Part shown: piece by piece, positions 1 through 64,000 of the stretch
Position numbering within the stretch: position 1 is the first letter of the stretch
Layout of the letters: every line of letters begins with the position of its first letter
From: a virus
DNA length: 64,000 nucleotides
Virus record (IMG/VR): IMGVR_UViG_3300046010_000754
Span: 1 to 64,000 of that record
Strand: one strand, 5' to 3'
The notes under the pieces: generated by a model
Database searches by the model: none
Seen by the model: only the letters and a program-made list of their open reading frames with translations
What the model was told of the DNA's origin: nothing
Made by a program: the position numbers and the translations under genes

Positions 1-13
1 GGGATTCCCTAAC
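1..13. repeat. Truncated copy of the early palindrome
   Basis: The window opens with GGGATTCCCTAAC, which is the right 13 bases of the 17-bp palindrome found intact at 63022-63038 with the same central T. The missing left bases would lie outside the window. This suggests leftward early genes continue to the left of position 1, so that 1-365 would be a divergent control region. Confidence 0.75.
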
Positions 14-53
14 ATTTCAGAATTGGGGATAGGCCGAACCCACCCGTACGCCA

Positions 54-296
54 CCCCCCGCTGTATGGTTAGGAGTCCCTGTGGCCGCCTTGGTATGCTA
101 TTCCGCACAAATGCCCCCCACCCCCAAAAAGTGGTAACGCTTAAAAAATATACTCTAACCATACGTAGAGACTACCCCCTATCATGTTTACAGAACAACC
201 ACCGGTACGTCTCCGCGGGTTACATAGGACTACCCCCCATAACATCTTTTAGGATACCTACGCGACCCACCCCCCTCTTCCACGTGTGATACCCCC
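54..296. repeat. Array of C-runs upstream of terS
   Basis: Runs of five or six C start at 54, 114, 175, 233, 270 and 292. The first four are spaced about 60 bp apart (60, 61, 58). Copies three and four share flanking bases (TAC[G/A]TAG, then ACTACCCCC). The regular spacing and location immediately before the small terminase gene are compatible with terminase binding sites or a replication or packaging site, but nothing in the sequence proves this. Confidence 0.5.
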
Positions 297-307
297 GGTA
301 GGGAAGT

Positions 308-335
308 TTGACACCCTCAAAAAATCAGGTACTAT
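308..335 (+). promoter_or_regulatory. Sigma70-like promoter for the packaging operon
   Basis: TTGACA at 308-313, a 16-base spacer, and TACTAT at 330-335. The -35 is perfect and the -10 matches four of six. Transcription would begin near 342, about 25 bases before the terS start codon. Confidence 0.65.
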
Positions 336-365
336 TGCGCATCGGTCTACACGGACTTGCGCACA

Positions 366-1046
366 ATGACACTTGAACTCACGCCAGAATTCGGGGTAGA
401 GATCATCCCGGACATTCCATACCTCGACCTGCGAGAAAGGGCCGAGGCTGCTTGTCGTTCCATCCTTCTATTAGAGGAGCATGGACTGGAGGTGCAAGAA
501 CCCAACGAGGAAGATGCACAAACCGCGGCAACGCTGACCGCGGCGTACGCCAACAGCCCCCACAACACCAGCAACGCAGTGTCACATGCACGTGCATCGA
601 CGCTGACACCCGCCTCCCTCTTGAATATCCGGTCGTACCTCGACGAGTACGGCAAGGCTGTGGTCACACATGCCATCGAGGTGCGTCACATGGTGACCAA
701 CCGGCTGCTGGAGGAGTCCCAGAACCCTGACCCACGCATCAGAATCCGCGCATTGGAGCTTTTGGGCAAGCACAGCGACGTGGGGCTGTTCACCGACAGG
801 TCAGAAGTGACGATCACCCACCAGTCAACGGACGAATTGAAGGCCAGACTGCGCTCCAAGCTCCAGCGGCTCATCCAAAAACCCGATCTGGCCGCCGATG
901 CGGTCGAAATTGGGGGTGACGTGATCGACGTGGATGCAGAAATGGGCCTCAAACCGGCCCCCGAAACGAAAATTGAACAAGAAATTGCAGAAAATCTGCA
1001 AAAACCGGCTTTATATGAGCCGGAAAACGAGAGTTTCGATGACTGA
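366..1046 (+). CDS. terS: Putative terminase small subunit
   Basis: A 226-aa acidic protein immediately before terL. It should bind the packaging site and hand DNA to the large subunit; this is inferred mainly from position. The middle (residues about 75-150) is predicted helical and contains a phrase LGKHSDVGLFTDR that I recall from phage small-terminase-like proteins; the C-terminal third is charged and probably disordered. I chose ATG 366 over a TTG nine bases upstream. The ribosome site is weak (ACGGA at 351-355). The stop overlaps the terL start by eight bases, so the two are probably translationally coupled. Confidence 0.65.
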   Translation: MTLELTPEFGVEIIPDIPYLDLRERAEAACRSILLLEEHGLEVQEPNEEDAQTAATLTAAYANSPHNTSNAVSHARASTLTPASLLNIRSYLDEYGKAVVTHAIEVRHMVTNRLLEESQNPDPRIRIRALELLGKHSDVGLFTDRSEVTITHQSTDELKARLRSKLQRLIQKPDLAADAVEIGGDVIDVDAEMGLKPAPETKIEQEIAENLQKPALYEPENESFDD

Positions 1047-2601
1047 GAGCACTTCCATCGGTGCAGATGACTTCACGGAGGAAGAAATCCGGCTGATGCT
1101 GGACAATATCGACGCCTATACGCCCGAAGAACAGGCCGAAATCGAGAAGATTGCGGACATCATCGACAGCCGAAAGACGGCAAAAGCGTGCTTTGACGAC
1201 CTGATTGAGTTCTGCAAACACATGCAGCCAGACTACAAGGTGGGCAAGCATCACCGCAGGTTGGCAAACCTGCTGATGGCCATTGCGTCGGGGGACAAAG
1301 ACCGGGTGTGCGTGAACATGCCACCACGCCACGGCAAGTCGCAGATGGTGTCGATCTATTTCCCAGCATGGTTCTTGGGCAAGTACCCGAACAAGAAGGT
1401 GCTGATGGTCTCGCACACCACAGACCTCGCCGTTGACTTTGGCCGCAAGGTCAGGAACATCATTGACTCAGATGCCTACAAACTCGTCTTCCCCAACGTC
1501 GGACTCGCAGCAGATTCCAAGTCAGCCGGACGATGGAGCACCGGTGCGGGCGGCGAGTATTTTGCGTGTGGTGTTGGCTCGGCTTTGGCTGGCCGTGGTG
1601 CTGATTTGCTTCTTGTCGATGACCCCCACAACGAACAGGACATCATCAACGGCAACTTCGACGTGTTTGACAAAGCATACGAGTGGTTCACATACGGTGC
1701 CCGTACTCGTCTTATGCCGGGAGGACGGGTCGCCATTGTTCAAACCCGATGGCACCAAAACGACCTGACTGGGCGCGTCACGGGGGACATGCGAGCCAAC
1801 GAGGGCTCAGACCAATATGAGGTGATCGAGTTCCCGGCCATCGTGGATGCCGAGCAGCCGGACGGCTCCATCGTGCAGAAACCGCTGTGGCCAGAATTCT
1901 TCGACATGAAGGCGCTGCTGCGCACCAAGGCGTCGATGCCCACGTTCCAGTGGAACGCGCAGTACCAGCAGAACCCCACGTCGGAAGAGGCGTCGGTCGT
2001 CAAGCGCGACTGGTGGAAGCTGTGGGAGAAGGAAGACCCACCAACATGTGAGTACGTGATCATGAGTCTGGACGCGGCGGCTGAAAGCCACAACCGCGCT
2101 GACTTTACCGCCCTGACGACTTGGGGCGTGTTCATGAACCAAGACGACGGCACATACAACATCATCCTGCTCAACTCAATCAAGAAGCGGCTGGAGTTCC
2201 CGGAACTCAAGGAACTCGCGTACGCCGAGTACAGGGAGTGGGAGCCAGATGCGTTCATCGTCGAGAAGAAATCGGCGGGCACGCAGTTGTACCAAGAGAT
2301 GCGCCGCACCGGTATTCCAGTGGGGGAGTTCACGCCGCACAGAGGTAGCGGAGACAAGCTGGCACGGTTAAACTCTGTGGCAGACATCGTGCGCTCTGGG
2401 CTGTGCTGGGTGCCTGACACCCGCTGGGCCGAGGAGGTCGTGGAGGAGATCGCAGGTTTTCCCTTCATGAGTCACGATGACTTGGTGGACTCCACGGTGA
2501 TGGCGCTGATGAGATTCCGACAGGGTGGGTTTATCAGATTGCCGTCTGATGAGCCTGACGAAATCAGGTACTTCAAATCCCGCCGTGGCGGGTACTACTA
2601 A
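1039..2601 (+). CDS. terL: Terminase large subunit (ATPase/nuclease)
   Basis: This 520-aa protein is the packaging motor that pumps DNA into the prohead and cuts it. The Walker A-type loop MPPRHGKSQ lies at about residues 94-102 and the Walker B strand LLLVDDP at about 190-196. A C-terminal RNase H-like nuclease begins near SLDAAAE with its first acidic residue. Length is normal for the family. The start at 1039 gives the eight-base ATGACTGA overlap with terS; an upstream in-frame ATG at 934 lies deep within terS and gives a basic extension unlike the family. Confidence 0.95.
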   Translation: MTESTSIGADDFTEEEIRLMLDNIDAYTPEEQAEIEKIADIIDSRKTAKACFDDLIEFCKHMQPDYKVGKHHRRLANLLMAIASGDKDRVCVNMPPRHGKSQMVSIYFPAWFLGKYPNKKVLMVSHTTDLAVDFGRKVRNIIDSDAYKLVFPNVGLAADSKSAGRWSTGAGGEYFACGVGSALAGRGADLLLVDDPHNEQDIINGNFDVFDKAYEWFTYGARTRLMPGGRVAIVQTRWHQNDLTGRVTGDMRANEGSDQYEVIEFPAIVDAEQPDGSIVQKPLWPEFFDMKALLRTKASMPTFQWNAQYQQNPTSEEASVVKRDWWKLWEKEDPPTCEYVIMSLDAAAESHNRADFTALTTWGVFMNQDDGTYNIILLNSIKKRLEFPELKELAYAEYREWEPDAFIVEKKSAGTQLYQEMRRTGIPVGEFTPHRGSGDKLARLNSVADIVRSGLCWVPDTRWAEEVVEEIAGFPFMSHDDLVDSTVMALMRFRQGGFIRLPSDEPDEIRYFKSRRGGYY

Positions 2602-2610
2602 GGACAAATC

Positions 2611-5070
2611 ATGGCAGCAGCAGATTCAATGGACAAGGGCTTGTACTCCGCGCCGCAAGGACTGGAGAGCTTGGGTGACAGTATTGAGATCGAGATGGAC
2701 GAGGAGTCCACGGTCAACATGCTGCCAGATGGCGGTGCAGAGATCATCATGGGCGAGGCCGAGGACACGTCAGACGAGTCCGACTTCGAGTGCAACCTCG
2801 CAGAGCACATCGACGAGGGTAAGCTGAACTCCCTGTCGAGCGAGTTGATCGAGTTGTTCGAGGCCGACATGGTGGCCCGCAAAGACTGGGCGGACACATT
2901 CGTCAAAGGTCTGGAGGTGCTGGGCTTCAAGTACGAGGAGCGCACCGAGCCGTGGGACGACGCCTGTGGCGTGTACTCAACAGTGCTGGCCGAAGCTGCG
3001 ATCCGGTTCCAAGCCGAGACCATGAGCGAGACATTCCCTGCCGCTGGCCCTGTCAAGACAAAGATTCTTGGCAAGGTGACCAAGGAGAAGGAAGAAGCCG
3101 CCGAGCGTGTCAAGAACGACATGAACTTCCAGTTGACCGAGCGCATGGTCGAGTACCGGCCAGAGCACGAGCGCATGCTGTACAGCTTGGGCCTCGCAGG
3201 TAGCGCGTTCAAGAAGGTGTACTTCGACCCGCTGCTGGGCCGTCAAGTCTCTATCTACCTGCCAGCAGAAGATGTGGTGGTGCCATACGGTGCGTCGCAC
3301 ATCGAGACCGCAGAGCGCGTGACCCACGTGATGCGCAAGACCAAGAACGAGATGGACAAGCTGATGGCCAGCGGGTTCTATCGTGAGATTGACCTTGGCG
3401 ACCCCCAGTCGTTCCCCACAGACGTGGAGAAGAAAAAAGCTGAGGAGGGTGGCTACACCATCCAGAACGACGAGCGTTACACGCTGCTGGAGATCAGCGT
3501 TGACATGCTGATTGACGGCGTGGACGACGAGGAAGATGAACTGCCCAAGCCGTACGTCGTGACCATCGACCGTGGCACAGGAGAAGTTCTTTCTGTGCGC
3601 CGCAACTGGCAAGAAGATGACCCCCTGCGCTTGAAGGACGACCACTTCGTGCACTACGTGTACGTGCCCGGTTTTGGCTTCTATGGTCTGGGTCTCATCC
3701 ACATCATCGGTGGCTATGCCCGTGCTGGCACTTCGATCATCCGCCAGTTGGTGGACGCTGGCACACTGAGTAACTTGCCCGGTGGCCTGAAGGCTCGCGG
3801 CTTGCGCGTCAAGGGTGACGACACACCGATCAACCCCGGCGAGTTCCGCGACGTGGACGTGCCGAGCGGCTCGATCAAAGACAACATCATGATGCTCCCA
3901 TACAAGGAGCCATCACAAACACTTCTGCAACTCCTCCAACGGATCACTGAAGAAGGCCGTCGCCTTGGCGCGATCAGCGACATGAACGTGTCGGACATGA
4001 GCGCAAACGCACCCGTGGGCACCACGCTGGCATTGCTGGAGCGGACGCTCAAGCCCATGGCGGCTGTGCAAGCCCGAGTGCACTATGCGATGAAGCAAGA
4101 GTTCAAGCTCTTGAAGAAAATCATTGCTGAAGAAGCGCCCGAGGAGTACGGATACCAGCCCGAGACAGGTCTGGCTAAAGCTCGCAAGGCCGACTACGAG
4201 ATGGTGGATGTCATCCCCGTCAGCGACCCCAACAGCAGCACGATGGCTCAGCGTGTGGTGCAGTACCAAGCTGTGTTCCAGATGTCGCAGTCTGCGCCTC
4301 AGATTTATGACCTGCCGTATCTGCACCGCCAGATGATCGAGGTGCTGGGCATCAAGAACGCCGACAAGATCGTGCCAACGAGCGAAGATCAGAAGCCACG
4401 TGACCCAGTGTCTGAAAACATGTCAGCGTTGGTGGGCAAGCCCATGAAGGCGTTTATCTATCAAGATCACGAGGCACACATTGCGACCCACACGTCGTTT
4501 ATGCAAGACCCGATGATCGCGCAGACGATTGGCCAGAACCCACAAGCTCAGCAGATCATGGCTTCGCTGCAAGCACACATTGCCGAGCACTTGGGCTTCA
4601 GCTACCGCAAGCAGATGGAAGAACGTCTCGGTGTGCAACTGCCCCCACCCGACGAGCCGCTGCCAGAAGATGTCGAGGTTCAACTGTCCAAGCTCATCGC
4701 CGATGGCGGCAAGCAGTTGGCCCAGCAGCACCAGCAGCAAGCCGCGCAGAAGCAGGCAGAGCAGCAAGCCGCAGACCCACTGTTCCAGTTGGAGCAGGCC
4801 AAAGTCAAGGTGCAGGAGATGGAGGTCACTCGCAAGGCCCAGAAAGATCAGACCGACGCAGATATTGCCGCTGCAAAACTCGTTATGGAGAAAGAGCGCA
4901 ATCAAATGCAAGCTGCCCAGATTCAGCAACAAACTCAGTCGCAGAACGAGCAGAACATGCAGCGCGTCAAGTCCCAAGAAGCTCAAGCCCAGCAGCGCCT
5001 AAAACTTGATGCCCTCAAGGTGCTGGCAACACCAAAACAACAGCCCAAAGCGCCGGGCAGCAAGGAGTAA
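2611..5070 (+). CDS. Portal protein, P22-like
   Basis: An 819-aa protein directly after terL, in the usual portal position. It would form the dodecameric ring at the capsid vertex through which DNA passes. Residues 80-550 look like the P22-type portal fold (for example FKKVYFDPLLG and YVYVPGFGFYGLGLIHIIGG). The C-terminal 170 residues are a long Gln/Ala-rich helix and coiled coil, comparable to the P22 portal barrel. An acidic N-terminal 75 residues precede the core. A good AAGGA site lies before ATG 2611. Assignment is strong from order and length, without a search. Confidence 0.88.
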   Translation: MAAADSMDKGLYSAPQGLESLGDSIEIEMDEESTVNMLPDGGAEIIMGEAEDTSDESDFECNLAEHIDEGKLNSLSSELIELFEADMVARKDWADTFVKGLEVLGFKYEERTEPWDDACGVYSTVLAEAAIRFQAETMSETFPAAGPVKTKILGKVTKEKEEAAERVKNDMNFQLTERMVEYRPEHERMLYSLGLAGSAFKKVYFDPLLGRQVSIYLPAEDVVVPYGASHIETAERVTHVMRKTKNEMDKLMASGFYREIDLGDPQSFPTDVEKKKAEEGGYTIQNDERYTLLEISVDMLIDGVDDEEDELPKPYVVTIDRGTGEVLSVRRNWQEDDPLRLKDDHFVHYVYVPGFGFYGLGLIHIIGGYARAGTSIIRQLVDAGTLSNLPGGLKARGLRVKGDDTPINPGEFRDVDVPSGSIKDNIMMLPYKEPSQTLLQLLQRITEEGRRLGAISDMNVSDMSANAPVGTTLALLERTLKPMAAVQARVHYAMKQEFKLLKKIIAEEAPEEYGYQPETGLAKARKADYEMVDVIPVSDPNSSTMAQRVVQYQAVFQMSQSAPQIYDLPYLHRQMIEVLGIKNADKIVPTSEDQKPRDPVSENMSALVGKPMKAFIYQDHEAHIATHTSFMQDPMIAQTIGQNPQAQQIMASLQAHIAEHLGFSYRKQMEERLGVQLPPPDEPLPEDVEVQLSKLIADGGKQLAQQHQQQAAQKQAEQQAADPLFQLEQAKVKVQEMEVTRKAQKDQTDADIAAAKLVMEKERNQMQAAQIQQQTQSQNEQNMQRVKSQEAQAQQRLKLDALKVLATPKQQPKAPGSKE

Positions 5071-5073
5071 TCC

Positions 5074-5274
5074 ATGGCCAAAACCGTCTTTGACGTGCTC
5101 ATCATGAAACACGAGGAGGATGTCTCCTCGGCAACCCAGTTTCTGGCAAACGGCGGGGCTAAAGACCTCGCCGAATATCGGGAAGTAGTAGGCAGGATTC
5201 GAGGTCTCCAGCTTGCTATCCAAACCACGAAAGACCTTTCGCGCTCTCAAATGGAAGAAGAAGACAATGACTGA
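5074..5274 (+). CDS. Small protein between portal and co-chaperonin
   Basis: A 66-aa protein with AAGGAG seven bases before its ATG. It starts four bases after the portal gene and overlaps the next gene by eight bases, so it is firmly part of the operon. The sequence is mostly helical (FLANGGAKDLAEYREVVGRI) and ends in an acidic tail EEEDND. I do not recognise a family with known function; its place between portal and scaffold suggests a role in head assembly. Confidence 0.75.
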   Translation: MAKTVFDVLIMKHEEDVSSATQFLANGGAKDLAEYREVVGRIRGLQLAIQTTKDLSRSQMEEEDND

Positions 5275-5647
5275 TCAAGTCGAAAACGCCGTAACTGACG
5301 AAGAAGTGGAAGCTCAGCTTCCAAAGCCTGTTGGGTATCGGTTGCTTGTGGCGCTGCCACAGATTGAAGAAACCATCGGTGAGATGGGCATCATCAAAGC
5401 CAAGCAGACCATGCGTGAAGAACGCATCCTGTCTACGGTTGGATTGGTGTTGGACATGGGCGAGCAAGCCTATACCGACCCCACTCGTTTCCCAAATGGC
5501 CCATGGTGCAAGGTGGGCGACTACGTTGTATTTGCGTCATACACAGGCACCCGTGTCAGTGTCAATGGCGTGGAGTATCGCCTGATGAACGACGACTCCA
5601 TTGAGGCAGTCGTGGCCGACCCGCGTGGCGTATCGCGTGCTGGATAA
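5267..5647 (+). CDS. GroES-like co-chaperonin (Cpn10 fold)
   Basis: A 126-aa protein with features of the 10-kDa chaperonin: the opening strand GYRLLVALPQIEET, a mobile-loop-like stretch around KAKQTMREERILS, then VGLVLDMGEQAYTDP and KVGDYVVFASYTGTRVSVNG before a final strand. It would cap host GroEL and help fold capsid proteins, as T4 gp31 does. The chosen start at 5267 is fused to the preceding stop (eight-base overlap). No GroEL partner is seen in the window. Cpn10 is about 97 aa, and the extra length is at the N-terminus and in the middle. The fold call rests on these motifs by eye. Confidence 0.75.
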   Translation: MTDQVENAVTDEEVEAQLPKPVGYRLLVALPQIEETIGEMGIIKAKQTMREERILSTVGLVLDMGEQAYTDPTRFPNGPWCKVGDYVVFASYTGTRVSVNGVEYRLMNDDSIEAVVADPRGVSRAG

Positions 5648-5657
5648 GGAGTAACCC

Positions 5658-6692
5658 ATGGCACTGCAAAAAGTAGAGTTTGAATTTCCCGATCCCGATA
5701 AGGCATCGGACAAGACAGACTTCATCGAGAACAGCGACGGCAGCTTTGCGCTGAAGATCGAGGGGCGTGCTTCGGAAGAAGAAGCCAAGCGCGAAACGAC
5801 CAAGGCGAAAGCCAAGGCCGACGACTTTGACATCGAGGTGGTCGATGACCGCCCCGAAGAAGATCAAGGGAAGAAGCGTTCCAAGGCTCCCATGGAGCTT
5901 TCCGACGAGGAAATGGACGAGTATTCCGAAAAGGTGCGCAAGCGCCTGCAACACTTTAGCAAGGGCTACCACGACCAGCGACGCGCAGCAGAAGCTGCCG
6001 CCAAAGAGCGTGAGGAAGCGTTGCGCTACGCGCAGCAGATCGCTGAGGAGAACAAAAAGCTCAAGGGCACTGTCTCCAAGAACCAAGAAGCGATGCTGGA
6101 ATCGGCCAAAAAGATGGCCGCTGCCGAGCATGACGAGGCCAAGGCCAAGTACAAAAAAGCCTACGAGTCTGGCGAAGCAGATGCCGTAGTCGAGGCCCAA
6201 GAGGCACTGACTGCTGCAAAAATGAAGGTTGAGCGAGTAAACAACCTCAAACTTCCTGCTTTACAAGAAGACGAGTATGATGTACAAACTCAAACAACCG
6301 CCCCAGCACAGTCAGTTGATGACCGTGCCACTGCTTGGCAAGCCAAGAATAAGTGGTTCGGAGATGACGATGAGATGACCAGTTTTGCGCTGGGGTTGCA
6401 CCAAAAGCTGGTCAAACAGGGCGTCAACCCGCGATCTGACGAATACTACGAGAAGATCAACTCTCGTATGCGCCAAGTGTTCCCCGAGTCCTTTGCGGAT
6501 GCGGATGACCACGAGGAAGTGACTGAAGAGCGTCGTCGCAAGACGACAGTCGTAGCATCTGCTACTCGAAGTGTGGCCCCTAAAAAGATCACGCTGACGA
6601 AGACGCAAGTTGCTCTGGCTAACAGGCTCGGAGTGCCACTAAACGAATACGCCAAACAGGTTGCTATGGAATTGAGGAAACAAAATGGCTGA
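5658..6692 (+). CDS. Putative scaffolding protein
   Basis: A 344-aa, highly charged, mostly helical protein just upstream of the capsid gene, which is the classic scaffold position. Residues 90-215 are a long Ala/Glu/Lys coiled coil (EAAAKEREEALRYAQQIAEE and on). The N-terminus is acidic and probably disordered; the C-terminal 60 residues are basic (RRRKTTVVASATRSV, then KKITLTKTQ), as expected for a capsid-binding tail. AAGGAG precedes ATG 5658. The call is by position and composition, since scaffolds rarely share sequence. Confidence 0.7.
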   Translation: MALQKVEFEFPDPDKASDKTDFIENSDGSFALKIEGRASEEEAKRETTKAKAKADDFDIEVVDDRPEEDQGKKRSKAPMELSDEEMDEYSEKVRKRLQHFSKGYHDQRRAAEAAAKEREEALRYAQQIAEENKKLKGTVSKNQEAMLESAKKMAAAEHDEAKAKYKKAYESGEADAVVEAQEALTAAKMKVERVNNLKLPALQEDEYDVQTQTTAPAQSVDDRATAWQAKNKWFGDDDEMTSFALGLHQKLVKQGVNPRSDEYYEKINSRMRQVFPESFADADDHEEVTEERRRKTTVVASATRSVAPKKITLTKTQVALANRLGVPLNEYAKQVAMELRKQNG

Positions 6693-7137
6693 GAACAGAC
6701 TTAATCGTGAACTGGATACCCGTGAAAAAACGGCCCGCAAGAAATCGTGGACTCGTCCCGAGACCTTGCCAACTCCTTTCCCGGAGGATGGCTATGAATT
6801 CCATTGGGTTCGCATCAGCACTCGCGGCGAAGCCGACGCCATGAACGTGTCCTTGAAACTACAAGAAGGCTGGGAGCCGGTTAAGGCTGCTGACCACCCC
6901 GAGATTTTCGTTGCAGGCGTCGAAAACGACCGCTTCAAGGACAATATCGTGATTGGTGGCCTGATGCTTTGCAAAACCCCCACTGAGTTCGTTGAAGAAC
7001 GAAACGCATGGTTTAACAACCAAGCATCGTCCCAGATGAAGTCAGTTGACAACAATCTCATGCGCGAGAACGATCCCCGTATGCCGCTCTACAACGAGCG
7101 CAAAACTACGGTGTCCCGTTTTGGCAATGGCACTTAA
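6685..7137 (+). CDS. Conserved head-region protein, function unknown
   Basis: 150 aa, overlapping the scaffold stop by eight bases. It is basic at the N-terminus (NRELDTREKTARKKSW), then has a compact globular part (YEFHWVRISTRGEADAMNV; LQEGWEPVKAADHPEIF). I recall similar proteins next to capsid genes in aquatic phages but not a function. Its position between scaffold and capsid suggests a minor head or assembly protein. Confidence 0.7.
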   Translation: MAENRLNRELDTREKTARKKSWTRPETLPTPFPEDGYEFHWVRISTRGEADAMNVSLKLQEGWEPVKAADHPEIFVAGVENDRFKDNIVIGGLMLCKTPTEFVEERNAWFNNQASSQMKSVDNNLMRENDPRMPLYNERKTTVSRFGNGT

Positions 7138-7154
7138 CTTTTTTGGAGTCAAAA

Positions 7155-7802
7155 ATGGCTTATCCTACCGTTTCTGCCCCTTACGGGCTTAAACCAGTCA
7201 ATCTGATTGGCGGTCAGGTGTATGCTGGTTCGACCCGCCTATTGAAGATCGCAAGCGGCTATGCTGCAAACATCTTCTACGGTGATGTGGTCAAGCTGGT
7301 CAGCACTGGCACTGTCGAGAAGGACACTGGCACTTCCACTGGCACCCCCGTTGGTGTTTTCATGGGCTGCACCTACACAGACCCTTCGTCCAAGCAACCT
7401 CGCTGGAGCCAATACTGGCCCACCGGCACCGTCGCTTCTGACGCACAGGCTTATGTCGTGGATGATCCCGATGTCCTGTTCAAAGTTGCCTCCGTGTCTT
7501 CGGGCACCACTGTTGCGTTCTATGCGCAAACCGTGATTGGCAACAACGTCTCCTTGGTGCAGAACTCCGGTTCGACTACCACTGGTGACTCTGCTGTGGC
7601 CATTGACGGTTCCAGCGCCGCTACGACCGTTTCTTTGCCTATCCGCATCATCGCTGGTGTGCCTGATACAGCAAACTCTTCTGGTGAATTCTGCGAATTC
7701 ATCTGCAAGTGGAACGCACCGTACATCACCCTCGCTGAAGGTACTCCTAACACGGTAACGTGGGCTGGCGGCCATCAGTATCTCAACCCAACTGGCGTTT
7801 AA
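7155..7802 (+). CDS. Putative capsid-associated structural protein
   Basis: A 215-aa protein rich in Ser, Thr, Gly and Val with predicted beta strands throughout (LVSTGTVEKDTGTSTGTPVG). The start at 7155 has GGAG eight bases before it; an in-frame ATG at 7143 lies on the wrong side of that site. The gene lies just upstream of the capsid gene in the same transcript and before the strong terminator, which suggests high expression. A decoration or head-stabilising protein is the best guess. Confidence 0.65.
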   Translation: MAYPTVSAPYGLKPVNLIGGQVYAGSTRLLKIASGYAANIFYGDVVKLVSTGTVEKDTGTSTGTPVGVFMGCTYTDPSSKQPRWSQYWPTGTVASDAQAYVVDDPDVLFKVASVSSGTTVAFYAQTVIGNNVSLVQNSGSTTTGDSAVAIDGSSAATTVSLPIRIIAGVPDTANSSGEFCEFICKWNAPYITLAEGTPNTVTWAGGHQYLNPTGV

Positions 7803-7813
7803 GGAGCTAAATC

Positions 7814-8722
7814 ATGGCTATTTCACGTGCACAGCTACTGAAAGAACTGCTCCCCGGCCTGAACGCTTTGTTTGGCTTGGAGTACAAAAAGTACGGCGAA
7901 GAACACAAAGAGATTTTCGAGACCGAAACCTCTGAGCGTTCTTTTGAAGAAGAAACCAAGTTGTCCGGCTTCAGCGCCGCACCTGTGAAGAACGAAGGTT
8001 CTGCACTGGCGTATGACAACGCACAAGAAGCATGGACTGCACGCTACGTGCACGAAACCATTGCGATGGGTTTCTCTCTGACCGAAGAAGCTATCGAAGA
8101 CAACTTGTATGACTCGTTGTCCGCTCGATACACCAAAGCTCTGGCTCGCGCCATGGCTTACACCAAGCAGGTCAAAGCTGCTTCGATCCTGAACAACGCC
8201 TTCACTGGCGGCCCCACCTACGGTGACGGCCAAGTTCTGTGCTCGACAGCCCACCCTTTGGTGTCTGGTGGTACCAACAGCAACCGTCCTACTGTCGCTG
8301 CCGACCTGAACGAGACTTCCTTGGAAGCCGCCGTTATTCAGATCGCTGGTTGGACAGACGAACGTGGCCTGTTGATCGCTGCTCAGCCTAAGAAACTGAT
8401 CGTGCCCCCAAGCCTGCAATTCGTTGCAACTCGTTTGTTGGAAACCGAACTCCGCGTCGGCACCAACGACAACGACATTAACGCACTGAAGAACAACAGT
8501 TCCATCCGCGAAGGCTACACTGTCAACCACTACTTGACAGACAGCAACGCTTGGTTCCTGATGACTGACGTGCCTAACGGCTTGAAGCACTTTGTCCGTA
8601 GCCCATTGCAAAATGGCATGGACGCTGACTTTGACACCGGCAACAGCCGTTACAAAGCCCGCGAGCGTTACAGCTTCGGTGTGTCCGACCCTCTGGGTAT
8701 TTTCGGTTCCCCCGGCGCTTAA
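7814..8722 (+). CDS. Major capsid protein
   Basis: 302 aa in the capsid position, after scaffold and before a strong terminator. The pattern RYVHETIAMGFSLTEEAIED, then ALARAM..TKQVKAASILNN and LCSTAHPLVSGGT, resembles the Mu gpT-like branch of HK97-fold capsid proteins. A helix rich in Asp and Glu (about residues 30-45) could be the spine or E-loop region. No N-terminal delta domain is visible, in agreement with a separate scaffold. AAGGAG precedes the ATG. Mass spectrometry of virions would be expected to show this as the most abundant protein. Confidence 0.85.
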   Translation: MAISRAQLLKELLPGLNALFGLEYKKYGEEHKEIFETETSERSFEEETKLSGFSAAPVKNEGSALAYDNAQEAWTARYVHETIAMGFSLTEEAIEDNLYDSLSARYTKALARAMAYTKQVKAASILNNAFTGGPTYGDGQVLCSTAHPLVSGGTNSNRPTVAADLNETSLEAAVIQIAGWTDERGLLIAAQPKKLIVPPSLQFVATRLLETELRVGTNDNDINALKNNSSIREGYTVNHYLTDSNAWFLMTDVPNGLKHFVRSPLQNGMDADFDTGNSRYKARERYSFGVSDPLGIFGSPGA

Positions 8723-8730
8723 ACCGCGTA

Positions 8731-8762
8731 AAGAAAAGCTCCTTCGGGGGCTTTTCTTTTTT
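8731..8762 (+). terminator. Strong intrinsic terminator after the capsid gene
   Basis: A 12-bp stem (AAGAAAAGCTCC with GGGGCTTTTCTT, one T-G pair) closed by a TTCG tetraloop, followed by four more T. It lies nine bases after the capsid stop. The A-rich left arm also makes it work in reverse. Confidence 0.93.
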
Positions 8763-8810
8763 GGTATTTGATGTATATTTGAGTCGTTCCGGGAATTCCG
8801 GTGCATCATA

Positions 8811-8839
8811 TTGACCCGGCAAACGACGTACCGAATGAT
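8811..8839 (+). promoter_or_regulatory. Candidate promoter restarting late transcription
   Basis: TTGACC at 8811-8816, 17-base spacer, AATGAT at 8834-8839. It lies between the capsid terminator and the next gene at 8870, where a new start would be needed if termination is efficient. The -10 match is only four of six. Confidence 0.4.
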
Positions 8840-8869
8840 GCGCTGATCTTGTACGTAAGGAAAATTGAA

Positions 8870-9334
8870 ATGGCAGTCTCTACCACCCAAAGTATTTGGC
8901 GTTCTGGCGGCGGTGATCAAACGCGCACCGCTTACTGTGGTTCCGGCATCATGGCCGCATCGTTCTATATTGCCGATGCAAGCCCCGCCACCGCAGGCAC
9001 CAACGTCGCAGTGTCTTCTGCACTGAGCACTACCCCCCTCATTCTGCCTGTTGGCGCAGTGATCTTGTCTATCAGCATCAACGATGCCGGTACAGGTTCT
9101 TGCGACATTGGCGCTACTGGCTACGTCAGTGGCACAGCAGACAACAACTTCTTCGCGTCTGGTTTGGATGTGTCCGCTGTGGGCACTACAAGCGTTGGCT
9201 CCGTGGTTACGGGTGCTACGTTGACCGAAATGTCTTATGTGACTGTGACTGACAACACCAGCGGCGCTGGCACCGTTGCAGGCTACATCACCTACTTCGT
9301 TGTCGATCCATACACCGGTCAGCAGAACGTCTAA
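8870..9334 (+). CDS. Putative virion structural protein, beta-rich
   Basis: 154 aa, Gly/Ser/Thr/Val-rich, with almost no charged residues after the N-terminus. ATG 8870 has AAGGA eight bases upstream; the in-frame ATG at 8801 overlaps the candidate promoter and was not used. The hydrophobic strands (LILPVGAVILSISIND; YITYFVVDPYTGQQ) fit a beta-sandwich surface protein. No family is recognised with confidence. Confidence 0.65.
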   Translation: MAVSTTQSIWRSGGGDQTRTAYCGSGIMAASFYIADASPATAGTNVAVSSALSTTPLILPVGAVILSISINDAGTGSCDIGATGYVSGTADNNFFASGLDVSAVGTTSVGSVVTGATLTEMSYVTVTDNTSGAGTVAGYITYFVVDPYTGQQNV

Positions 9335-9346
9335 TAGGAGCCCGAC

Positions 9347-9625
9347 ATGGGAATGCAAACCGATGTAATGGCCAAATCGCTGGCCGCATCGGGCTCTGTT
9401 TATGGTGGCCGCGCCCGTGTGCGCGGAGCCTTGATTGAGCCCGGTACGGGCGCAGGCAGCGTCGTCTTCAAAGATGGCGGCTCTGGCGGCACCACCCTAT
9501 TCACCATCAACACAGTCGCTAACGGTGAGCCGTTCAGCGTGGTCATTCCAGCGCAAGGCGTTTTGTTTCAGACAGACGTTTACGCTGCGTTGACCGATGC
9601 CAAAGTGACGGTGTTCTATGGCTAA
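9347..9625 (+). CDS. Small beta-rich structural protein
   Basis: 92 aa, AGGAGC seven bases before ATG 9347. The sequence reads as a compact beta fold (GAGSVVFKDGGSGGTTLFTI; VVIPAQGVLFQTDVYAAL). It overlaps the next gene by eight bases. Similar small proteins follow capsid genes in many environmental phages; I cannot assign a function. A head or tail accessory role is inferred from position. Confidence 0.6.
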   Translation: MGMQTDVMAKSLAASGSVYGGRARVRGALIEPGTGAGSVVFKDGGSGGTTLFTINTVANGEPFSVVIPAQGVLFQTDVYAALTDAKVTVFYG

Positions 9626-9872
9626 GAAGACTCCCTCCCTTGCTATCGGTCGTGGCGAAAAGCTGCCTGCTTCCAAGGGGGCGGGTTTGACTGCCAAAGG
9701 CCGTGCCAAGTACAACGCTGCAACGGGCAGCAACCTGAAGGCTCCTCAACCACAAGGCGGCAAGCGCAAGGACTCGTTCTGCGCACGCATGAGCGGTATG
9801 CCGGGGCCGATGAAAGACGAGAAGGGCAAGCCCACTCGTAAGGCTGCTTCACTTGCAAGATGGAAGTGCTGA
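9618..9872 (+). CDS. Small basic protein (DUF6321-like)
   Basis: 84 aa, strongly basic, with a conserved core KDSFCARMSGMPGPMKDEKG followed by KPTRKAASLARWKC. I recall this pattern as the phage family DUF6321; no search was run. The two conserved Cys and the Lys/Arg content suggest nucleic-acid contact or a metal site. It overlaps the preceding gene by eight bases. Confidence 0.75.
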   Translation: MAKKTPSLAIGRGEKLPASKGAGLTAKGRAKYNAATGSNLKAPQPQGGKRKDSFCARMSGMPGPMKDEKGKPTRKAASLARWKC

Positions 9873-9873
9873 T

Positions 9874-10122
9874 ATGGAACTGATGGTATGGAACGTGATT
9901 TTGTCTTTTGTGGCGGCTCTGATCCTGATGTGGGTCAAGGGCGTGCACGAAGAACTCAAGCGCGTTCAAATTTTGCTCAACAAAACTCGGGAAGAGATGC
10001 CCAAGGAGTACGTGACAAAGGCTGATGTCCACAACGACATGAACCGCGTCATCCAACGCCTTGATCGCCTCGATGCCAAACTCGATGAATTTATGAAGGA
10101 GCAACGCAGTGCCCTCGGTTAG
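9874..10122 (+). CDS. Small membrane-anchored coiled-coil protein
   Basis: 82 aa. One hydrophobic segment near the N-terminus (MVWNVILSFVAALILMWV, about residues 3-20) is followed by a charged helix and coiled coil to the end (MNRVIQRLDRLDAKLDEFMK). Such N-in single-pass proteins with a cytoplasmic coil can be holin- or spanin-like, but the real lysis genes lie at 20 kb. ATG 9874 follows the preceding stop at once. It overlaps the next gene, a GTG start, by 14 bases. Confidence 0.65.
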   Translation: MELMVWNVILSFVAALILMWVKGVHEELKRVQILLNKTREEMPKEYVTKADVHNDMNRVIQRLDRLDAKLDEFMKEQRSALG

Positions 10123-10450
10123 CCCAGCGCAAAAACGCTTGATGGATGCAGCGGCTCACAACCCCGCGTTCGCCAAAAAAGTCGGTGTACCTACCAAGGT
10201 CGCCAAAGAGTTTAGTCAGGCCGATAAAGGCCGTAAATTTGCAAAAGGTGGTTCTATGAAACACGAAGATGTGAAGATGGACAAAGCCATGATGCAGAAG
10301 GCCGTGAACAAACACGAAGGCCGTTTGCACAAAGGCAAGCCCATGACCAAGTTGGCCAAGGGTGGCAGTGTCACTCGTGGCGACGGTTGTGTGGCCAAGG
10401 GTCATACCAAGGGCAAGATGATTGCCATGGCTGGCGGCGGTAAATGTTAA
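10109..10450 (+). CDS. Small basic Gly/Lys protein with two A-K-G-G-S motifs
   Basis: 113 aa starting at GTG 10109, with AAGGAG just upstream. Lys-rich, with KFAKGGSM near residue 45 and KLAKGGSV near residue 84, and a C-terminal end KGHTKGKMIAMAGGGKC. The same C-terminal pattern occurs in the next gene, so the two are probably paralogues. The basic charge suggests DNA or capsid-interior contact. Function unknown. Confidence 0.7.
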   Translation: MPSVSPAQKRLMDAAAHNPAFAKKVGVPTKVAKEFSQADKGRKFAKGGSMKHEDVKMDKAMMQKAVNKHEGRLHKGKPMTKLAKGGSVTRGDGCVAKGHTKGKMIAMAGGGKC

Positions 10451-10459
10451 GGAGTCAAC

Positions 10460-10783
10460 ATGAAAAAACGCAAATTCAATGATGGCGGTATCTACACTGC
10501 TGGTATGGGGAAACCCCCACAAGACATCGACGGCGCTTCTGCACCTATGAAGAAGCCGATGCCTAAGCCGCCTATGGCCGCAAAGAAGCCCATGCCCAAG
10601 AAGCCCATGATGCCTGTGGCTCCCAAGCCCCGTGGCGCGGCTCCTGATGAGTCCGTGATGCCCGCCCCTGCTTTCAAGAAGGGCGGCTCTGTGGGTTCCG
10701 CTTCCAAGCGTGCTGACGGTATTGCCTCAAAGGGCAAGACCAAAGGCACCCAGATCAAAATGGCTGGCGGCGGTAAGTGCTGA
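10460..10783 (+). CDS. Small Pro/Lys protein, paralogue of the preceding gene
   Basis: 107 aa with AAGGAG before ATG 10460. Residues 28-55 are a low-complexity K-P-M-P stretch. The C-terminal 35 residues (FKKGGSVGSASKRADGIASK, then GKTKGTQ and MAGGGKC) match the end of the preceding protein, and the ADG-A-K-GKTKG part recurs at the start of the protein at 12437. I infer a family spread by duplication, with an unknown virion role. Confidence 0.7.
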   Translation: MKKRKFNDGGIYTAGMGKPPQDIDGASAPMKKPMPKPPMAAKKPMPKKPMMPVAPKPRGAAPDESVMPAPAFKKGGSVGSASKRADGIASKGKTKGTQIKMAGGGKC

Positions 10784-10784
10784 T

Positions 10785-11084
10785 ATGAGAGCGAGTCGCG
10801 GTATGGGTATCATCAACCCAGACAAAATGCCCAAAGCCAAGGTGAAGAAACGCCGTGACAACACGGACTTCACCGAGGATGGGCAGGCGCGTCAGCGCCG
10901 CGACAACACGGACTTCACCGAGTACGCTCAAGGTGGAGAAGTGTGGGACAAAGCCCGCCCCAAGGGGCTGGGCGCACCCAAGAAGCTATCTCCGGCCAAG
11001 AAATCAAGCGCCAAGGCCATGGCCAAGGCAGCAGGGCGTCCATACCCTAACCTCGTTGACAACATGAGGGCGGCTAAAAAATGA
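10785..11084 (+). CDS. Small basic protein with a repeated RRDNTDFTE block
   Basis: 99 aa from ATG 10785, right after the preceding stop; an alternative ATG at 10803 is possible. RRDNTDFTE occurs twice, 16 residues apart, followed by YAQGGEV, a further copy of the Gly-Gly motif seen in nearby proteins. The C-terminal 40 residues are Lys/Ala-rich (KKLSPAKKSSAKAMAKAAG). It overlaps the next gene by four bases (ATGA). Confidence 0.65.
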   Translation: MRASRGMGIINPDKMPKAKVKKRRDNTDFTEDGQARQRRDNTDFTEYAQGGEVWDKARPKGLGAPKKLSPAKKSSAKAMAKAAGRPYPNLVDNMRAAKK

Positions 11085-12037
11085 GCACTTCAGGCACTTC
11101 CATTTTCAACCTCGAATTCACTGAAATCGCAGAGGAGTCGTGGGAGCGTGCTGGCCGCGAGTTGCGCACTGGTTATGACCTGCGCACCGCTCGTCGTTCG
11201 ATGAATCTGATGACCATCGAGTGGCAGAACCGCGGCATCAACATGTGGACGATTGAGCAGGGGGTGATCAACCTCGTGCAAGGCATCAACACCTACGCGC
11301 TGCCCAACGACACCATCGACCTGCTGGAGCACGTCATTCGCACGGGTGCGGGGAACGTGTCCACACAGGCTGATCTTTCAATCACGCGCATCAGCGTATC
11401 CACGTACGCGACGATCCCAAACAAGTTACAGCAGGCACGCCCAATCCAGATTTGGATTCAGCGCATGTCGGGCCAAGAGAGCCTCACTGCTGGGCTGCTG
11501 TCGTCCACGATCAACTCAACTGCCACCACGATCATCCTGAGCGATGTGACGGGCCTGCCAGCGGCGGGCTTCATTCGTTTGGACAGTGAGATCATCAGCT
11601 ACGGCTATATTGTGCAGGCTCAAGGCAGCACGCAGGGCACGCTCTACAACTGTGGCCGTGGCCAACAAGACACCTTCCCTGCCGCGCATACCGCTGGGGC
11701 CGAGGTGTACTGGGCGCAAGTTCCCGCTGTGACCGTCTGGCCAACCCCAGATCAAGGCACCGCAGCCGAGCCTTACTACCAGCTTGCTTACTGGCGCATG
11801 CGCCGTATTCAAGACGCTGGAGCGGGTATCGAGACCGCAGACATGAATTTCCGGTTCCTGCCTGCCGTAACGGCTGGTCTGGCCTACCACATTGCCATGA
11901 AGGTGCCTGAGTTGGAGAGCCGCATTCCAATGTTGAAGGCTGCATACGACGAGCAGTTTGACTTGGCAGCAGGAGAGGATAGAGAAAAGGCTGCGATCCG
12001 GTTTGTGCCGCGTCGCTCCTACATTGGGGGTGGCTGA
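11081..12037 (+). CDS. Putative head-tail connector (P22 gp4-like)
   Basis: 318 aa. The first 60 residues (RTARRSMNLMTIEWQNRGIN) resemble the helix and turn of P22 gp4, the accessory ring beneath the portal, where a short helix is followed by W and G. The middle is beta-rich and holds an inserted domain (about 130-210: IILSDVTGLPAAGFIRLDSE). If correct, this gene forms the ring that joins the portal to the nozzle. A plain virion structural protein is the fallback. It starts by ATGA overlap with the previous gene. Confidence 0.6.
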   Translation: MSTSGTSIFNLEFTEIAEESWERAGRELRTGYDLRTARRSMNLMTIEWQNRGINMWTIEQGVINLVQGINTYALPNDTIDLLEHVIRTGAGNVSTQADLSITRISVSTYATIPNKLQQARPIQIWIQRMSGQESLTAGLLSSTINSTATTIILSDVTGLPAAGFIRLDSEIISYGYIVQAQGSTQGTLYNCGRGQQDTFPAAHTAGAEVYWAQVPAVTVWPTPDQGTAAEPYYQLAYWRMRRIQDAGAGIETADMNFRFLPAVTAGLAYHIAMKVPELESRIPMLKAAYDEQFDLAAGEDREKAAIRFVPRRSYIGGG

Positions 12038-12426
12038 TGGGTAACCGTTTTGCCTCCGGCAAGATTGCAATTGCGATCTGCGACCGTTGTGGTTTTCAGT
12101 TCCGTCTGCGCGAGTTGCGCACGCTGATCATCAAGACGAAGCAGGTCAACATGTTGGTCTGCCACGATTGTTGGGAACCTGACCAACCCCAGTTGCAGTT
12201 GGGTATGTACCCTGTGGATGACCCGCAAGCGTTGCGCAATCCCCGCAAGGACAACACCTACTACCAGTCTGGCACGTTGGCAAACGGCTCGATTGGTGAA
12301 GGTAGCCGGAACATCCAGTGGGGGTGGAACCCCGTGGGTATGGCCCGAGGGTTTGATTCCGCGCTCACGCCAAATAACTTGGTGGGACTCGGACAAATTG
12401 GTACAGTAACGGTTGTGATCACATAA
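12037..12426 (+). CDS. Zinc-ribbon structural-region protein
   Basis: 129 aa. Two Cys pairs, CDRCGF (residues 15-20) and CHDCWEPDQPQ (about 42-52), should bind one zinc. Downstream is a conserved-looking segment PVDDPQALRNPRKD. I recall this arrangement in the tail-connector region of many phages, without a known role. It overlaps the previous stop by one base and is probably coupled to it. Confidence 0.72.
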   Translation: MGNRFASGKIAIAICDRCGFQFRLRELRTLIIKTKQVNMLVCHDCWEPDQPQLQLGMYPVDDPQALRNPRKDNTYYQSGTLANGSIGEGSRNIQWGWNPVGMARGFDSALTPNNLVGLGQIGTVTVVIT

Positions 12427-12436
12427 GGAGTTCAAA

Positions 12437-12625
12437 ATGGCATTTACAAAATCTGCGGATGGCGTCGCAAAAAAGGGCAAGACCAAGGGTAAAAATCTTG
12501 GCGATAGCGGCCCCGCTGTTGGTATGCAAGATGGCGGTAAGGGCAAAGCCAAAGGCGTCACTGGCGAAGCCATGCGTGCAGTCGGTCGTAACATGGCTCG
12601 CGCAAACAACCAAAAGCGAGGTTAA
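12437..12625 (+). CDS. Small basic Gly/Lys protein
   Basis: 62 aa, AAGGAG before the ATG. The N-terminus KSADGVAKKGKTKGKNLG matches the C-terminal ADGIASKGKTKG of the 10460 protein, so this is a third member of the small basic family. No hydrophobic core, probably disordered until bound. Confidence 0.68.
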   Translation: MAFTKSADGVAKKGKTKGKNLGDSGPAVGMQDGGKGKAKGVTGEAMRAVGRNMARANNQKRG

Positions 12626-12627
12626 TC

Positions 12628-12891
12628 ATGGCCAAATTCAGTCAAAAAATGATGGGCAAGGAAGTTGGCGCTGCCAGCGTCTATGCCAAGCCGCACACGA
12701 TGTCGGGTAAAGCCGTCAAGATGGCAAGCAACCCCGGTAGCGGCCCTGACCACAGCAACCTGAACACTGTGAACATGTCTGCTGGAAACATCTACAAGCG
12801 CGACGATGCTGGCCCAAAAACCAGCGGTATCGTTGTGCGTGGTGGCAAGGCCCAGACCAAAGGCAAGATGGCCCGTGGCCCTATGGCCTAA
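12628..12891 (+). CDS. Small basic protein of unknown function
   Basis: 87 aa, two bases after the previous gene. Basic and Gly/Ser-rich, with no predicted long helix or membrane segment (YAKPHTMSGKAVKMASNPG). Ends in GGKAQTKGKMARGPMA, a Lys/Gly tail like its neighbours. It sits between the two connector candidates, which hints at a structural or assembly role. Confidence 0.62.
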   Translation: MAKFSQKMMGKEVGAASVYAKPHTMSGKAVKMASNPGSGPDHSNLNTVNMSAGNIYKRDDAGPKTSGIVVRGGKAQTKGKMARGPMA

Positions 12892-12901
12892 GAGGTAGCT
12901 C

Positions 12902-13537
12902 ATGAACTACACCGAGTTGTGCACCAACATCCAAAACATCTGCGAGAACGAGTTTTCTGCGCAGGAGTTGGCTATGTTCACCGAGCAGGCTGAGCAGAAG
13001 ATTTACAACACGGTGCAGATTCCGGCTATTCGCAAGAACGTCACGGGCGCGATGACGGCTGGTAACAAGTACCTCCAGATTCCATCTGACTTCTTGTACG
13101 TGTACTCGCTGGCTGTGATTGACGCCGCAGGTGAGTACCACTACCTGATCGACAAGGATGTGAACTTCATTCGTGAGGCGTACCCACGGGATGTCACTGC
13201 CACTCGCAAGTTGCCCCGCTACTACGCGATTTTCGACGCCTCTGCGTTCATCATTGGCCCCACACCCGACCAGTCATACGATGCAGAGTTGCATTACGGC
13301 TACTACCCTGAGTCCATCGTCACGGCAGGCACCACATGGTTGGGCGATGAGTTTGACACTGCTCTCTTGAACGGCGCGTTGATTGAAGCCATCCGGTTTA
13401 TGAAGGGTGAAGCTGACATCATTGCGGTGTACGAGAAGTTGTATGTACAAGCAATTGGCCTGTTGAAACAGTTGGGCGATGGCAAGCTGCGCCAAGATGC
13501 GTATCGCTCTGGGCAAACCCGTATCCCTGTCAGTTAA
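12902..13537 (+). CDS. Putative phage adaptor / head-completion protein
   Basis: 211 aa with an all-helical start (LCTNIQNICENEFSAQELAM) then QIPAIRKNVTGAMTAGNKYL and IPSDFLYVYSLAVID, a pattern I recall from the adaptor family that links portal to tail in SU10-, T7- and P22-type podoviruses. The C-terminal helices (ALIEAIRFMKGEADIIAVYE) complete the fold. With the 11081 gene it gives the two rings usual in short-tailed phages. AGAGGT lies before the ATG. Confidence 0.68.
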   Translation: MNYTELCTNIQNICENEFSAQELAMFTEQAEQKIYNTVQIPAIRKNVTGAMTAGNKYLQIPSDFLYVYSLAVIDAAGEYHYLIDKDVNFIREAYPRDVTATRKLPRYYAIFDASAFIIGPTPDQSYDAELHYGYYPESIVTAGTTWLGDEFDTALLNGALIEAIRFMKGEADIIAVYEKLYVQAIGLLKQLGDGKLRQDAYRSGQTRIPVS

Positions 13538-13547
13538 GGAGTAAGAA

Positions 13548-13982
13548 ATGGCAATCACACAAGCAATGTGCACATCGTTCAAGGTCGGTATCCTCGGAGC
13601 CGATTTTGACTTTGGTACTGGCACTTCGCAAACATTCAAGATCGCGTTGTACACGTCGTCGGCCACTTTGAGCGCCGCCACGACCGCATACACCACCTCC
13701 AACGAAGTTGTCGGTACAGGGTACACCGCTGGCGGCGAGACTTTGACCATCAGCCAAGTACCCACATCCAGCGGCACCACAGCGTTTATTGACTTCTCCG
13801 ATGTCACGTGGACGACCGCCACGATCACTGCGCGAGGTGCTTTGATTTATCTGGCCAACGGCACGACTAACCCGTCGGTTTGTGTGCTGGACTTTGGCGG
13901 TGACAAAACATCTACTGCCGGTAACTTCACCATCCAATTCCCTGTTGCAGACGCATCGAACGCGATCTTGCGCATTGCGTGA
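13548..13982 (+). CDS. Putative virion structural protein
   Basis: 144 aa, AAGGAG before the ATG. The start MAITQAMCTSFKVGIL is a pattern I recall from a widespread phage family found near tail genes. The rest is a beta-rich, Thr/Ser/Ala-heavy domain (FKIALYTSSATLSAATTAYT). A tail or fibre-associated subunit is likely; no enzymatic motif is seen. Confidence 0.68.
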   Translation: MAITQAMCTSFKVGILGADFDFGTGTSQTFKIALYTSSATLSAATTAYTTSNEVVGTGYTAGGETLTISQVPTSSGTTAFIDFSDVTWTTATITARGALIYLANGTTNPSVCVLDFGGDKTSTAGNFTIQFPVADASNAILRIA

Positions 13983-13992
13983 TGAGTGATAC

Positions 13993-14835
13993 GTGGCGTC
14001 GTCTATTGAATACGTAGGTTGGGGTTCTGGCCCATGGAGCCGTGGCTCGTGGGGGGAAAACCTGACCATCGTATCGGTAGATGGCGTCAGTGCAACGGGG
14101 GCCATTGGTACCGTCGTTGTCGCGGCTAATGCAGATGTCCCTGTTACCGGGGTTTCTGCTACTGGAGCGGTGGGTACAGTCACCGTTACCGGAACTGCAA
14201 TTGTCTACCCTTCTGGCTTACAAGCAACGGGCCAAGTAGGGTCTGTCTTAGTGCAGGCCAACGCCCTCGTGCAAGTCACAGGTGTAGCTGGCACAGCGCA
14301 GGTAGGAACTGTACAAATCTCTGGCACGGCCATAGTCCCTACGACTGGAGTCTCCGCTACCGGCGCAGTTGGTAGTGTCATTGCAACAGGTGGAGCTACG
14401 GCGTACCCCTTGGGGGTTGAGGCCACCGGCGCGGTTGGCAGCGTCGAAATTACGGGCACAGCAGAAGTATTCCCAACAGGCGTTGAAGGCGTCACCGAAG
14501 TTGGGAACGTAACGGTACTTCTGTCGATCATCGTCCCTGTCACCGGGGTATCCGCTACTGGTGAAGTAGGCACTGTGGTGGCCAGCGCGGGCGCTACCGT
14601 ACTTCCCACTGGGGTGTATGCAACTGGATACATTGGCCAAGTCAACGTCTGGGGCCAGATTGACGACAACCAAGACGCCGATTGGAACGGTATAAATGAT
14701 GGCCAGAGCGCTTTGTGGTCACAAGTTAGTGACGGACAGTCAGCAAACTGGCAAAATATCAACGATGCTCAGACACCCACATGGGGTGTTGTGAGTGATA
14801 CGCAAACTGCGGGCTGGCAACAAGTTGTCACATAA
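13993..14835 (+). CDS. Repetitive beta protein, probable fibre or tail accessory
   Basis: 280 aa from a GTG at 13993; no ribosome site is obvious. After an N-terminal VGWGSGPWSRGSWGE motif come about ten repeats of 19-20 residues with the pattern V-TGVSATGAVGTV-V-G-A (about 28-225), which could stack as a beta solenoid or fibre shaft. The last 60 residues carry a second repeat, W-x-x-I/V-x-D-x-Q-x-A (DNQDADWNGINDGQSALW). The Trp-Gly-Pro-Trp start also occurs in the nozzle protein (GWGAGPWGAGPWG). Confidence 0.7.
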   Translation: MASSIEYVGWGSGPWSRGSWGENLTIVSVDGVSATGAIGTVVVAANADVPVTGVSATGAVGTVTVTGTAIVYPSGLQATGQVGSVLVQANALVQVTGVAGTAQVGTVQISGTAIVPTTGVSATGAVGSVIATGGATAYPLGVEATGAVGSVEITGTAEVFPTGVEGVTEVGNVTVLLSIIVPVTGVSATGEVGTVVASAGATVLPTGVYATGYIGQVNVWGQIDDNQDADWNGINDGQSALWSQVSDGQSANWQNINDAQTPTWGVVSDTQTAGWQQVVT

Positions 14836-14847
14836 GAGGGTAAACAG

Positions 14848-17800
14848 ATGACCACACAATACACACCAACGCTGAAATTGGCGCTTCCCGTCACTGGGGA
14901 ACTCTCTGGTACATGGGGCGATATTGTCAACGACAACATCACCTCGATGATTGAGCAAGCCATCACTGGCCTTGCAACGATCAATACTTGGACTGCCAAC
15001 GCCCACACGTTGACCACGGCCAACGGTACGACTTCCGAGTCTCGCTGCGCCGTGCTCGTTGCGGCTACTGGTTCCGGGGGCTCGGCCATCACCGGCGCGG
15101 GTGAGATCATCTGCCCTGCCGCAGCCAAGCTCTACGTGGTGCAGAACACCACGTCTTTCGCTGTTACTCTGAAGACCTCTGCTGGTACAGGTGTGGCAGT
15201 CGCTGCTGGCAACACCGCCTTCTTGTTCTGCGACGGCACCAACGTCAACGCTTGCGTGACCACCATCATTGATGGCCGAGTCACCGGCAACCTGACAGTC
15301 GATGGCAACGCCACGATCAACGGCAACACCACATTGGGTAACGCGACAAGCGACACCGTGACTGTGACTGCACGTGTGGCCTCCAACGTGCTGCCTTCCG
15401 CTGACAACACCTACGACTTGGGTTCCGCTGCAAACGCATGGAAAGACCTGTACATCGACGGTACTGCAACCATTGCAACGCTGAACGTCACCACAATCGA
15501 CACCACAAACCTTGAAGTAACCAACATCAAGGCCAAGGATGGCACAGCCTCGATCACCATTGCTGATTCGACAGGCGCTGTCTCCTTTGCCAACAACGTA
15601 ACCCTTGGCGATGCCACTACCGACACTGTGACGGTGAACGGGTATATGGGGGTGGGTGGTGGTGGAAATTCGGGTCGTGGTATTCAGGTAGTTAGTACGG
15701 CGCTAACTGGTGGAGATCAATTCGGCGTTTATTCCAATGTTACAGCGAGTTCTTCGGCCACCACTGCGCTCAGATTGTTTCAATCTCTTCCAAAAACAGC
15801 GGTTGCAGCTTTTACTTGCTCAAACATCTACGGTTTTTCAGCCGAGGATGCGTCATTGGGTGCGGGTTCTTCCGTTACCAATCTTGTTGGCGTGCAAATT
15901 GCTGACCAAACCCAAGGCACAAACAACTACGGCATTCGCTCTTTGGTTTCCAGCGGCACGAACAAATGGAACATCTATGCCAGCGGTACAGCGGCGAACT
16001 ACTTTGCTGGCAACGTGGGTATTGCAACAACCGACCCAGCAACTTACGGTGTAGATGGCTCAGAGAATCTTGTTATTGGGCAAGCTGCGGGCAATGCTGG
16101 TTTGACAATCAGCAGCTTCAACACAAGCACTGGCACGGTTGCATTTTCTGATGTTATCAATGCTACGGTGGGCCGGGGTTATGTTACGTACAACCACAGC
16201 GGCGACTCTATGGCATTTGGCACGTTAGGTGCTGAGCGCATGCGTATCGACTCTTCCGGCAACTTGCTGCTCGGTACCAGCACAAGCTACACCTCTACGA
16301 CCACCGCTGGTGGCATGGCGCTCGTTGGGTATGGGGTTTATCCGTACACTACTCAGACGGGTGCAGCAAACTCAACTGCCCTATCATCTCTTACTGCCGT
16401 ACCTACAATTGCCGCAACGGGCTCAACGAGCATCACTCTATCAGCGGGGCAGTTTTCGCCTGCATTGTCAAACGATGGGACGGGTGGAAGCAACACAGTT
16501 TCCTTACTGGGGATTAGCTCCAATCCAGTTATTACGTCGAGCGGATCGACCGCACGGGTGTCCCTAACCGGAGTTCAAGGGATTGCAAACCGAGGCAATG
16601 CGGCTGACACATCAACTAACGCGTCAAACGCCCTTACTGGGGGTACGTTCGGCGTAACACACGGAACTTCGTTACCAACCACTGCGGTGTCTGGGACTGC
16701 TGTTGCTCTTACTGGCGCTGTTACCAACGCCGCTGGCACAATGACCGCAGCAACTGCTGTTCGGGCAGCGTTTTCTCTTGGTAGCCTCTCGACCTTCAAC
16801 ACCAATAGCACACCCACCGCTATTGGGTTCGAGTTATCTTCATTTACTGTTGGCGCACCAACGGCTGTAGGAAACGCCACGGTTACCAACGGCTACGGCA
16901 TCAAGCTGGCAGGCCCAGTTGTCGGTGTCACTGGCACGATGACCAACTACTACGCCTTCCGCGCCGACGCTCCTACGGTCTCGGGCACCCTGACCAACCG
17001 CTACGGCATCTGGATGGATGACTCTCAGTCCACAAACTATTTTGCTGGCAACGTGGGTATTGGGACGACTACGCCTGCTGCAAAGCTGGATGTAACTGAT
17101 AATGCCGTTGTTTTGGGGTATTTCCGTGGCTCGGGAGGCTCGGCAAACGACAAGAGACTGACTTTTACCACTGGTGGCGATAGAGTGATTCTTGATGCTG
17201 CCACTAACTCAACTGGCGCTGCCACGGCTTTGGCGTTTACTACTGGCGGCACAGAAAGAATGCGCCTCTCCGCCGCTGGCGGCTTGTCCATCGGCACCAC
17301 AACAGACCCCGGCGCTGGTGGCCTCATCACCACAGGCAACGTAACCCTTGGCGATGCTACGACCGACACTGTGACAGTGAACGGGTACATGGGCGTGGGT
17401 GGTGCTGGGTCAACCAACATAGCGCTTAAAATTACCAACTCGGCACTTACGTCTACGTCGCAATATGGCGTTGCCTCGCAACTTACAGGCAGCACCGCAG
17501 GCACTTCAGACTTAATTGCGTTCCTGTCTTTGCCTGCAACGGCGGCATCCGCATATACGGTCACCAATCTTGTCGGCTTCCAAGCACTCAACCCAACTTT
17601 GGGTGCGGGTTCAGCCATCACCAACCAGTACGGCGTATTTATTGCCGACCAGACACGGGCCACAAACAACTACGGCATCACCTCCGCAGTCTCCAGCGGC
17701 ACGAACAAGTGGAACATCTACGCCAGCGGTACGGCGCAGAACTACTTTGCTGGCAACGTGGGTATTGGGACGACTACGCCTGCCAACCAGCTAACTGTTT

Positions 17801-18981
17801 CGTCTGCTGCCAGCGTCATAATTCAAGCATTGGGGACAAATGCCGCAAACCCCAGTCTTTTTAGAGCACAAAATTCTGATGGTGTGACTTTTGATTTCCG
17901 GATGAACGGGTCATCCGCAGCCACAAACCCATCAACTGCACAGATTACGACCAGTGGTACGCAGTCAATTGCATTTATTCAGTCTGGCGTGGAGTCCATG
18001 CGTATCATAGGCTCAAGCAACAACGTAGGTATTGGGACTGCTACGCCATCTTCGCGTCTTGATGTGGCAGACGCTACATCTGCCATCCTCACACTCACCC
18101 GCACTGACAGCACAGCAGGCAACGGTGTAATCCGCTCCATTGGCAATACGGGTGTCACAAACGCCTCGATCAACCTTGGTGGCGGCGTGAACAACAACAT
18201 GGTGTTCAACACCAATGGCTCCGAGCGCATGCGCATCCTCTCTACTGGTGAAATTATCCGTGGCGGATCAGCGGGTGTCACAAGCACTGGCGGCTCTGTA
18301 CTTGGAATTGAAACTCTTGGTGGAACCACCGCAGCCAGCAGCATCGGTCAGTATGCGTTCGCAACGACAAACGCAGCCCCATTCCTTGAGATGGGCTTTT
18401 CGCGCAACGCAACAGTTGGCTCGCAGACAGTGGTTAACAGCGGCGATGTCGTGGGTGCCATCCGCTTCTCTGGCTCAGACGGTACAAACTTTGTTCGTGC
18501 GGCACAGATTGCTGGTGTTGTGGACGGCACCCCCGGCACTAACGACATGCCGGGTCGCTTAGTGTTTTCCACTTCTGCTGATGGTTCTGCTTCGCCCGCC
18601 GAGCGCATGCGTATTGACAGCGCAGGAAATATCCAAACTACGACAGGTTCTCAGGTCGTTTGGGCACCAGCACCTGCATCCATCAGCACCGCCGCCACAC
18701 TGACCAACGCCAACATCCAAGGCCAGATCATCAACACGACTGGCACAAGCTACACCGTGACGATGCCTCTGGGTTCTACGCTGGAGACACTTGTTTCTTG
18801 GGCTACAACCGACATTGGCTACAACTTCACCGTCATCAACACTGCCTCTGGCACGATCACAATGGCCGTCAACACTGGCGTAACATCGCTGGGTGCTTTG
18901 ACAATCGCCACTGGCACATCGGCAAACTTCCGCATCCGCCGCACTGCGGCAAACACTTTCATCCTGTACCGCATGAGTTAA
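14848..18981 (+). CDS. Long tail fibre / receptor-binding protein candidate
   Basis: 1377 aa, Ser/Thr/Gly-rich and beta-repetitive. The N-terminal 130 residues (LPVTGELSGTWGDIVNDNIT) form a domain I recall at the virion end of phage fibres. Then come several copies of NVGIGTTTPAAKLDV and GAERMRIDSSGNLLLG-type units, typical of fibre shafts that normally precede an S74-type chaperone. No S74 Ser-Asp self-cleavage motif is visible at the C-terminus, which ends SANFRIRRTAANTFILYRMS. It probably mediates host binding. A good GAGGGT site precedes the ATG. Confidence 0.75.
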   Translation: MTTQYTPTLKLALPVTGELSGTWGDIVNDNITSMIEQAITGLATINTWTANAHTLTTANGTTSESRCAVLVAATGSGGSAITGAGEIICPAAAKLYVVQNTTSFAVTLKTSAGTGVAVAAGNTAFLFCDGTNVNACVTTIIDGRVTGNLTVDGNATINGNTTLGNATSDTVTVTARVASNVLPSADNTYDLGSAANAWKDLYIDGTATIATLNVTTIDTTNLEVTNIKAKDGTASITIADSTGAVSFANNVTLGDATTDTVTVNGYMGVGGGGNSGRGIQVVSTALTGGDQFGVYSNVTASSSATTALRLFQSLPKTAVAAFTCSNIYGFSAEDASLGAGSSVTNLVGVQIADQTQGTNNYGIRSLVSSGTNKWNIYASGTAANYFAGNVGIATTDPATYGVDGSENLVIGQAAGNAGLTISSFNTSTGTVAFSDVINATVGRGYVTYNHSGDSMAFGTLGAERMRIDSSGNLLLGTSTSYTSTTTAGGMALVGYGVYPYTTQTGAANSTALSSLTAVPTIAATGSTSITLSAGQFSPALSNDGTGGSNTVSLLGISSNPVITSSGSTARVSLTGVQGIANRGNAADTSTNASNALTGGTFGVTHGTSLPTTAVSGTAVALTGAVTNAAGTMTAATAVRAAFSLGSLSTFNTNSTPTAIGFELSSFTVGAPTAVGNATVTNGYGIKLAGPVVGVTGTMTNYYAFRADAPTVSGTLTNRYGIWMDDSQSTNYFAGNVGIGTTTPAAKLDVTDNAVVLGYFRGSGGSANDKRLTFTTGGDRVILDAATNSTGAATALAFTTGGTERMRLSAAGGLSIGTTTDPGAGGLITTGNVTLGDATTDTVTVNGYMGVGGAGSTNIALKITNSALTSTSQYGVASQLTGSTAGTSDLIAFLSLPATAASAYTVTNLVGFQALNPTLGAGSAITNQYGVFIADQTRATNNYGITSAVSSGTNKWNIYASGTAQNYFAGNVGIGTTTPANQLTVSSAASVIIQALGTNAANPSLFRAQNSDGVTFDFRMNGSSAATNPSTAQITTSGTQSIAFIQSGVESMRIIGSSNNVGIGTATPSSRLDVADATSAILTLTRTDSTAGNGVIRSIGNTGVTNASINLGGGVNNNMVFNTNGSERMRILSTGEIIRGGSAGVTSTGGSVLGIETLGGTTAASSIGQYAFATTNAAPFLEMGFSRNATVGSQTVVNSGDVVGAIRFSGSDGTNFVRAAQIAGVVDGTPGTNDMPGRLVFSTSADGSASPAERMRIDSAGNIQTTTGSQVVWAPAPASISTAATLTNANIQGQIINTTGTSYTVTMPLGSTLETLVSWATTDIGYNFTVINTASGTITMAVNTGVTSLGALTIATGTSANFRIRRTAANTFILYRMS
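15598..17778 (+). repeat. Near-identical repeats within the fibre gene
   Basis: The block at about 15598-15655 (GTAACCCTTGGCGATGC...) recurs at 17340-17403, and the block at about 15953-16021 (GGCACGAACAA[A/G]TGGAACAT, then ...GGCAACGTGGGTATTG) recurs at 17697-17768. The order and spacing are kept (about 1.74 kb apart), so the shaft probably grew by duplication of a large segment. Confidence 0.8.
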
Positions 18982-18996
18982 TCGAAAGGAAATATC

Positions 18997-19326
18997 ATGA
19001 CCACCACCTTCAACTGGACTGTCACCGCAATGGACTGCTACCCCCAAGAGGGCAGCGAAACCGATGTGGTCTTCAACGTGCATTGGACGTGCTCCGGCAC
19101 TCAAGACACTTACAGCGCCAGCGCATACTCCACCTGCCAAGTGCCAGCCCCCTCCGGCTCGTTTACGCCCTACGCAGACCTGACTCAAGAGCAAGTCTTG
19201 GGCTGGATTTGGGCCAATGGCGTTGACCAAGCAGCCACCGAAGCATCGGTGCAAAGCCAGATCGACAATCAGATCAATCCCCCAGTGGTAACCCCACCTT
19301 TGCCTTGGGTCACTCCTGCGGCATAA
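18997..19326 (+). CDS. Fibre-linked small protein (DUF7936-like)
   Basis: 109 aa. The order TFNWTVTAMDCYPQEG, then HWTCSG and YADLTQEQVLGWIWANG, and a closing Pro-rich tail PLPWVTPAA, is a pattern I recall as the phage family DUF7936, often placed next to fibre genes. Possible roles are fibre assembly or a small baseplate-like part. AAAGGA precedes the ATG. Confidence 0.75.
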   Translation: MTTTFNWTVTAMDCYPQEGSETDVVFNVHWTCSGTQDTYSASAYSTCQVPAPSGSFTPYADLTQEQVLGWIWANGVDQAATEASVQSQIDNQINPPVVTPPLPWVTPAA

Positions 19327-19380
19327 TTGCACGGGGTCTCGCCGCTGCCCCATCTCAGCGGTTGCAAAAATGGAGTTCGT

Positions 19381-19557
19381 ATGAACGAGCAAAAAACTGT
19401 CGCGTTGTCTCTTGATCTGGTTAACGGTGTCTTGCAATACCTTGCTACCAAGCCTTTCCAAGAGGTGTTCCAACTGGTAAACGCGATCCAACAGCAAGCC
19501 CAAGGCCAATTGGGTAGCCCTGATGAAGCTGCAAAAGCCCCCACAGACGCTGCCTGA
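19381..19557 (+). CDS. Small conserved phage protein
   Basis: 58 aa. ATG 19381 has GGAG six bases before it; the longer reading from a TTG at 19327 has no site and was rejected. The sequence is a single amphipathic helix region (LSLDLVNGVLQYLATKPFQE) with a Gln/Ala tail. I recall it in many phages with no known function. Confidence 0.7.
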   Translation: MNEQKTVALSLDLVNGVLQYLATKPFQEVFQLVNAIQQQAQGQLGSPDEAAKAPTDAA

Positions 19558-19735
19558 TGGCACGATAGAAGCAGCCCACGAAGTGGAGGCCGTATGCCTC
19601 CACTGTGGCTATGACTTGGATGAGGCGGAGCTTGCCGCCGACACCTGCACCGATTGCGGCAAAGCGCTGGAGTTGAAGCAGAACGTGGCCATCCAAGTAA
19701 CAACACTGCCTCCGATGTTTGGTGGCGTAATGTAA
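19523..19735 (+). CDS. Small zinc-ribbon protein
   Basis: 70 aa, overlapping the previous gene by 35 bases. CLHCGYDLDEAELAADTCTD with a further CGK gives two CxxC pairs about 17 residues apart, a zinc ribbon. The acidic tail and the lack of other features give no function. The start is uncertain, since the ribosome site is poor. Confidence 0.6.
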   Translation: MKLQKPPQTLPDGTIEAAHEVEAVCLHCGYDLDEAELAADTCTDCGKALELKQNVAIQVTTLPPMFGGVM

Positions 19736-19746
19736 AGAAAGCCCCA

Positions 19747-20361
19747 ATGAGTGACGAGAAAGCCCTTGGCGTATTGGATCGGGTTCTATCGTATGTAGAT
19801 TCCCCATTCAAGCTGATCGCTATTGTGATCATGGCAATCGTCACCTTTGTGGGCTATCTGTTTTGGCAAAACCAAGCGTTTCTGCTGGCTGCTTACCAAG
19901 AGCAAAAAAGAATGCCCACCATCCACGAAGAACGTGTGGATGATGCAGCGTCGGTACTGTTCAAGCAAACCGACGCCAAGTTCGTAGCCATCTTTAAAGT
20001 CAACCCCATTCTTGGCACCCGTGTGTTGCACCGCCTGTACACCAAGGACGGACGCAGCAAAGAACTTGAAGGCATAGATGTCGGCCTGTTTACATCTAAC
20101 CACGCGAACAACAATGATGTCGTTAAGCTCATGGCTGGTGACATTCCTTGCAGCCAGTATTTGCGCCCTCAGAGTGAGTTGGGAATTTGGTACATAGCGC
20201 AAGGCGCTAACTATACCTGTCGTATATCCGTGCCCCCTGACCGCAGCCGATTCATTGGTCAGATTACCGCAGGGTGGGCACAGCAGCCTGACAACATGGA
20301 GCACATCATTTCAATGATGGAGATCGCAGCGACCATATTGGTCAAGAAAGGTGGAGCATGA
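19747..20361 (+). CDS. Membrane-anchored protein heading the lysis cassette
   Basis: 204 aa. One membrane segment at about residues 22-40 (LIAIVIMAIVTFVGYLFW) is followed by a 160-residue soluble domain that resembles a GAF-like alpha/beta fold (FVAIFKVNPILGTRVLHRLY; SRFIGQITAGW). I infer it sits in the inner membrane with the large domain on the periplasmic or cytoplasmic side. It overlaps the holin by four bases (ATGA), so a lysis-timing role such as an antiholin is possible but unproven. ATG 19747 was preferred over 19654, which lies within the previous gene. Confidence 0.6.
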   Translation: MSDEKALGVLDRVLSYVDSPFKLIAIVIMAIVTFVGYLFWQNQAFLLAAYQEQKRMPTIHEERVDDAASVLFKQTDAKFVAIFKVNPILGTRVLHRLYTKDGRSKELEGIDVGLFTSNHANNNDVVKLMAGDIPCSQYLRPQSELGIWYIAQGANYTCRISVPPDRSRFIGQITAGWAQQPDNMEHIISMMEIAATILVKKGGA

Positions 20362-20822
20362 ACCTGAGTGACCTGAACCCACTGGCTGCTATTGGCGGCA
20401 AACTGATCGACCGATTCTTGCCCGACCCCGCAGCCGCAGCCGCCGCAAAGCAGGAGTTGGCCCAGATGCAGGAGAACGGCGAGTTGGCCCGTATGGCGAA
20501 CGAGACCAAAGTGCTGGAGATCAACAACGCCAATACCGACAGCGCCCGTGACATGAACGCCAAGGTGCAAGAATCGGTCAACGCCTCTTGGCTGGCCAAG
20601 AATACCGCCTATGCGCTGGACGTAGGTATCGTGTCGGCCACCATCTTTTTGGCGTGGTTTGCGTTCATCAAGGGCGTGCCGGAAGCCAACAAAGAACTTG
20701 TGTACATGGCGCTTGGCTCCCTCATCACCATGAGCGGCACCATCCTGAACTTCCACCGTGGGAGTTCGCAGGGCTCCAAAGACAAAGGTGCTGACCTCCT
20801 AAACCTGAAAGACAAAAAATGA
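20358..20822 (+). CDS. Holin (3-TM superfamily type)
   Basis: 154 aa. A Pro/Ala-rich N-terminal linker (FLPDPAAAAAAKQELAQMQE) precedes two clear membrane segments (about 78-98, YALDVGIVSATIFLAWFAFI, and 107-127, YMALGSLITMSGTILNF) and a conserved basic end HRGSSQGSKDKG. This matches the Holin_3TMs pattern as I recall it. It would form the inner-membrane lesions that release the endolysin. Overlaps both neighbours by four bases. Confidence 0.85.
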   Translation: MNLSDLNPLAAIGGKLIDRFLPDPAAAAAAKQELAQMQENGELARMANETKVLEINNANTDSARDMNAKVQESVNASWLAKNTAYALDVGIVSATIFLAWFAFIKGVPEANKELVYMALGSLITMSGTILNFHRGSSQGSKDKGADLLNLKDKK

Positions 20823-21283
20823 ACTTGACCAAGAACTTCACCTTGTCCGAGATGGTCAAAAGCGACACTGCCCTGCGCCACGACATGGACAACACGCCGA
20901 ACGAGGTGCAGATCGCCAGCCTAAAGTTGCTGGCCGAAAAGGTGCTTCAGCCCGTGCGTGACCACTACGCCAAAGGCGTCAAAGTCAATTCTGGGTTCCG
21001 CCACCCCGAGGTCAACGCCAAGGTAGGCGGCTCTCGCACCTCTGACCACTGTCACGGCATGGCCGCAGACATTGAGATTCCGGGGGTACCAAACCATGAG
21101 CTTGCCGAGTGGATTAAATCGAATCTCTCCTATACACAACTGATCCTTGAGTTTTATACTCGTGGTGTACCGGATTCAGGTTGGGTGCATGTGTCTTACG
21201 ACCCTGCAAACCTGAAAAAGCAGGACTTGACCGCCGTAAAAGAGGGCGGAAAGACTGTGTACTTGCCGGGTCTTCATGCGTAA
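20819..21283 (+). CDS. Endolysin: M15-family zinc peptidase
   Basis: 154 aa, normal for this family (Peptidase_M15_3 type). It should cleave the peptide stems of peptidoglycan. The zinc motif SDHCHGMAADIEI (about residues 66-78) supplies His and Asp ligands, and WVHVSYDP (about 121-128) gives the third His. The front part VNSGFRHPEVNAKVGG is the typical lead-in. There is no signal peptide, which fits holin-dependent release. Confidence 0.92.
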   Translation: MNLTKNFTLSEMVKSDTALRHDMDNTPNEVQIASLKLLAEKVLQPVRDHYAKGVKVNSGFRHPEVNAKVGGSRTSDHCHGMAADIEIPGVPNHELAEWIKSNLSYTQLILEFYTRGVPDSGWVHVSYDPANLKKQDLTAVKEGGKTVYLPGLHA

Positions 21284-21292
21284 GGTGACGGC

Positions 21293-23395
21293 ATGCCACT
21301 AAAGAAGCTACTGCTCAAGCCCGGTGTAAACCGTGAGAACACACGGTATACGAACGAAGGGGGCTGGTACGAGAGCGAGAAGATTCGCTTTCGTCAAGGC
21401 ACGCCTGAAAAGATCGGCGGGTGGGAGCGTATTTCTTCGGCCACGTTCTTGGGCGTTTGCCGTTCCCTGTGGAACTGGGTGACCCTTGGCGGCATCAACC
21501 TGATTGGCGTGGGCACCAACCTCAAGTTCTACCTTGAAGCTGGCGGTATCTACAACGACATCACCCCCTTCCGCGATCAGGTCACATTGACCAACCCGTT
21601 TGAGACTTTTAACGGCTCGCCGATTGTTGAGGTGACTGACGCCAACGGCGGATACATTGACGGCGACTTCGTGACGTTCTACGGCGCAACCGCTGTGGGG
21701 GGCTTGACCATCTTCGGCCAATACGAGATCACAGTCACGGGCACCAACACGTACACGATTACAGCAAGCTCCAACGCTTCGTCGGATGCAACGGGTGGCG
21801 GCACGGTGTACGCGCTCTATCAGATCAACGTCGGCCCTGCGTATGTGGTGCCGCTTGTGGGCTGGGGTGCTGGCCCTTGGGGTGCTGGCCCTTGGGGGGT
21901 TGGCCAATCGTCTACGGACGCCATCCGTTTGTGGAGCCAACAGAACTACGGCGAGGACTTGATCTTCGGCCCCCGAGAAGGCCCAATTTACTACTGGGAT
22001 GCCACGTCTGGCTACACCCCCATCACGTTCGCCGCAACCGTGGCCAACCCCACGGTGATTACTGCCGCTGCCGAATACGCTGAAGGCACGCCCTTGCGCT
22101 TTGCGCCTGACTCTGGAGCCACGCTGCCCGTGGGCATCACCCCCGGCGAGTTGTACTATGTGCGCAACCCCTCGGGCTCCTCGTTCAACATCTCGCTGAC
22201 TCCTGCGGGGGCGCTCATCCAAGTAACCGTTGCGGCTGTGGGCACATGCCGCATCCTGTCGAACGCATACTTGCTCAGCGATTTTGGTGGGGCCACGGAC
22301 GTACCTGAGCATCAAAACTACTTGCTGGTGTCTGACATCAGCCGGTTTGTGTTTGCGTTCGGCTGCAACGACTACGGCACGTCTACTGTTGACCCGATGT
22401 TGATTCGCTGGTCTGATCAAGAAGACCCCTACAACTGGACACCCGCATCGACCAACCAAGCAGGTTTCCTGCGCCTGTCTCGCGGCTCTGAGATTGTTAC
22501 CGCCACGCAGTCTCGTCAGGAGGTGTTGGTGTGGACTGACGCATCGCTGTATTCACTCCAGTACGTGGGTGCACCGATTGTCTGGGGTGCTCAGCTTGTT
22601 GGCGAGAACATCTCCATCGTGGGCCAGAACGCTGTAGCGTATGCCAACGGCGTGTCCTACTGGATGGGCAAAGACAAGTTCTACAAATACGATGGTCGCT
22701 CACAGACATTGAACTGCGACTTGCGCCGCTACGTGTTCTCGGACATCAACACTGCCCAGTACGCACAGGTGGTGGCTGGCACCAACGAGGGGTTCAACGA
22801 AATTTGGTGGTTTTACTGTTCTGCTGGGTCAGACGTAATCGACAAGTATGTGATCTTCAACTACGCCGAGAACGTCTGGTACTACGGCAACATGGCCCGC
22901 ACCGCATGGCTGGATTCCGGCCTGCGCAACTTTCCGCTGGCGGCTACGTATAACAGCAACCTCGTAAACCATGAACAAGGTCTGGACGACAACGCCACGG
23001 CAACCACACTGCCAATCGAGTCGTGGATCATTTCCTCACAGTTTGACTTGGACGATGGTCACAACTTCATGTTCGTATGGCGCGTGCTGCCTGACATCAC
23101 GTTCGAGGGCTCTACCGCTGATGCGCCAAGCGCCACGATGTACCTGCTGCCATTGAAAAACTCTGGCTCTGGGTACTCGGTCAACAAAGCCACCAACGCC
23201 GACCACTCGGTGGCCAACGAGAGTTTTGCCAACATCACGCGAATCGCTGCGCTGCCAGTGGAAGAATATACGGGCCAGATTTTCACTCGGGTGCGTGGTC
23301 GCCAGATGTCAATCAAAGTCGAGTCCACCGGGTTGGGCGTGAACTGGCAATTGGGCGCACCTCGTATTGACATGCGTGCAGACGGTCGCAGGTAA
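21293..23395 (+). CDS. Tail nozzle / hub protein (P22 gp10-like)
   Basis: 700 aa with the opening LLKPGVNRENTRYTNEGGWY and IRFRQGTPEKIGGWERISSA, a signature I recall for podovirus nozzle proteins that form the tube beneath the connector rings. Most of the rest is beta-propeller-like (SVDPMLIRWSDQEDPYNWTP type blades: IRWSDQEDPYNW, RLSRGSEIVTATQSRQE). Includes a GWGAGPWGAGPWGVG insert at about 190-205 that echoes the 13993 protein. Its presence is the best single argument for a short non-contractile tail. Confidence 0.82.
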   Translation: MPLKKLLLKPGVNRENTRYTNEGGWYESEKIRFRQGTPEKIGGWERISSATFLGVCRSLWNWVTLGGINLIGVGTNLKFYLEAGGIYNDITPFRDQVTLTNPFETFNGSPIVEVTDANGGYIDGDFVTFYGATAVGGLTIFGQYEITVTGTNTYTITASSNASSDATGGGTVYALYQINVGPAYVVPLVGWGAGPWGAGPWGVGQSSTDAIRLWSQQNYGEDLIFGPREGPIYYWDATSGYTPITFAATVANPTVITAAAEYAEGTPLRFAPDSGATLPVGITPGELYYVRNPSGSSFNISLTPAGALIQVTVAAVGTCRILSNAYLLSDFGGATDVPEHQNYLLVSDISRFVFAFGCNDYGTSTVDPMLIRWSDQEDPYNWTPASTNQAGFLRLSRGSEIVTATQSRQEVLVWTDASLYSLQYVGAPIVWGAQLVGENISIVGQNAVAYANGVSYWMGKDKFYKYDGRSQTLNCDLRRYVFSDINTAQYAQVVAGTNEGFNEIWWFYCSAGSDVIDKYVIFNYAENVWYYGNMARTAWLDSGLRNFPLAATYNSNLVNHEQGLDDNATATTLPIESWIISSQFDLDDGHNFMFVWRVLPDITFEGSTADAPSATMYLLPLKNSGSGYSVNKATNADHSVANESFANITRIAALPVEEYTGQIFTRVRGRQMSIKVESTGLGVNWQLGAPRIDMRADGRR

Positions 23396-23404
23396 GGAAC
23401 GCAC

Positions 23405-24052
23405 ATGTCAGGCAACCTCACACAGATTGAACCCCCAGCACTACCGCTGGGGACGGATCAGTACCAGCGACCGTACCAAGATCAGTTGAACAACGTCCAC
23501 CGTCTGTTCTACAACCGACTGACCAACATCGTCAACGCCGTGCTTGGTAGCAACGGTGGGCAGTACATCGACTGCCCGAACGGTCTGTTTTTCAGCACCA
23601 CGGATCAACCGATTGCTGTGGTAAACGTGGGCCAGCCGATTGACTTCCCAATCGAGTACCTGAACAACGCAGTTCGAGTGAACTCTGGAACGGACAGCCG
23701 GGTGTACGTGGATGTTGGCGGCATTTACAACTTTCAGTTCTCCGGGCAGCTTCGCAGCAATTCGGGCAGCGCCAAGCAGGTGTACATCTGGATTGCCAGA
23801 AACGGAATAGACATCGGGTATTCCACCCACCAGTACACAGTGTCTGGGGGCAACACCCATTTGAACATCTCGTGGAACTTTGACATTGACTTGGGCGCGG
23901 GGGAGTACATTGAGATGCAATGGGCATCTGATGACATCGACATGTCGCTGGAAGCTGCCGCTGCAACAGGGGTTCATCCGGGTATGCCTTCGGCGGTGAT
24001 GGCAGTCAACTTCATCGCGCCACTGCCCGTGCCACGACCCACCCCGCCATAA
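23405..24052 (+). CDS. Tail/fibre protein with jelly-roll-like domain
   Basis: 215 aa. Residues about 70-205 read as a beta jelly roll of the TNF/C1q kind (VYVDVGGIYNFQFSGQLRS; LNISWNFDIDLGAGEYIEMQ), which in phages is common in trimeric receptor-binding tips. The N-terminal 40 residues (LPLGTDQYQRPYQDQLNN) look like an attachment helix. It lies directly after the nozzle and is the last obvious tail gene. Function inferred. Confidence 0.65.
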   Translation: MSGNLTQIEPPALPLGTDQYQRPYQDQLNNVHRLFYNRLTNIVNAVLGSNGGQYIDCPNGLFFSTTDQPIAVVNVGQPIDFPIEYLNNAVRVNSGTDSRVYVDVGGIYNFQFSGQLRSNSGSAKQVYIWIARNGIDIGYSTHQYTVSGGNTHLNISWNFDIDLGAGEYIEMQWASDDIDMSLEAAAATGVHPGMPSAVMAVNFIAPLPVPRPTPP

Positions 24053-24088
24053 CAACGCACCGCTTGGCGTTGATTCGCGCTGCGCGGT

Positions 24089-24109
24089 GAGGGATACTAC
24101 GTGTCCCTC
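24089..24109 (+). terminator. Hairpin ahead of the ACP gene, possible weak terminator
   Basis: GAGGGATA, loop CTACG, TGTCCCTC: an 8-bp stem with one T-G pair, followed by only TTT. A second small inverted repeat, CAACGC/GCGTTG, lies at 24053-24071. The pair separates the tail genes from the ACP gene by 74 bases, the largest gap in this part of the operon. Confidence 0.4.
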
Positions 24110-24126
24110 TTTACCAAGGTGCGAAC

Positions 24127-24408
24127 ATGAATTTTCTTGAACTTTTTAATGGCGTGGTAGACCTCGCCAAGCCTGTCTCTGCCGCGCAGAGTCACGCCGC
24201 ATCCATGCAAGATCAGTTGGCTGATCTTAAATTGGACAGCCTCGACACTATCATGCTGGCCATGTACCTCGGGGAAATCTACGGTATCGAAGAAGACACG
24301 ATGCGGGAAATGGAGGCCACCACGGTCACCGATTTGCAAGCCTTTTTGGAAGCGCACAAAACGCACACTCCAACTGATCTTGAAGCTGAACTGGCGAGGG
24401 TCAAATGA
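24127..24408 (+). CDS. Acyl carrier protein
   Basis: 93 aa. The motif LDSLDTIMLAMYLGEIYGIE (residues 36-55) is the helix II signature of carrier proteins; Ser38 in D-S-L is the expected attachment site for 4'-phosphopantetheine, added by a host transferase. Helix III and IV follow (EATTVTDLQAFLEAHK). The 30-residue N-terminal part is longer and less acidic than bacterial AcpP. It overlaps the ketosynthase gene by four bases (ATGA), so the two proteins are likely made together and the ketosynthase probably acts on an acyl chain carried here. AGGTG precedes the ATG. Confidence 0.88.
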   Translation: MNFLELFNGVVDLAKPVSAAQSHAASMQDQLADLKLDSLDTIMLAMYLGEIYGIEEDTMREMEATTVTDLQAFLEAHKTHTPTDLEAELARVK

Positions 24409-25511
24409 TTTACCTCACACACCACCGCAACGCCGGAACAACCCACACGGATGTCATTGAAGACCATCCCTACCCACAACGCATCCACTGGTTCCCCGAG
24501 ACCTACAACAACGTCAAGTCGGGGCTGGTCTACCCAGCGCACGTGCTGGCCAACAAAGTCATCGACCCCAAGCTGATCGACTACGTAAGGGAAAACCCTA
24601 CATCTGGCAAGACTGGGTTCATCTTGGCCGCAGGCTCCCAAGGCTGGGCAGGCATCCGGGGCAGGCACGACCAGAAAGACGAAGGGCGCTTGCACTTCAA
24701 ACTCAAGCTGCCGCTGGTCACCCTGACCAACATCTACGCAGGGCGGGTTGCCTCCATGTTTGGCCCCATGGACTACGTGTCCACAGACGCCAGCGCATGC
24801 GCGTCCAGCATCAAGGTCTTGCTGGAGGTGCAGAACCTCATGACCAACTTCGGGTTTACCCGTATGATCGTGCTGGGTGTCGAGGACGCCGTAAACAACT
24901 CGACGTTGGAGTTCTTTGGCCAAGCCAAAGCCAGCCTGATGTACAAGGACGAGGCCACCATCAAGCCATCGGCGTTTGACTCCGTGAACGCAGGGTTCAA
25001 CATTGGGCAAGGTGCAGGTCTGGCCATCTTCGAGACCGAACCGGCTGTCAATCCTGCCGCCAAAATGCTGGGCACATACACCGCCGCCGAGGACTTTGCC
25101 AACCCGTTGGGCCAGCGCCCTGACGGTCAGGGGTACCAAAAGGCCATTGAGGGTGCGCTGTACATGGCCAAAATCCCTGCCAGCGATGTCAAAATCGTCA
25201 AGACGCACGGTACAGGCACCCAGACCAACAACACGGCTGAGAAGGCTGCTATCCTTGCCCAGTTCCCCGACTTTGTGGCTACATCCTACAAGCAGCGTGT
25301 GGGGCACACCCTTGCCGCCAGCGGACTGATGGAGACCAGCATGCTCCTGAACAACCTCAAGATCGGTGTCATTCCCGGCATCGTCAACCGCACTGAGCAC
25401 GATGATGTGTTTCTGTCCTATGACGCACCGGCCCGTGAGGGGGTGATCGCAGTTCTGGCCGCAGGCATGGGCAACGTGTTCTCAGCGGCGCTGTTTGATC
25501 CTTGTGCGTAA
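24405..25511 (+). CDS. Beta-ketoacyl-ACP synthase (thiolase fold)
   Basis: 368 aa, somewhat shorter than FabF (about 410). This enzyme family joins an acyl chain to malonyl-ACP. The active residues appear complete: Cys132 in STDASACASS, His268 in KTHGTGT, Lys296 and His301 in KQRVGHTLAASG. The closing glycine loop is AAGMGNVFSAAL rather than the usual GFGGTN. The N-terminal 60 residues (QRIHWFPETYNNVKSGLVYP) are unlike FabF, so this is a divergent branch. No malonyltransferase, reductase or dehydratase is seen in the window; those would have to come from the host. Confidence 0.9.
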   Translation: MIYLTHHRNAGTTHTDVIEDHPYPQRIHWFPETYNNVKSGLVYPAHVLANKVIDPKLIDYVRENPTSGKTGFILAAGSQGWAGIRGRHDQKDEGRLHFKLKLPLVTLTNIYAGRVASMFGPMDYVSTDASACASSIKVLLEVQNLMTNFGFTRMIVLGVEDAVNNSTLEFFGQAKASLMYKDEATIKPSAFDSVNAGFNIGQGAGLAIFETEPAVNPAAKMLGTYTAAEDFANPLGQRPDGQGYQKAIEGALYMAKIPASDVKIVKTHGTGTQTNNTAEKAAILAQFPDFVATSYKQRVGHTLAASGLMETSMLLNNLKIGVIPGIVNRTEHDDVFLSYDAPAREGVIAVLAAGMGNVFSAALFDPCA

Positions 25512-25530
25512 TAACATGCCAGCATAAAAT
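25502..25530 (+). promoter_or_regulatory. Possible promoter after the ketosynthase gene
   Basis: TTGTGC at 25502-25507, 17-base spacer, TAAAAT at 25525-25530. The -10 matches five of six and the -35 three of six. The surrounding bases are A/T-rich compared with the genes. If active it would drive the internal-protein genes from 25558. Confidence 0.33.
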
Positions 25531-25557
25531 ATCACATGTTTGTAAAGGCGGAACCTG

Positions 25558-26022
25558 ATGGCAACAATGGTAGACAGCAAGAAGGAGCAGCTATCCATAC
25601 CTGAGATCATCACTCGGGCGGCATATAACGACCCAGTTGAGGGCGTGCCTCCGTACGCTGCTATCTTGTCGATCATCAAAGAAGGCACTATGCCGAACAC
25701 GGAAGTCACGCAGTATGGCAACACCGTGTTTATCACCCACTTCAGTAAAGACCGTGACTTAGCGGTTAACCGTGCGCTGAGCGTCGATTCCGCTAAAAAT
25801 TTCCTCACCAACGGGGAAGAATACTTCCGTGACTTGGTGCGTGGGGGCACAAAAAAATACGTTGCGCAATTTGACCGGCCCTCGTTTGCCACAGCGTTTA
25901 TGGCGTTTAAGCGCAACCCCATCACGACCAAAATGAAAATGTGGATTGTGCAAACCCCCAAAGGACACACGCAGGTTCGTATTGCTTTGGATGGCGAACT
26001 TATTGAGGGGCGTAGAAAATGA
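25558..26022 (+). CDS. Unknown protein upstream of the giant internal protein
   Basis: 154 aa, AAGGCGGA before the ATG, overlapping the next gene by four bases. The sequence looks like a small alpha/beta protein (YGNTVFITHFSKDRDLAVNR; KMWIVQTPKGHTQVRIALDG) without Cys and without a membrane segment. Not recognised. Coupling to the 2144-aa gene suggests it may be a chaperone or partner for that virion protein. Confidence 0.65.
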   Translation: MATMVDSKKEQLSIPEIITRAAYNDPVEGVPPYAAILSIIKEGTMPNTEVTQYGNTVFITHFSKDRDLAVNRALSVDSAKNFLTNGEEYFRDLVRGGTKKYVAQFDRPSFATAFMAFKRNPITTKMKMWIVQTPKGHTQVRIALDGELIEGRRK

Positions 26023-29000
26023 GTTTTGTTGTTGACGCTATTGAAGATGTAGGCGACGCTGTTGGTGACGCATTAGACTGGGTGATTGACGAGGTTATTG
26101 ACCCCGTGATGACCACGGTCAGCAACGTCATTGAGTCCGCGCTCGACAACCCCGTTAAGACCATTGCACAGATCGCTGCGATTGCCACTCAGCAGTATTG
26201 GGCACTCCCACTCATTGAAGGTGCAGACGTTGCCGCAAAGGGTGGCGATCTCGGGGATGTGCTGGAAGCCACGGCCAAAGCCTACGTTATGCAAGAAGTG
26301 GGCTCGTATGTTGGTAAAGCGGCGGGCTCCTACGCAGGTACCGCAGCTACCGAAGCTGGCGCATCTGCGGCTTCTGCCAAGATTGCCGAAAACGTGGTGG
26401 GCGCAGCCGCAGGCTCTGCTGCCGTTGCAGTAGTCTCGGGGCAAGACCCAGTAAAGGCGTTCATTACAGGGGGAGTAGGCGCAGCAATGCCTGCTGTTCT
26501 TGGCCAAGTCAGCGGGTTCAAAGAACTACCCGGAAGCGCCCAACGTGTAATCTCCTCTGCGGTGTCTGCGCAGTTGTCGGGAGGCAACGTCACCGCTGCC
26601 GTAATCGGGTCTACTATTGCCGCCTCGGGCATTGTTACCGATGCGCTGAAGTCTTTTGACCCAGACGGTACAAAACTTGACAACACGCAACGCGCAATTC
26701 TGACTGATGTACTCATGGGCACTGCTACTGCCGCAATAACTGGTGGTAGCCCCTCAAACGTCATTAAATCGGCAATGATGAAAGCTGGCTCCAAGGCGCT
26801 TGGAGATATGGCCACAAACGCGTTTAAGACCGCTACTGCCGAAGCAACCACCTCATACAACGCCGCATCCAAAGTGGCGGACAAGTTGGATGCAAACCAA
26901 GCCGCCCAAGCTACCGCAGCCAAAAACTACAACGATACAGCGGCGGCGTTGCAGAAAAAGATTGACGAGCAAAACAGACTTCAGACTGCGTACAACAATG
27001 CTGTTGCCGCACACAACGCAAACCCAAGCGAAGCTACTGCTAACGCCGCCAACGCTGCGATTGCAACTTACAACTCGTATGTAACAAACCTCAACAAAGA
27101 GTACAACGACACGTTCAAACCCGCGCTGGACAAATACGGCGGGGAACTTGATTCGCTCAAGCAAGCGGGTGCGGTGCTTACCGGCGACTACGAAAAGGCT
27201 ATCAAGGCGTTCTCAACAAAGACTGACACTATCTCGGACGTACTTGACCCAATCTACCGCACAAGTAATCGTGCGTTCGTAGAGGCGATGGATGACAAGT
27301 TTGACGCTGAGCAGTACCGCAAACTAAACGGGCTGGGTGCCGATGTTGACCCCTACGAGCACTTCTTGTCCAAAGGACAATTTGAAGGTGCGCCAACAAA
27401 CAACAAGTCTGCTGAGCCGATCATTGCAGCAGAGCGTACTCGTCTTGTTACTCAGGCACTGGAAAGTAAGGGCGTGACGTTGGCTACGGCTGACCCCGCT
27501 GTGGTCTCGAAGATTCTGGACAACATCGACGCAAAGTACGGCAACAACGTCGGTGCAATGAAGGCGGCGTCCATCCAAGACGTGATCAGCGGAAACACCT
27601 CGTCAATCAACACGCTGGTTGCAGATCAGCAGAACGGTGTATTCCGAGTCGAGGTTCGCGGTGGCAGCTACGGGGAGTGGAACAAGCCCCCGACAGACCG
27701 GTTCACTGCACCTGCGGGTACCAAGCTGGCCTCGTTTGAGGCGTTCAACAACGGCACTGCCTCGCTGGTCTACGACACCAAGGGTAACCCAGTGTGGATT
27801 GAAAACGACCCCCGCACTGCGGTTAAGTCGTGGAATCCAGCCCAAGGCGACACAACTCCAACAGTCACGATTGTTGGCAAGAGGCCAACTGAGCAAGAGA
27901 AGATTCTTGCCATGTCGGAACTGACAGGTGCAGATGCCGTCAACGGTGTGGTCTCGCAAGGCATGATCAATGCCGCCAAGACCCTCGTGGGCTGGGCCAA
28001 AGACACCGGGAACTCTACTGTCATCAACACAGCGGCCAACGTCATCAAAGCAGGCGGCGGGTTCATCGAGTCCATCAACGGCATCTCTGCACTGTTTGGT
28101 GCGGTGCCGAAAGACACGGCCATGGGCAAGTTTGCCAACGCGCTGAACAACATAGGTAAAGCCGGGAATACCGCGCAGTACCAAGCTGCAATCAAAGATG
28201 TCAAGGACATGATCGGCAACGCCAAGGGCGTAGGCGGCACGCTGGCGGCTATCTACAAAGGCGCCACAACGTACCCGCTGGAGTTTGCTGCTGAGTTCAT
28301 TGGTGTCGAAGGCTTCCAAGAGATTGCACCGTTCCTAATCGGTGGTGCAGCAACCACTGCTGCCAAAGGTTTGGCGCTGGCCCGAGGAGTCGGCCAACAA
28401 CTGGCGACCCGTATTGGCAATGTGGCGGGTATGACCTCTGCAATCTCCACTGACGTGATCGAGTCAGCCGGTGGCGCTGCCGCAGGCGCGTTCGACGAAG
28501 CGTACAAACTTGCTATCAAGAACGGCAAGAGCGAAGCTGACGCCACAAAGATTGCGCTGGACATCGCACAGAAATCCGGCATCGTCTCGGGTTTGGTGAC
28601 CGCTGCCTCTATGGGGCTGGGCGGGGGTGCACTGGAGAAGGCAATCTTCAACGGCAAAGTCTCGGGTACCGGCTTCGGGGATGCGCTGAACAAGCTGGGC
28701 CAAGCTGCCAAGACCGGCACCCAGATCACCATCAAAGAAGGTGTATCGGAAGCTGGCGAGGAAGGTATCACCCAAGCGTTCTTGGAAGGTCAACTCTACA
28801 AGCTCGACCCGAACCGTGACGTAGCTGCAAACATCACTGCCGCCGCTGCCTTTGGCGCAATCGCAGGTGGCCCTATTGCTGGCACCGCGTACGCTGGCTC
28901 ACAAGCAGGTGATGTGCTCTCCAACGCCATGATGGGCAACCCACAGATCGCCAGTGTTTTGGAAACCAACAAGGGCAACCCTGCCGCTGCTGATGCAGCA

Positions 29001-32000
29001 CTGGCCAATCTTGGTATTACCGATAACACGATCAAGTCCAACTTGATGAACGTCGTTGACGATACCAACTACACAAGTAGTCAAGAAGCTGCTGACACGT
29101 TGGCCAAGCGCAGCGATTATTCGTTCACCGGTGACGACGTGACTGCACTGACGGGCAAAGGCACCGATCTCACATTGGCCAGCCGTGTTGAGGCATACGT
29201 TGACCCCCGAGTGTTTGACCTTGCCGAAGTCAAAGCCGCCGCCGCTGCCGAAGGCTATACGCTCACAGACGCAGAAGCCGCCAAGTTGGTTGGCCAAAAG
29301 GATGAAGCTGCGGCCACCTCCGCCGCACGTGCCGAGTTTGACCCCAAGGCGACCAACTACGACGAAGCCAAGTCATTCTTTACCGACAAGGGCTACACAC
29401 CCTCTGCGGACGAGATCAAGCAGTTTGTCGGTAGCAAAGCTGAGTCCACACAGACCAAGGCTGTTGCAGACTACGTGAACCCTCGTCAGGTAACAACTGA
29501 GGAGGCAAAGAAGTACCTCACTGATCTGGGGTACAAACCAACCGATGCAGAAGTCAAACGGTTCGTTGGGCAAGTCAATGAAGCCGAGCAAGCCAAGGCC
29601 ATCGGCACTTACGTTGACCCCCGCATGGTGGACGAGGGTGAGGTCAAGGCTGCATACGAATCACTGGGGCTGAAGAAGCCTACCGCCGATGACCTCAAGA
29701 AGTTGATGGGGCAGTACGATGAGACTGGGCTGACCGCCAAGGCTACTGAGTACCTGCCAACCGCACGGTTCAACTCCATCATGGCGCAGCTTGACGAGAT
29801 GAGTTCTGGCGGTGTCAGCCAAGAAGCAAGGGACGCAATTGATCTGGTGCGTAAAGACCTCACGAAGTCGATTGCCGATACGGGGTTGGAGGTTGCCAAG
29901 GTTGCACTGAAGGTTGATAACGCCAAGGCCGATCTGGAAAAGGCCATCACCACTGCAACCAAAGGCTTGGCCACGCCTGCGGACGTGGATGCGGCTATCG
30001 CCAAAATTCAGTTCCCTGCTGGCCTGTCCAAAGAGGATGTCTCGTCTGCAATCAAGACTTACATGGAGGCCAACCCCGGCCTTAGCTTGGAAGACGTTGC
30101 GACAAAGATCAGTGAAGCAACAAAGGGGCTGGCCACTTCTGAGGGCGTTAAGACCGAGATAGCCGCGGCTATCAAGGGGCTCGCCACAACCAAAGACATT
30201 GAGACTGCGATCTCAAACATCAAGTTCCCTGCGGGGATCACCAAAGAAGATGTTGCCGCTGAGATCAAGACTTACATGGAGGCCAACCCCGGCCTATCCC
30301 TCGCGGATGTTGCATCGAAGATTGGGGATGCGACAAAAGGGCTTGCCACTTCTGAAGGTGTCAAGACCGAAATAGCTGCGGCAGTCAAAGGACTCGCAAC
30401 CACTCAGGACATTAAAGACGCCATCGCTGGGATTGAGTTCCCTGCGGGGCTGTCTAAGGATGATGTCTCGTCTGCAATCAAAATCTACATGGAGGCCAAC
30501 CCCGGCCTGTCTATCGACGAAGTTGCAACGAAGATCGGTGATGCAACCAAAGGACTGGCTACTCCAGAGCAGGTAAAGACCGCAATCGAAACTGCGTTGA
30601 CAGGGGTTGCCACAACCGCCGAAGTCAAAACTGCAATCTCAGACGCGCTCAAAACCACTGAAGGTCGGTTCGACACAATCGACAAAGCCATCCAAGACTT
30701 GCGTGACGCAGGGCTCACGGCAGAAGACGTTAGGGCTACGGTTGATAAGATCGTAGGCAGTGCTGGTACAGACAAAACTGCGGCCACGGGCATCTACGCG
30801 CACATCGACGGGGTGAACACCAAGATCGACAACATCAATACGTTGATCGGTGCACCTGCCGAGGGCGATACGGCTGCGACTGGCCTGTACGCCAAGATTG
30901 CCGAGAACGAAGCCGCTGGCATGAAGCGCGAGGAAGCAACGCAAAAAGCGATTGCCGATGTTGCCGCTGACCTTGGCACCACCAAAGCCGACTTGCTCAA
31001 GTCGTTGGGCACCACCGAAGGCAACCTCACTCGCAAGATTGAGGGGCTGGAGACTGCACTGACGACCACCGAGAAGAACATTCTCGACAGAGTGAAAGAG
31101 TATGAGAAGGCTGGGCTTACCCGCGACGAGGCTACTCAGAAAGCCATCGAGACTGTTGCCGCAGACCTTGGCACTACCAAGGCAGACTTGCTCACTGCGC
31201 TCGGTACAACGGAGGCAAACCTCACCAAGTCAATGACTGACCTGAGCACTCAGGTGTCTGACTTGAGCACCAAACTCGGGGACGTAGAGACCAACATCTT
31301 GTCGAAGATGGCGGACTACGAAAAAGCTGGCATCGGTCGAGATGAGGCGCTGTCCAAAGCGATTGACGATGTTGCCGCAGACCTCGGCACCACCAAAGCA
31401 GACCTGTTGAGCCAGATTGGTACGACAGAAGCCACCCTGAAAGAAGAAGTCGGGCTGGTCGAAACAAACCTTGGTGCCAAGATTGCTGACGCCAAGGATG
31501 AAGTCCTCAAGGAACTGGGGCTGGCCAAGACTGGCCTGAGCGAAGAAATCTCAGCGTCCGAAGGAAGAACGGCTACCAAGATTGGTGATGTCGAGACCAA
31601 CATCTTGGCAAAGATGGCCAACTACGAAAAGGCTGGCATTGGGCGCGACGAAGCATTGAGTAGGGCAATCGACGACGTGTCTGCCGAACTTGGCACCACA
31701 CGCACTGACATCCTTACACAGATCGGCAAGACTGAGGCGAACCTCAAAGCTGATCTGGCCAGCACCAAGACTGAACTGAAGACTGACATCGGCACCGCCA
31801 AACAGGAAGTGCTGGACAGGGCGGCTGAGTACGAGAAGGCGGGTATTGCACGCGACCAAGCACTTCAGTTGGCGCAGGCAGACATGGCCAAGACCTTGGG
31901 TCAAGGCACACAGCAAGCCACGCAGTCTGATCTGGACGCAGTGATCAACCTGCTGCAAACCCAAGGTGCGTACGATGCGCAGTACGACTACAACGGCGAC

Positions 32001-32453
32001 AGGGTAATCGACCAAAACGATAAGGTTGCGATTGAGAATTACCTCAACCGTTCACCCGATACTACTGCGCCGTTTACCCCTGCTGCTGGCTCCAAGTGGG
32101 CACCCACGGGCGTGTTCAAGACTGTGGCGGACGAGGCCGAGGCCACCCGTCAAGCGCAAGCTGCGGAAGCTGAGAAGACCCGCCAAGCTGCCACTCGTAA
32201 CGCCGCTAACCAAGCACGCTTGGGCAACATCAACTCCCTGACCAGCATGCTGGCGCAGGCAGGCGACACCGGAGGCCAACAAGTCACGGTAAAAGCTGCC
32301 GATCCTGCCAAGATTGGGTACATTTATGACTGGAACAGCATTTTCGCTAACCCATCACAGGAAAAGATGTTTGCGTCCCCTTTCGCACAGGGCGGCATGG
32401 TGGACGGCTCTGATGATGTAAACGAAGAATTGCTCAAGATATTGAAAGGCTGA
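26019..32453 (+). CDS. Giant internal virion protein (2144 aa), repeat-rich
   Basis: Probably packed in the capsid and ejected with DNA; inferred from size, place and composition. The first 280 residues are Ala/Gly-rich and partly hydrophobic (AEIVVGAAAGSAAVAVVSG-like), then come helical segments, a phrase YRKLNGLGADVDPYEHFLSK near 430, and a second hydrophobic part near 770-960. Residues about 1060-1240 hold four repeats of about 45 aa with YVDPR and FVGQ; about 1310-1525 hold exact-period 71-aa repeats; about 1640-1930 hold coiled units with LGTTKADLL. An EF-hand/dockerin-like loop DYNGDRVIDQND lies near 1990. The end carries FAQGGMVDGSDD. No lytic or polymerase motif seen. Confidence 0.7.
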   Translation: MSFVVDAIEDVGDAVGDALDWVIDEVIDPVMTTVSNVIESALDNPVKTIAQIAAIATQQYWALPLIEGADVAAKGGDLGDVLEATAKAYVMQEVGSYVGKAAGSYAGTAATEAGASAASAKIAENVVGAAAGSAAVAVVSGQDPVKAFITGGVGAAMPAVLGQVSGFKELPGSAQRVISSAVSAQLSGGNVTAAVIGSTIAASGIVTDALKSFDPDGTKLDNTQRAILTDVLMGTATAAITGGSPSNVIKSAMMKAGSKALGDMATNAFKTATAEATTSYNAASKVADKLDANQAAQATAAKNYNDTAAALQKKIDEQNRLQTAYNNAVAAHNANPSEATANAANAAIATYNSYVTNLNKEYNDTFKPALDKYGGELDSLKQAGAVLTGDYEKAIKAFSTKTDTISDVLDPIYRTSNRAFVEAMDDKFDAEQYRKLNGLGADVDPYEHFLSKGQFEGAPTNNKSAEPIIAAERTRLVTQALESKGVTLATADPAVVSKILDNIDAKYGNNVGAMKAASIQDVISGNTSSINTLVADQQNGVFRVEVRGGSYGEWNKPPTDRFTAPAGTKLASFEAFNNGTASLVYDTKGNPVWIENDPRTAVKSWNPAQGDTTPTVTIVGKRPTEQEKILAMSELTGADAVNGVVSQGMINAAKTLVGWAKDTGNSTVINTAANVIKAGGGFIESINGISALFGAVPKDTAMGKFANALNNIGKAGNTAQYQAAIKDVKDMIGNAKGVGGTLAAIYKGATTYPLEFAAEFIGVEGFQEIAPFLIGGAATTAAKGLALARGVGQQLATRIGNVAGMTSAISTDVIESAGGAAAGAFDEAYKLAIKNGKSEADATKIALDIAQKSGIVSGLVTAASMGLGGGALEKAIFNGKVSGTGFGDALNKLGQAAKTGTQITIKEGVSEAGEEGITQAFLEGQLYKLDPNRDVAANITAAAAFGAIAGGPIAGTAYAGSQAGDVLSNAMMGNPQIASVLETNKGNPAAADAALANLGITDNTIKSNLMNVVDDTNYTSSQEAADTLAKRSDYSFTGDDVTALTGKGTDLTLASRVEAYVDPRVFDLAEVKAAAAAEGYTLTDAEAAKLVGQKDEAAATSAARAEFDPKATNYDEAKSFFTDKGYTPSADEIKQFVGSKAESTQTKAVADYVNPRQVTTEEAKKYLTDLGYKPTDAEVKRFVGQVNEAEQAKAIGTYVDPRMVDEGEVKAAYESLGLKKPTADDLKKLMGQYDETGLTAKATEYLPTARFNSIMAQLDEMSSGGVSQEARDAIDLVRKDLTKSIADTGLEVAKVALKVDNAKADLEKAITTATKGLATPADVDAAIAKIQFPAGLSKEDVSSAIKTYMEANPGLSLEDVATKISEATKGLATSEGVKTEIAAAIKGLATTKDIETAISNIKFPAGITKEDVAAEIKTYMEANPGLSLADVASKIGDATKGLATSEGVKTEIAAAVKGLATTQDIKDAIAGIEFPAGLSKDDVSSAIKIYMEANPGLSIDEVATKIGDATKGLATPEQVKTAIETALTGVATTAEVKTAISDALKTTEGRFDTIDKAIQDLRDAGLTAEDVRATVDKIVGSAGTDKTAATGIYAHIDGVNTKIDNINTLIGAPAEGDTAATGLYAKIAENEAAGMKREEATQKAIADVAADLGTTKADLLKSLGTTEGNLTRKIEGLETALTTTEKNILDRVKEYEKAGLTRDEATQKAIETVAADLGTTKADLLTALGTTEANLTKSMTDLSTQVSDLSTKLGDVETNILSKMADYEKAGIGRDEALSKAIDDVAADLGTTKADLLSQIGTTEATLKEEVGLVETNLGAKIADAKDEVLKELGLAKTGLSEEISASEGRTATKIGDVETNILAKMANYEKAGIGRDEALSRAIDDVSAELGTTRTDILTQIGKTEANLKADLASTKTELKTDIGTAKQEVLDRAAEYEKAGIARDQALQLAQADMAKTLGQGTQQATQSDLDAVINLLQTQGAYDAQYDYNGDRVIDQNDKVAIENYLNRSPDTTAPFTPAAGSKWAPTGVFKTVADEAEATRQAQAAEAEKTRQAATRNAANQARLGNINSLTSMLAQAGDTGGQQVTVKAADPAKIGYIYDWNSIFANPSQEKMFASPFAQGGMVDGSDDVNEELLKILKG
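29958..30600 (+). repeat. Three tandem 213-bp units encoding 71-aa repeats
   Basis: The phrase ACATGGAGGCCAACCCCGGC recurs at 30060, 30273 and 30486, exactly 213 bp apart. Each unit encodes the order TKGLAT, FPAG, DV, then YMEANPGLS and DVA-KI. Wobble positions differ between units, so the repeats are kept by selection at the protein level and are not fresh duplications. Confidence 0.88.
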
Positions 32454-32455
32454 TC

Positions 32456-33400
32456 ATGGCAGGCTACTACGACGAAGAAACGGGTGCATGGATTGAGGAT
32501 GAGCTTGGGGGAATCCAAGAGGAACTCACCAATGAAACCTCCGGCACCGACAGCATGGAGGGGTGGAACTACGGAAACGGCGTATGGACTGACCCCTCGG
32601 GCGAGAAGTACGACATGAGCTACTTGACTCCCAACGAACAGTTGGACTTGGGTGGCAAGCTGTCAAAGCTGGGGCAGATTGCCGCAAACAAACTGGTCAA
32701 GACATTCACCCAGCCCAATGGCGACACCGACTGGCGTTCTGTGGCTGGTGCCGTAGGTGGTTTGTACGGTTTGTACAAGAGCCAGCAGAAACCCGAGAAG
32801 ACGGGCTACCAAGGCGGCATCCCTAAGTACGAAGCGGTGCGTGAGAAGGTGGCCAACACCTATGACCCCGACCGCCGTCCGGGTAGCTCAGCGCAAGAGT
32901 ATTTCACCAAAACTCGTTTTGGTGCACCCGAGGGTGCCGAAGCCGCTCGCACTGCCGCCAAGGAAGAAGCCGCTGGTCTGGAGGCTCTGAACAAATCCAA
33001 CCCTGCCCGTCAAGAGCGTGCGGTGTTGCAAGCTGGTGCTGAAAAGAAGGAAGCGGAAAAGAAGGAAGCAGTCAAGCCTGCTTCCTCTGTCATCGACAAA
33101 CTACCCGTGCCAAAGTACGCATCCGGTGGCATCGCTGATATGGCCAAGGGCCGATATTTAGGTGGCGCAACCGATGGTATGGCTGATAAAATTCCAGCAC
33201 GAATTGGCGGAAAACAAGAGGCACGATTAAGTCATGGTGAGTTCGTTATTCCCGCAGATGTTGTTGGGCACCTTGGCAACGGTAACTCTGAAGCGGGTGC
33301 CAAGCGCCTGTACGAAATGATGGATCGAATCCGTCAAGCACGCACCGGTACGACCAAGCAGGGTAGACAGGTCAACCCCAACAAATTTTTGCCCAAGTGA
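32456..33400 (+). CDS. Virion-region protein with conserved GEFVIPADVV end
   Basis: 314 aa. The N-terminal 60 residues are acidic and probably disordered. The C-terminal 95 residues start at KYASGGIADMAKGRYLGG and continue ATDGMADKIPARIGG, then LSHGEFVIPADVVGHLGNG and a helix RLYEMMDRIRQARTG. I recall this end as highly conserved among unrelated virion-region phage proteins, without a function. It starts two bases after the 2144-aa gene. It may be a shared virion-targeting or assembly module; this is inference. Confidence 0.68.
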   Translation: MAGYYDEETGAWIEDELGGIQEELTNETSGTDSMEGWNYGNGVWTDPSGEKYDMSYLTPNEQLDLGGKLSKLGQIAANKLVKTFTQPNGDTDWRSVAGAVGGLYGLYKSQQKPEKTGYQGGIPKYEAVREKVANTYDPDRRPGSSAQEYFTKTRFGAPEGAEAARTAAKEEAAGLEALNKSNPARQERAVLQAGAEKKEAEKKEAVKPASSVIDKLPVPKYASGGIADMAKGRYLGGATDGMADKIPARIGGKQEARLSHGEFVIPADVVGHLGNGNSEAGAKRLYEMMDRIRQARTGTTKQGRQVNPNKFLPK

Positions 33401-33408
33401 GGTAAGAC

Positions 33409-34326
33409 ATGGCAACAGCACCATCTTCAGGAACTACCGGCTCTGCCGCTGACACCGGAGTCGGCCAACAAACCGGCACCGAGTCGTCTCTCTCCAACTG
33501 GGCAGGGCCGTATGTAACGGACATGCTGGGTCGCGGTCAAGCACTGGCCAACCAAGACTACCAAGCCTACGGTGGCCCAATGACTGCGGGGGAGTCTGAC
33601 CTCCAGAAAACCGCGTTCCAAGGTATTGCTGGCCTGACCATTCCTACTGACCAGATGGGTGCATTCACCCCTCAACAATTCAGTGCGGATGCTGCCGAAC
33701 AGTACATGAACCCCTACCTGACTGCGGCGCTCAACCCGCAGATCGAGGAGGCCAGACGCCAGTCGCAGATTCAAAATCTGCAAAACCGCACCGCCATGAC
33801 CAAAGCTGGCGCGTTCGGCGGTGGCCGGGGTGCCTTGATGGAGTCCGAGAACCAGCGCAACCTGCTGCAAAACTTGTCAGGCATCACCGGCAAGGGCTAC
33901 TCAGACGCCTACACACAGGCGATGAACCAATTTAACGTCGAGCAGGGCCGTGGCCAAACAGCGCAAGACGCCGCCAACACTTACGGTCTGGCCGCGCTCC
34001 AGAAGCAGGGCGAAGCTGGCCAAGTCCAACGCGACATCGAGCAACAAGGTATCACCGCCGATGTCAAAGAGTTCGAGACCCAGCGCGAGTTCCCGTACAA
34101 GCAGGTGCAATATCAGCAGTCGCTGCTCCAAGGTTTGCCCCTTGCCGCACAAACGTACTCGTACTCACAACCCAGCGCACTGTCTGAGATTCTCAGCGGC
34201 GGTGGTGGCCTCATGGACTTGTATGATCGTTTGTTCCCAGACCCCAGCAAACCGGCAGCAACGACGGCACCTAAATCGTCCGGTACGACAGGCACCGGTT
34301 CTGGCTCAACTACGACCACGGGATAA
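33409..34326 (+). CDS. Putative internal virion / structural protein
   Basis: 305 aa, helical and Gln/Ala-rich in the middle (YMNPYLTAALNPQIEEARRQ; MTKAGAFGGGRGALMESENQ), with low-complexity Gly/Thr/Ser ends. I recall the AFGGGR..L segment in structural proteins that accompany large ejection proteins. No enzyme motif. It lies between two other probable internal proteins in an operon with only nine-base gaps. Confidence 0.65.
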   Translation: MATAPSSGTTGSAADTGVGQQTGTESSLSNWAGPYVTDMLGRGQALANQDYQAYGGPMTAGESDLQKTAFQGIAGLTIPTDQMGAFTPQQFSADAAEQYMNPYLTAALNPQIEEARRQSQIQNLQNRTAMTKAGAFGGGRGALMESENQRNLLQNLSGITGKGYSDAYTQAMNQFNVEQGRGQTAQDAANTYGLAALQKQGEAGQVQRDIEQQGITADVKEFETQREFPYKQVQYQQSLLQGLPLAAQTYSYSQPSALSEILSGGGGLMDLYDRLFPDPSKPAATTAPKSSGTTGTGSGSTTTTG

Positions 34327-34335
34327 GGACACAAC

Positions 34336-36171
34336 ATGTCAGTACCAAACGCTACACCGCAAGGTCTTGCAGGACTCATGCAACAACGTCCGCAAGCCCC
34401 GCAAATGCCCACCCCCGGAAAAGCCAGCCCCATGGCTGGGCTGGGGAGTGTGGACGACCGTGTTTCCGCCTACCAAGGCAACACCAAGCCGCTGGAGCAA
34501 CGCTATGCGATGACGCAGGACTTGCTCGATCTGTTGGCACTCCAAAAGATCAAATCGCAAAAGGAAGCCGCCGCTCGTCAGATGCAGTTGCAGATGGCCC
34601 AGCAAGGCCAGCAAGACGGTCAAGCCAACATGACTGTGGCGCAACAGCGTGAGCAAGAGGTTGCCGAGATGTCCAAGAACGAGCTTGCACAGCAACGTGG
34701 GGATACTGCGCAGAAGCAGACGGGTGATCAACAGGCCATGATGCAGAAGTTGATGGGTGGTATCGCTGGGGCTCCCGGCGCGAACGCCGCTGCACAGCCA
34801 AAGATGTTTGCTTCAGGCGGCATCATTGGGTACGCTGGCCCTCAAGGTAGCAGTGTAGAAGACCCCCGTCGCAAACGCTTGGAAGGCGAAAGCCTGCCCG
34901 AATACAATCGCCGCATGCTGGAGTTGGATTTACAACTTAGCAAAGAAGGTACGGCGTCACGTGAGTCCGCACGGGAAGCGGAACGGCAACGGATGTTAGC
35001 CGAGCGTGGGGGTGCGGCGATCCCGCCGAGTCGTTTGTTTGCCCGCAAGCCACTTGAGTTGCCCGGTGCCGCTGGCCCACTACCAACTGCTCCGGCCCCC
35101 GCACGCCCGCCCGTATCCGAGGCGCAAGCAACTGCCGCCGCTGGCCCTCAAGCTGCGGTGCCTCCTACCGCCGCCCAACCCCCTCGCCCACCTGCGCCTC
35201 CTGCTGCTCCCAAGCCACCCGCACCTACCGGTGGACTTCCTACGCTGCCCGGTGCTGCTGGCCCTGCCGCACCCGCTGGCCCTGCCGCCCCCGCTGCTCC
35301 ATCCTTCGGCGACCGGTTCAAGAAAGCCTCTATTGACGCGGCTGAGTTGGACAATATGCAGCAAGGCCGCACCGAAGAAGCGCGTGTTGAGAAACGTATG
35401 GCCCTCACGCCTGAACAACGTGGTGTGTACGACGAAGGTATTGCAGGGCTGCAAGGTATGTACCAAGAACAGTACGACCCCGAACGCATGCGCCGTGAAG
35501 GTATCAAACGCGCCCTGATTGGCGCTGGTGGTCGCCGCTATGGTGAACTCGGCGCTGCTGCTGGCGCGGGTATGGCATACGACGACCGGATGCGTGCTGC
35601 CAAGCTCAAAGAGTTCGGCGATGTGCAGAAGGCCCGCACCGATCTTATTGGCATTGACCGTGCAAACGTCAAGAACGCTATTGACGCTGGCGCAGCGGTG
35701 GCAAAAGAAGGCGCAGCAACCAAGCGCCAAGGACTTGCTTCTTCCGCCAATGCGTACAGCACCGATGTAGGCTCCAGCGATAAAGCCCTTGACCGTGAAG
35801 TTGAACGCCTCAAGGTGGCTGCACAAAACGCAGCTACTGCCGCACAACGTGAAGGTTTATCGCAAGACAAGAACCGAAATCTTTACTTGATGCAACTTAA
35901 CAGAGTTGAGCAATTGGAACGCAATTTGGATAAGGATTTTGCATCGGGCCCATTGGGTATGTTGTTGATGCAAGACCCTGCTAAGTTGAAGCCCGAAGAC
36001 AAAAACCGTCTGGAAATTGCTAAACTGGAACTTGAGCAGAAGAAAGCCAAGATTCGTAGGGACATGGAGCCTGTCTTGGCGGACGTGCGCCGGACGCTTG
36101 GCATATCAGACGCTAAGATGTCAAAGGAAGAAGAAGCGGCGCTCCAGCGTAATCTGAACCGAGGAAAATAA
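34336..36171 (+). CDS. Putative internal virion protein, Gln/Pro-rich
   Basis: 611 aa. Residues 60-130 are Gln-rich coiled coil; KMFASGGIIGYAG lies near 158; 235-330 is a Pro/Ala linker (PPRPPAPPAAPKPPAPTGG); the C-terminal half is helical and charged with a glycine-rich turn ALIGAGGRRYGELGAAAGAG near 400. The mix of flexible linker and helix is common in proteins that are extruded through the tail channel. Function inferred from neighbours. Confidence 0.65.
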   Translation: MSVPNATPQGLAGLMQQRPQAPQMPTPGKASPMAGLGSVDDRVSAYQGNTKPLEQRYAMTQDLLDLLALQKIKSQKEAAARQMQLQMAQQGQQDGQANMTVAQQREQEVAEMSKNELAQQRGDTAQKQTGDQQAMMQKLMGGIAGAPGANAAAQPKMFASGGIIGYAGPQGSSVEDPRRKRLEGESLPEYNRRMLELDLQLSKEGTASRESAREAERQRMLAERGGAAIPPSRLFARKPLELPGAAGPLPTAPAPARPPVSEAQATAAAGPQAAVPPTAAQPPRPPAPPAAPKPPAPTGGLPTLPGAAGPAAPAGPAAPAAPSFGDRFKKASIDAAELDNMQQGRTEEARVEKRMALTPEQRGVYDEGIAGLQGMYQEQYDPERMRREGIKRALIGAGGRRYGELGAAAGAGMAYDDRMRAAKLKEFGDVQKARTDLIGIDRANVKNAIDAGAAVAKEGAATKRQGLASSANAYSTDVGSSDKALDREVERLKVAAQNAATAAQREGLSQDKNRNLYLMQLNRVEQLERNLDKDFASGPLGMLLMQDPAKLKPEDKNRLEIAKLELEQKKAKIRRDMEPVLADVRRTLGISDAKMSKEEEAALQRNLNRGK

Positions 36172-36172
36172 T

Positions 36173-39100
36173 ATGGACTTTCAGACCGCGCTGGCCGCGA
36201 TGCGTAACGCAGAAGCGGCGGGTAACTTTGAGGATGCCAAAACACTGGCGCAACTTGCACAGCGCCTCCGAAATAGTTCCCCCGAAGAATCTGATCTTGA
36301 GTCCCGCCTGCAACAGTTACGCGCCGAACGTGAGGAACTGCTCAAGCCAAAACCTACTGTCGGTGGGTATGCCAAAGAAGCCTTCAAGGGGTTGGTACCC
36401 GGCGCGATTGGTCTGGCCGAAACCGCAGGAACTGGCATCGCATCCATGCTGCCCGACAGCACGGAAAAGGCCGCACGCGAGAAAATCAAAGAGCTTGCCG
36501 GTCTCGCCAAGAAGCCGTTTGAAGCCGCACCGGGGTATGAAGATTCGGTCGTGCGTAAGCTGAGCGAAGGCTTGGGCTCAACACTGCCGTTCTTTGCCGC
36601 TGGCCCGTTTGGTCTGGCTGGCCGTGTAGCCGCTGGTGGTCTGGGCGTTGCCGCTGGCGCTGGTGAAGCACGTGAGTCCGCTGAAGCCAAGGGTGCTACT
36701 GCTGACGAACGCCGCGCCGCCACCCTGCTGGGTGCACCTACTGGTCTGCTCGACTTGCTGGCACCACAACTTGGCCCACTCAAGAAAGTCTTGGGCAAAG
36801 AACTTAGCTCAGTTCAGTCCTTGATGGGCACCGCCGTAGCACGTGGTGGTATTGAAGGCGCAACGGAAGCTGCGCAGAAGATTGCACAGAACCTGATTGC
36901 CAAGGGCGTGTACGACCCAAGCCAAGAGATTCTCGTTGGCTCAGGAGAAGAAGGTGCCTATGGCGCTGGAGTCGGTGCACTGGCCAGCTTGATTGTTGAC
37001 ATGACCATTGGCCGCAAGGCTCGTCGTGCATCGCTGGGTCTGGACAAAGAAACCCCCGAAACCGATACCAAACCCAAGACTCCCGAACAACAACTGTTGG
37101 GGTACACCGCCGAACCATTCACCCCTGTGGCGTTGCCTGACGGCTCTGTCATCACGTCCAAAGCCGAATACGACGAGTACGTTAAGTCCAAAGAAGGCAC
37201 CGCACGTCAGCGTGAGGAAGACCTCCGCACCTCCGACCCATTGGCTGCGCTGTCGTCATTTGATCGTACCCTTGCACGCCGTGGCAAAGAAGCCGCGCTG
37301 GAAGAAACATTCAAGTCTCAAGAGCCTGACTTGCTCGGCGAGCTTACCCCCGCACGGGAGCGGGTCGAAGAACAGCCCAAAGCCGAGGAAGACCCCTTTG
37401 CCGTAAAGCGGGACGACAAGACCCGCGACATGATCGACGAGTTGGAAACCCAACAAGTTGAGGAGTTGTACGCAAAGGACGAACGCGCTGCCGCTGAAAA
37501 AGAGCGCCTGAAGTTTGAGTCCGACCTTGCCGAACTGACTGGCAAGATGGAGCGTAAGCAGGAGAAAACATCTGAGGACAACCGCCTTCAGTTGCTGCTG
37601 CCGATTGTCGAGTCCAACGTCAAGAACATCCCCAAGGTGTTTGTCACAGAACTCAAGCGTGCAGGTTTTACCAACACCAACCTGACTGATCGTGAGCGCA
37701 ACCTCATCAACCGTGCCTACGATATTCGTCTGGCCGAGGAGCCCGTGGCTGAAGCCGAACAGGAGGTGCAAGCCACCGAGGGGCAGAAGAAAGAACTGCG
37801 TTCCATCGAGTCGTTGATCCCTGAAAAGAAGCCACAGCGTGCACAGGAGCAGATGGGTTTCCCCGGCATGGGCAAGCCGAAGGGTGCCGCACCCCAAGCC
37901 TTCTCCGAGGAGGAACTCGCGTCTCAGGAAAAGCCATTCACTGGCCGCTCTGACGAAGCCCCTCGCTCGTACACATCCACAGCACCGTTCCAAACTGTGC
38001 TGACACCGGAAGTGCTGACCGCCGCTGGCCTGCCCAAGCAGTCGGGCTTCTACAAGCAGTTGCTGAACATGGACATGGCCGACACCGCTCAACAGCCGGT
38101 CGTCGCAAACATCTTCGGGCGTATCCGCACCAACCCCAACCTGTCTGCACCTACCAAGGATGCCGTAGAGAAACTGGCGATGCAGGCGTTTGGCGGTTTG
38201 GCCAAGCAAGGTGACATGTTCGTACCCGCCAAGCCAACCAAGGCTGCTAAGGAGGACAAGAAAGATGCGACTGCAACAAAACCCGCAGCCGGAAAATCCG
38301 CTGAACGAGGACGTGATAAGGACGCAGGAGATGTCGCTGGAGGAACTGGAACTCGCGCTGAAGATCGCAAAGAGAGCGGTCGAAAGGACGAGCGCACTGG
38401 AGCCCCTGCTGATACCAAGCGAACTGAAGCACCTAAGTCCGCTGGACTGGGAGATCGTGGGAAACCTGCTGGTGACGCTGGAAGTCGAGCAAGCGTGGAG
38501 TCGGGTGCACTGAAGAAGACCGAACCCAAGACCGAGGCTAAGACAAAATCTACCGTTGATGTGGCGTGGGGGATGCTCCAACGTGCGGAAGCAGCCCAGC
38601 GCGAAGCAGACGAAGCCGCTAAGGGTAAACCCGAAGCCAAGACTGAAGCCAAGGGCAAAGCCAAGACCGAAGCTAAGCCCAAACCTAATGCAAGTTTTGG
38701 TGCATACGGCCAAGTGATGGAAGCAGAGAGTAAATCCGATGCGCTCGACTATCTGGCATACGACATGTACGTGGCCATGTTCGAGAAGTTCAAGCTGCTC
38801 ACCCGTGTCAGCACGCTCAATGACATCAACGCACAACTGCGCGAAGGCAAACTCCCCGGTGAAGTTGCGTTCGGTCGTGAAGGTACAACGTCGATTGTCC
38901 CGCTGAGCGGTGGCAAGTACGCCAAGACGTTCTACGAATCCCTGTCTGCCGCCGACAAGAAAGCGCTGGCCCGAAAGATGGCAGACTACTTTGGCAAGTC
39001 TGAAACTGAAGTCCGCCGTGGAATCGAAAGCGCCAACGCTGCCCAAGCACTGTCCCGCGCCAACGTCGAGCAGTTCAAAGGCGATGAGTTGGAACTCGCA

Positions 39101-42100
39101 CGTGACGCTGTTGTACTGTCCCTGCCCTTGCACCCTGCCATCCGTAAGGCGCTGAAGGCTGGTGATCTGCGCGGTGCTCTGACCATGCTGGGCTCGCAGA
39201 ACCTTGGCCGTGCATCCGAAGTCGCCAAGAAATTGGCTGGCGCAATCGGCAAGACCAAGATCGAGTTGGAGCCCATGCTCCTCAACGCCGAGGACATTCC
39301 GGTCGCTGGCCTGTACGACCCCAAAACTGACACCATCAAGCTGGACGCGCAGGAAGGTATGAACCTTCACGTGCTATTACATGAAGCGGTACATGCTGCT
39401 ACATCACATGTCATAGATAACAAGTCACACCCTGTGACTAAACAACTCACCGAGCTTTACAACAACGTCAAAGACTCGCTGGACACAGCGTACGGCGCAC
39501 AGTCGTTGGACGAGTTCGTCGCCGAAGCATTCAGCAATCCTGAGTTCCAGCAGAAGTTGGCGGCAATCAACCCCAAGGGTGAGGCGATCACTGCATGGCA
39601 ACGCTTCACGCACGCCATCCGCAACTTTGTACGTTCCCTCATGGGGAAGGATACCAAGGGCATGGGCTCCGCACTCGACGCTTCGGACTCCATGATCGAC
39701 GCCATCTTGTCGCCTGCCCCTGAGTCTCGCGGCGCTGGCTCGCTGTACTCGGCGGCTCTGTTGGGTAAGGGTGCCGAAGTATTCAAAGGCATAGACAACC
39801 GAATCCTGTCCATGCCGGTAATGAACAACGACACGATTGCACGGGTGTACGACATGGTGCGTAACGCACCGCAGACTGTCAAGAAAATCATCTTGCGCAG
39901 CCTGCCGCTGAACGTGCTGACCGAGGTCGCATCCAAAGATGTTCCCATGGCATCCAAGCTCAACGAGTTGGAGCGGCTGTGGAACGGTGCAAAAGACAAG
40001 CGCATGCGTGAGACCAACGCCACCATGTCGCGCATCCAGAACTGGGTGAAGGGTAACCCTGAGAAAGAAGTTATCCTGAACAACGTCATCGCCACCAGCA
40101 CGCTGGAGCAGGTTGACCCCTCCAAGTCCCGCGCCGACTACAAGGGCAAGCAGTCCGAGAGCGGTGCAGACAAGCAGAAGATTTGGGATGAGTTGCAAGC
40201 CGAGTGGAGCAAGCTCGGCCCTGAAGGTCAAAGCGTCTACAAGCAGATGCGCGACACGTACAAGAAAACGTACGAGGACTTGCTCGATCTGTTGATGAAG
40301 CGCATCGACGACTCCGTTGAGAACAAGGAAGATGCCAAGAAACTGCGCACTGAGATTTATCAGCGCCTTGCCACCAAGGGCAAGATCGAGCCTTACTTCC
40401 CCCTGACACGTACAGGTGACTTCCGTCTGTCGTACGACCTCAAGGGCGAGCACTACGTCGAGCACTACGAGACATCAGTTGCGCGTGAGCGTGCGATCAA
40501 AGAGTTGGAAACCGCTGGCGGGGCCAAGAATGTGCAACGGTTCAAGGGCGGCTCCAAGCGCACCTACAAGGATGCACCTTCCACCTCGTTCGTGAACTCT
40601 ATCTTGCGAACACTTGAAGCCAACAAAGTCGATCCAGAAGTGACCGATGAGATCATGCGTACGTTCTTGTCAACACTGCCTGAGTCGTCATTCGCTCAAG
40701 CGTTCCGCGCTCGTAAGAACACCCCCGGCTTTAGCTTCAACGCAACGGGCGCGTTCTACTCACGCTCCATGAGTATGGCCCATCAGTTGCCAAACATGGA
40801 GTACAGCGCCAAGGCGTACAAACTGCGCGACGAGATCGACGAGTACGCCAAGAAGAAGGGCGACGAGCAGACCCGCCTCGTGGCCGACGAGTTGAACAGC
40901 CACATCCAAACGCTGGTCAGCCCCAACATTGCGCCGTGGTCTAAGGGCGTGACCTCGTTGGTATTCGGCTGGACGCTGGGCCTCAACGTGTCGTCCGCTG
41001 TGGTCAACATGTCACAGGTGCCGTTGGTGATGTTGCCTTACCTTGGGGGTAAGTACACCTACCCCGAAACCATGAAGGCCATTGGCTTCGCTACCAAGGT
41101 GTTCATGGGCAGTGGCCGCAAGCGCATGGTCAAGATGACGGTGCCCACCGCTGACGGTAAAGAAACCATCGAACAAACAGGTGGCTTCTCGCTGGACAAC
41201 TACGACTTTGATGCCAAGGGCACCCCGCCAGAAATCAAACGCCTCAAAGAGTTGTCAGAGATCGCCGACAAGTACGGTTTGCTCGACCGCTCCATGACAA
41301 GCGACATGCTCGACATGAACGAGAAGGCGTCCCCGCTCGACCGAGTTAACGCATGGTCTGGGTTTATCTTCCACCACGGCGAGCGCATGAACCGCCAGAT
41401 TTCGCTCATCGCTTCCTACGAGCTTGAGCTTGGCCGCATGGCCAAGGAAGGCAAGAAAATTGATGCCGCCGCACGCACCGAAGCGGCCAAACGCGCCGTG
41501 GAGATTGCCGAGATCATGAACGGTGGTGCGTCCGCAAGTAGCGCACCTTTGCTGGCAAAGAACTCGCTGGGCAAGATCATGTTCATGTACAAGCGGTACG
41601 GTGTGACCATGTACTACATGATGTTCAAGACGGCCCGTGAAGCCATGAAGTCCGAAGACAAGAAAGTCCGCGATGCCGCCATGCGCCAGATCGCCGGTAT
41701 CTACGCATCCGCTGGCCTGATGGCTGGGGTGCAGGGTCTGCCGATGTTCGGTATCGTCGCCGCTGTCTACAACATGTTCAAGGACGACGACGAGGATGAC
41801 TTTGAAACCGCCGCACGTAAGTACCTCAAGGAAGGTATGTTCAACGGCGCGGTCAACTACTTCACTGGCACGGCTGTCGCCAACCGTATCGGCTTGTCCG
41901 ATCTGCTGATCAACAGCACGGGGTACAAAGAGCAGGACAACGCGATCTTGTCGTTCTTGCAACTCGTGGGTGGCCCAGCATACGGCGTAGCCGACCGACT
42001 GGTGCAGGGTGCCAAGCTGATCAGCGAAGGTGAGACTCTGCGTGGTCTGGAGCGCATGGCCCCCTCGGGTGCGGCCAACGCCATGAAGGGTATTCGGTTT

Positions 42101-42520
42101 GGGACTGAGGGTGCCAACACCCTGCGCGGCGACCCCATCACGGGTGACATCAGCGCGTACAACGCTGGCGCACAGTTCCTCGGGTTTGCACCTGCCGAGT
42201 ACACACGTCAGTTGGAAATCAACGCCTCTGAGAAAAACATCGAGCGTCGAGCACTCAAGGAGCGCACCAAGATTCTGCGTGACTACTACGTTTCCGCACG
42301 TGTTGGTGATTCCGAGGGGATGTCAGACGCGATTGAAGACATGCTGAAGTACAGCAATCGGCACCCCACCCATGCAATTACTGCCGATACCGTGAGCAGG
42401 TCTATGGCTCAACACATGAAGACATCACAAGAGATGTACCACGGTGTGACGCTCAACAAGAAGTTGCGGTCTGAGTTGTTAGCGGACGCCGCCGAGTTTG
42501 ATGGCGACTTCTTCGAGTGA
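36173..42520 (+). CDS. Giant multidomain virion protein (2115 aa) with a zincin motif
   Basis: The last late gene. The N-terminal 270 residues include an Ala/Gly hydrophobic stretch (FFAAGPFGLAGRVAAGGLGV). Residues 270-860 are mostly charged and low-complexity. HEAVH at 1070-1074 with a downstream Glu in DEFVAEAF is a HExxH metallopeptidase signature. The C-terminal 900 residues are long helices with hydrophobic patches (SLVFGWTLGLNVSSAVVNMS; GVQGLPMFGIVAAVYNMF), like the large polyvalent proteins of other phages. A host-entry role, perhaps cell-wall or protein cleavage, is inferred. The linker at about residues 695-780 overlaps another probable gene. Confidence 0.75.
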   Translation: MDFQTALAAMRNAEAAGNFEDAKTLAQLAQRLRNSSPEESDLESRLQQLRAEREELLKPKPTVGGYAKEAFKGLVPGAIGLAETAGTGIASMLPDSTEKAAREKIKELAGLAKKPFEAAPGYEDSVVRKLSEGLGSTLPFFAAGPFGLAGRVAAGGLGVAAGAGEARESAEAKGATADERRAATLLGAPTGLLDLLAPQLGPLKKVLGKELSSVQSLMGTAVARGGIEGATEAAQKIAQNLIAKGVYDPSQEILVGSGEEGAYGAGVGALASLIVDMTIGRKARRASLGLDKETPETDTKPKTPEQQLLGYTAEPFTPVALPDGSVITSKAEYDEYVKSKEGTARQREEDLRTSDPLAALSSFDRTLARRGKEAALEETFKSQEPDLLGELTPARERVEEQPKAEEDPFAVKRDDKTRDMIDELETQQVEELYAKDERAAAEKERLKFESDLAELTGKMERKQEKTSEDNRLQLLLPIVESNVKNIPKVFVTELKRAGFTNTNLTDRERNLINRAYDIRLAEEPVAEAEQEVQATEGQKKELRSIESLIPEKKPQRAQEQMGFPGMGKPKGAAPQAFSEEELASQEKPFTGRSDEAPRSYTSTAPFQTVLTPEVLTAAGLPKQSGFYKQLLNMDMADTAQQPVVANIFGRIRTNPNLSAPTKDAVEKLAMQAFGGLAKQGDMFVPAKPTKAAKEDKKDATATKPAAGKSAERGRDKDAGDVAGGTGTRAEDRKESGRKDERTGAPADTKRTEAPKSAGLGDRGKPAGDAGSRASVESGALKKTEPKTEAKTKSTVDVAWGMLQRAEAAQREADEAAKGKPEAKTEAKGKAKTEAKPKPNASFGAYGQVMEAESKSDALDYLAYDMYVAMFEKFKLLTRVSTLNDINAQLREGKLPGEVAFGREGTTSIVPLSGGKYAKTFYESLSAADKKALARKMADYFGKSETEVRRGIESANAAQALSRANVEQFKGDELELARDAVVLSLPLHPAIRKALKAGDLRGALTMLGSQNLGRASEVAKKLAGAIGKTKIELEPMLLNAEDIPVAGLYDPKTDTIKLDAQEGMNLHVLLHEAVHAATSHVIDNKSHPVTKQLTELYNNVKDSLDTAYGAQSLDEFVAEAFSNPEFQQKLAAINPKGEAITAWQRFTHAIRNFVRSLMGKDTKGMGSALDASDSMIDAILSPAPESRGAGSLYSAALLGKGAEVFKGIDNRILSMPVMNNDTIARVYDMVRNAPQTVKKIILRSLPLNVLTEVASKDVPMASKLNELERLWNGAKDKRMRETNATMSRIQNWVKGNPEKEVILNNVIATSTLEQVDPSKSRADYKGKQSESGADKQKIWDELQAEWSKLGPEGQSVYKQMRDTYKKTYEDLLDLLMKRIDDSVENKEDAKKLRTEIYQRLATKGKIEPYFPLTRTGDFRLSYDLKGEHYVEHYETSVARERAIKELETAGGAKNVQRFKGGSKRTYKDAPSTSFVNSILRTLEANKVDPEVTDEIMRTFLSTLPESSFAQAFRARKNTPGFSFNATGAFYSRSMSMAHQLPNMEYSAKAYKLRDEIDEYAKKKGDEQTRLVADELNSHIQTLVSPNIAPWSKGVTSLVFGWTLGLNVSSAVVNMSQVPLVMLPYLGGKYTYPETMKAIGFATKVFMGSGRKRMVKMTVPTADGKETIEQTGGFSLDNYDFDAKGTPPEIKRLKELSEIADKYGLLDRSMTSDMLDMNEKASPLDRVNAWSGFIFHHGERMNRQISLIASYELELGRMAKEGKKIDAAARTEAAKRAVEIAEIMNGGASASSAPLLAKNSLGKIMFMYKRYGVTMYYMMFKTAREAMKSEDKKVRDAAMRQIAGIYASAGLMAGVQGLPMFGIVAAVYNMFKDDDEDDFETAARKYLKEGMFNGAVNYFTGTAVANRIGLSDLLINSTGYKEQDNAILSFLQLVGGPAYGVADRLVQGAKLISEGETLRGLERMAPSGAANAMKGIRFGTEGANTLRGDPITGDISAYNAGAQFLGFAPAEYTRQLEINASEKNIERRALKERTKILRDYYVSARVGDSEGMSDAIEDMLKYSNRHPTHAITADTVSRSMAQHMKTSQEMYHGVTLNKKLRSELLADAAEFDGDFFE
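38265..38513 (+). CDS. Probable overprinted small gene inside the 2115-aa gene
   Basis: 82 aa in a different frame from the host gene. ATG 38265 has TAAGGAGG at 38248-38255, a near-perfect ribosome site with nine-base spacing. The product is strongly helical and amphipathic (MSLEELELALKIAKRAVERT; LLIPSELKHLSPLDWEIVGN; LLVTLEVEQAWSRVH), with natural-looking composition. In the host gene this region is a disordered Lys/Glu/Thr/Ala linker (DATATKPAAGKSAERGRDKD), which leaves freedom for a second frame. Function unknown. Confidence 0.7.
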   Translation: MRLQQNPQPENPLNEDVIRTQEMSLEELELALKIAKRAVERTSALEPLLIPSELKHLSPLDWEIVGNLLVTLEVEQAWSRVH

Positions 42521-42526
42521 TAAAAA

Positions 42527-42554
42527 AGCCCCCACCTATACTGGGGTGGGGGCT
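42527..42554 (-). terminator. Intrinsic terminator at the convergence of early and late blocks
   Basis: A 10-bp stem, AGCCCCCACC with GGTGGGGGCT, and an 8-base loop. Read on the - strand it is followed by TTTTTTA, so it ends leftward early transcripts. Read on the + strand there is no T-run (AATCCTCTTT), so it should stop late transcripts less well. Confidence 0.88.
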
Positions 42555-42608
42555 AATCCTCTTTCCAAGGAGAAACGAAGTGACATCCACAATGTCAAGG
42601 CGATATTA

Positions 42609-42791
42609 TCACAGTCGTCTCCAAATGCGAACCCCCCAGCGTCCGTCTTCAATGCCGGGGCGGTAGTGGACGACCCACTCCCACGAAGATGTTATCTGGT
42701 GAACCTGACGTACGAGTTCCAGCGTGTTCACGCAGGGGATAAACACGGAGGCTCCCGCAGGGAACTTGTCCCAGCGGACGACGATTCGCAC
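42609..42791 (-). CDS. Small conserved phage protein at the end of the early block
   Basis: 60 aa from GTG 42791, the first good start after the primase stop; a longer reading from ATG 42872 overlaps the primase by 62 bases and is Arg-rich and less natural. The sequence (RIVVRWDKFPAGASVFIPCV; HYRPGIEDGRWGVRIWRRL) resembles short phage proteins placed after replication genes, function unknown. It ends 55 bases before the terminator stem (in - strand direction). Confidence 0.55.
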   Translation of the reverse strand: MRIVVRWDKFPAGASVFIPCVNTLELVRQVHQITSSWEWVVHYRPGIEDGRWGVRIWRRL

Positions 42792-42810
42792 CCCATCGGG
42801 TGCGAGATCA

Positions 42811-45666
42811 TCAAGCCTGACCCTGTTTCTCGAACAGCGCGGCGGTTGTCGCCAGAGCTTGCTCAGTTTCATCGGTCATAAATCCTGAACAGTCCAACAC
42901 CAGAACATCGGTTGGCGGCATGTTGATGTGGGTGCCCTTACCGAGCCGAACCTTGGCCTTGACCGCCTTGGTGCCCCCTGTCTTCAGCCCGTCAACGAAC
43001 CCAGCGTAGTTGATCTGTTGCTTACCGCACCATGCCTTGAGGGGCTTGATCAGCAAGTACAGCTTCTTCACATCGTATTCGTACCGTGCAACGAACTGCC
43101 CACGTGGGGAACTGTCGGGCACCACGATCTTGTCGAGCGCACCAGCAGAGTTCCGTGCATCCTCAGTCGAGGTGATGCGGAGCATGTTGTTGTAGTTCTC
43201 AGCGATGTAGTCAGTCAGTTGGGCCTCAACATCCACGTTCATCTCACCAACAATCGCTTTGGCCTCGGCCATCACGTTGACAATCCACTGCACAATCGGC
43301 GCGATCTGCCAGTTGATCAGGCCAGCTTTCTTGGCCAGCATCAGACCTGCGATGGTGCGTGAAGCCAAGGCAGACCAGTAGCGGTTCTCAGCAGACAGAC
43401 GCGATGCCGAATCGAGTTTGCGTTGCACCGTCATGGCGAGTTCTTTGACCGCATCCAAGTTGTTCAGGACGTACTGGAGGTAGACCACACCAGCATGCCC
43501 AAAGTTGTCCTTGATCGCGGCGCTGAAGACATCGGTCTCGGACTTGGTTGCGAACTTCACGGGCTCGACACGATACTCAAGCACCCGCTGGGCTTCCGCT
43601 TGTGGCAGAGCTTTGAACAGTGCGATGCGTTCAAGCATTGAGGTGTTACCCGTGGTGCCGAACAGAGTCTTCCATGGCTTACCACGCACGCGCTCGACGT
43701 TGCCCTTCGGCCCCATGCGGTTGCGTTGCAGACCGCTCGGCAGTTGGTACGCAAAGTCCGACAGGTCTTGCGGCTTGGTGTTGGTCATCTCGTCCATGTA
43801 GCAGACGATGTTCTTGTACACCTCGGCACGGTTCATCTTCGAGTTGAAGGTGTCGCGCTCTTGCATCACCAACAGGTCAGGGTCACCCCAGATAGATGCA
43901 CCTGCGTACATGGCCGTGGTCTTGCCCAAGCCAGAGCCTTTGCTCCATGCGTGGAAAGCGGCGGCGTTGATCGGCTGGAACTCCATGAGGACGGAGCCCA
44001 GCGACAGCCCGAACATGAATTGGTGCAACTCCATGTTGGGTTGGTTGTAAAACTCCATGGTCTGCTTCCACTTGTCCAAGGTGCCCTTGGACTTGAAGAT
44101 CGGGAACAGGCCCACGGTAGCGCCAGAAGGCGAACTCACCTCAACACGGTCTTTGTAAACTTCCATGTTGCCAACTACGAACGACTCGTGCTTGTCGTCC
44201 TTCCATCCGAATTGCCGACACGCTTCGTCGGCTTCGGAGCCAAACTGTAACTCGTTAACCCATCGCATTGTGTACTCCATCAGTTCTTGTACGTTCAGGA
44301 CTGCCACCCCCTGTGCCGCAAGGTGTTTGCGAAACTCATCCTTCGTACCCACGGCAGTCAGCGGTAACGTGAACTCACGCACCCCGTCTTTGGGCAAGTG
44401 CAAGCGCATCACAAGTGACTCACCTGCTTCGGGGTCTTTGATGCGCCGTATGACGTACAGGTCGTTGAAGTAGACCAGCACATCTTTGTCTTCGCCCTCA
44501 GTGTTCTTGGAGTGCTTGAACACCCCACCACTCTTGCCCCTGAAGTACGGGTGCGGGTACTTGGGGATGACGTACCGAATCGGCGTAGCCGCAGTCACGT
44601 CCAGTGGTTTTTCAATGACGATGTTGTCGGACTCGTCAGCTTCCTCCACCTCACGCCCGAGGGTGATCGGTGACTTGATCTTGTTCCAGTGCTTGCAGTC
44701 AGGGCAGACACCTGCGCGGTACTCGTCAAACCGTGTGCACAGGTATGGGCCTTTGATCAGGTCAACCTTCTGCTCGGTGCCTTCCGGTGTGTACTCGGGG
44801 TGCTTGACAGAAATCTTGTGGATTGCTTTGCCACCATCGACACAGAACTTGGCAATCGACAGCCCAGCCCTCCACAGAGGCTCCGAGATGTTCGGTTGGT
44901 TGTTGACCACTTCCCTGAGTTGTTCGCACCCAGTACCCGCCATGGTCTTGATCAAGATGGTCTTGAACCGACTCACGAAACTGCCCGACAGGGCTTGCAT
45001 CATGGCGTCTTGTTGTTGGGGTACGTACTTCTTAGGGGGCACCAAGATTGACGAGTCGTCCCCCATGAGGTCACGGAACACGTCGAACTCAACTGGTGCA
45101 CCAGCCTCGCCCACCAAGCCCACGGGCGTAGGAGGGTCGGTCTTGTAGTTGTGCGTATTGGGCACCCGCAACACACGCGCCGCATCCGCTGGCACAGCGG
45201 GGTCGTTACGCATCCCTTGCTTGGCGCACAGGCGTTTGAATTGCTCCGCGACAGGCACCCATGTTTCACGTGAAACAGGCGCGGTCAACGGCCAATACAC
45301 GTGGATACCACGCCCCGAATTTACGATGGTCGGTCGCGGTAGCTTGAGTTCTTTACAGAACGTGCGTAGTGCGGCAAGAGCTTCGCTCTGTGTCGCGTAG
45401 TCTTTTGTTGGCCCACAGTCAAGGTCAAGAAAGAATGATCTAAGTTGCTTTACGTTGGGTGCCTTGCGAGACCCTGCTTGGTCAAAAGTGCCCAACGCAA
45501 AATAAGCGTCATACCCTTCAGCATCTAAATTGTGAGCAGCATGGATTGCGGCATCGAGGTTGTCGTAGAACTTCTGAACCTTGCGATCATCGGATGGCCG
45601 ATACGCAAATATGCAGTAGTGTCCTTCGTCCCCCAGTACCGACTCCAGAAATGTTTTTGTTTCCAT
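42811..45666 (-). CDS. Primase-polymerase fused to a replicative helicase
   Basis: 951 aa. The N-terminal 200 residues show the archaeo-eukaryotic primase core: FFLDLDCG (78-85, metal-binding Asp pair), NSGRGIHVYWPL (116-127), and RVLRVPNTHNYK (164-175). A Cys pair CPDCKHW (321-327) could bind zinc with Cys310. The C-terminal half is a P-loop ATPase, GSGLGKTTA (577-585), then VCYMDEMTN (621-629), resembling the DUF927/SF3-like helicases. It should prime and unwind during phage replication. ATG 45666 has a weak site; an attenuator-like terminator lies just upstream. Confidence 0.88.
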   Translation of the reverse strand: METKTFLESVLGDEGHYCIFAYRPSDDRKVQKFYDNLDAAIHAAHNLDAEGYDAYFALGTFDQAGSRKAPNVKQLRSFFLDLDCGPTKDYATQSEALAALRTFCKELKLPRPTIVNSGRGIHVYWPLTAPVSRETWVPVAEQFKRLCAKQGMRNDPAVPADAARVLRVPNTHNYKTDPPTPVGLVGEAGAPVEFDVFRDLMGDDSSILVPPKKYVPQQQDAMMQALSGSFVSRFKTILIKTMAGTGCEQLREVVNNQPNISEPLWRAGLSIAKFCVDGGKAIHKISVKHPEYTPEGTEQKVDLIKGPYLCTRFDEYRAGVCPDCKHWNKIKSPITLGREVEEADESDNIVIEKPLDVTAATPIRYVIPKYPHPYFRGKSGGVFKHSKNTEGEDKDVLVYFNDLYVIRRIKDPEAGESLVMRLHLPKDGVREFTLPLTAVGTKDEFRKHLAAQGVAVLNVQELMEYTMRWVNELQFGSEADEACRQFGWKDDKHESFVVGNMEVYKDRVEVSSPSGATVGLFPIFKSKGTLDKWKQTMEFYNQPNMELHQFMFGLSLGSVLMEFQPINAAAFHAWSKGSGLGKTTAMYAGASIWGDPDLLVMQERDTFNSKMNRAEVYKNIVCYMDEMTNTKPQDLSDFAYQLPSGLQRNRMGPKGNVERVRGKPWKTLFGTTGNTSMLERIALFKALPQAEAQRVLEYRVEPVKFATKSETDVFSAAIKDNFGHAGVVYLQYVLNNLDAVKELAMTVQRKLDSASRLSAENRYWSALASRTIAGLMLAKKAGLINWQIAPIVQWIVNVMAEAKAIVGEMNVDVEAQLTDYIAENYNNMLRITSTEDARNSAGALDKIVVPDSSPRGQFVARYEYDVKKLYLLIKPLKAWCGKQQINYAGFVDGLKTGGTKAVKAKVRLGKGTHINMPPTDVLVLDCSGFMTDETEQALATTAALFEKQGQA

Positions 45667-45696
45667 AGCCGCCGATAGTTAGAGTGAATGAGATAA

Positions 45697-45728
45697 CCGA
45701 AAAGAAAGGGTGGGGAGCGACCCCACCC
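45697..45728 (-). terminator. Intrinsic terminator or attenuator between SSB-like gene and primase
   Basis: On the - strand: GGGTGGGG, loop TCGCT, CCCCACCC, then TTTCTTTTC. The 8-bp GC-rich stem and T-rich tail make a good terminator, yet no promoter is visible between it and the primase gene 31 bases on, so read-through may set the primase level. Confidence 0.75.
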
Positions 45729-45737
45729 CGAAACTAA

Positions 45738-46661
45738 TCAGTCGTCCCAATCTCCAACAATGTCGCTCAACTCAGACTTCGGCTCAGCGGCAGGTGCGGC
45801 TTTCTTGGTGACCTTGATCGGCTCAGCCACTTCTTCAGCCTCGACCTTCTCAGCTTTCGGTGCGGCCTTGGCTTCTGGCTTTGGCTCAGCCTTGGGCGCA
45901 GGTTCGTCGAACAACTTGGGTGCGGGAATCACGCCATCCATTTGCGACACGTTCATGGTGATCGCCTTGATGGTGTCAGGGTGGTTCTGCAACTTCACTG
46001 CGGTTGCCAACTCGTCTTCTTCCAGTGCACGCACGGGGCTGAACACCAGCTTGGGAGTCGCGCTGTCGATGTCGAAACGCATCTCGGTCACGATGGAAAT
46101 CGCAGGAGTGTTGTACGCCTTGAGGTGACGACCGTAGGCTTGCAGTGGCATCTTCTTACCCTCTGCATCACCGAACACAGATGTCGATGGCAACGTGACT
46201 TGGTACACGGCTTCTTTGTGCAACTCGCCATCGAGCGCCACGGCAATACGCTGTTGGAAACGGCATGCGCGAGTGTCGCCTTGGCCAGAGCCCTTGATGT
46301 GTTGCTTGCAGTCCTTGCAGAACTTGGCTTGGCGTTGGTCTTCGGGCACTGCCTTGTCGGGGCTTTGTGTGTCGCTCGACCAGCACGTTGGCTTGGTCTT
46401 CTGACCTTTGACGTACGTGCCTTCAAAGAACATACGGGACACAGGTGCGGCGTTGATCAGGATGACTTTCATCGAGCGTTCTTCGCTCACACGCACTTCC
46501 TTGCCACCGATGTACTCGCGGAAAGCGCCGCCTTCAATGCTGATGCGCTTGTTGCCGCTACCACCACCAGCGAGGGTGCTTGTCAGGCTGTCTTCGATAC
46601 CGCTCAGCAGGGCGAGGGCGGCGTTGTTGGGCTTGCCAAACAGGGTCATTTCGTTGCTCAT
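45738..46661 (-). CDS. Putative single-stranded DNA-binding protein
   Basis: 307 aa. The N-terminal 225 residues look like one OB-type domain with four Cys (CWSSDTQS near 92; FCKDCKQ near 112; C near 132) that could hold zinc, as in T4 gp32. Residues 230-295 are an Ala/Lys/Glu/Pro linker, and the protein ends SDIVGDWDD, an acidic aromatic tail typical of SSBs that recruits partners. It lies between the primase and an HTH gene. GGAGAAACGAAA leads directly to the ATG. No search done; the tail and location carry the call. Confidence 0.65.
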   Translation of the reverse strand: MSNEMTLFGKPNNAALALLSGIEDSLTSTLAGGGSGNKRISIEGGAFREYIGGKEVRVSEERSMKVILINAAPVSRMFFEGTYVKGQKTKPTCWSSDTQSPDKAVPEDQRQAKFCKDCKQHIKGSGQGDTRACRFQQRIAVALDGELHKEAVYQVTLPSTSVFGDAEGKKMPLQAYGRHLKAYNTPAISIVTEMRFDIDSATPKLVFSPVRALEEDELATAVKLQNHPDTIKAITMNVSQMDGVIPAPKLFDEPAPKAEPKPEAKAAPKAEKVEAEEVAEPIKVTKKAAPAAEPKSELSDIVGDWDD

Positions 46662-46675
46662 TTTCGTTTCTCCAG

Positions 46676-46939
46676 TTAAATGTCTTCGTCAGGGTTGTTG
46701 AACACCAGTTCGAGTTGAACAGGTGCGTGGGGGTCTACGGCCTTCGGTTCTTCCGGTTCGTCCTTGGGTACGCTTGAAAGAGCCTTGATCACCGCAGGTA
46801 CGTTGAAGCGGTATGTGTTACCAATCTTCAGATACGTGTCTTTGGGGATGTAGCCCTGTCGCACCCATGCACGAACGGTGGAGACCGAAACCGTAAATTG
46901 CTTGGCCAAGTCTTCGATTGGCACAAAAGGTTCGCTCAT
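46676..46939 (-). CDS. Helix-turn-helix DNA-binding protein (excisionase-like)
   Basis: 87 aa. Residues 4-55 (VPIEDLAKQFTVSVSTVRAW, then VRQGYIPKDTYLKIGNTYRF) are a winged HTH of the MerR/excisionase kind. The rest is acidic. GGAGG lies before the ATG. Without an integrase nearby it is more likely a transcription or replication factor than a true excisionase. It is one of two candidates for the protein that reads the palindrome array. Confidence 0.82.
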   Translation of the reverse strand: MSEPFVPIEDLAKQFTVSVSTVRAWVRQGYIPKDTYLKIGNTYRFNVPAVIKALSSVPKDEPEEPKAVDPHAPVQLELVFNNPDEDI

Positions 46940-47367
46940 TACTTCCTCCGTACGGTGATGGTGTATTCGCTGTCCACGTTGAGTCCCGGTGGTAGCGTGT
47001 CAGGGTTGGCCTCAAGGAACTCTTTGAGGTTGGTTTGGTGAATGCGCTCGTGCAGTAACTGCGGCGCATTGTGTTCGACGATGAACTTGTGCATGGCTTC
47101 CCAGTTGTTCGTCCAGTAGTTCACCTTGACGGTGCGGTAGAACAAGCCTTCACCTGTTCGCACACTGTCCACGTTCTGGTCTTTGCAGAACGCCAAGAGC
47201 GCAGACTTTACCTTAACCATCTGGGCGCTGAGCTTCTTTTCTTCGGCCTCATAAGCAATACGCATCTCGTCGTGCTTGGCCTTCATCTTGAGGTACACCT
47301 TGACCAGCTTCTCAGGGGCTACGGCGGGGGCTTCTGCGGGTGCGGGGGTGTCGGCTTGATCAGTCAT
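46939..47367 (-). CDS. Conserved phage protein with N-terminal coiled coil
   Basis: 142 aa from ATG 47367 (GGAGG upstream; an ATG at 47382 lies inside the site). Residues 20-75 form a charged coil (LVKVYLKMKAKHDEMRIAYE), then SVRTGEGLFYRTVKVNYWTN and FLEANPDTLPPGLNVDSEYT. I recall this family next to SSB-like and helicase genes in podoviruses; the coil recalls Gam-type DNA-end protectors, but function is not established. Overlaps both neighbours. Confidence 0.7.
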   Translation of the reverse strand: MTDQADTPAPAEAPAVAPEKLVKVYLKMKAKHDEMRIAYEAEEKKLSAQMVKVKSALLAFCKDQNVDSVRTGEGLFYRTVKVNYWTNNWEAMHKFIVEHNAPQLLHERIHQTNLKEFLEANPDTLPPGLNVDSEYTITVRRK

Positions 47368-47641
47368 CGTTGGCCTCCGCATTCAATTTCTGTTGGGCGA
47401 TGGCAAGGCCGTAGGCTTGCTTGGTCTGGTCGATGTAGTTCTCGAACGGCACACCATGCTCGACTGCGGCCAAGGCATAGATTTCAGCCAGTGCGGTCAG
47501 CAGAATCGGCGTGGTGATCTCGCGCTCTGCATGCACCTTGCGGATGCCCTGCATGATGGCAGTCTTGAGGTCTGTCATCGTGCGAACCGACTTCATCAGT
47601 TCCTCGGCACGGCGTTGTTTGTAGTCTGGAATGTCTGACAC
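47360..47641 (-). CDS. Small helical early protein
   Basis: 93 aa from a GTG at 47641, with CGGAGAACGAA directly before it. All-helical sequence (YKQRRAEELMKSVRTMTDLK; LLTALAEIYALAAVEHGVPF). Not recognised. It is the first gene after the promoter at 47671-47699 and overlaps the next by eight bases. Confidence 0.7.
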   Translation of the reverse strand: MSDIPDYKQRRAEELMKSVRTMTDLKTAIMQGIRKVHAEREITTPILLTALAEIYALAAVEHGVPFENYIDQTKQAYGLAIAQQKLNAEANDD

Positions 47642-47670
47642 TTCGTTCTCCGTTTGTTGTTGGAATCTTT

Positions 47671-47699
47671 ATTATAGTGGCGTTTCACAACTTATTCAA
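47671..47699 (-). promoter_or_regulatory. Sigma70-like promoter for the replication genes
   Basis: On the - strand: TTGAAT (47699-47694), 17-base spacer, TATAAT (47676-47671). The -10 is perfect and the -35 four of six. It overlaps the last codons of the SNF2 gene and is 30 bases before the GTG start at 47641. Confidence 0.72.
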
Positions 47700-49233
47700 G
47701 TATTTCTTTGTAAAGATCAACTATTTTTGAGTGAACGTCAATTTTGTTATCTAATAAGTTGTAAACGTGTCTTTCTACACCTGACCCCACCAGTTGTACC
47801 ACTGTGGATGGGTGGCGCTGGCCCGAGCGGTGGACACGGGCGTTGGCTTGGGCGTAGGTCTCAAGGGAGGATGTCGGCCCCCACCACACCACGGTGTTGG
47901 CGGCTGTGAGGGTCACACCGTGGGCGGCTGACTGAGGCTGAATCACAAGCACCTTGGTGCCGTTGGGTTCGGTCTGGAAGCGGTTGAAGATGTCGGTGCG
48001 CTTGGCCACGGGCACGTCCCCACTGATCACCTCGGTCGTGTAGCCATCGGCGTTGAGCTTGTCGGTCAGGATGCTGATCACATGCTTGAACGGCACGAAC
48101 ACCAGCACCTTCTGGCTTGACTCGTCGATCACCTCGGTCAGCACGTTGTAGCGGTTCTTGATGTCGAACTCCAAGGTCTCGCCTGAGTCGGAGTACACCG
48201 CGCCACAAGATATTTGCAGGAGCTTGCTCATGTTCACGGCGGCGTTGACTGACGTGATTTCTTCCCCTGCGGCTTGCACCACCATGCGGCTCTTGAGCAT
48301 GCCGTAGTAGCGTTCCTGTTGCTTGGTCAATTCGACCTTGCGCTTGGTGTACGTCATCTCGGGCAGGTCAAGGCATTCCTCTTTGGTGTACCGGATGGCG
48401 GGTTGTAGGCTCTCGAACACGGTCTGCGTGGCGGTTTCTTTGGCAAGCCAACGGAAGTTGTTGAGCTTGATCATCACCATGTCGCGGAAGGTTGTGAAGA
48501 ACTTGGGGACACCCTGTGGGTTGACGAGCTTAGCAAGGCCGTACGCATCAAGGGGCGACTGAGCGGCGGGGGTGCCTGTCATCATCCAGAGCCATGTGTC
48601 GGTCTTGACCAACGAGTTGAGCACCTTCCACCGCTTGGTCTGCACGTTCTTGTATGCGTTCGCCTCGTCAATGACGATCAGGTCAAAGCCGCCCTTGGCG
48701 ATGTCCTCGGCGACGATCTCCACGCCGTCATAGTTGATGATCACGAACTCGGCTGTACCGTTGATGATGGCCCTGCGCTTTTCCTTGGCACCGTATGCGA
48801 TGTCAACTGATCGGTGCATGGCGAACTTGAACAGGTCGGCTCTCCATGCTGAGTCCATGATGGACAGGGGGCAGATCACAAGCACCCTGCGGATGCGTTT
48901 CTGTTTGAGGAGGTAGTCTGCCGCCCAGATGACTGACCCCGTTTTGCCCGTGCCCTGCTCGTTCAGGCAGAACGCTCGGCGGTTCATCGTGAGGAAGGCG
49001 GCTGTTGTCTTCTGATGGTCGAACGGCTTGTACTGACCGGGCCAGTCGTAGCGTCCCATGATGGGGGATGGCACGTTTTTCACGCGCAGATTCTTGAGGA
49101 CTTGTGCCTCATCTAACCCCCAGTGCACCAACACTTGGTTGTTAGGGAGTTCCCTACTTTTAGGGATGACTGTGGTGACGCGATGCGGATTACGCAACGT
49201 CAACAACAGGGCTTTGTTGTCAATGATTTCCAA
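47692..49233 (-). CDS. SNF2-family DEAD/DEAH-type helicase
   Basis: 513 aa. Motif I NEQGTGKTGS (91-100), motif II VIDEANAYKN (187-196), motif III MMTGTPAAQS (217-226), and motif VI near the end, QANARVHRSGQRHP. This is a two-lobe superfamily 2 translocase, common in phages for replication or remodelling. The start is an unusual TTG at 49233, but GGAGAACGAA directly precedes it as in sister genes. A palindrome variant lies in codons 26-31. A hairpin and promoter lie upstream. Confidence 0.9.
   Translation of the reverse strand: MEIIDNKALLLTLRNPHRVTTVIPKSRELPNNQVLVHWGLDEAQVLKNLRVKNVPSPIMGRYDWPGQYKPFDHQKTTAAFLTMNRRAFCLNEQGTGKTGSVIWAADYLLKQKRIRRVLVICPLSIMDSAWRADLFKFAMHRSVDIAYGAKEKRRAIINGTAEFVIINYDGVEIVAEDIAKGGFDLIVIDEANAYKNVQTKRWKVLNSLVKTDTWLWMMTGTPAAQSPLDAYGLAKLVNPQGVPKFFTTFRDMVMIKLNNFRWLAKETATQTVFESLQPAIRYTKEECLDLPEMTYTKRKVELTKQQERYYGMLKSRMVVQAAGEEITSVNAAVNMSKLLQISCGAVYSDSGETLEFDIKNRYNVLTEVIDESSQKVLVFVPFKHVISILTDKLNADGYTTEVISGDVPVAKRTDIFNRFQTEPNGTKVLVIQPQSAAHGVTLTAANTVVWWGPTSSLETYAQANARVHRSGQRHPSTVVQLVGSGVERHVYNLLDNKIDVHSKIVDLYKEILE
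49141..49157. repeat. Variant of the early palindrome inside the SNF2 gene
   Basis: GTTAGGGAGTTCCCTAC: both arms present, with a two-base centre in place of one and one terminal mismatch. A further TAGGGA follows at 49161-49166. It is 76-92 bases into the gene, so if bound it could act on elongation rather than initiation. Confidence 0.6.
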
Positions 49234-49260
49234 TTCGTTCTCCAGCGCAAACGGATAACG

Positions 49261-49286
49261 GAGCGAAGTGGGTGTCCCACTCGCTC
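49261..49286 (-). promoter_or_regulatory. Hairpin in the leader of the SNF2 gene
   Basis: GAGCGA-A-GTGGG, loop TGT, CCCACTCGCTC: an 11-bp stem with one bulged base. It lies between the promoter at 49306 and the TTG start at 49233 and has no T-run, so it is more likely an operator or an mRNA structure than a terminator. Confidence 0.6.
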
Positions 49287-49305
49287 TCGTCGCCGTCGAA
49301 GTTCT

Positions 49306-49334
49306 AATCTAACCGAACGCGCAGGGCGCGTCAA
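49306..49334 (-). promoter_or_regulatory. Sigma70-like promoter for the SNF2 gene
   Basis: On the - strand: TTGACG (49334-49329), 17-base spacer, TAGATT (49311-49306). Five of six at -35, four of six at -10. The -35 overlaps the stop region of the HNH gene. Confidence 0.6.
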
Positions 49335-49627
49335 GCGGGTTTCTTCCCGCCCTTTTCTTTTGTGCTGTGACCGTTACGTGCACGATTCTTGGAAGGTGCA
49401 ACGATGCGCAGCCCGTCCTTGTTTGAGCCACCTTTGGATAACATCTTTACGTGGTCGATGTCCTTGCCTTCACGCTTGTCGGCTTTGCCGTTGCCGTTCT
49501 CGTCGGGGGAACTGGCATCAATCTTTCGCCTTGCGCGTTGGCGCTCCATGCGGTCGGGGTGTTCGCCCCGTTCCTTCTGCTTTTGGTACTCGGCCTTGTA
49601 CGGGCGTGGTGATTTGGTGTATGGCAT
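49331..49627 (-). CDS. Small HNH-type endonuclease
   Basis: 98 aa, very basic. The motif GKDIDHVKMLSKGGSNKDGL, then RIVAPSKNRARNG, has the Asp-His pair, the middle Asn and the closing Asn expected for HNH. The usual zinc Cys pairs are absent, as in many short phage HNH proteins. Its start overlaps the previous stop by one base (TAATG). In the early block it may nick or cut host or phage DNA or help packaging. Confidence 0.75.
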   Translation of the reverse strand: MPYTKSPRPYKAEYQKQKERGEHPDRMERQRARRKIDASSPDENGNGKADKREGKDIDHVKMLSKGGSNKDGLRIVAPSKNRARNGHSTKEKGGKKPA

Positions 49628-49848
49628 TACTCGCCCCTCTCTTGCATCATGGCGTTCGCCATTTCATAGGCGTTACGGGCAACGTGGTCGGCATCGTAAT
49701 CGACGTGCCCCCCATGTCCAGAAGCCGAAATAATGGCTTGCATAGCGGCCTTTGCAAACTCATCCCGTAGACGTTCGTAGTCGTCAAGTTCTGTACTCAA
49801 GTAGTCCATGGCGGCGAGTTGTTCTTGCATAATTTCGTGGGTGTTCAT
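49627..49848 (-). CDS. Small acidic early protein
   Basis: 73 aa, helical, acidic in the first half (LAAMDYLSTELDDYERLRDE). GGAGCC precedes the ATG. Contains SASGHGGHVDYDADHV with three His in eight residues, a possible metal site. Not recognised. Confidence 0.62.
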   Translation of the reverse strand: MNTHEIMQEQLAAMDYLSTELDDYERLRDEFAKAAMQAIISASGHGGHVDYDADHVARNAYEMANAMMQERGE

Positions 49849-49857
49849 GATTGGCTC

Positions 49858-50130
49858 CTAATATCGGTTCAATTGTTCTGCGAGTTTATTTCTAATCTGG
49901 TGCATAAGAGAGCCATCTGACATGATGGCGTTGATCAACATGCTCTGCGCCACCTCACGGAGCCGTTCTTGGTTGTTGGTGTCATAGACACACTCAAGCT
50001 CCTCTACTTCCCAACGGTTGCTTGGATTTAAGGCTCGGCTGAGGGCGATCATGACGCGCTTGTCAACCTCCCTGCTCATCATCAAAGCAATGGTCGCGGT
50101 CTCTTGGTCAGGTAGGGTTGGTTCGCTCAT
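49858..50130 (-). CDS. Small acidic early protein
   Basis: 90 aa from ATG 50130, which overlaps the previous stop by four bases; the longer reading from 50262 lies inside the nuclease gene. All-helical (MMSREVDKRVMIALSRALNP; LREVAQSMLINAIMSDGSLM). Not recognised. Confidence 0.62.
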   Translation of the reverse strand: MSEPTLPDQETATIALMMSREVDKRVMIALSRALNPSNRWEVEELECVYDTNNQERLREVAQSMLINAIMSDGSLMHQIRNKLAEQLNRY

Positions 50131-50810
50131 TCCGCTCTCCCGTTGTGTTGGCATGATAAAACAACACAGTGTCTCTTGCAAAGCCCAGATGTGCGGGGGT
50201 TCCACACGTTTGTCTCGTAAGCTCTTTTCATGCGGCCATGGTCGCGTAGCCACTTCTCCCACAGCTTGGGCTCGTCCGTGGCGCGGTCGTAGCTTGCCTT
50301 GGGGAACTGCTTGGCGATGACAAACAATAGGCCACCTTTGACACGCTTGACCTCGGGGAAGTGCTTGAACACGGCAAGCGCCATCAACTCAAGCTGTCCG
50401 GTGTCGGCGTACTTGGCGCTCTTGCCTGTCTTGTAATCCACCACCCGCGCAGTGCCATCGTCCTCAAGGATGATCAGGTCAGCGATGCCGCGCCACCACA
50501 CGTTCGGGTCTTTGAAACCGCACGGTTGTAAGTCAGCGGTCAGCCCCATTTCGTACTCGCACAGCTTTCGGCCAGCGCGGTGCTTGAGGTTGTCCAGTGA
50601 ACTCTTGGCGTACGCGAACTGCGGGGGCAGGGGTGTGTCGTCGCGTATGTAGAACTCAGCCGCCTCGTGAAAGGCGGTGCCGTAAGTCAGGTGCTCAGCG
50701 TTCTGGTCTTCCTGAAAGTCTTTGACGACCTTCAAGTGGTAGAACTTCTTTGGGCACTGCTCGAATGTTTTGATGGACGAGAACGACCATGCGGGTATCT
50801 TGACTGTCAT
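50127..50810 (-). CDS. PD-(D/E)XK exonuclease, Cas4/RecB-like
   Basis: 227 aa. Core residues: GTAFHEAAEFY (near 44), RGIADLIIL (near 108, Asp), VVDYKTGK (near 123, Asp and Lys), and GQLELMAL (near 137). Cys19 in FEQCPKKFY and three C-terminal Cys (GLCKRHCVVLSCQHNG) match the four-Cys iron-sulphur arrangement of Cas4 and AddB type nucleases. It probably processes DNA ends in recombination or replication. It overlaps both neighbours by four bases. Confidence 0.87.
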   Translation of the reverse strand: MTVKIPAWSFSSIKTFEQCPKKFYHLKVVKDFQEDQNAEHLTYGTAFHEAAEFYIRDDTPLPPQFAYAKSSLDNLKHRAGRKLCEYEMGLTADLQPCGFKDPNVWWRGIADLIILEDDGTARVVDYKTGKSAKYADTGQLELMALAVFKHFPEVKRVKGGLLFVIAKQFPKASYDRATDEPKLWEKWLRDHGRMKRAYETNVWNPRTSGLCKRHCVVLSCQHNGRAE

Positions 50811-51325
50811 GGCTGACCCCCAAAGGCAGAGCCGAGGATGCTTGTCGCCACTGCGTTCTTTGTAGCCGCCATGGACTTGGCAAGGTTGGCGCTGTAATCT
50901 GATGCTGATGCCAACTGTGGGGGCTCAACCGACTCCTGTATTTCACGTACCCGTTGTAGGCAGGTCAGGATGGCAAGTTTTTCTGCGTCCTCGTACAGTG
51001 CGCCGGTGGACTCATGCAGTAGCGCATCCATCACTTCCTTGAGTATGGAACGCTTATCCTCCAACACCCGATCATTGAACGCCCTACGTGCCCACTCGAT
51101 GAACACTTGAGCCGATGTGTCAGCTTGCCCGTCAAACTGCAACTCGTCCCCGTTGAAGTCAAAGCGTCCGATCTCCTTGCCGCCCGGCCCATGGAATATG
51201 ATGTTATGGTTCGGTTTCAAAGACCCAAGCTGTATCGCATTCAGCGTTTGACTTGCCGTGTTGTTGATGGTGTATGTGTTGGGGTCATTGACATGGCTCC
51301 ATGTCACGGTGTTGTCGTTACTCAT
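50807..51325 (-). CDS. Unknown protein beside DNA polymerase
   Basis: 172 aa, overlapping the polymerase stop by one base (TGATG). The front part reads as a small beta domain (HNIIFHGPGGKEIGRFDFNG; DELQFDGQADTSAQVF), followed by helices and an Ala/Ser tail. Not recognised. Tight coupling with the polymerase and nuclease suggests a replication accessory role. Confidence 0.68.
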   Translation of the reverse strand: MSNDNTVTWSHVNDPNTYTINNTASQTLNAIQLGSLKPNHNIIFHGPGGKEIGRFDFNGDELQFDGQADTSAQVFIEWARRAFNDRVLEDKRSILKEVMDALLHESTGALYEDAEKLAILTCLQRVREIQESVEPPQLASASDYSANLAKSMAATKNAVATSILGSAFGGQP

Positions 51326-53151
51326 CAGCAGTCTCCATAAGATTTGCCACTGCCCGACTCACAGTTGACGGGCAGACCTGTCGCCCACTCGGGCACCCAC
51401 CGCATGCAGTCCTCAACATACTGCGTTGCGGGTACAACCTCAGCATCTGGTACGCACACAGCAATCGCGTCATGCACAGTCAGCACAACCTTGTAACGCT
51501 TACCGATCTTCAGCATCTGCTCAGCGATGATGCAACGTGCAATGGCTTGGCATACGTTCTCAATCACCTTGCCGCCGTAGATACGGGTGCGACCCTTGCG
51601 CGTCTTGTAGTGGAACTCGATGCCCTTCTCGTTCTGGTCAAACTTCAAGTCGTCGTAGCGCATCAGCAGACCAGAGGGCAAGCGGATGGCTGTCTCACTC
51701 GGCACCACTTCAAGTACACCCCGGCGTCCGAGCGGTGCGGGTTCGTTGCGTGACATGTTTACCAGAGCGTTCTGAGCCTGTCGCCACAGCCTGACCACGG
51801 CATCGTTGGTGCGTCGATAAATGTCGATGATGCGCCGTGCTTCGTCCACGTCCACATCCACACCCATGTTCTTGAGTTGGGCTTGGAACTTCACGGCACC
51901 CATGCCATACCCCGCGCCAAGAATTGTGGTCTTACCCACGAACCGCTCGTCCTTGGTGATCTCGAACTCGGGCTTGCCGTAGATAGCCGAGGCCATCTTC
52001 TTGTACACGTCCTTACCCTCAGCAAAAGCTGTTACCAGATCATCTTGACCCGACAGCCATGCCAGCACACGTGCTTCGATCTGTGCAGAGTCAGCGTCAA
52101 TGATGGTGTGCCCCTCGGGGGCAATGATCGCCTTCTTGAGCTTGTTGCCATTGTTGCCACGGCTTGGCAAGTTCTGCATGTTGATCTTGTCGTCACCACC
52201 GAACCGTCCAGTGTGTGCGGCGTAGTAGCGAATCGGCACAGGCAGGTTGCCGCGCTTGGAGATGTCGATGAACCGTTGGGTACGTGTTTCCTCCAGTGTT
52301 GACTTCGTACCCAGTCGTGCGGCGACAAGCGTCTGCACCCGTGCATCGTCATGCTCAGCGAGGGCTTTGAATTCCTCGTCACTCTTGGCGAACGCATAGG
52401 TCTGCTTGCCCGTGGCAGGGCTCGTCTTCATCGGGGGTTCAACGCCGAACGAGCGGAGCAGTTCAGCGAACTTCTCATTGCTCATGAGTTCAGCCTTGTC
52501 CACACCCGAGGATGTCAGCAGGTCTTCCTTCATCTGCTTGATGCCGATGAGGTGCTGTTGCAACATGTCGCCGTCCAGTTCGAGCACAGGGTCGATGAAC
52601 ATGCGCAGGGTCTGGTCGATCACACGCAACTCTTGCTTGGGGAAATCCTTTACCAAGATGGTAAAGAGTTTGTGGGTGAGTTCCACATCGTTGATGCAGT
52701 AGTCACCGTACCGTGCAAGTTCTTCGTCGCTGAAACTCAGTCGTCTTTTACCGAGGGCGTTGACGACTTCTGTTCCTTTTGCGCCGAGCCCGTACCGCTC
52801 AGTAAGAGCTTTAAGCGAACCCCCAACTTCCACGCCGTGAAGGGCACGGCCCATACACAGAGTGTCAAGCCAACCCCGAGGATTAACACCGAAACGCCAA
52901 GACAGGATAGCCCCGTCAAAAAGGGTGTTGTGCGCCAAGACAAAACTCCGTTCCCATTCAAAATTGCCCTGAAGCCACTGTTTGATTTGTTCATGTGTTC
53001 CACTTGCCCACTCCGTTTCTTGGTTGTTGACCTTCACAGATACGCCAATGACTTCAAAGAGGTCAGAGCGTACGTATTCTTCGGTTGTGATCTTTGACAG
53101 CGAGAAGTCGCGGTCATAGTACGTTTCAAAATCAATTGTTATTAAGTCCAT
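51325..53151 (-). CDS. Family A DNA polymerase with 3'-5' exonuclease
   Basis: 608 aa. Exonuclease residues are visible: Asp7 and Glu9 in IDFETYYD, Asn75-Asp80 in HNTLFDG, and Tyr151-Asp155 in YCINDVELT. Polymerase motif A is DADSAQIEARVLAWL (352-366), motif B runs from Arg403 through KTTILGAGYGMG (407-418), and motif C is VHDAIAV (559-565). Motif C has Ala562 where Glu is usual (HDE). No 5'-3' nuclease domain is present, as in T7 and other phage enzymes. This is the replicative polymerase. Confidence 0.95.
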   Translation of the reverse strand: MDLITIDFETYYDRDFSLSKITTEEYVRSDLFEVIGVSVKVNNQETEWASGTHEQIKQWLQGNFEWERSFVLAHNTLFDGAILSWRFGVNPRGWLDTLCMGRALHGVEVGGSLKALTERYGLGAKGTEVVNALGKRRLSFSDEELARYGDYCINDVELTHKLFTILVKDFPKQELRVIDQTLRMFIDPVLELDGDMLQQHLIGIKQMKEDLLTSSGVDKAELMSNEKFAELLRSFGVEPPMKTSPATGKQTYAFAKSDEEFKALAEHDDARVQTLVAARLGTKSTLEETRTQRFIDISKRGNLPVPIRYYAAHTGRFGGDDKINMQNLPSRGNNGNKLKKAIIAPEGHTIIDADSAQIEARVLAWLSGQDDLVTAFAEGKDVYKKMASAIYGKPEFEITKDERFVGKTTILGAGYGMGAVKFQAQLKNMGVDVDVDEARRIIDIYRRTNDAVVRLWRQAQNALVNMSRNEPAPLGRRGVLEVVPSETAIRLPSGLLMRYDDLKFDQNEKGIEFHYKTRKGRTRIYGGKVIENVCQAIARCIIAEQMLKIGKRYKVVLTVHDAIAVCVPDAEVVPATQYVEDCMRWVPEWATGLPVNCESGSGKSYGDC

Positions 53152-53635
53152 CTTGCACCTGTGTTGTTGGGAAATACGTGTTCATCACTTCGCGGTAATC
53201 GAACTCCTCGGTGAAGCAGTCTTCGATGCTCACGTAGTCCAAGCCCGTCCGCACCACCGCATCGTTGTAGACAAACATGTGTGACGGCACTGACAGTCGG
53301 CTGTGAACAAAGTCATGCCCGTCAAGCGTTGCTCTCCACACGCCGCTCGTCTTGACCTTCTCCGAGTCGGGCTCACGTGCTTGCACCAGCCCCCAATACT
53401 TGAGGTGCCCGATAGAGTTGGAGCGCAACATGAACATGGGCACATCGTTACGAGTGTTGACCCATCCGTTCTCGGCACCCGCTGAGTTGCTCACGAGCCA
53501 CGCCAATGAACGCGCCATGCCGCTTGTCAGTTTGACCTTGTTGATCTTGCCCCACCGATCACACACAGGGCAGTAGCCGCCGTCCGATTCGATGGTGTTG
53601 CGCCAGTTGTGACGCAGTGTTGATTCTTCTGTCAT
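53132..53635 (-). CDS. Zinc-finger early protein of unknown function
   Basis: 167 aa overlapping the polymerase start by 20 bases. CPVCDRWGK near 22 supplies one CxxC pair; the rest is a helical and beta mix (SLAWLVSNSAGAENGWVNTR; IGHLKYWGLVQAREPDSEK), reminiscent of a winged helix. AAGGAGAAACGAAG leads to the ATG, preceded by the palindrome at 53657. I recall related proteins upstream of phage polymerases. Confidence 0.72.
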   Translation of the reverse strand: MTEESTLRHNWRNTIESDGGYCPVCDRWGKINKVKLTSGMARSLAWLVSNSAGAENGWVNTRNDVPMFMLRSNSIGHLKYWGLVQAREPDSEKVKTSGVWRATLDGHDFVHSRLSVPSHMFVYNDAVVRTGLDYVSIEDCFTEEFDYREVMNTYFPTTQVQDGLNNN

Positions 53636-53656
53636 CTTCGTTTCTCCTTGTTGTAA

Positions 53657-53673
53657 GTTAGGGAGTCCCTAAC
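53657..53673. promoter_or_regulatory. Early palindrome, copy 1
   Basis: GTTAGGGAGTCCCTAAC: perfect 8+1+8. It overlaps the end of the previous gene, supplying its last four codons and its TAA, and lies 22 bases before the next start codon (53635). Confidence 0.9.
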
Positions 53674-53888
53674 ATTTCCTTGAGCTTCATCTTGTAGTGA
53701 CGAAACTTGCCAGCATCATCGCTGTCTTTCTTGCCAGCACGCATGCCGTACTTGATGCAGTTGCCCTTGAGGTACCCAATGAATTCCTCGCGTGACAACG
53801 TAGCCTCCATCACTTCCCATGGCTGTACGCCCATGTCTTTGTAATGGGTGCCACCAACTTGCAGGTCGTCTGCTTTTACTTCGGTCAT
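53658..53888 (-). CDS. Small protein of the DUF3310 type
   Basis: 76 aa from ATG 53888 (ACGGAG upstream). The pattern QVGGTHYKDMGVQPWEVMEA, then GYLKGNCIKYGMRAGKK and HY, is what I recall as DUF3310, sometimes annotated as nucleotide-kinase-like in phages, without proof. The C-terminal MLGTP and stop are encoded by the palindrome itself. Confidence 0.8.
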   Translation of the reverse strand: MTEVKADDLQVGGTHYKDMGVQPWEVMEATLSREEFIGYLKGNCIKYGMRAGKKDSDDAGKFRHYKMKLKEMLGTP

Positions 53889-53959
53889 TTCAACTCCGTC
53901 TGTATCAATGCGGGGGTCATAACATGCGCACCCCCGTTCTGCGCATCCTCTATCAGCGA

Positions 53960-54043
53960 TCACATCAGTGCCTCCTCAACGTCATCCATTGCTTGCTCCT
54001 TGCGGTTCTTGCGTCCCCACTTGGCCAACTCTTTCGGACACAC
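53960..54043 (-). CDS. Possible 27-aa peptide
   Basis: From GTG 54043 the reading CPKELAKWGRKNRKEQAMDD has natural composition and ends at 53960, filling part of the gap before the DUF3310-like gene. It overlaps the preceding coiled-coil gene by 62 bases in another frame. No clear ribosome site, so this is only a candidate. Confidence 0.25.
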   Translation of the reverse strand: MCPKELAKWGRKNRKEQAMDDVEEALM

Positions 54044-54224
54044 CGTCCCGAAAGGCCAGCTTGGATACGGCAATGATGCGTTCCAGTGTGACTTTGAATC
54101 GTGCGTTGTCGTCGAGTGCTCGGTCGAGTTCGTGTTGCAATCTTTCATTACGTGCTCTCATCAATCTATTCTCTTGCTCCAGTTCAGCGACCATCAGGTC
54201 GAGGTTTCGTTCGTCTTCTGTCAT
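53982..54224 (-). CDS. Small coiled-coil protein
   Basis: 80 aa. The N-terminal 45 residues are a coiled coil (LDLMVAELEQENRLMRARNE; LQHELDRALDDNARF). The C-terminal 30 residues are Gly/Gln-rich. It starts inside the previous stop (ATGA overlap); GGAG lies before it. Function unknown. Confidence 0.65.
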   Translation of the reverse strand: MTEDERNLDLMVAELEQENRLMRARNERLQHELDRALDDNARFKVTLERIIAVSKLAFRDGVSERVGQVGTQEPQGASNG

Positions 54225-54490
54225 GTGTTGCTCCTTGCTCGGATAATGGCGGCTAACTCTTCTGGTGCGTTCCGCCGCAAAACACGTATCGCGGCCCAGA
54301 TGATGTCTTGCGACCTCGCACTTTCGTTCCCCATATGAATCGTATTCAAAAGCTCCACCGCCTCATCACGTTTCTCACGTTCGTCAGCACGGACAAGCTC
54401 AACCAGTCTGTGTATCTCAGGCATGAACTCCTGAAACAATTTCCAGTCATCTCCAGCGGCTTCACGCGCCATCTCAATGGTTGTTCTCAT
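54221..54490 (-). CDS. Small helical early protein
   Basis: 89 aa, acidic and helical (FMPEIHRLVELVRADEREKR; IIWAAIRVLRRNAPEELAAI). Four-base overlaps on both sides place it in the early operon. Not recognised. Confidence 0.66.
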   Translation of the reverse strand: MRTTIEMAREAAGDDWKLFQEFMPEIHRLVELVRADEREKRDEAVELLNTIHMGNESARSQDIIWAAIRVLRRNAPEELAAIIRARSNT

Positions 54491-54912
54491 GACACCACCC
54501 CAAAGGTGACGGACACACTGAAGCCACCGTAGTAGCCGTTGTGCTCGTTGTGGTTGGTCAGGACAAATGCACCCTTGGATGTTGTGATCTCCAAGAATTC
54601 AATGTCGTGTGGGTCTTCCTCCCCGCTGTCCTTCAGGGGAATCGGCACAGGCTTGACTTCAATGTTCAGCAGGTTGCCGCCCACGTAGTCGCCCAGCTTG
54701 TCATCAGTTGTCATGTAGCGGTTCTCGCAACATGATTGGCCATCGTCCGCGATGCGGATGAATGTGTTGTTCTTGAATCGGATGTGCAACTCGTCCTTCT
54801 CGGTCGAGCCCACTGGCCCTGCCAAAGCAATGCCCGTGATCTCTTTGCCCATCACCTTCATGAACGCTTCGAGGTCAGTGCCCGTCAGGTTGCATGTCAT
54901 TAAATCAAGCAT
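54487..54912 (-). CDS. Early protein of the DUF7448 type
   Basis: 141 aa from ATG 54912; the in-frame ATG at 55005 lies within the preceding gene. GKEITGIALAGPVGSTEKDE, then IADDGQSCCENRYMTTD and IEFLEITTSKGAFVLTNHNE, matches my memory of DUF7448, a small phage beta-barrel-like family with a conserved C-C-E. Function unknown. Confidence 0.72.
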   Translation of the reverse strand: MLDLMTCNLTGTDLEAFMKVMGKEITGIALAGPVGSTEKDELHIRFKNNTFIRIADDGQSCCENRYMTTDDKLGDYVGGNLLNIEVKPVPIPLKDSGEEDPHDIEFLEITTSKGAFVLTNHNEHNGYYGGFSVSVTFGVVS

Positions 54913-55093
54913 GTTCTTCCTCCAAAGGCCACAAGTAGTTTGCGTTGCGTAGGATGTCATCAGCCAACTTACGTGCGGCGTCCTCAGACATGATGACGTG
55001 CCCAAGCTCGGCTATGTACAGGACGACACCCATGTCTTTGTGGGGGTCACGGTCGGTAACGCCCACGGTGATAAAACGATTATTAAACGCCAT
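54905..55093 (-). CDS. Small early protein of unknown function
   Basis: 62 aa, overlapping both neighbours (8 and 11 bases). The sequence (RFITVGVTDRDPHKDMGVVL; ELGHVIMSEDAARKLADDIL) resembles a small beta-alpha unit. Not recognised. Confidence 0.65.
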   Translation of the reverse strand: MAFNNRFITVGVTDRDPHKDMGVVLYIAELGHVIMSEDAARKLADDILRNANYLWPLEEEHA

Positions 55094-55523
55094 CTTGTCT
55101 CTCCACGATGCGGCGCATCTTGCGCTGTCTAAATTCCTCGTTCACCAACTGTAAGCCGCGCTCCATGTCCTTGATCGTGATCACGTCCATCTGAGCGTCA
55201 TGCAAATCCATCAGTGTGTTGAGGGCTCTCATTTCTTCCGAACGCAGGATGAATCGGTTGCTCTGTGCGCCACGTTTACCAACGGCATGTAGCGCGTTTA
55301 ATCCATCCATTGTTATGTCACCATGCTCCTTACCAAACCCCATGCGAGACAGTGCTTCGGTCACGTTGCCCATGGCGATCAAGTCGTCCATGTCTGCGCG
55401 TGTTGCCTTGCCTTGCGTCAGGTTGGTCAGGGCCATGTGGTTCCTGATCTTCAGGTCTACCAAGTAGGTGTCGTGCTTTGCCACGGGGGTCATGCTCTCC
55501 ATCACGTATGCGATTGGATTCAT
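55083..55523 (-). CDS. Early helical protein of unknown function
   Basis: 146 aa from ATG 55523, with AAAGGGG before it; the ATG at 55562 lies inside the previous gene. Mostly helical (TRADMDDLIAMGNVTEALSR; MRALNTLMDLHDAQMDVITI). I recall similar proteins in early operons with no function assigned. Confidence 0.7.
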   Translation of the reverse strand: MNPIAYVMESMTPVAKHDTYLVDLKIRNHMALTNLTQGKATRADMDDLIAMGNVTEALSRMGFGKEHGDITMDGLNALHAVGKRGAQSNRFILRSEEMRALNTLMDLHDAQMDVITIKDMERGLQLVNEEFRQRKMRRIVERQDGV

Positions 55524-55548
55524 GATCACCCCTTTGGGTCTGTACTTG

Positions 55549-55725
55549 CTACGCTTGCGCATGGAATATGCGGGTCACTCGGTGCCACAGACGTTCGCCC
55601 AGCGTGGGCTTGGTCAGCAGTGCACGTTGCAACATCTCAGCGTGAACGCCGAGGTCAATCACTCTGCGCGGGGGTGTGTAGAACTCCCCGATCTTCACCT
55701 TGCCCGTGTTGTAAAACTGTGTCAT
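55549..55725 (-). CDS. Small early protein, 58 aa
   Basis: Begins at ATG 55725 with AAAAGGAACGAAG directly upstream, the shared early leader. The product MTQFYNTGKVKIGEFYTPPR continues VIDLGVHAEMLQRALLTKPT and ends WHRVTRIFHAQA, basic and amphipathic at the end. It fills an otherwise empty 130-base stretch. It overlaps the tail of the preceding small zinc protein in another frame. Confidence 0.72.
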   Translation of the reverse strand: MTQFYNTGKVKIGEFYTPPRRVIDLGVHAEMLQRALLTKPTLGERLWHRVTRIFHAQA

Positions 55726-55852
55726 CTTCGTTCCTTTTATCGTATGTGGAAATCATCTTGTGGCACCTTGCACACTCGTACATGATGTGGTCGGGGTTGC
55801 GCCAGCGAATGCCGAACTGCGACTCCTCCCACCTGTGCTTGCACGTCATCAC
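55655..55852 (-). CDS. Small zinc-ribbon early protein
   Basis: 65 aa. Cys4-His6 in MTCKHRW and the pair YECARCHKM near 26 give a zinc ribbon. The first 40 residues look well conserved in type; the C-terminal 28 overlap the start of the 58-aa gene, which is long for this operon, so the stop may be the result of drift. It starts by ATGA overlap with the nuclease gene. Confidence 0.6.
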   Translation of the reverse strand: MMTCKHRWEESQFGIRWRNPDHIMYECARCHKMISTYDKRNEDDTVLQHGQGEDRGVLHTPAQSD

Positions 55853-56139
55853 ATCTCTCCAAGCATGTAGCGCACGTGGTCAATGTTGTCTTCATTGATG
55901 ACCACCGCAACGCCGCCCATGGCTTTGATGCTGTCGAGGTTCTTCTGTTGCAACGGTGTCGGCTTGCCCTTGCCAGCCTTGCACTCGATGCCAAAGAACT
56001 TGCCGTGGTAGCACCCAACGATGTCAGGCACACCACTGCTACCGTACCCGCCAGTGACGGGGTAGAAGTAATAGGCGCGGAGTTCCTTGAGGATGGCCAC
56101 GACCTTCTTCTTGACTTTGACTTCGGGTGTATCAGCCAC
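55849..56139 (-). CDS. VRR-NUC domain nuclease
   Basis: 96 aa, a complete VRR-NUC domain. VTGGYGSSGVPDIVGCYHGK (Asp of the core), FFGIECKAGKGKPTPLQ (Glu and Lys of the core) and a last strand GGVAVVINED. Stand-alone VRR-NUC proteins from phages are known to form dimers that cut branched DNA such as Holliday junctions, so a resolvase role before packaging is likely. Confidence 0.9.
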   Translation of the reverse strand: MADTPEVKVKKKVVAILKELRAYYFYPVTGGYGSSGVPDIVGCYHGKFFGIECKAGKGKPTPLQQKNLDSIKAMGGVAVVINEDNIDHVRYMLGEM

Positions 56140-56365
56140 GGCGCTCTCCTTTGTCGCGGGTTGTCATTTCGTGCAACGCTTCCTCGATGAAGCCCATGTG
56201 ATTGCCAGACCACATGTCCCATACGACTGTGCGCTTTTGGTTGATGGTCAGATCACCGTCAGGACATCCCTTGAGCAAGCGCCCCATCTCGGCGCAACTT
56301 GCTGTGAAGTTTTTTGGTGCCTCTTGGTCAGGGCAGATTGTGAATGTGTAAGGTAATTTAGCCAC
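56132..56365 (-). CDS. Small early protein of unknown function
   Basis: 77 aa overlapping both neighbours by eight bases. Contains three Cys (TICPDQEAP, ASCAEMG, KGCPDGD) and reads as a compact domain. Not recognised. Confidence 0.63.
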   Translation of the reverse strand: MAKLPYTFTICPDQEAPKNFTASCAEMGRLLKGCPDGDLTINQKRTVVWDMWSGNHMGFIEEALHEMTTRDKGERRG

Positions 56366-56747
56366 GGAACCACCCCTTCACACGTTGCCACAGGGTAGGC
56401 TTGGGCTCGACCATGGTGATCTCACCGTACGAATTGATCGGATACGGGCGCAACACGTAGGCTTCGCCATGTGAAGTCGTGATGACTGGCTCGGTCGGCG
56501 TGGGGGGCAGTGATGCCAGTTCCCCTGCCTTGACTCTGCGCGTACGCTTCTTCGGAGGTGCACCGATGCCGTCCGTAGGTTTCGGCAACGCACCGATGGA
56601 GCCGAGCCCCCGCTCTTTGTTGAGTTGGTAGCGGATGTTGTACACGGCTTGCGGCTTGCACTTCAACTTGGCAATGATGTCCTTGTTGTTGTAGCCCTTG
56701 TCAATTAGTGTGCGGATGCGCTGTGTTGTGCTGATCTGTTTACTCAT
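56358..56747 (-). CDS. Helix-turn-helix regulator candidate
   Basis: 129 aa. I chose ATG 56747, directly after AAGGAAACGAAG, over the ATG at 56762 that would use the site as codons. Residues 7-46 (TQRIRTLIDKGYNNKDIIAK, then LKCKPQAVYNIRYQLNKERG) form a clear HTH; residues 55-75 are a basic linker and the end is a short basic helix WQRVKGWFRG. It is preceded by palindrome copy 2 and could be self-regulated through it. It is one of two candidates to bind the palindromes. Confidence 0.78.
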   Translation of the reverse strand: MSKQISTTQRIRTLIDKGYNNKDIIAKLKCKPQAVYNIRYQLNKERGLGSIGALPKPTDGIGAPPKKRTRRVKAGELASLPPTPTEPVITTSHGEAYVLRPYPINSYGEITMVEPKPTLWQRVKGWFRG

Positions 56748-56771
56748 CTTCGTTTCCTTCATTGTTAATTT

Positions 56772-56788
56772 GTTAGGGAGTCCCTAAC
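56772..56788. promoter_or_regulatory. Early palindrome, copy 2
   Basis: GTTAGGGAGTCCCTAAC, perfect, 25 bases before the HTH gene start and in the leader. The stretch 56748-56817 holds nothing else that I can recognise. Confidence 0.92.
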
Positions 56789-56817
56789 ACGGTACGTGAA
56801 GCGCACGTACCAACGCA

Positions 56818-57282
56818 TCAAGATGTGGTCTCGGGTGCGTACACCCAATAGACATGACTTGATATTCGACGACCGACACCCGCCACTTCTTGTGTTGGCG
56901 GTATACCACTCGTAATCATTAACACGGCAAGACGTTCCTTTACCCATTCAGGTAGATCGTCCGTCCGATCATAATGACCGTTGATGTCCGAGTCAACACT
57001 TCCGAGACCAAAACACATGACATCTATACCATCGGGAAAGATACTCACACGGTATATGTTGTCATCGTGCATCTCCACATCTACCATGTCCATCTGCCCC
57101 CCGTTTGCATGCTGTACGTCAAAGCGCATTACCTTGAACTTCATGGGCGTACGGCCTTCAGAAGACACCTCCCCTCTCAATATCCTACGCACGAGTGCGT
57201 CAGGCGGTTCCTCAGAGAACATGCGTGGGTCAGTCCAACCCATGCCGTACCGCTCGGTTGTCTTGTAGATCAGCTTGCTCAT
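56818..57282 (-). CDS. Early protein of unknown function
   Basis: 154 aa, overlapping the previous stop by four bases. A beta-rich middle (MKFKVMRFDVQHANGGQMDM; DDNIYRVSIFPDGIDVM) is followed by an acidic helix and a short end. No motif recognised. The gene ends 30 bases before palindrome copy 2. Confidence 0.68.
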   Translation of the reverse strand: MSKLIYKTTERYGMGWTDPRMFSEEPPDALVRRILRGEVSSEGRTPMKFKVMRFDVQHANGGQMDMVDVEMHDDNIYRVSIFPDGIDVMCFGLGSVDSDINGHYDRTDDLPEWVKERLAVLMITSGIPPTQEVAGVGRRISSHVYWVYAPETTS

Positions 57283-58232
57283 CGTTGCACCCAGAAGGTT
57301 GCGCTGTCAACACGCAAGCCCACGCCGTCCACGTAGTGGTTGTCCTCCACCATGCTCAATGCGGCGAGGCACCCACCGATGTGCTCGGGCAACTCCTCCA
57401 TCTTGTACGTGACCACAGGCATGTGGTTGTCGAGGCGTGAACGCTTGTTGGCATCCAGTACCTCGATCACGTCACACATCATCTCTTCGCGGTGTATACG
57501 GACATTCACGTAGTACGCATGCAGGGCACGGCCACGAGACACCTGATCTTCTTGGTACGCCTCACGCCACTTGATGATCATGCCCTTGAAGTCTTCGGAC
57601 AAGAACTCGTACCCCACATCAACCATGTGAAACAACTCAGCACGTAGGTGCACAGAGTTTGTGATGTCGTACCGCACTGAAGACAACCCAGACGACACGT
57701 TCGACACGACTGCTGAGAACTGATTGCGGATGCTGTCAAACGTCATGCTTGCACACTCAACGGGTGAGTACGGGCGCATGTACTTCTTCACGTTCTTGAC
57801 GGCACGTTCGATGTTCTCCGCCGTTGCCATGTAATACTGATCTTTGTCCTCGCGGAACTTGTCATTGCTGATCATCCGCGCATAGACCATGTACTTGACA
57901 TCACCTGTGTTCTTCACGGTGTAGTCGGCGTACCCGATCTTCATCATGGCGTAGGTGTGCCCTTCCATGTACACGTACAACTCCAGCAACCTGTTCGGGC
58001 CACCATGCCCCCAACTGTTCTTGGCGCGATTGCCCACGCCGAACTTCACATGGCGGTTGACCTTGCGTATTTCGGTGCAGAAGTTCAGCAACGGGCCTGT
58101 GACGGGGATGCCGTCCACCATAGGTATGGGCGGGTCACCCGCATTTACTGTCTCAACACTATTAGCCAGTGCGGACAGCAAAGCCTTGGTCTTCTTCTCG
58201 ATAACATCTACTCGTGTGTGGTCGTAGCTCAT
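57279..58232 (-). CDS. Large early protein of unknown function
   Basis: 317 aa with AAGGAGG before ATG 58232. Mixed alpha/beta (LLELYVYMEGHTYAMMKIGY; YMVYARMISNDKFREDKDQY) with a long helical second half. No catalytic motif or membrane segment. I recall co-occurrence with the next gene in podovirus early regions but no function. Confidence 0.72.
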   Translation of the reverse strand: MSYDHTRVDVIEKKTKALLSALANSVETVNAGDPPIPMVDGIPVTGPLLNFCTEIRKVNRHVKFGVGNRAKNSWGHGGPNRLLELYVYMEGHTYAMMKIGYADYTVKNTGDVKYMVYARMISNDKFREDKDQYYMATAENIERAVKNVKKYMRPYSPVECASMTFDSIRNQFSAVVSNVSSGLSSVRYDITNSVHLRAELFHMVDVGYEFLSEDFKGMIIKWREAYQEDQVSRGRALHAYYVNVRIHREEMMCDVIEVLDANKRSRLDNHMPVVTYKMEELPEHIGGCLAALSMVEDNHYVDGVGLRVDSATFWVQR

Positions 58233-58233
58233 T

Positions 58234-59166
58234 TCAAACCTCCTTCGTTTCGTACATGCCTAACAACTTGTTCATCATGCGGTTGTATGAGGACTTGATC
58301 TTCATCAGGTCGTCCTTGCTCTCGATGACACGTTTGCCACCGATGTCATTGATCACCAACGCCATCAACGGGATGCGCAGGGGATGATCTTCTTGCTCCA
58401 CGATATACCGCGCCAGTGCACTCGGTACGTGGTTGAGCCCACCCCACTGCGGTACATCAAAGCCGTTCTCTTTGCCCCACTCGGAGATAACGGTGCGGTA
58501 CTCGTTGCGTCCGTTCCACGAGGTGTCGAGCATAGGTGCCAACGCCGCCGCTTGTGTGTAGAACGAGTCGATGCGTTCCTTCCATTGCTTCTTGAGTTCT
58601 TTGTCCACAGTCGTTCTCTCCACTTTGAATACTTCACCGACACGTGTGAACGTGCCATCCTCGTTGACCCGAAACTTCAGGCGCTTGCCGTCATCGCGGC
58701 CCACTTCCTTGAGTTGGTAGTCCCACCTGTAATTCGTCTTGGGCAAGGGGAAATCCTCCCACCCTGTCGGTGTCTTGGTGCGTAGCCAATGCTTGCCCTG
58801 TTGGTTGTACCTGAACGCCACATCATTCGGCAGGCACCACTGCAAGAACTTATAGCGTCCGAACGGAACGGAGCCCTTCGTGCCGTTGCGTACATAGATG
58901 TAATCACCATCGGCCTCACGCTTCCACATGATCGGTGCCATGTCCTGCTCGTACTGTGCATCGCCTCGGTTACTGTTGTACATGGTGCTACCGTAGTACC
59001 CATCGAGCAAGCAATAGGTCTCTGCATCCACCTTACGGATGCGCTCCCACTTGCGCTTGCGATCACCGACAGGTCGGATGTCATCTGATAGCGTGTGGTT
59101 CTTGCTGACAAGTGGCTTGGTTTGTTCGTACCACTTGACCACCTCGTTGAATGTATTGAATCTCAT
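58234..59166 (-). CDS. Large early protein of unknown function
   Basis: 310 aa from ATG 59166, which follows AACAAGGAAACGAAG and palindrome copy 3; a longer reading from 59247 would run through the palindrome. Rich in Trp, Tyr and Lys (FNEVVKWYEQTKPLVSKNHT; FGRYKFLQWCLPNDVAF). It probably forms a nucleic-acid or protein-binding domain; no family recognised. It ends one base before the next gene. Confidence 0.72.
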   Translation of the reverse strand: MRFNTFNEVVKWYEQTKPLVSKNHTLSDDIRPVGDRKRKWERIRKVDAETYCLLDGYYGSTMYNSNRGDAQYEQDMAPIMWKREADGDYIYVRNGTKGSVPFGRYKFLQWCLPNDVAFRYNQQGKHWLRTKTPTGWEDFPLPKTNYRWDYQLKEVGRDDGKRLKFRVNEDGTFTRVGEVFKVERTTVDKELKKQWKERIDSFYTQAAALAPMLDTSWNGRNEYRTVISEWGKENGFDVPQWGGLNHVPSALARYIVEQEDHPLRIPLMALVINDIGGKRVIESKDDLMKIKSSYNRMMNKLLGMYETKEV

Positions 59167-59182
59167 CTTCGTTTCCTTGTTT

Positions 59183-59199
59183 GTTAGGGAGTCCCTAAC
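59183..59199. promoter_or_regulatory. Early palindrome, copy 3
   Basis: GTTAGGGAGTCCCTAAC, perfect, 17 bases before the start at 59166. On the + strand it is followed by TTGGTTTGGGTT, a phrase that also follows copy 6. A separate small inverted repeat, AGCCAC-TGC-GTGGCT, lies at 59212-59226. Confidence 0.92.
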
Positions 59200-59228
59200 T
59201 TGGTTTGGGTTAGCCACTGCGTGGCTGG

Positions 59229-59426
59229 TTAAGCGCGTCTGTTCCACAGTCGCACTGCTTCGTCACGTGTACGCCCCATGCACTCGATGGGTTTGAGCAC
59301 AGGCTTGCCCCCATCTTTGCACCAGTGCAGTACCGATACAGAGAACACACCCGTTGTCGAGTTGCGTTCACGTATTTCTACCTCATGCCCACCACAGAAC
59401 GGGCACGGTTTAATTTGCTCAGTCAT
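59229..59426 (-). CDS. Lar-like restriction alleviation protein
   Basis: 65 aa. KPCPFCGGHEVEIRE at the N-terminus, a third Cys (LHWCKDGG), a fourth (IECMGRT), and the closing W-N-R-R (AVRLWNRRA) are the Lar signature. Lar proteins protect phage or prophage DNA by changing type I restriction and modification; in most phages this is untested. Four-base overlap with the previous gene. Confidence 0.83.
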   Translation of the reverse strand: MTEQIKPCPFCGGHEVEIRERNSTTGVFSVSVLHWCKDGGKPVLKPIECMGRTRDEAVRLWNRRA

Positions 59427-59608
59427 GACCGCTCCTCCATGAACTTGGCATGCGCGGCAACGAGTTGCTCACGCGCTTCCTTGCTCTCAATGAACATCAC
59501 CATCATGCGTTTCAATGAACGCGCCTCGTCCTTGTACTTGAACATCGCCGCAGTTGCGAGTACCGCCCATGCGAACAACGCCATCTCAGTCAAAGTAATC
59601 TCAATCAT
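59423..59608 (-). CDS. Small membrane protein
   Basis: 61 aa. One membrane segment at about residues 5-23 (TLTEMALFAWAVLATAAMF), then a basic, charged helix (LKRMMVMFIESKEAREQLVA). Placed between the VWA protein and the Lar-like protein with four-base overlaps on both sides, so it may be a membrane partner of the VWA/MoxR module. Confidence 0.68.
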   Translation of the reverse strand: MIEITLTEMALFAWAVLATAAMFKYKDEARSLKRMMVMFIESKEAREQLVAAHAKFMEERS

Positions 59609-60822
59609 GACCAGTCCTCCACGTGTACATACTTGCCCACATCAGGTCGGGCGTTCCTGTTACCAACGATGCACCACAGTACGGGGCATGCCCACTGACC
59701 CCACGAACCACCGAGGTAGCCGTCAGTCAACACGATCACCGCTTGCGGTTTAACACCATGCTGTGTCATGTACTCAGGCACACACTCCACCACAGTGCCA
59801 CCACCACCCGCAGGTTTGGTCGATTGGATGATGTTCGCTACCTCAGTGCCAACGTACTTCTCGTCCGCACACACCTCGGTGTCCCAATACAAGAGGCGCA
59901 CTACGTCAGGGTTGACCTGATCACAGATACCCTTGACCTCGCCCAAGAACTTGGACAACTCGCGCCCACCGATGGAGCCCGATGTGTCGATGGCAATGAC
60001 CAACTCACCCACCTGTTCGCTCACACCCGATGGCATGTAATAGCCCGATGACACGAACCTACGGTTGGGCCGCCGCCACGTCGAGTAGTCGCTACCCTGA
60101 CACGTTGTGGCAATGAACTCACGCAACATCTCGCGCCAGTCGATCTTGGTTTCGAGCAAGTCATCGAACATCCGATCACCACCCGAGCCGAGCTTGCCAG
60201 CCGCCAGTGCGCCTTGACGTATCGCTTCATCGAGGTCACGTGCTAACTGCTTGCCTTGCTCAGGAGTCATGTCCCGAGCGCCCTCCCAGTCGTGATCATC
60301 GAGACCAGTTCCCGAGGGTGCGCCTGAGCCGTCACCATCACCCGAGCCGCCACCTTGCCCGCCCCCGGAATCCTGTTGGTCGTCCTTCAATAACTTGTAC
60401 ACCTGTGCGCTGTCCATGCCACGGTACTTGGCATCACACAGTCCGACCTTGGGCATGATGGCAAAGCCATCGCTGTTGTCATCGGTCAGCTTGATGTTGA
60501 TCACGTAGTCGCACGCCGCATTCGCAAGCTGTGCGTTGTCCTCATACAGATGACGCCACGTAGTCAGGTGCCGATACAGTTTGTGGTAGCACTCGTGCAA
60601 CACGAGGAACCGTAGCTCTGCATCACTGAGGGTCTCAATGAACGCACGTCCATACATCTCATCACGCCCGTTGGTGCATGCGGTCTTGGTCTTGTCGTCC
60701 ACTGTGCGTGAGCCGATCATCAGTACGCCAGCGAGGGCGACATACTTGGGCGAACCCATGATGTCCACCACTGCCTTGCTGAGCCGTTGCTCAGCGGTTA
60801 GTTGTTTGCCTATCATCAGCAT
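59605..60822 (-). CDS. VWA-domain protein with N-terminal zincin-like motif
   Basis: 405 aa. The N-terminal domain has HECYH (76-80), a HExxH metallopeptidase signature as in DUF2201-type proteins. A Gly/Asp/Ser linker lies at 150-172. The C-terminal VWA-like domain has the MIDAS motif AIDTSGSIG (277-285) and VLTDGY near 360. Such proteins pair with MoxR-type ATPases, here the gene at 60973, to remodel target proteins. AAGGAG in the end of the 38-aa gene serves as its ribosome site. Confidence 0.85.
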   Translation of the reverse strand: MLMIGKQLTAEQRLSKAVVDIMGSPKYVALAGVLMIGSRTVDDKTKTACTNGRDEMYGRAFIETLSDAELRFLVLHECYHKLYRHLTTWRHLYEDNAQLANAACDYVINIKLTDDNSDGFAIMPKVGLCDAKYRGMDSAQVYKLLKDDQQDSGGGQGGGSGDGDGSGAPSGTGLDDHDWEGARDMTPEQGKQLARDLDEAIRQGALAAGKLGSGGDRMFDDLLETKIDWREMLREFIATTCQGSDYSTWRRPNRRFVSSGYYMPSGVSEQVGELVIAIDTSGSIGGRELSKFLGEVKGICDQVNPDVVRLLYWDTEVCADEKYVGTEVANIIQSTKPAGGGGTVVECVPEYMTQHGVKPQAVIVLTDGYLGGSWGQWACPVLWCIVGNRNARPDVGKYVHVEDWS

Positions 60823-60823
60823 T

Positions 60824-60940
60824 TCATTTCTCCTTGATGCACTGACATTCGCCAGCGCCTTTGATACATACGTGGAAGTCGATGAGTCCGACCATCCCCG
60901 CCAGTGTGCAAAGCACGAAAGCCCATCCGAGGAATCTCAT
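60824..60940 (-). CDS. 38-aa membrane protein within the MoxR/VWA module
   Basis: ATG 60940 with AAGGA nine bases upstream; stop at 60824, one base before the VWA start. The product MRFLGWAFVLCTLAGMVGLI then DFHVCIKGAGECQCIKEK has one membrane segment (2-22) and a Cys-rich outer end (three Cys in ten residues). Short but well placed: without it the 130 bases between the two genes would be empty. Confidence 0.65.
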   Translation of the reverse strand: MRFLGWAFVLCTLAGMVGLIDFHVCIKGAGECQCIKEK

Positions 60941-60955
60941 ACCGTGTCCTTAGTT

Positions 60956-60972
60956 GTTAGGGAGTCCCTAAC
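60956..60972. promoter_or_regulatory. Early palindrome, copy 4
   Basis: GTTAGGGAGTCCCTAAC, perfect. It directly follows the stop of the MoxR gene and lies 16 bases before the 38-aa gene. Confidence 0.92.
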
Positions 60973-62067
60973 TTATTTCTTGTCCGCCGCGAACATGTAG
61001 TTGTTCGCCATTGCCCACGCTGTGAACTTCTTGTTGGTCATGACCACAGACTGCTTGGCATACTTGGGGTTGCGCACACCGTTGGCAAACATGCCTTGGG
61101 CTTCTTTGTCGAGGCGCACCATGTAGTCCATCCACGCATCAATCCAGTCACGGTCGATGACAGACAACGAGCGATACACCACCATGCACACCGCCGCCGC
61201 GCTGTCAGGCACCTTGGCATTCATCGGGTCTTTCTTGATTGACTCCAATGATGGCAACTGATCAGACAGTTTGACGAACGCCATCAAGTCCATCGCTCCG
61301 CGTTCACCGATGGTGCCCATGAGCAAAGCTGTCATAGTTTGATCGTCCACACCATCGCGGCCCTTCAACCAATCCGATGCGGCTTCGAGTGAACGAGGCG
61401 TGACGAACGCAGTGCGCTGTTGCTTGGGGTGATAGATGTACGGGTTCTGTTCAGGGTCTTTGACATCCTCGAACGAGTGGAACAACTGAGGGTTGTCCTT
61501 GCACCATCCGAGCAACGTGTGATCGACACCGTTGTTGACACCCCACTCAATCCATTCCATGTTTGACGGCTTGCGTGATGTGACCACAGTCATACGGTTA
61601 CGTGCATGGGGAGGGAGCAGGTCGCCCACACCCTCTGCGCCGAGGTTGGTCGTGGCAAACACCACAGACTTGTCGGTTAACGTGTAACCACCCATCTTGC
61701 GTTCGAGCAAGAGCCGGAGCATGGCGTTCTTCACGGCAGGGTTTGCCTTGCCGTACTCGTCCACCATCAGGATGATGTCTTTCCCTAAGTGCAAGCCGAG
61801 TTCCTCGTTGGTCACGTAGCGCACATACCCTTGGTCGTCAATGGTCTGCAACTGAGGGATGGTGATGTCGCCCAAGTCCTTGGTCGTGCAGTCAAAGTAG
61901 CACATGATGTGTTGTGGCAGTGCCTTGCCCAAGGTCTTGAGCAGGGATGACTTGCCTGTACCCATGTGACCTTGCACAAGGACGGTACGCTTGTTGCCAC
62001 CGACACGGATGGCTGTCTCGATTTGGTCGAGCCCGAGGGAGTACATTGCAATAGCTTGATTAGACAT
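60973..62067 (-). CDS. MoxR-type AAA+ ATPase
   Basis: 364 aa. Walker A GHMGTGKSS (33-41), Walker B ILMVDEYGKA (99-108), sensor 1 VVFATTNLGAEG (135-146), and an arginine-finger region PHARNRMTVV (153-162). These ATPases work as hexamers with VWA proteins to activate or dismantle targets. The next genes, a membrane peptide and the VWA/zincin protein, complete the pair. The leader is preceded by palindrome copy 5, 32 bases upstream; the ribosome site is weak (AGAAAG). Confidence 0.87.
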   Translation of the reverse strand: MSNQAIAMYSLGLDQIETAIRVGGNKRTVLVQGHMGTGKSSLLKTLGKALPQHIMCYFDCTTKDLGDITIPQLQTIDDQGYVRYVTNEELGLHLGKDIILMVDEYGKANPAVKNAMLRLLLERKMGGYTLTDKSVVFATTNLGAEGVGDLLPPHARNRMTVVTSRKPSNMEWIEWGVNNGVDHTLLGWCKDNPQLFHSFEDVKDPEQNPYIYHPKQQRTAFVTPRSLEAASDWLKGRDGVDDQTMTALLMGTIGERGAMDLMAFVKLSDQLPSLESIKKDPMNAKVPDSAAAVCMVVYRSLSVIDRDWIDAWMDYMVRLDKEAQGMFANGVRNPKYAKQSVVMTNKKFTAWAMANNYMFAADKK

Positions 62068-62098
62068 GATGTTTCTTTCTGTTTGGTTAGGTTAAGTT

Positions 62099-62115
62099 GT
62101 TAGGGAGTCCCTAAC
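62099..62115. promoter_or_regulatory. Early palindrome, copy 5
   Basis: GTTAGGGAGTCCCTAAC, perfect, between the DUF3150-like gene (stop at 62119) and the MoxR gene. Confidence 0.92.
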
Positions 62116-62118
62116 TTG

Positions 62119-63006
62119 TTACCAGCCGAGGCTCGGCAGGTTGTCGATGGTCTTGCGCACCTCGTTGACCTTGCGGCGGGTCTCGGCGCGGAGGTAGGGG
62201 TCTTCACGCAGGGCATCGGGTGTGATGCCACGCATGGCTTCGTCGAGGTCACGCTGTGCGGCTGACATCACGGGGTCGCCTGTCACGTTACATGCACCGA
62301 GCAGTTCGATGATGTCCGTCACGTTGGACACGAGTGAATCGCGGAACACCTTGCGTGTGGTGTCATCGGCATAGTCGAGGCGCTCTGACATCTTTGTCAG
62401 TGCATCGTGCGCTCTGCGCCATACATCGCCCATCGCGGTTTGCAACTGCTGTGCGTAGTAGCCCTCGTACTGAGAACGCAGGGCGCTCTCGGTCTCGTCA
62501 CCGATGGACACACGCCAGTCACCCGCATCAGGCAGGGGCATGTAGTTCATCTTGAAGCGGAACTTGTGGATGAGGCTGTCCGCTGTCGGGTACTCGTCAG
62601 GGTTGAACAGTGCGCCGAGCTTGAGTTGGGCGTTCTGAATCTCCCACGAGTAGGCATCGAGGAACGCTTGCACGAGGCGTTGGTATTCGCTTTGCAATGC
62701 TGTCATCTCTTGGTGATACTTGAAGTATTGTGTTGTCGGGAGCAGACGCAGACCTGTGTCAGACCAAGGCATGGTGCATGCGTAGTGCACGTTACGGGCA
62801 TTGGCCGTGAACTTCTGCACCGCATCCAATTCGGCGCAGTCACCGAGGAGCTTCTTGTGCACGTTGGCCACACCCTTGTCAGCGTTGTTCTGTGACGTGA
62901 CATCCTGTGATGCACGCTTGTCGAGCTTGCGGCCAGTCCATGTACCGATGCTGAGTTCGACCAGCATGGCGGCGCTGGAGATTGAGGGGATAGATGTGTT
63001 TGTCAT
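62119..63006 (-). CDS. DUF3150-like third component of the MoxR module
   Basis: 295 aa, all-helical. The opening MLVELSIGTWTGRKLDKRAS and the later NVTDIIELLGACNVTGDP match my memory of DUF3150, which co-occurs with AAA+ and VWA genes in phages. It would be a substrate or adaptor for the ATPase. It is the first gene after the promoter at 63088-63116; AACAAGGAAACGAA leads to the ATG. Confidence 0.78.
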   Translation of the reverse strand: MTNTSIPSISSAAMLVELSIGTWTGRKLDKRASQDVTSQNNADKGVANVHKKLLGDCAELDAVQKFTANARNVHYACTMPWSDTGLRLLPTTQYFKYHQEMTALQSEYQRLVQAFLDAYSWEIQNAQLKLGALFNPDEYPTADSLIHKFRFKMNYMPLPDAGDWRVSIGDETESALRSQYEGYYAQQLQTAMGDVWRRAHDALTKMSERLDYADDTTRKVFRDSLVSNVTDIIELLGACNVTGDPVMSAAQRDLDEAMRGITPDALREDPYLRAETRRKVNEVRKTIDNLPSLGW

Positions 63007-63021
63007 TTCGTTTCCTTGTTT

Positions 63022-63038
63022 GTTAGGGATTCCCTAAC
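63022..63038. promoter_or_regulatory. Early palindrome, copy 6
   Basis: GTTAGGGATTCCCTAAC, perfect arms with centre T where the other five copies have G. It lies 16 bases before the start at 63006, inside the transcribed leader of the promoter at 63088-63116. Confidence 0.93.
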
Positions 63039-63087
63039 TGGGTTTGGGTTTGTTTATCGACAAGGCGAATTCCGAGTCGATGGTTGT

Positions 63088-63116
63088 ATTGTAGCATAGT
63101 CTGCTACGTTTGTCAA
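63088..63116 (-). promoter_or_regulatory. Strong early promoter with an inverted repeat in its core
   Basis: On the - strand: TTGACA (63116-63111), 17-base spacer, TACAAT (63093-63088). The spacer and first -10 bases contain GTAGCA-GACTA-TGCTAC (63107-63091), a perfect 6-bp inverted repeat placed where a repressor would block RNA polymerase. It drives the MoxR module and probably the whole leftward operon. Confidence 0.85.
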
Positions 63117-63133
63117 TGTTTTCACACTGTCTG

Positions 63134-63334
63134 TTAAGTTCTGTCAGGTACCTTCGATACCCACACGCACTCGTTGATGTGCACCTTGCCCTTGCTGTCG
63201 GTGTATGTCTCGCCGCACCCTGCGGCCCACTCCAAGAACATGAACAGGAAGAACGCCATCAGCGCCGCGCCAGCGAGACCTTGAAGTAGCCAAAGCAAGA
63301 GTGGTTTGAGGTATTGCGTCCAAAGATGTTTCAT
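63134..63334 (-). CDS. Small membrane protein
   Basis: 66 aa. Hydrophobic residues at about 10-38 (LKPLLLWLLQGLAGAALMAF) form one long membrane segment, then WAAGCGETYTDSKGKVHINE, a likely outside part with two Cys. The AAGC could be a poor lipobox. CGAAGGAC precedes the ATG. Confidence 0.7.
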   Translation of the reverse strand: MKHLWTQYLKPLLLWLLQGLAGAALMAFFLFMFLEWAAGCGETYTDSKGKVHINECVWVSKVPDRT

Positions 63335-63507
63335 TGTGTGTCCTTCGTTTGGTTCATGTGGTTAAGAACCGCAATCCAGAACTTGCGCCCTGCCTCGTGG
63401 CTGTCGTATGCAAACGCATGGTCGGTCGCCCGTTCTGCGGGTGTGTACTTGCTGTGCTTGTACATGCTCATCATGCGTTCGGCGGTGGCCTTCGGGTCAT
63501 CGGTCAT
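63331..63507 (-). CDS. Small early protein
   Basis: 58 aa from ATG 63507, overlapping both neighbours by four bases; a longer reading from 63606 lies in the previous gene. Helical (PKATAERMMSMYKHSKYTPA; EAGRKFWIAVLNHMNQT). Not recognised. Confidence 0.66.
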   Translation of the reverse strand: MTDDPKATAERMMSMYKHSKYTPAERATDHAFAYDSHEAGRKFWIAVLNHMNQTKDTQ

Positions 63508-63803
63508 TTCAATTCCTCCCATCCGAATCCGGTGACGTTGCTTGGCTGTGACTGTGACGTGTAAGCGTACATGTCCTTGGCGCGTTTGGCTGTCAGGCCA
63601 GTCCACTCGGTCGTTGCACCGTCACGGGTGGTGATGTAGAACCGGAAGCGGTACTTGTTGGGTTGCACCTTGGCTTTGCGCTCGGCCTCCATGATGTCAC
63701 GCATGGCGTGGAAAGACTCGTGTTTCATCACGGCCAGTTGTTGTGCGGCTGTTAGGGGATTCCCTAACAAGTCCATTGTGTAGATGTCCTCGGCTTGTTT
63801 CAT
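63504..63803 (-). CDS. Early protein of unknown function
   Basis: 99 aa, AAGGA before ATG 63803. A helix (LAVMKHESFHAMRDIMEAER) is followed by a beta part (YRFRFYITTRDGATTEWTGL). Codons 12-18 (LLGNPLT) are encoded by a palindrome variant at 63751-63768. Not recognised. Confidence 0.68.
   Translation of the reverse strand: MKQAEDIYTMDLLGNPLTAAQQLAVMKHESFHAMRDIMEAERKAKVQPNKYRFRFYITTRDGATTEWTGLTAKRAKDMYAYTSQSQPSNVTGFGWEELK
63751..63768. repeat. Variant of the early palindrome inside a coding region
   Basis: GTTAGGGGATTCCCTAAC: one extra G gives an even-length copy with one mismatch. It lies 35-52 bases into the 63803 gene, similar in place to the copy inside the SNF2 gene. Confidence 0.7.
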
Positions 63804-63812
63804 GGTGAGTCC

Positions 63813-64000
63813 TTAGCGGTGCAAGCCGCCTTTGTTGTTGATACCCTTGAGGTCGTCAAGGTCGGTGATGAGCATGTAGTTGCTCTTGTGCATGGGCACG
63901 ATGGTGCGGATGGATGCACGTGCTTGTGCATCGCCGCATGGCATGCAGATGTGATAGCCAGCGTTGGCTCGCTTGGCTGAATAGATGTCGTCGCAGATGA
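63813..64000 (-). CDS. Partial gene at the window end (5' end missing)
   Basis: The last 61 codons of a gene read leftward from beyond 64000. The visible end (NAGYHICMPCGDAQARASIR; TIVPMHKSNYMLITDLDDLK; GINNKGGLHR) includes a CxxC that could be half of a zinc site. I recall this C-terminal type from other phage early regions. Its start lies outside the window. Confidence 0.75.
   Translation of the reverse strand, partial: ICDDIYSAKRANAGYHICMPCGDAQARASIRTIVPMHKSNYMLITDLDDLKGINNKGGLHR

Follow-up and report, generated by a model that had tools for sequence, protein, structure and literature searches.

To our knowledge, phage genes that act on host fatty-acid synthesis have mostly been described one at a time, as sporadic acquisitions from a host. 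A lone FabG is present in Aeromonas phage Gekk3-15 (PMC11372344), and fabF, fabG and fabZ have been reported in viromes (PMC10653327, PMC5704599); listings of fabF, fabG, fabZ and acpP as viral auxiliary metabolic genes (AMGs) also include PMC12783922. In roseobacter prophages, the set fabG-acpP-fabF has been reported as viral AMGs (PMC8224337). Since this is a bacterial chromosomal gene order, however, the roseobacter genes may be host flanks.

A bacterial system in which an acyl carrier protein (ACP) and a ketosynthase (KS) work as a specialised pair is NodF/NodE of the rhizobia. On S. meliloti pSymA (L159), an ACP-like ORF at about 14632-14910 and a KS ORF at 14914-16122 are read as NodF and NodE, an identification made by homology and location because the record is unannotated here. 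NodF is usually assigned as the ACP and NodE as the KS, and the acyl acceptor of the system is known: the Nod factor, via NodA. In a nodE mutant of a related rhizobium, Nod factors lose their polyunsaturated acyl groups and those longer than C18 (PMC5080398, which swaps the names NodF and NodE).

An ACP-KS gene pair in a phage genome

The window analysed here is a stretch of 64,000 nt from IMG/VR virus record IMGVR_UViG_3300046010_000754, the whole of which comprises 65,909 bases. One strand carries the genes for terminase, portal, head, tail fibre, endolysin, a nozzle-like protein and giant presumed ejection proteins; the replication module lies on the opposite strand, and no tRNA genes were found in this phage. 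On the plus strand, an ORF with an ATG start at 24127-24408 encodes an ACP of 93 residues, and a second, also with an ATG start, at 24405-25511 encodes a KS of 368 residues. The stop of the ACP gene and the start of the KS gene share an ATGA (24405-24408), which couples the two. Both ORFs and their overlap are exactly as the initial annotation had described them.

All of the immediate neighbours are encoded on the same strand. Upstream, at 21293-23395, is the gene for the nozzle-like virion protein (phrog_3287, E 4.9e-62), a conserved neighbour that marks the upstream context. Downstream of the KS gene are c4 (25558-26022), which encodes a conserved protein of about 150 residues in virion-block loci, and the gene for a giant protein of 2144 residues (26019-32453; conserved neighbour cluster 0). 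The latter is presumed from its position to be an internal or ejection protein; a family search with it gave nothing informative. Farther downstream, the C-terminal third of a 2115-residue protein encoded at 36173-42520 resembles DarB-like antirestriction proteins (phrog_10089, E 1.2e-74), and this product is possibly an ejected anti-defence protein.

An intergenic region of 74 nt (24053-24126, plus strand) lies 5' of the ACP gene and contains a strong hairpin (-34.8 kcal/mol, z -5.1). This hairpin is common to near relatives only: L011 has a degraded stem, and L002 lacks the element. Thus, the gap and hairpin noted in the initial annotation are real, but they are lineage-specific; a conserved regulatory part is ruled out, and the hairpin lies outside the ACP-KS system.

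The carrier protein

The window ACP scores 16.4 bits against Pfam PP-binding, below the gathering cut-off of 20.8, and 7 of 32 ACP relatives match this family at E 0.01 or better. A match to TIGR00517 (E 2.5e-5) is weak when taken alone. A 32-row profile of the phage ACPs retrieves ACPs in the PDB, and the AlphaFold (AF2) model (pLDDT 94.2) is an ACP-like helix bundle, for which the leading Foldseek matches are ACPs with probabilities up to 1.00 and a modest best E value of 1.3e-2. The phosphopantetheine site is Ser38, within LDSLD. The model places the start of helix II at this residue, so Ser38 is the serine of a DSL motif in the position proper to an ACP, and both it and Asp37 are invariant in all 220 relatives described below.

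The ketosynthase

The fold of the second protein is that of the thiolase-like ketosynthases. The N and C families of Pfam ketoacyl-synt match at 42.4 and 64.6 bits (gathering cut-off 20.8), the closest PDB match is FabF (E 2.5e-19), and the AF2 model (pLDDT 91.7, pTM 0.92) has as its top Foldseek matches exclusively FabF-like proteins or KS domains, with TM values of 0.7-0.8 for FabF. Cys132, His268, Lys296, His301 and Glu310 are invariant in the 220 relatives. Thus, the initial annotation named the active residues (Ser38, Cys132, His268, Lys296 and His301) correctly, and loss of the Cys-His-His residues, which it had proposed to look for among relatives as evidence against function, is seen in none of the 220.

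Other positions differ from those of FabF-type enzymes. The gate, which in FabF is GFGG, reads GMGN: Phe401 of FabF is replaced by Met in 219 of the 220 phage KSs (Met355 in the window KS), and Gly403 by Asn. The loop around FabF His269 contains an invariant Asn. An aromatic residue (Phe in 120 of 220, Trp in 97) aligns near FabF Leu111, which we take to be a pocket residue, although model confidence is low there. In addition, the phage KSs are about 45 residues shorter than FabF and FabB, chiefly in the N-terminal part.

The window KS is found by NCBIfam fabF at E 5.6e-30, with 104 bits against an equivalog cut-off of 493.75. In the two trees that were built, a placement the initial annotation had recommended, the phage KSs form a single, long-stemmed clade (100/100) that excludes FabF, FabB, NodE and the PKS-type KSs. 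By neither the curated cut-off nor the tree does the window KS fall within the FabF/FabB class; the phage KSs are a family apart from all bacterial ketosynthases compared in this analysis. Because their gate and loop residues are not those of the FabF-type reference KSs, the reaction catalysed could be a different one from ordinary elongation. Still, its conserved residues suggest a catalytically competent, elongating-type ketosynthase that would condense acyl chains, a prediction that we favour, as part of the whole reading developed below, with a little over even confidence.

Distribution, coupling and selection

A first scan yielded 19 viral loci with the pair. A profile scan then gave 504 candidate stretches, of which the best 80 of the 504 (at least 53% identity) were fetched, and further scans, followed by the removal of duplicates, brought the sample to 220 distinct full-length KS genes on viral contigs. 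In all 220, the ACP gene lies directly upstream of the KS gene, which is the arrangement of a NodF/NodE-type pair, and the 4-nt ATGA overlap is almost always the same. No KS without an ACP was found among the loci examined, that is, the 220 full-length KS relatives and the c4-anchored loci discussed later. A bacterial ACP-KS pair on Streptomyces plasmid NZ_CP108510.1 (L151, 2294-3768) has an equal 4-nt overlap and lies outside the phage clade.

Both genes are under purifying selection. For the KS, dN/dS is 0.04-0.10 in pairs with well-measured synonymous change, and one near-identical pair gives 0.20 on the basis of very few changes; for the ACP, dN/dS is 0.04-0.23 in pairs with measurable synonymous change. 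ACP distances track KS distances (Mantel r 0.85, with 0 of 999 permutations), which is what joint inheritance of the two genes would give. The original argument that intact catalytic residues speak for function has therefore gained strength, in that the pair is a real ACP-KS pair under strong selection; its catalysis is predicted.

Ketosynthases are common in bacteria, and the initial annotation had cautioned that the stretch might be an assembly chimera with bacterial DNA; contamination of a phage contig by bacterial sequence was considered as well. However, hundreds of viral contigs have the same synteny, the 19 loci of the first scan are viral, and another IMG/VR contig (L008) encodes a KS identical to that of the window. 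Furthermore, 84,980 bacterial and archaeal species genomes contain one close KS relative. It sits on a Balneolaceae MAG contig that also carries terminase-like, portal and YqaJ-recombinase genes, so the relative belongs to a prophage or to a phage contig that was binned with the MAG. A chimera is thus so improbable that we treat it as excluded, and the separate KS clade, together with this near absence from cellular genomes, also argues against a recent capture from a host.

Related sequences are present in databases. KS UOF78413.1 of MW202545.1 (Caudoviricetes sp., Manatee Spring) and UniProt A0A6J7X0R1 ('FabB', uncultured Caudovirales phage) are each 54% identical to the window KS, and PHROG 35856, whose function is unannotated, contains the family. 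The other KS matches in phage records have 24-32% identity to the window KS; that of 'Acinetobacter phage MD-2021a', when read in detail, looks like a host-type fabB region. The KS gene of MW202545.1 (L021, 20001-21101) was deposited with a start at 20157, 52 codons downstream of the one used by the family, and the ACP is called hypothetical there. Although the record bears the title Siphoviridae, its gene block resembles that of these phages. A literature search, with coverage that excludes most subscription papers, found no description of the ACP-KS pair or of the KS clade. The earlier remark that no such phage system had been described therefore holds for papers on the pair or its KS family, but not for the sequences, which were already deposited, nor for fabF and acpP as such, which have been reported as viral AMGs.

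Two gene contexts and natural losses

In 193 of the 220 cases, the pair is housed in the virion block, typically in the order nozzle gene, pair, c4 and giant ejection proteins, so the neighbourhood that was to be sought in other phage contigs is the usual one. The other 27 pairs belong to an unrelated block, a replication operon, where c4 is missing; here, a helicase gene is upstream and genes for DUF3310, exonuclease, a Gp2.5-like SSB, ribonucleotide reductase and DNA polymerase are downstream. Three replication-block phages (L105, L106 and L107) have a 160-residue ORF between the helicase and KS genes, adjoining or overlapping the ACP gene. Well-supported branches of the KS tree force at least two changes of context. 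Thus, context is not fixed, and the pair is portable between the two gene blocks.

Natural losses were found by a scan anchored on c4. Among 79 readable loci, 69 contain both genes, five contain the ACP gene without an intact KS gene, and five contain neither. The KS gene is missing, with the ACP gene present, in the close virion-block relatives L181, L196, L226 and L234. In L172 (3885-3990), next to an intact ACP gene, the start codon and first residues of the KS run on in frame into its C-terminal 30 or so residues, the scar of a KS deletion. Neither gene is present in L210, L211, L212, L216 and L225, although c4 and the other virion-block neighbours stay. Short contigs among these loci could include assembly faults, which are less likely in the 60-kb ones. 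Three 60-kb records that have no KS gene at the virion-block site have none elsewhere, which rules out a hidden second KS there. The ACP-only phages that were read keep the DSLD motif. From the KS-less and pair-less loci, and the lack of any ACP-less KS, it follows that the KS needs its ACP, that the ACP can outlast the KS, and that the phage is viable without either.

These results bear on the possibility that the pair makes an acyl group for a virion or ejected protein and so aids assembly or the ejection of DNA through the membrane. The position of the 193 pairs, between nozzle and ejection genes and beside c4, is what such a role would predict. A part of the virion, however, would be found always in the virion block and always retained, whereas 27 pairs are in a replication operon without c4, and phages lacking the KS or both genes have the same nozzle, c4 and ejection genes. 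Nor was an acyltransferase that could use the product recognised among the neighbours tested. By eye, c4 had seemed a candidate for a GNAT-type acyltransferase that completes the pathway, but it has no match in Pfam, PHROG or the PDB, and GNAT (PF00583) has none in nine phage records; c4 probably belongs with the virion/ejection genes and not with the ACP-KS pair. We consider virion acylation distinctly unlikely, and the virion-tied role or late timing suggested in the initial annotation is weakened accordingly. Instead, the pair is on genuine phage contigs and dispensable among relatives, as a phage auxiliary metabolic gene is, and the replication-operon copies and the relatives without the KS or both genes mark it as a portable accessory cassette and not a virion part.

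The ACP-only phages, with their retained DSLD, also invite the idea of a decoy. Host ACP has many partners, and the pair might bind or titrate host synthases, AcpS, SpoT or MukB, thereby blocking host lipid growth or signalling. Yet the invariance of Cys-His-Lys-His in 220 KSs and the strong purifying selection argue for catalysis, and the KS never occurs without its ACP. A decoy is, in our judgement, improbable.

Predicted function

Searches for companion enzymes of the PPTase (PF01648), FabG (PF13561), FabD (PF00698) and FabA/Z (PF07977) types gave no match in nine phage records, that of the window included; control genomes gave the expected matches. Within these families and records, the pair is thus the only fatty-acid component, as initially noted, and if it works, it must use host enzymes. 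This supports the initial idea that it taps the host pathway.

We favour, somewhat more than not, the reading that the pair is a portable auxiliary metabolic cassette, predicted to be active and to plug into host type II fatty-acid synthesis in the manner of NodF/NodE. Given the invariant serine and the fold, host AcpS would load the ACP with phosphopantetheine, and host FabD would load malonyl. With its invariant active site, the KS would then take an acyl chain on Cys132 and condense it with the malonyl on its ACP, and the host reductases, given that no FabG-type match was found in the phages, would finish the cycle, in which the host enzymes are AcpS, FabD, FabG, FabZ and FabI. A private ACP, as in NodF/NodE, suggests that a particular acyl chain would be built on it for a dedicated use. 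Where the chain would go is the least certain part of this scheme. The envelope or membrane lipids of the infected host itself are the most probable destination, because a change in envelope lipids fits both gene contexts and a virion-only role does not.

Several lines of evidence support the cassette: the strict coupling, the invariant sites, the purifying selection, the phage-only clade, the mobility from block to block, the lack of companion families, the confident KS and ACP models that match FabF and ACP structures, and the independent precedent of NodF/NodE. Other findings count against it. The five loci with an ACP and no intact KS are not called for by a simple pair; no acyltransferase to use the product was found; NodE is not a phylogenetic relative of the phage KS; and the gate and loops are changed (Met for Phe401, Asn for Gly403, Asn in the His269 loop).

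These same changes would fit the production of a small molecule, short acyl or polyketide-like in kind (a signal, toxin or superinfection factor), in place of a membrane lipid, particularly if the aromatic residue near Leu111, a region of low model confidence, shortens the acyl pocket. No partner enzyme for tailoring or release was seen in the families tested, and we find this reading very doubtful. It is unlikely, more broadly, that the remodelled-gate KS and its private ACP make a product of no bacterial pathway, whether a dedicated metabolite of the phage (acyl or short polyketide) or an acyl modification of virion or host-envelope components, which would alter the outcome of infection. If they did, the phage would possess a minimal biosynthetic pathway of its own, for which the host alone supplies the remaining enzymes.

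Together, the analyses confirm the initial observation and bear out its interpretation in part: a functional pair that taps the host is supported, and a virion-linked system is unlikely. Across hundreds of viral contigs, an old enzyme clade specific to phages has stayed intact together with its own ACP and has moved as a unit between gene blocks, which suggests a phage control of acyl-chain chemistry in infected cells that is apparently unstudied. The small size of the pair, the exact predictions for its active sites (Ser38 and Cys132) and the natural knockouts make it directly testable.

Comparison with known systems

The phage KS shares with FabF and FabB the fold, the Cys-His-Lys-His-Glu active site and the HGT.T and GH motifs. 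It differs from them in its separate, long-stemmed clade, its shorter chain, its GMGN gate and its score under the fabF cut-off. MW202545.1 and A0A6J7X0R1 belong to the same KS family, and the neighbours in MW202545.1 are the same as those in the window; both are database entries with automatic-looking names ('3-oxoacyl-ACP synthase' and 'FabB'). The viral AMGs reported previously are also fatty-acid genes on sequence called viral, but they include neither a phage-specific KS clade nor a strict ACP-KS pair.

As in the phage pair, the ACP gene of NodF/NodE immediately precedes the gene for a FabF-type KS, and NodE has Met at the position of the FabF gate Phe. NodF/NodE are bacterial plasmid genes, however, and NodE clusters with bacterial KSs outside the phage clade, so the Met gate of the two enzymes is a resemblance and not kinship. 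NodF/NodE perform a specialised elongation with host enzymes (see PMC5080398), and it is this division of labour that we infer for the phage pair.

Follow-up and report, generated by a model that had tools for sequence, protein, structure and literature searches.

Dispersed palindromes and a co-varying candidate regulator at the early DUF3150–MoxR–VWA locus of a phage

Cluster A mycobacteriophages such as L5 and Bxb1 are described as carrying many dispersed repressor sites per genome, most of them away from promoters, and site motif and repressor are reported to differ together between related phages (PMC6550527). In these accounts, the sites number 20–30, are asymmetric 13-bp elements oriented with transcription, and serve a monomeric repressor in temperate phages (PMC6550527, PMC9283540). 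How a regulator and its dispersed sites change specificity in concert is an old question, posed for this very cluster (PMC6550527). Systems of the RavA–ViaA type, in turn, are described as pairing a MoxR-type AAA+ ATPase with an adjacent gene for a VWA partner (PMC10585395, PMC7159879).

The window analysed here comprises 64,000 nucleotides, positions 1 to 64,000 of the 65,909-base viral record IMGVR_UViG_3300046010_000754; genes, in records G000–G013, were called with a greedy script. A preliminary description of this DNA had proposed a module of five minus-strand ORFs (295, 364, 38, 405 and 61 aa), all of which are present. With their promoter and the early genes that follow, these are:

63088–63116 (read 63116–63088), minus strand: sigma-70-type promoter of the module, TTGACA-N17-TACAAT, 11/12, extended −10
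62119–63006, minus strand: DUF3150-like helical protein of 295 aa, encoded first in the module
60973–62067, minus strand: MoxR-type AAA+ ATPase, 364 aa, AAA_5, phrog_1297
60824–60940, minus strand: 38-aa hydrophobic ORF, a lineage-specific insertion in the MoxR/VWA interval
59605–60822, minus strand: VWA (MIDAS) and zincin (HExxH) protein, 405 aa, DUF2201_N/DUF2201, phrog_1314
59423–59608, minus strand: 61-aa small ORF, sporadic
59229–59426, minus strand: Lar-like restriction-alleviation protein, 65 aa, PF14354
58234–59166, minus strand: early gene of 310 aa without assigned function, downstream of a palindrome

Domain searches bore out the ATPase and VWA/HExxH assignments. The 364-aa protein matched AAA_5 above cut-off (25.6 bits, cut-off 22), and G36, G38, K39, S40, D103, E104, T139, T140 and N141—presumably Walker A, Walker B and sensor 1—are invariant over 25 aligned rows; MoxR-subfamily models stayed below cut-off (AAA_3, E 0.057; bpMoxR, E 0.069). 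Both the DUF2201_N metallopeptidase (96.3 bits) and the DUF2201 VWA-like domain (62.9 bits) scored above cut-off on the 405-aa protein, whose zincin residues H76, E77 and H80 (HECYH) and MIDAS (DxSxS) residues do not vary among 28 aligned relatives. Given these domains, we judged the ‘HNH endonuclease’ label of phrog_1314 an annotation error. The DUF3150-like protein is present and helical as described, but its Pfam match is weak (18.9 bits, E 0.001, cut-off 24.9). Its MinM2 homologue carries the DUF3150 annotation, and a fold search with the predicted structure (pLDDT 76.2) returned helical bundles only, many of them designed proteins (best match: Z 10.1, rmsd 3.0, 96 aligned). The Lar-like protein matched PF14354 with 39.4 bits (cut-off 28.6). 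From family knowledge, we take the module to pair an AAA+ remodeller with a VWA/zincin protein.

Comparison of 80 related viral loci revealed a conserved core of DUF3150, MoxR and VWA/zincin genes, in the same order in all 62 loci that have the three. DUF3150 is present in 62 loci, the remaining 18 ending short at the 5’ side, and MoxR, the best conserved of the trio (mean column identity 83%), in 78. The proposed five-gene unit, thought new for its combination with two tiny membrane proteins, fell to the same co-occurrence analysis: the order of the trio is kept, but the small ORFs are sporadic, with the 38-aa ORF in a single locus—the same phage—and the 61-aa ORF in six. Their absence from relatives is an outcome that the preliminary description had itself named as refuting. 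The small ORFs next to the trio are cargo. Of the two genes that follow, the Lar-like gene is found in 12 and the 310-aa gene in 40 of the 80 loci. Over 79 rows, the window itself among them, the MoxR–VWA gap is frequently 8–50 nt, and longer gaps hold assorted unrelated small ORFs or none. Phage-wide, 746 of 50,697 records contain VWA relatives and 366 contain MoxR relatives; the MoxR–VWA pair is already widespread in phages and not new. A MoxR search of genome contigs returned 30 stretches fitting the pattern, none of them a relative, and hence no host was found. A literature search returned no paper joining DUF3150 and ‘phage’.

The suggested role in host takeover or counter-defence is plausible from the neighbourhood, since a Lar-like protein follows the module and, in Planktothrix phage Pag-Yong1 (OL906435), a gene close to VWA is annotated as AcrVA2. 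Kinship with AcrVA2 was rejected for the genes downstream of VWA, as profiles built on the 310- and 317-aa genes found no match in Pag-Yong1. So was membership of the module in a defence system, with PADLOC matches weak and partial only.

What stands out most at this locus is a set of palindromes together with a candidate regulator gene that varies with them. Perfect 17-bp palindromes of the form GTTAGGGANTCCCTAAC occur six times in the window and nine times in the record, all nine in the early region, 5’ of DUF3150, MoxR, the pair formed by the 38-aa ORF and VWA, and other early genes:

65151–65675 of the record, minus strand: c16, the first early gene, product of ~170 aa, just beyond the end of the window
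63752–63768: degenerate palindrome, 3 mismatches, within ORF 63504–63803
63022–63038: palindrome GTTAGGGATTCCCTAAC, 15 nt 5’ of the DUF3150 start
62099–62115: palindrome GTTAGGGAGTCCCTAAC, 31 nt 5’ of the MoxR start
60956–60972: palindrome in the interval from MoxR to the 38-aa ORF/VWA
59183–59199: palindrome 5’ of the 310-aa gene 58234–59166
56772–56788: palindrome 5’ of a gene that ends at 56358, its product 129 or 134 aa long depending on the start codon, with a weak match to HTH_23
53657–53673: palindrome 5’ of gene 53132–53635 and the DNA polymerase gene 51325–53151

With up to 3 mismatches allowed, the window holds 8 matches against 0.09 expected from shuffles. Searches of open-licence PMC full text yielded no description of these palindromes, and those at 63022, 62099, 60956 and 59183 are absent from the preliminary description. 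Another repeated element, CCAGTTCCTGAAGCGGCGGCGAG with GTTC repeats, comes after two of them.

Within 45001–64000, the module promoter is the top sigma-70 match; an early-region MoxR, VWA/zincin and DUF3150 operon behind a strong promoter is supported. Its rank as the strongest early promoter holds for that interval but not for the record, where a 12/12 match (record 64357–64329) lies 1.2 kb farther upstream, beyond the window. The next palindrome is centred at ~+51 relative to the predicted start. More generally, none of 53 palindrome centres fell within −45 to +20 of strong promoters, whereas 26 fell at +40 to +60, in a scan whose −10 pattern left out TACAGT-type boxes and hence most c16 promoters. 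Where the c16 promoter scored at least 10/12 (20 of 68), the first palindrome has its centre between −65 and −93 relative to the predicted c16 start; a 10+/12 promoter 5’ of the first palindrome was found in none of the 68 cases.

Palindromes of this kind pervade the group. At least three copies of one palindrome occur in 66 of the 80 related loci (shuffled control: 0 of 40), and relatives bear different palindromes at matching places, in 13 half-site/length classes. On a MoxR and VWA tree with 62 labelled tips, the class changed at least 17 times (Fitch), as compared to a mean of 33.8 and a minimum of 30 for shuffled labels. In near-complete records, the palindromes are confined to the early region; they measure 16–19 bp, number about 5–9 exact copies per genome and span 10–12 kb of early cistron borders. 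They concentrate 12–35 nt 5’ of start codons, a distance at which an effect on translation is possible too. In several phages a site falls within the gene, as far as 45 nt past its start; for DUF3150, the palindrome is at or inside the gene in 5 of 25 cases. Among 503 sites, 469 are perfect and 34 have one mismatch, many of the latter consisting of other-class half-sites; hybrid sites such as GTTAGTG-N3-CCCTAAC occur, and the sites of three phages (G004, L045, L209) are mostly GTTAGCC/GTTAGTC hybrids. Middles of 3, 4 or 5 nt are tolerated. Four of five classes show a strand bias at the central base (CACG 21 vs CGTG 3 in one example), which is unexpected if the site is symmetric.

The gene that varies with the palindromes is c16. 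Its product is predicted to be small and all-helical (pLDDT 88.6, pTM 0.60), and a fold search gave nothing convincing (best match: Z 6.2, rmsd 4.1, 46 aligned); searches of Pfam, PHROG and PDB returned no confident match and no recognised DNA-binding domain. Omitting proteins that were identical or shorter than 110 aa left 102 distinct c16 proteins. Upstream of their genes, a classed palindrome was found in 88 cases and not found in 14 (the prediction test left out 13 unclassed proteins and one artefact class). For 74 of the 88, the others belonging to classes without a training row below the identity limit, the half-site was predicted from training proteins less than 40% identical: residues 96–105 gave 68 right answers, the N-terminus 49 and the C-terminus 29.9, in a test spanning only the two big classes and two proteins of the GTTAGTC class, neither of them predicted correctly. 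Every one of the ten best 10-residue windows, of 165, starts within c16 92–101. Residue 101 is serine in 21 of 22 GTTAGGG and 5 of 5 GTTAGGC proteins, and alanine in 49 of 50 GTTAGTG and 4 of 4 GTTATAC proteins; an exception, L077 (GTTAGGG/19), has A101 and two c16 copies.

Close relatives display the same pattern. G000 and G001 share 97% identity in MoxR and 94% in the polymerase, yet only 32% in c16, with GTTAGGG versus GTTATAC palindromes; G001 and G002, whose palindrome is the same, have c16 proteins 97.6% identical, and the best c16 match of the G003 locus to G002 is 92%. Two natural chimaeras (L015, L020) have the C-terminal type of GTTATAC phages with a different central block and palindrome. 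Among initially unclassed loci, L214 has three exact GTTATAC sites and L251 six exact GTTAGTG sites, in agreement with their blocks (a post hoc expectation); L216 has one hybrid matching neither, and L016 none. On these comparisons, the c16 block at about residues 94–110 tracks the half-site, and c16 with its sites looks like a fast-diversifying genetic switch for the early genes. Linked genes can also co-vary through descent or joint transfer.

Our main reading, to which we assign a probability of roughly 0.52, is that c16 binds the palindromes at early cistron borders and restrains early transcription as a road-block, with the module inside its regulon. The protein would bind the palindromic DNA, most likely as a dimer, at intergenic sites or at sites ~40–60 bp into the transcribed leader. 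Because these sites are clear of recognised core promoters, c16 would most likely act as a road-block: once accumulated, it would stop elongation and turn early transcripts down, and the same block could silence a co-infecting relative with identical sites. Physical binding, dimerisation, repression over activation and the superinfection effect are what we infer from sequence. The DUF3150–MoxR–VWA set is most likely one target of this proposed regulon. A bolder extension, which we regard as doubtful, makes c16 a new family that gives seemingly integrase-less phages orthogonal ‘immunity groups’, each silencing its own and its kin’s early operon. Escape from kin would then drive a rapid and concerted exchange of every site in a genome along with the small block that recognises them, half-site by half-site, with hybrid sites and the three GTTAGCC/GTTAGTC hybrid phages as intermediates. 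Integrase and resolvase domains (PF00589, PF00239) were found in 0 of 7 records, and with no lysogeny gene found an immunity role is speculative.

The palindromes might instead be activator or promoter elements at each of which c16, or a modified host polymerase together with it, starts or boosts a transcript, giving every cistron a phage promoter of its own. We consider this unlikely, even though class I activators use spacings like those between the first palindrome and the predicted c16 start, sites end 12–35 nt 5’ of start codons (in Pag-Yong1 mostly 22–23 nt) and the early region holds few strong sigma-70 matches. A transcript begun at one of the sites that fall within a gene would lack the initiation codon, and no constant spacing of −10 or −35 elements to the sites was seen; single-subunit RNA polymerase (PF00940) was found in 0 of 7 records, a weak point given that the same search detected it in 0 of 14 control genomes. 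The position of the first site, upstream of the c16 promoter, suits an activator as much as a repressor. N4-type hairpin promoters were dropped, there being no RNA polymerase match and sites that can fall within coding sequence; the 2144- and 2115-aa proteins likewise gave no RNA polymerase match. That c16 recognises leader RNA hairpins, as translational operators or nut-like antitermination signals, strikes us as improbable. The location immediately upstream of ribosome-binding sites and at ~+50 relative to strong promoters, the strand bias and the tolerated middle lengths would all fit, yet the RNA pair is broken in 29 of the 34 one-mismatch sites (G-U in only 5), 105 of 108 GTTAGGG sites keep complementarity at the positions flanking the centre, where a hairpin loop could not pair (a conserved ANU loop could mimic this), and the first site, which is conserved, is upstream of the c16 promoter.

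Slightly more improbable, in our view, is that the regulator is another early protein with which c16 co-varies by linkage, the real interest lying in a host-takeover AAA+/VWA machine. Between G000 and G001, c22, c23, c42, c43, c46 and c29 diverge strongly too, and the gene after the palindrome at 56772 has its weak HTH_23 match; yet c22, c42 and c43 differ between G002 and G003, which share a palindrome (33–37%), whereas c16 does not (92%), the HTH-like protein is 76% identical across a palindrome change, and the predictive signal peaks in one c16 block. Least probable is a role of c16-bound sites in genome upkeep, of the partition, packaging or replication type: dispersed palindromes with one regulator gene beside the first site would suit it, as would CCAGTTCCTGAAGCGGCGGCGAG and GTTC repeats of the sort near an origin, but the sites lie only at early cistron borders and form no single cluster.

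Should c16 be the regulator, the group offers 88 natural regulator–palindrome pairs in at least 13 site classes, with natural chimaeras and hybrid-site phages, and a putative specificity mapped to about 10–17 residues of a protein family without a known fold match. The question of concerted specificity change thereby becomes testable with a handful of purified proteins. The palindromes also give the conserved DUF3150–MoxR–VWA set an expression context: the palindrome set was previously unremarked, while the gene set is real but already widespread.

A laboratory entry is offered by the similar layout of cultured Pag-Yong1, of which three 65,014-base records of the same phage kind (H116–H118) exist. 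It has the same divergent early/late arrangement with MoxR, DUF3150 and VWA early. Dispersed over its genome is a palindrome of its own, GGTTCAGNCTGAACC, in 17 exact copies and 16 that carry one mismatch; many copies lie 22–23 nt 5’ of start codons. The gene order differs (MoxR–DUF3150–VWA), some palindromes are in the late region, and its first early gene has no detectable homology to c16, nor did 36 stretches of viral contigs include a relative of that gene; among the papers listed by a literature search, none carries the phage’s name. Schitoviridae (Vibrio SBP1, Acinetobacter nACB1) and the giant phage PA5oct share the MoxR and VWA genes: profiles matched all three regions (VWA, E 7e-59 to 4e-53; MoxR, E 6e-22 to 9e-17), with no DUF3150 match there and VWA merely 31–33% identical to that of the window. 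In both Schitoviridae, the pair adjoins helicase and polymerase, and we take N4 gp24/25 to be such a pair. These N4 homologues are described as middle genes (PMC4193335).

The adjacency of MoxR-type ATPase and VWA genes is that described for RavA–ViaA, but the set here is phage-borne, a HExxH domain (DUF2201_N) forms the N-terminal part of its VWA protein, and there is a third gene, which is DUF3150-like. As in the published accounts of Cluster A stoperators, many dispersed sites of one motif, most not overlapping promoters, co-vary with a putative regulator. Unlike those, the sites are palindromes found in the early region only, no integrase or resolvase was found in the seven records, and c16 has no detectable relation to any family, no confident match having placed it with repressors of the L5 gp71 HTH type either. 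On our best reading, the c16–palindrome system would thus resemble stoperators while using palindromic sites and a protein of a new family.

The gene module at window 59423–63006 is conserved and already widespread, and the small ORFs among its genes are incidental. All five minus-strand ORFs of the preliminary description were present, with domain matches for a weak DUF3150 protein, an AAA_5-type ATPase (MoxR) and a DUF2201_N/DUF2201 zincin-VWA protein. Among 80 viral loci retrieved with the VWA protein as query, MoxR was found in 78 and DUF3150 in 62, those without being contigs that end inside or just 5′ of MoxR or VWA, and gene order was constant in all 62 loci having the trio. However, the 38-aa and 61-aa ORFs occurred in only one and six of the 80 loci, contradicting a five-gene set, and MoxR-VWA pairs, widespread among phages, are not new; in the three regions examined (two Schitoviridae and PA5oct), they lacked a DUF3150 match. 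A near-consensus promoter does precede DUF3150, but it is not the strongest early one, as a perfect match lies 1.2 kb further upstream in the record.

In alignments of relatives, mean column identity was highest for MoxR (83%), with 70% each for DUF3150 and VWA; the ATPase residues of MoxR and the HExxH and DxSxS motifs of the VWA protein were invariant. MoxR-VWA spacing was commonly 8–50 nt, longer gaps often containing unrelated small ORFs. Judged by its protein families, the trio would be a remodeller powered by ATP, whose VWA partner may have cleaving activity as well. The labels ‘HNH endonuclease’ or ‘homing endonuclease’ given to the VWA/zincin family in phrog_1314 and many GenBank phage records are probably an inherited mislabel. 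Directly behind the module (window 59229–59426) lies a Lar-like restriction-alleviation protein, present in 12 of the 80 loci.

The record encodes terminase, portal and tail genes on the plus strand and replication and early genes on the minus strand. Its terminase is nearest to those of pelagiphage HTVC023P/027P-type, DSL-LC04 and Pag-Yong1-type phages (41–47% identity); among the matches listed for terminase, MoxR and VWA, all below 60%, no close phage record was found. A 2115-aa protein (window 36173–42520), which carries LPD39 and matches DarB-like antirestriction families (phrog_10089), is a large polyvalent protein, probably injected along with the DNA.

A better story than the module is a dispersed palindromic regulon and a protein, c16, that appears to set its specificity. 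The palindrome GTTAGGGANTCCCTAAC has six exact copies in the window and nine in the 65,909-base record, none of them further than 12.3 kb into the early strand. Those in the window each mark a cistron border: DUF3150, MoxR, the 38-aa ORF/VWA, a 310-aa gene, an HTH-like gene, and a pair ending in DNA polymerase. At least three copies of one palindrome were found in 66/80 related loci, as opposed to 0/40 shuffles. Their ends lie mostly 12–35 nt 5′ of start codons, a palindrome being within reach of the start for DUF3150 in 25/27 (five of these inside the gene or at its start), MoxR in 45/58, VWA in 31/71 and the 310-aa gene in 16/31. Places are constant across lineages while the sequence varies, the half-site classes being GTTAGGG, GTTAGTG, GTTAGGC, GTTATAC, GTTAGTC, GTTATAG, GTTATGC, GTTATCC, CCTGACC and TTTACGC. 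Two features lie near the start of the early strand:

Record 65151–65675, minus strand: c16, first early gene, 3′ of the first palindrome.
Record G000, early-strand coordinates 852 and 1022: repeated element GAAACCAGTTCCTGAAGCGGCGGCGAG; also in loci L133, L138, L205, L212 and L217.

The GAAACCAGTTCCTGAAGCGGCGGCGAG element, often in two copies ~160 nt apart, sits immediately 3′ of palindromes in the non-coding stretch past c16, with GTTC repeats behind it, and is possibly an origin or a structured RNA.

We compared 102 distinct c16 proteins, 88 of which have a classed palindrome. Records G000 and G001 are 94–98% identical in polymerase, MoxR and helicase, whereas their c16 proteins share 32% and their palindromes are unlike; between G001 and G002, the palindrome is the same and c16 is 97.6% identical. 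With training proteins <40% identical, a test informative for the two large palindrome classes only, c16 residues 96–105 predicted the half-site correctly in 68/74 cases, as compared to 49 for the N-terminus and 29.9 for the C-terminus, and the ten best of 165 sliding windows all began at residues 92–101; once the identity limit was relaxed, prediction from the N-terminus or from the entire protein was about as good as from this block. Residue 101 splits GTTAGG from GTTAGT/GTTATA classes with almost no exceptions. Two natural chimaeras (L015, L020) have a GTTATAC-type C-terminus, but a different block and a different palindrome, and GTTAGGG/17 (17-bp palindrome) appears at three separate places on the MoxR+VWA tree, with block SKMKD or SKIKD wherever c16 is present. 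Judged from these sequence comparisons, c16 appears to set the specificity of the regulon. One phage (G009; L077/L079) carries two c16 paralogues and palindromes of 18 and 19 bp with the same half-site.

The palindromes may have an RNA role and some direction-dependence, as their central base is strand-biased in four of five classes and they lie near start codons. Yet, while 469 of 503 distinct sites are perfect palindromes, 29 of the 34 single-mismatch sites break the RNA pair, many through a swap to another class’s half-site, and the first palindrome lies 5′ of the c16 promoter where this is recognisable (20/68); both observations favour a role at the DNA level. For such a DNA-level role, a road-block is a better fit than promoter occlusion, since at strong promoters away from c16 the palindrome centre fell at +40 to +60 in 26/53 and within −45 to +20 in 0/53.

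A cultured parallel is Planktothrix phage Pag-Yong1, which contains the trio in a differing gene order and a palindrome unlike those above, with 17 exact copies and 16 carrying one mismatch, often 22–23 nt 5′ of start codons. The first early protein of Pag-Yong1, a paralogue of which is encoded 5′ of MoxR, has no detectable c16 kinship; the alternatives are two separate origins of the arrangement or divergence of the regulators past recognition. A gene annotated as anti-CRISPR AcrVA2 (L263 25453–26493) lies near the VWA gene of Pag-Yong1, and no profile link was found between it and like-positioned genes of the window’s group.

As neither integrase nor resolvase was found in the seven records searched, ‘immunity’ is an analogy only. 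No kinship is detectable between c16 and known repressors, and the symmetry of the sites differs from that in stoperator systems, whose layout the palindromic regulon nevertheless resembles.
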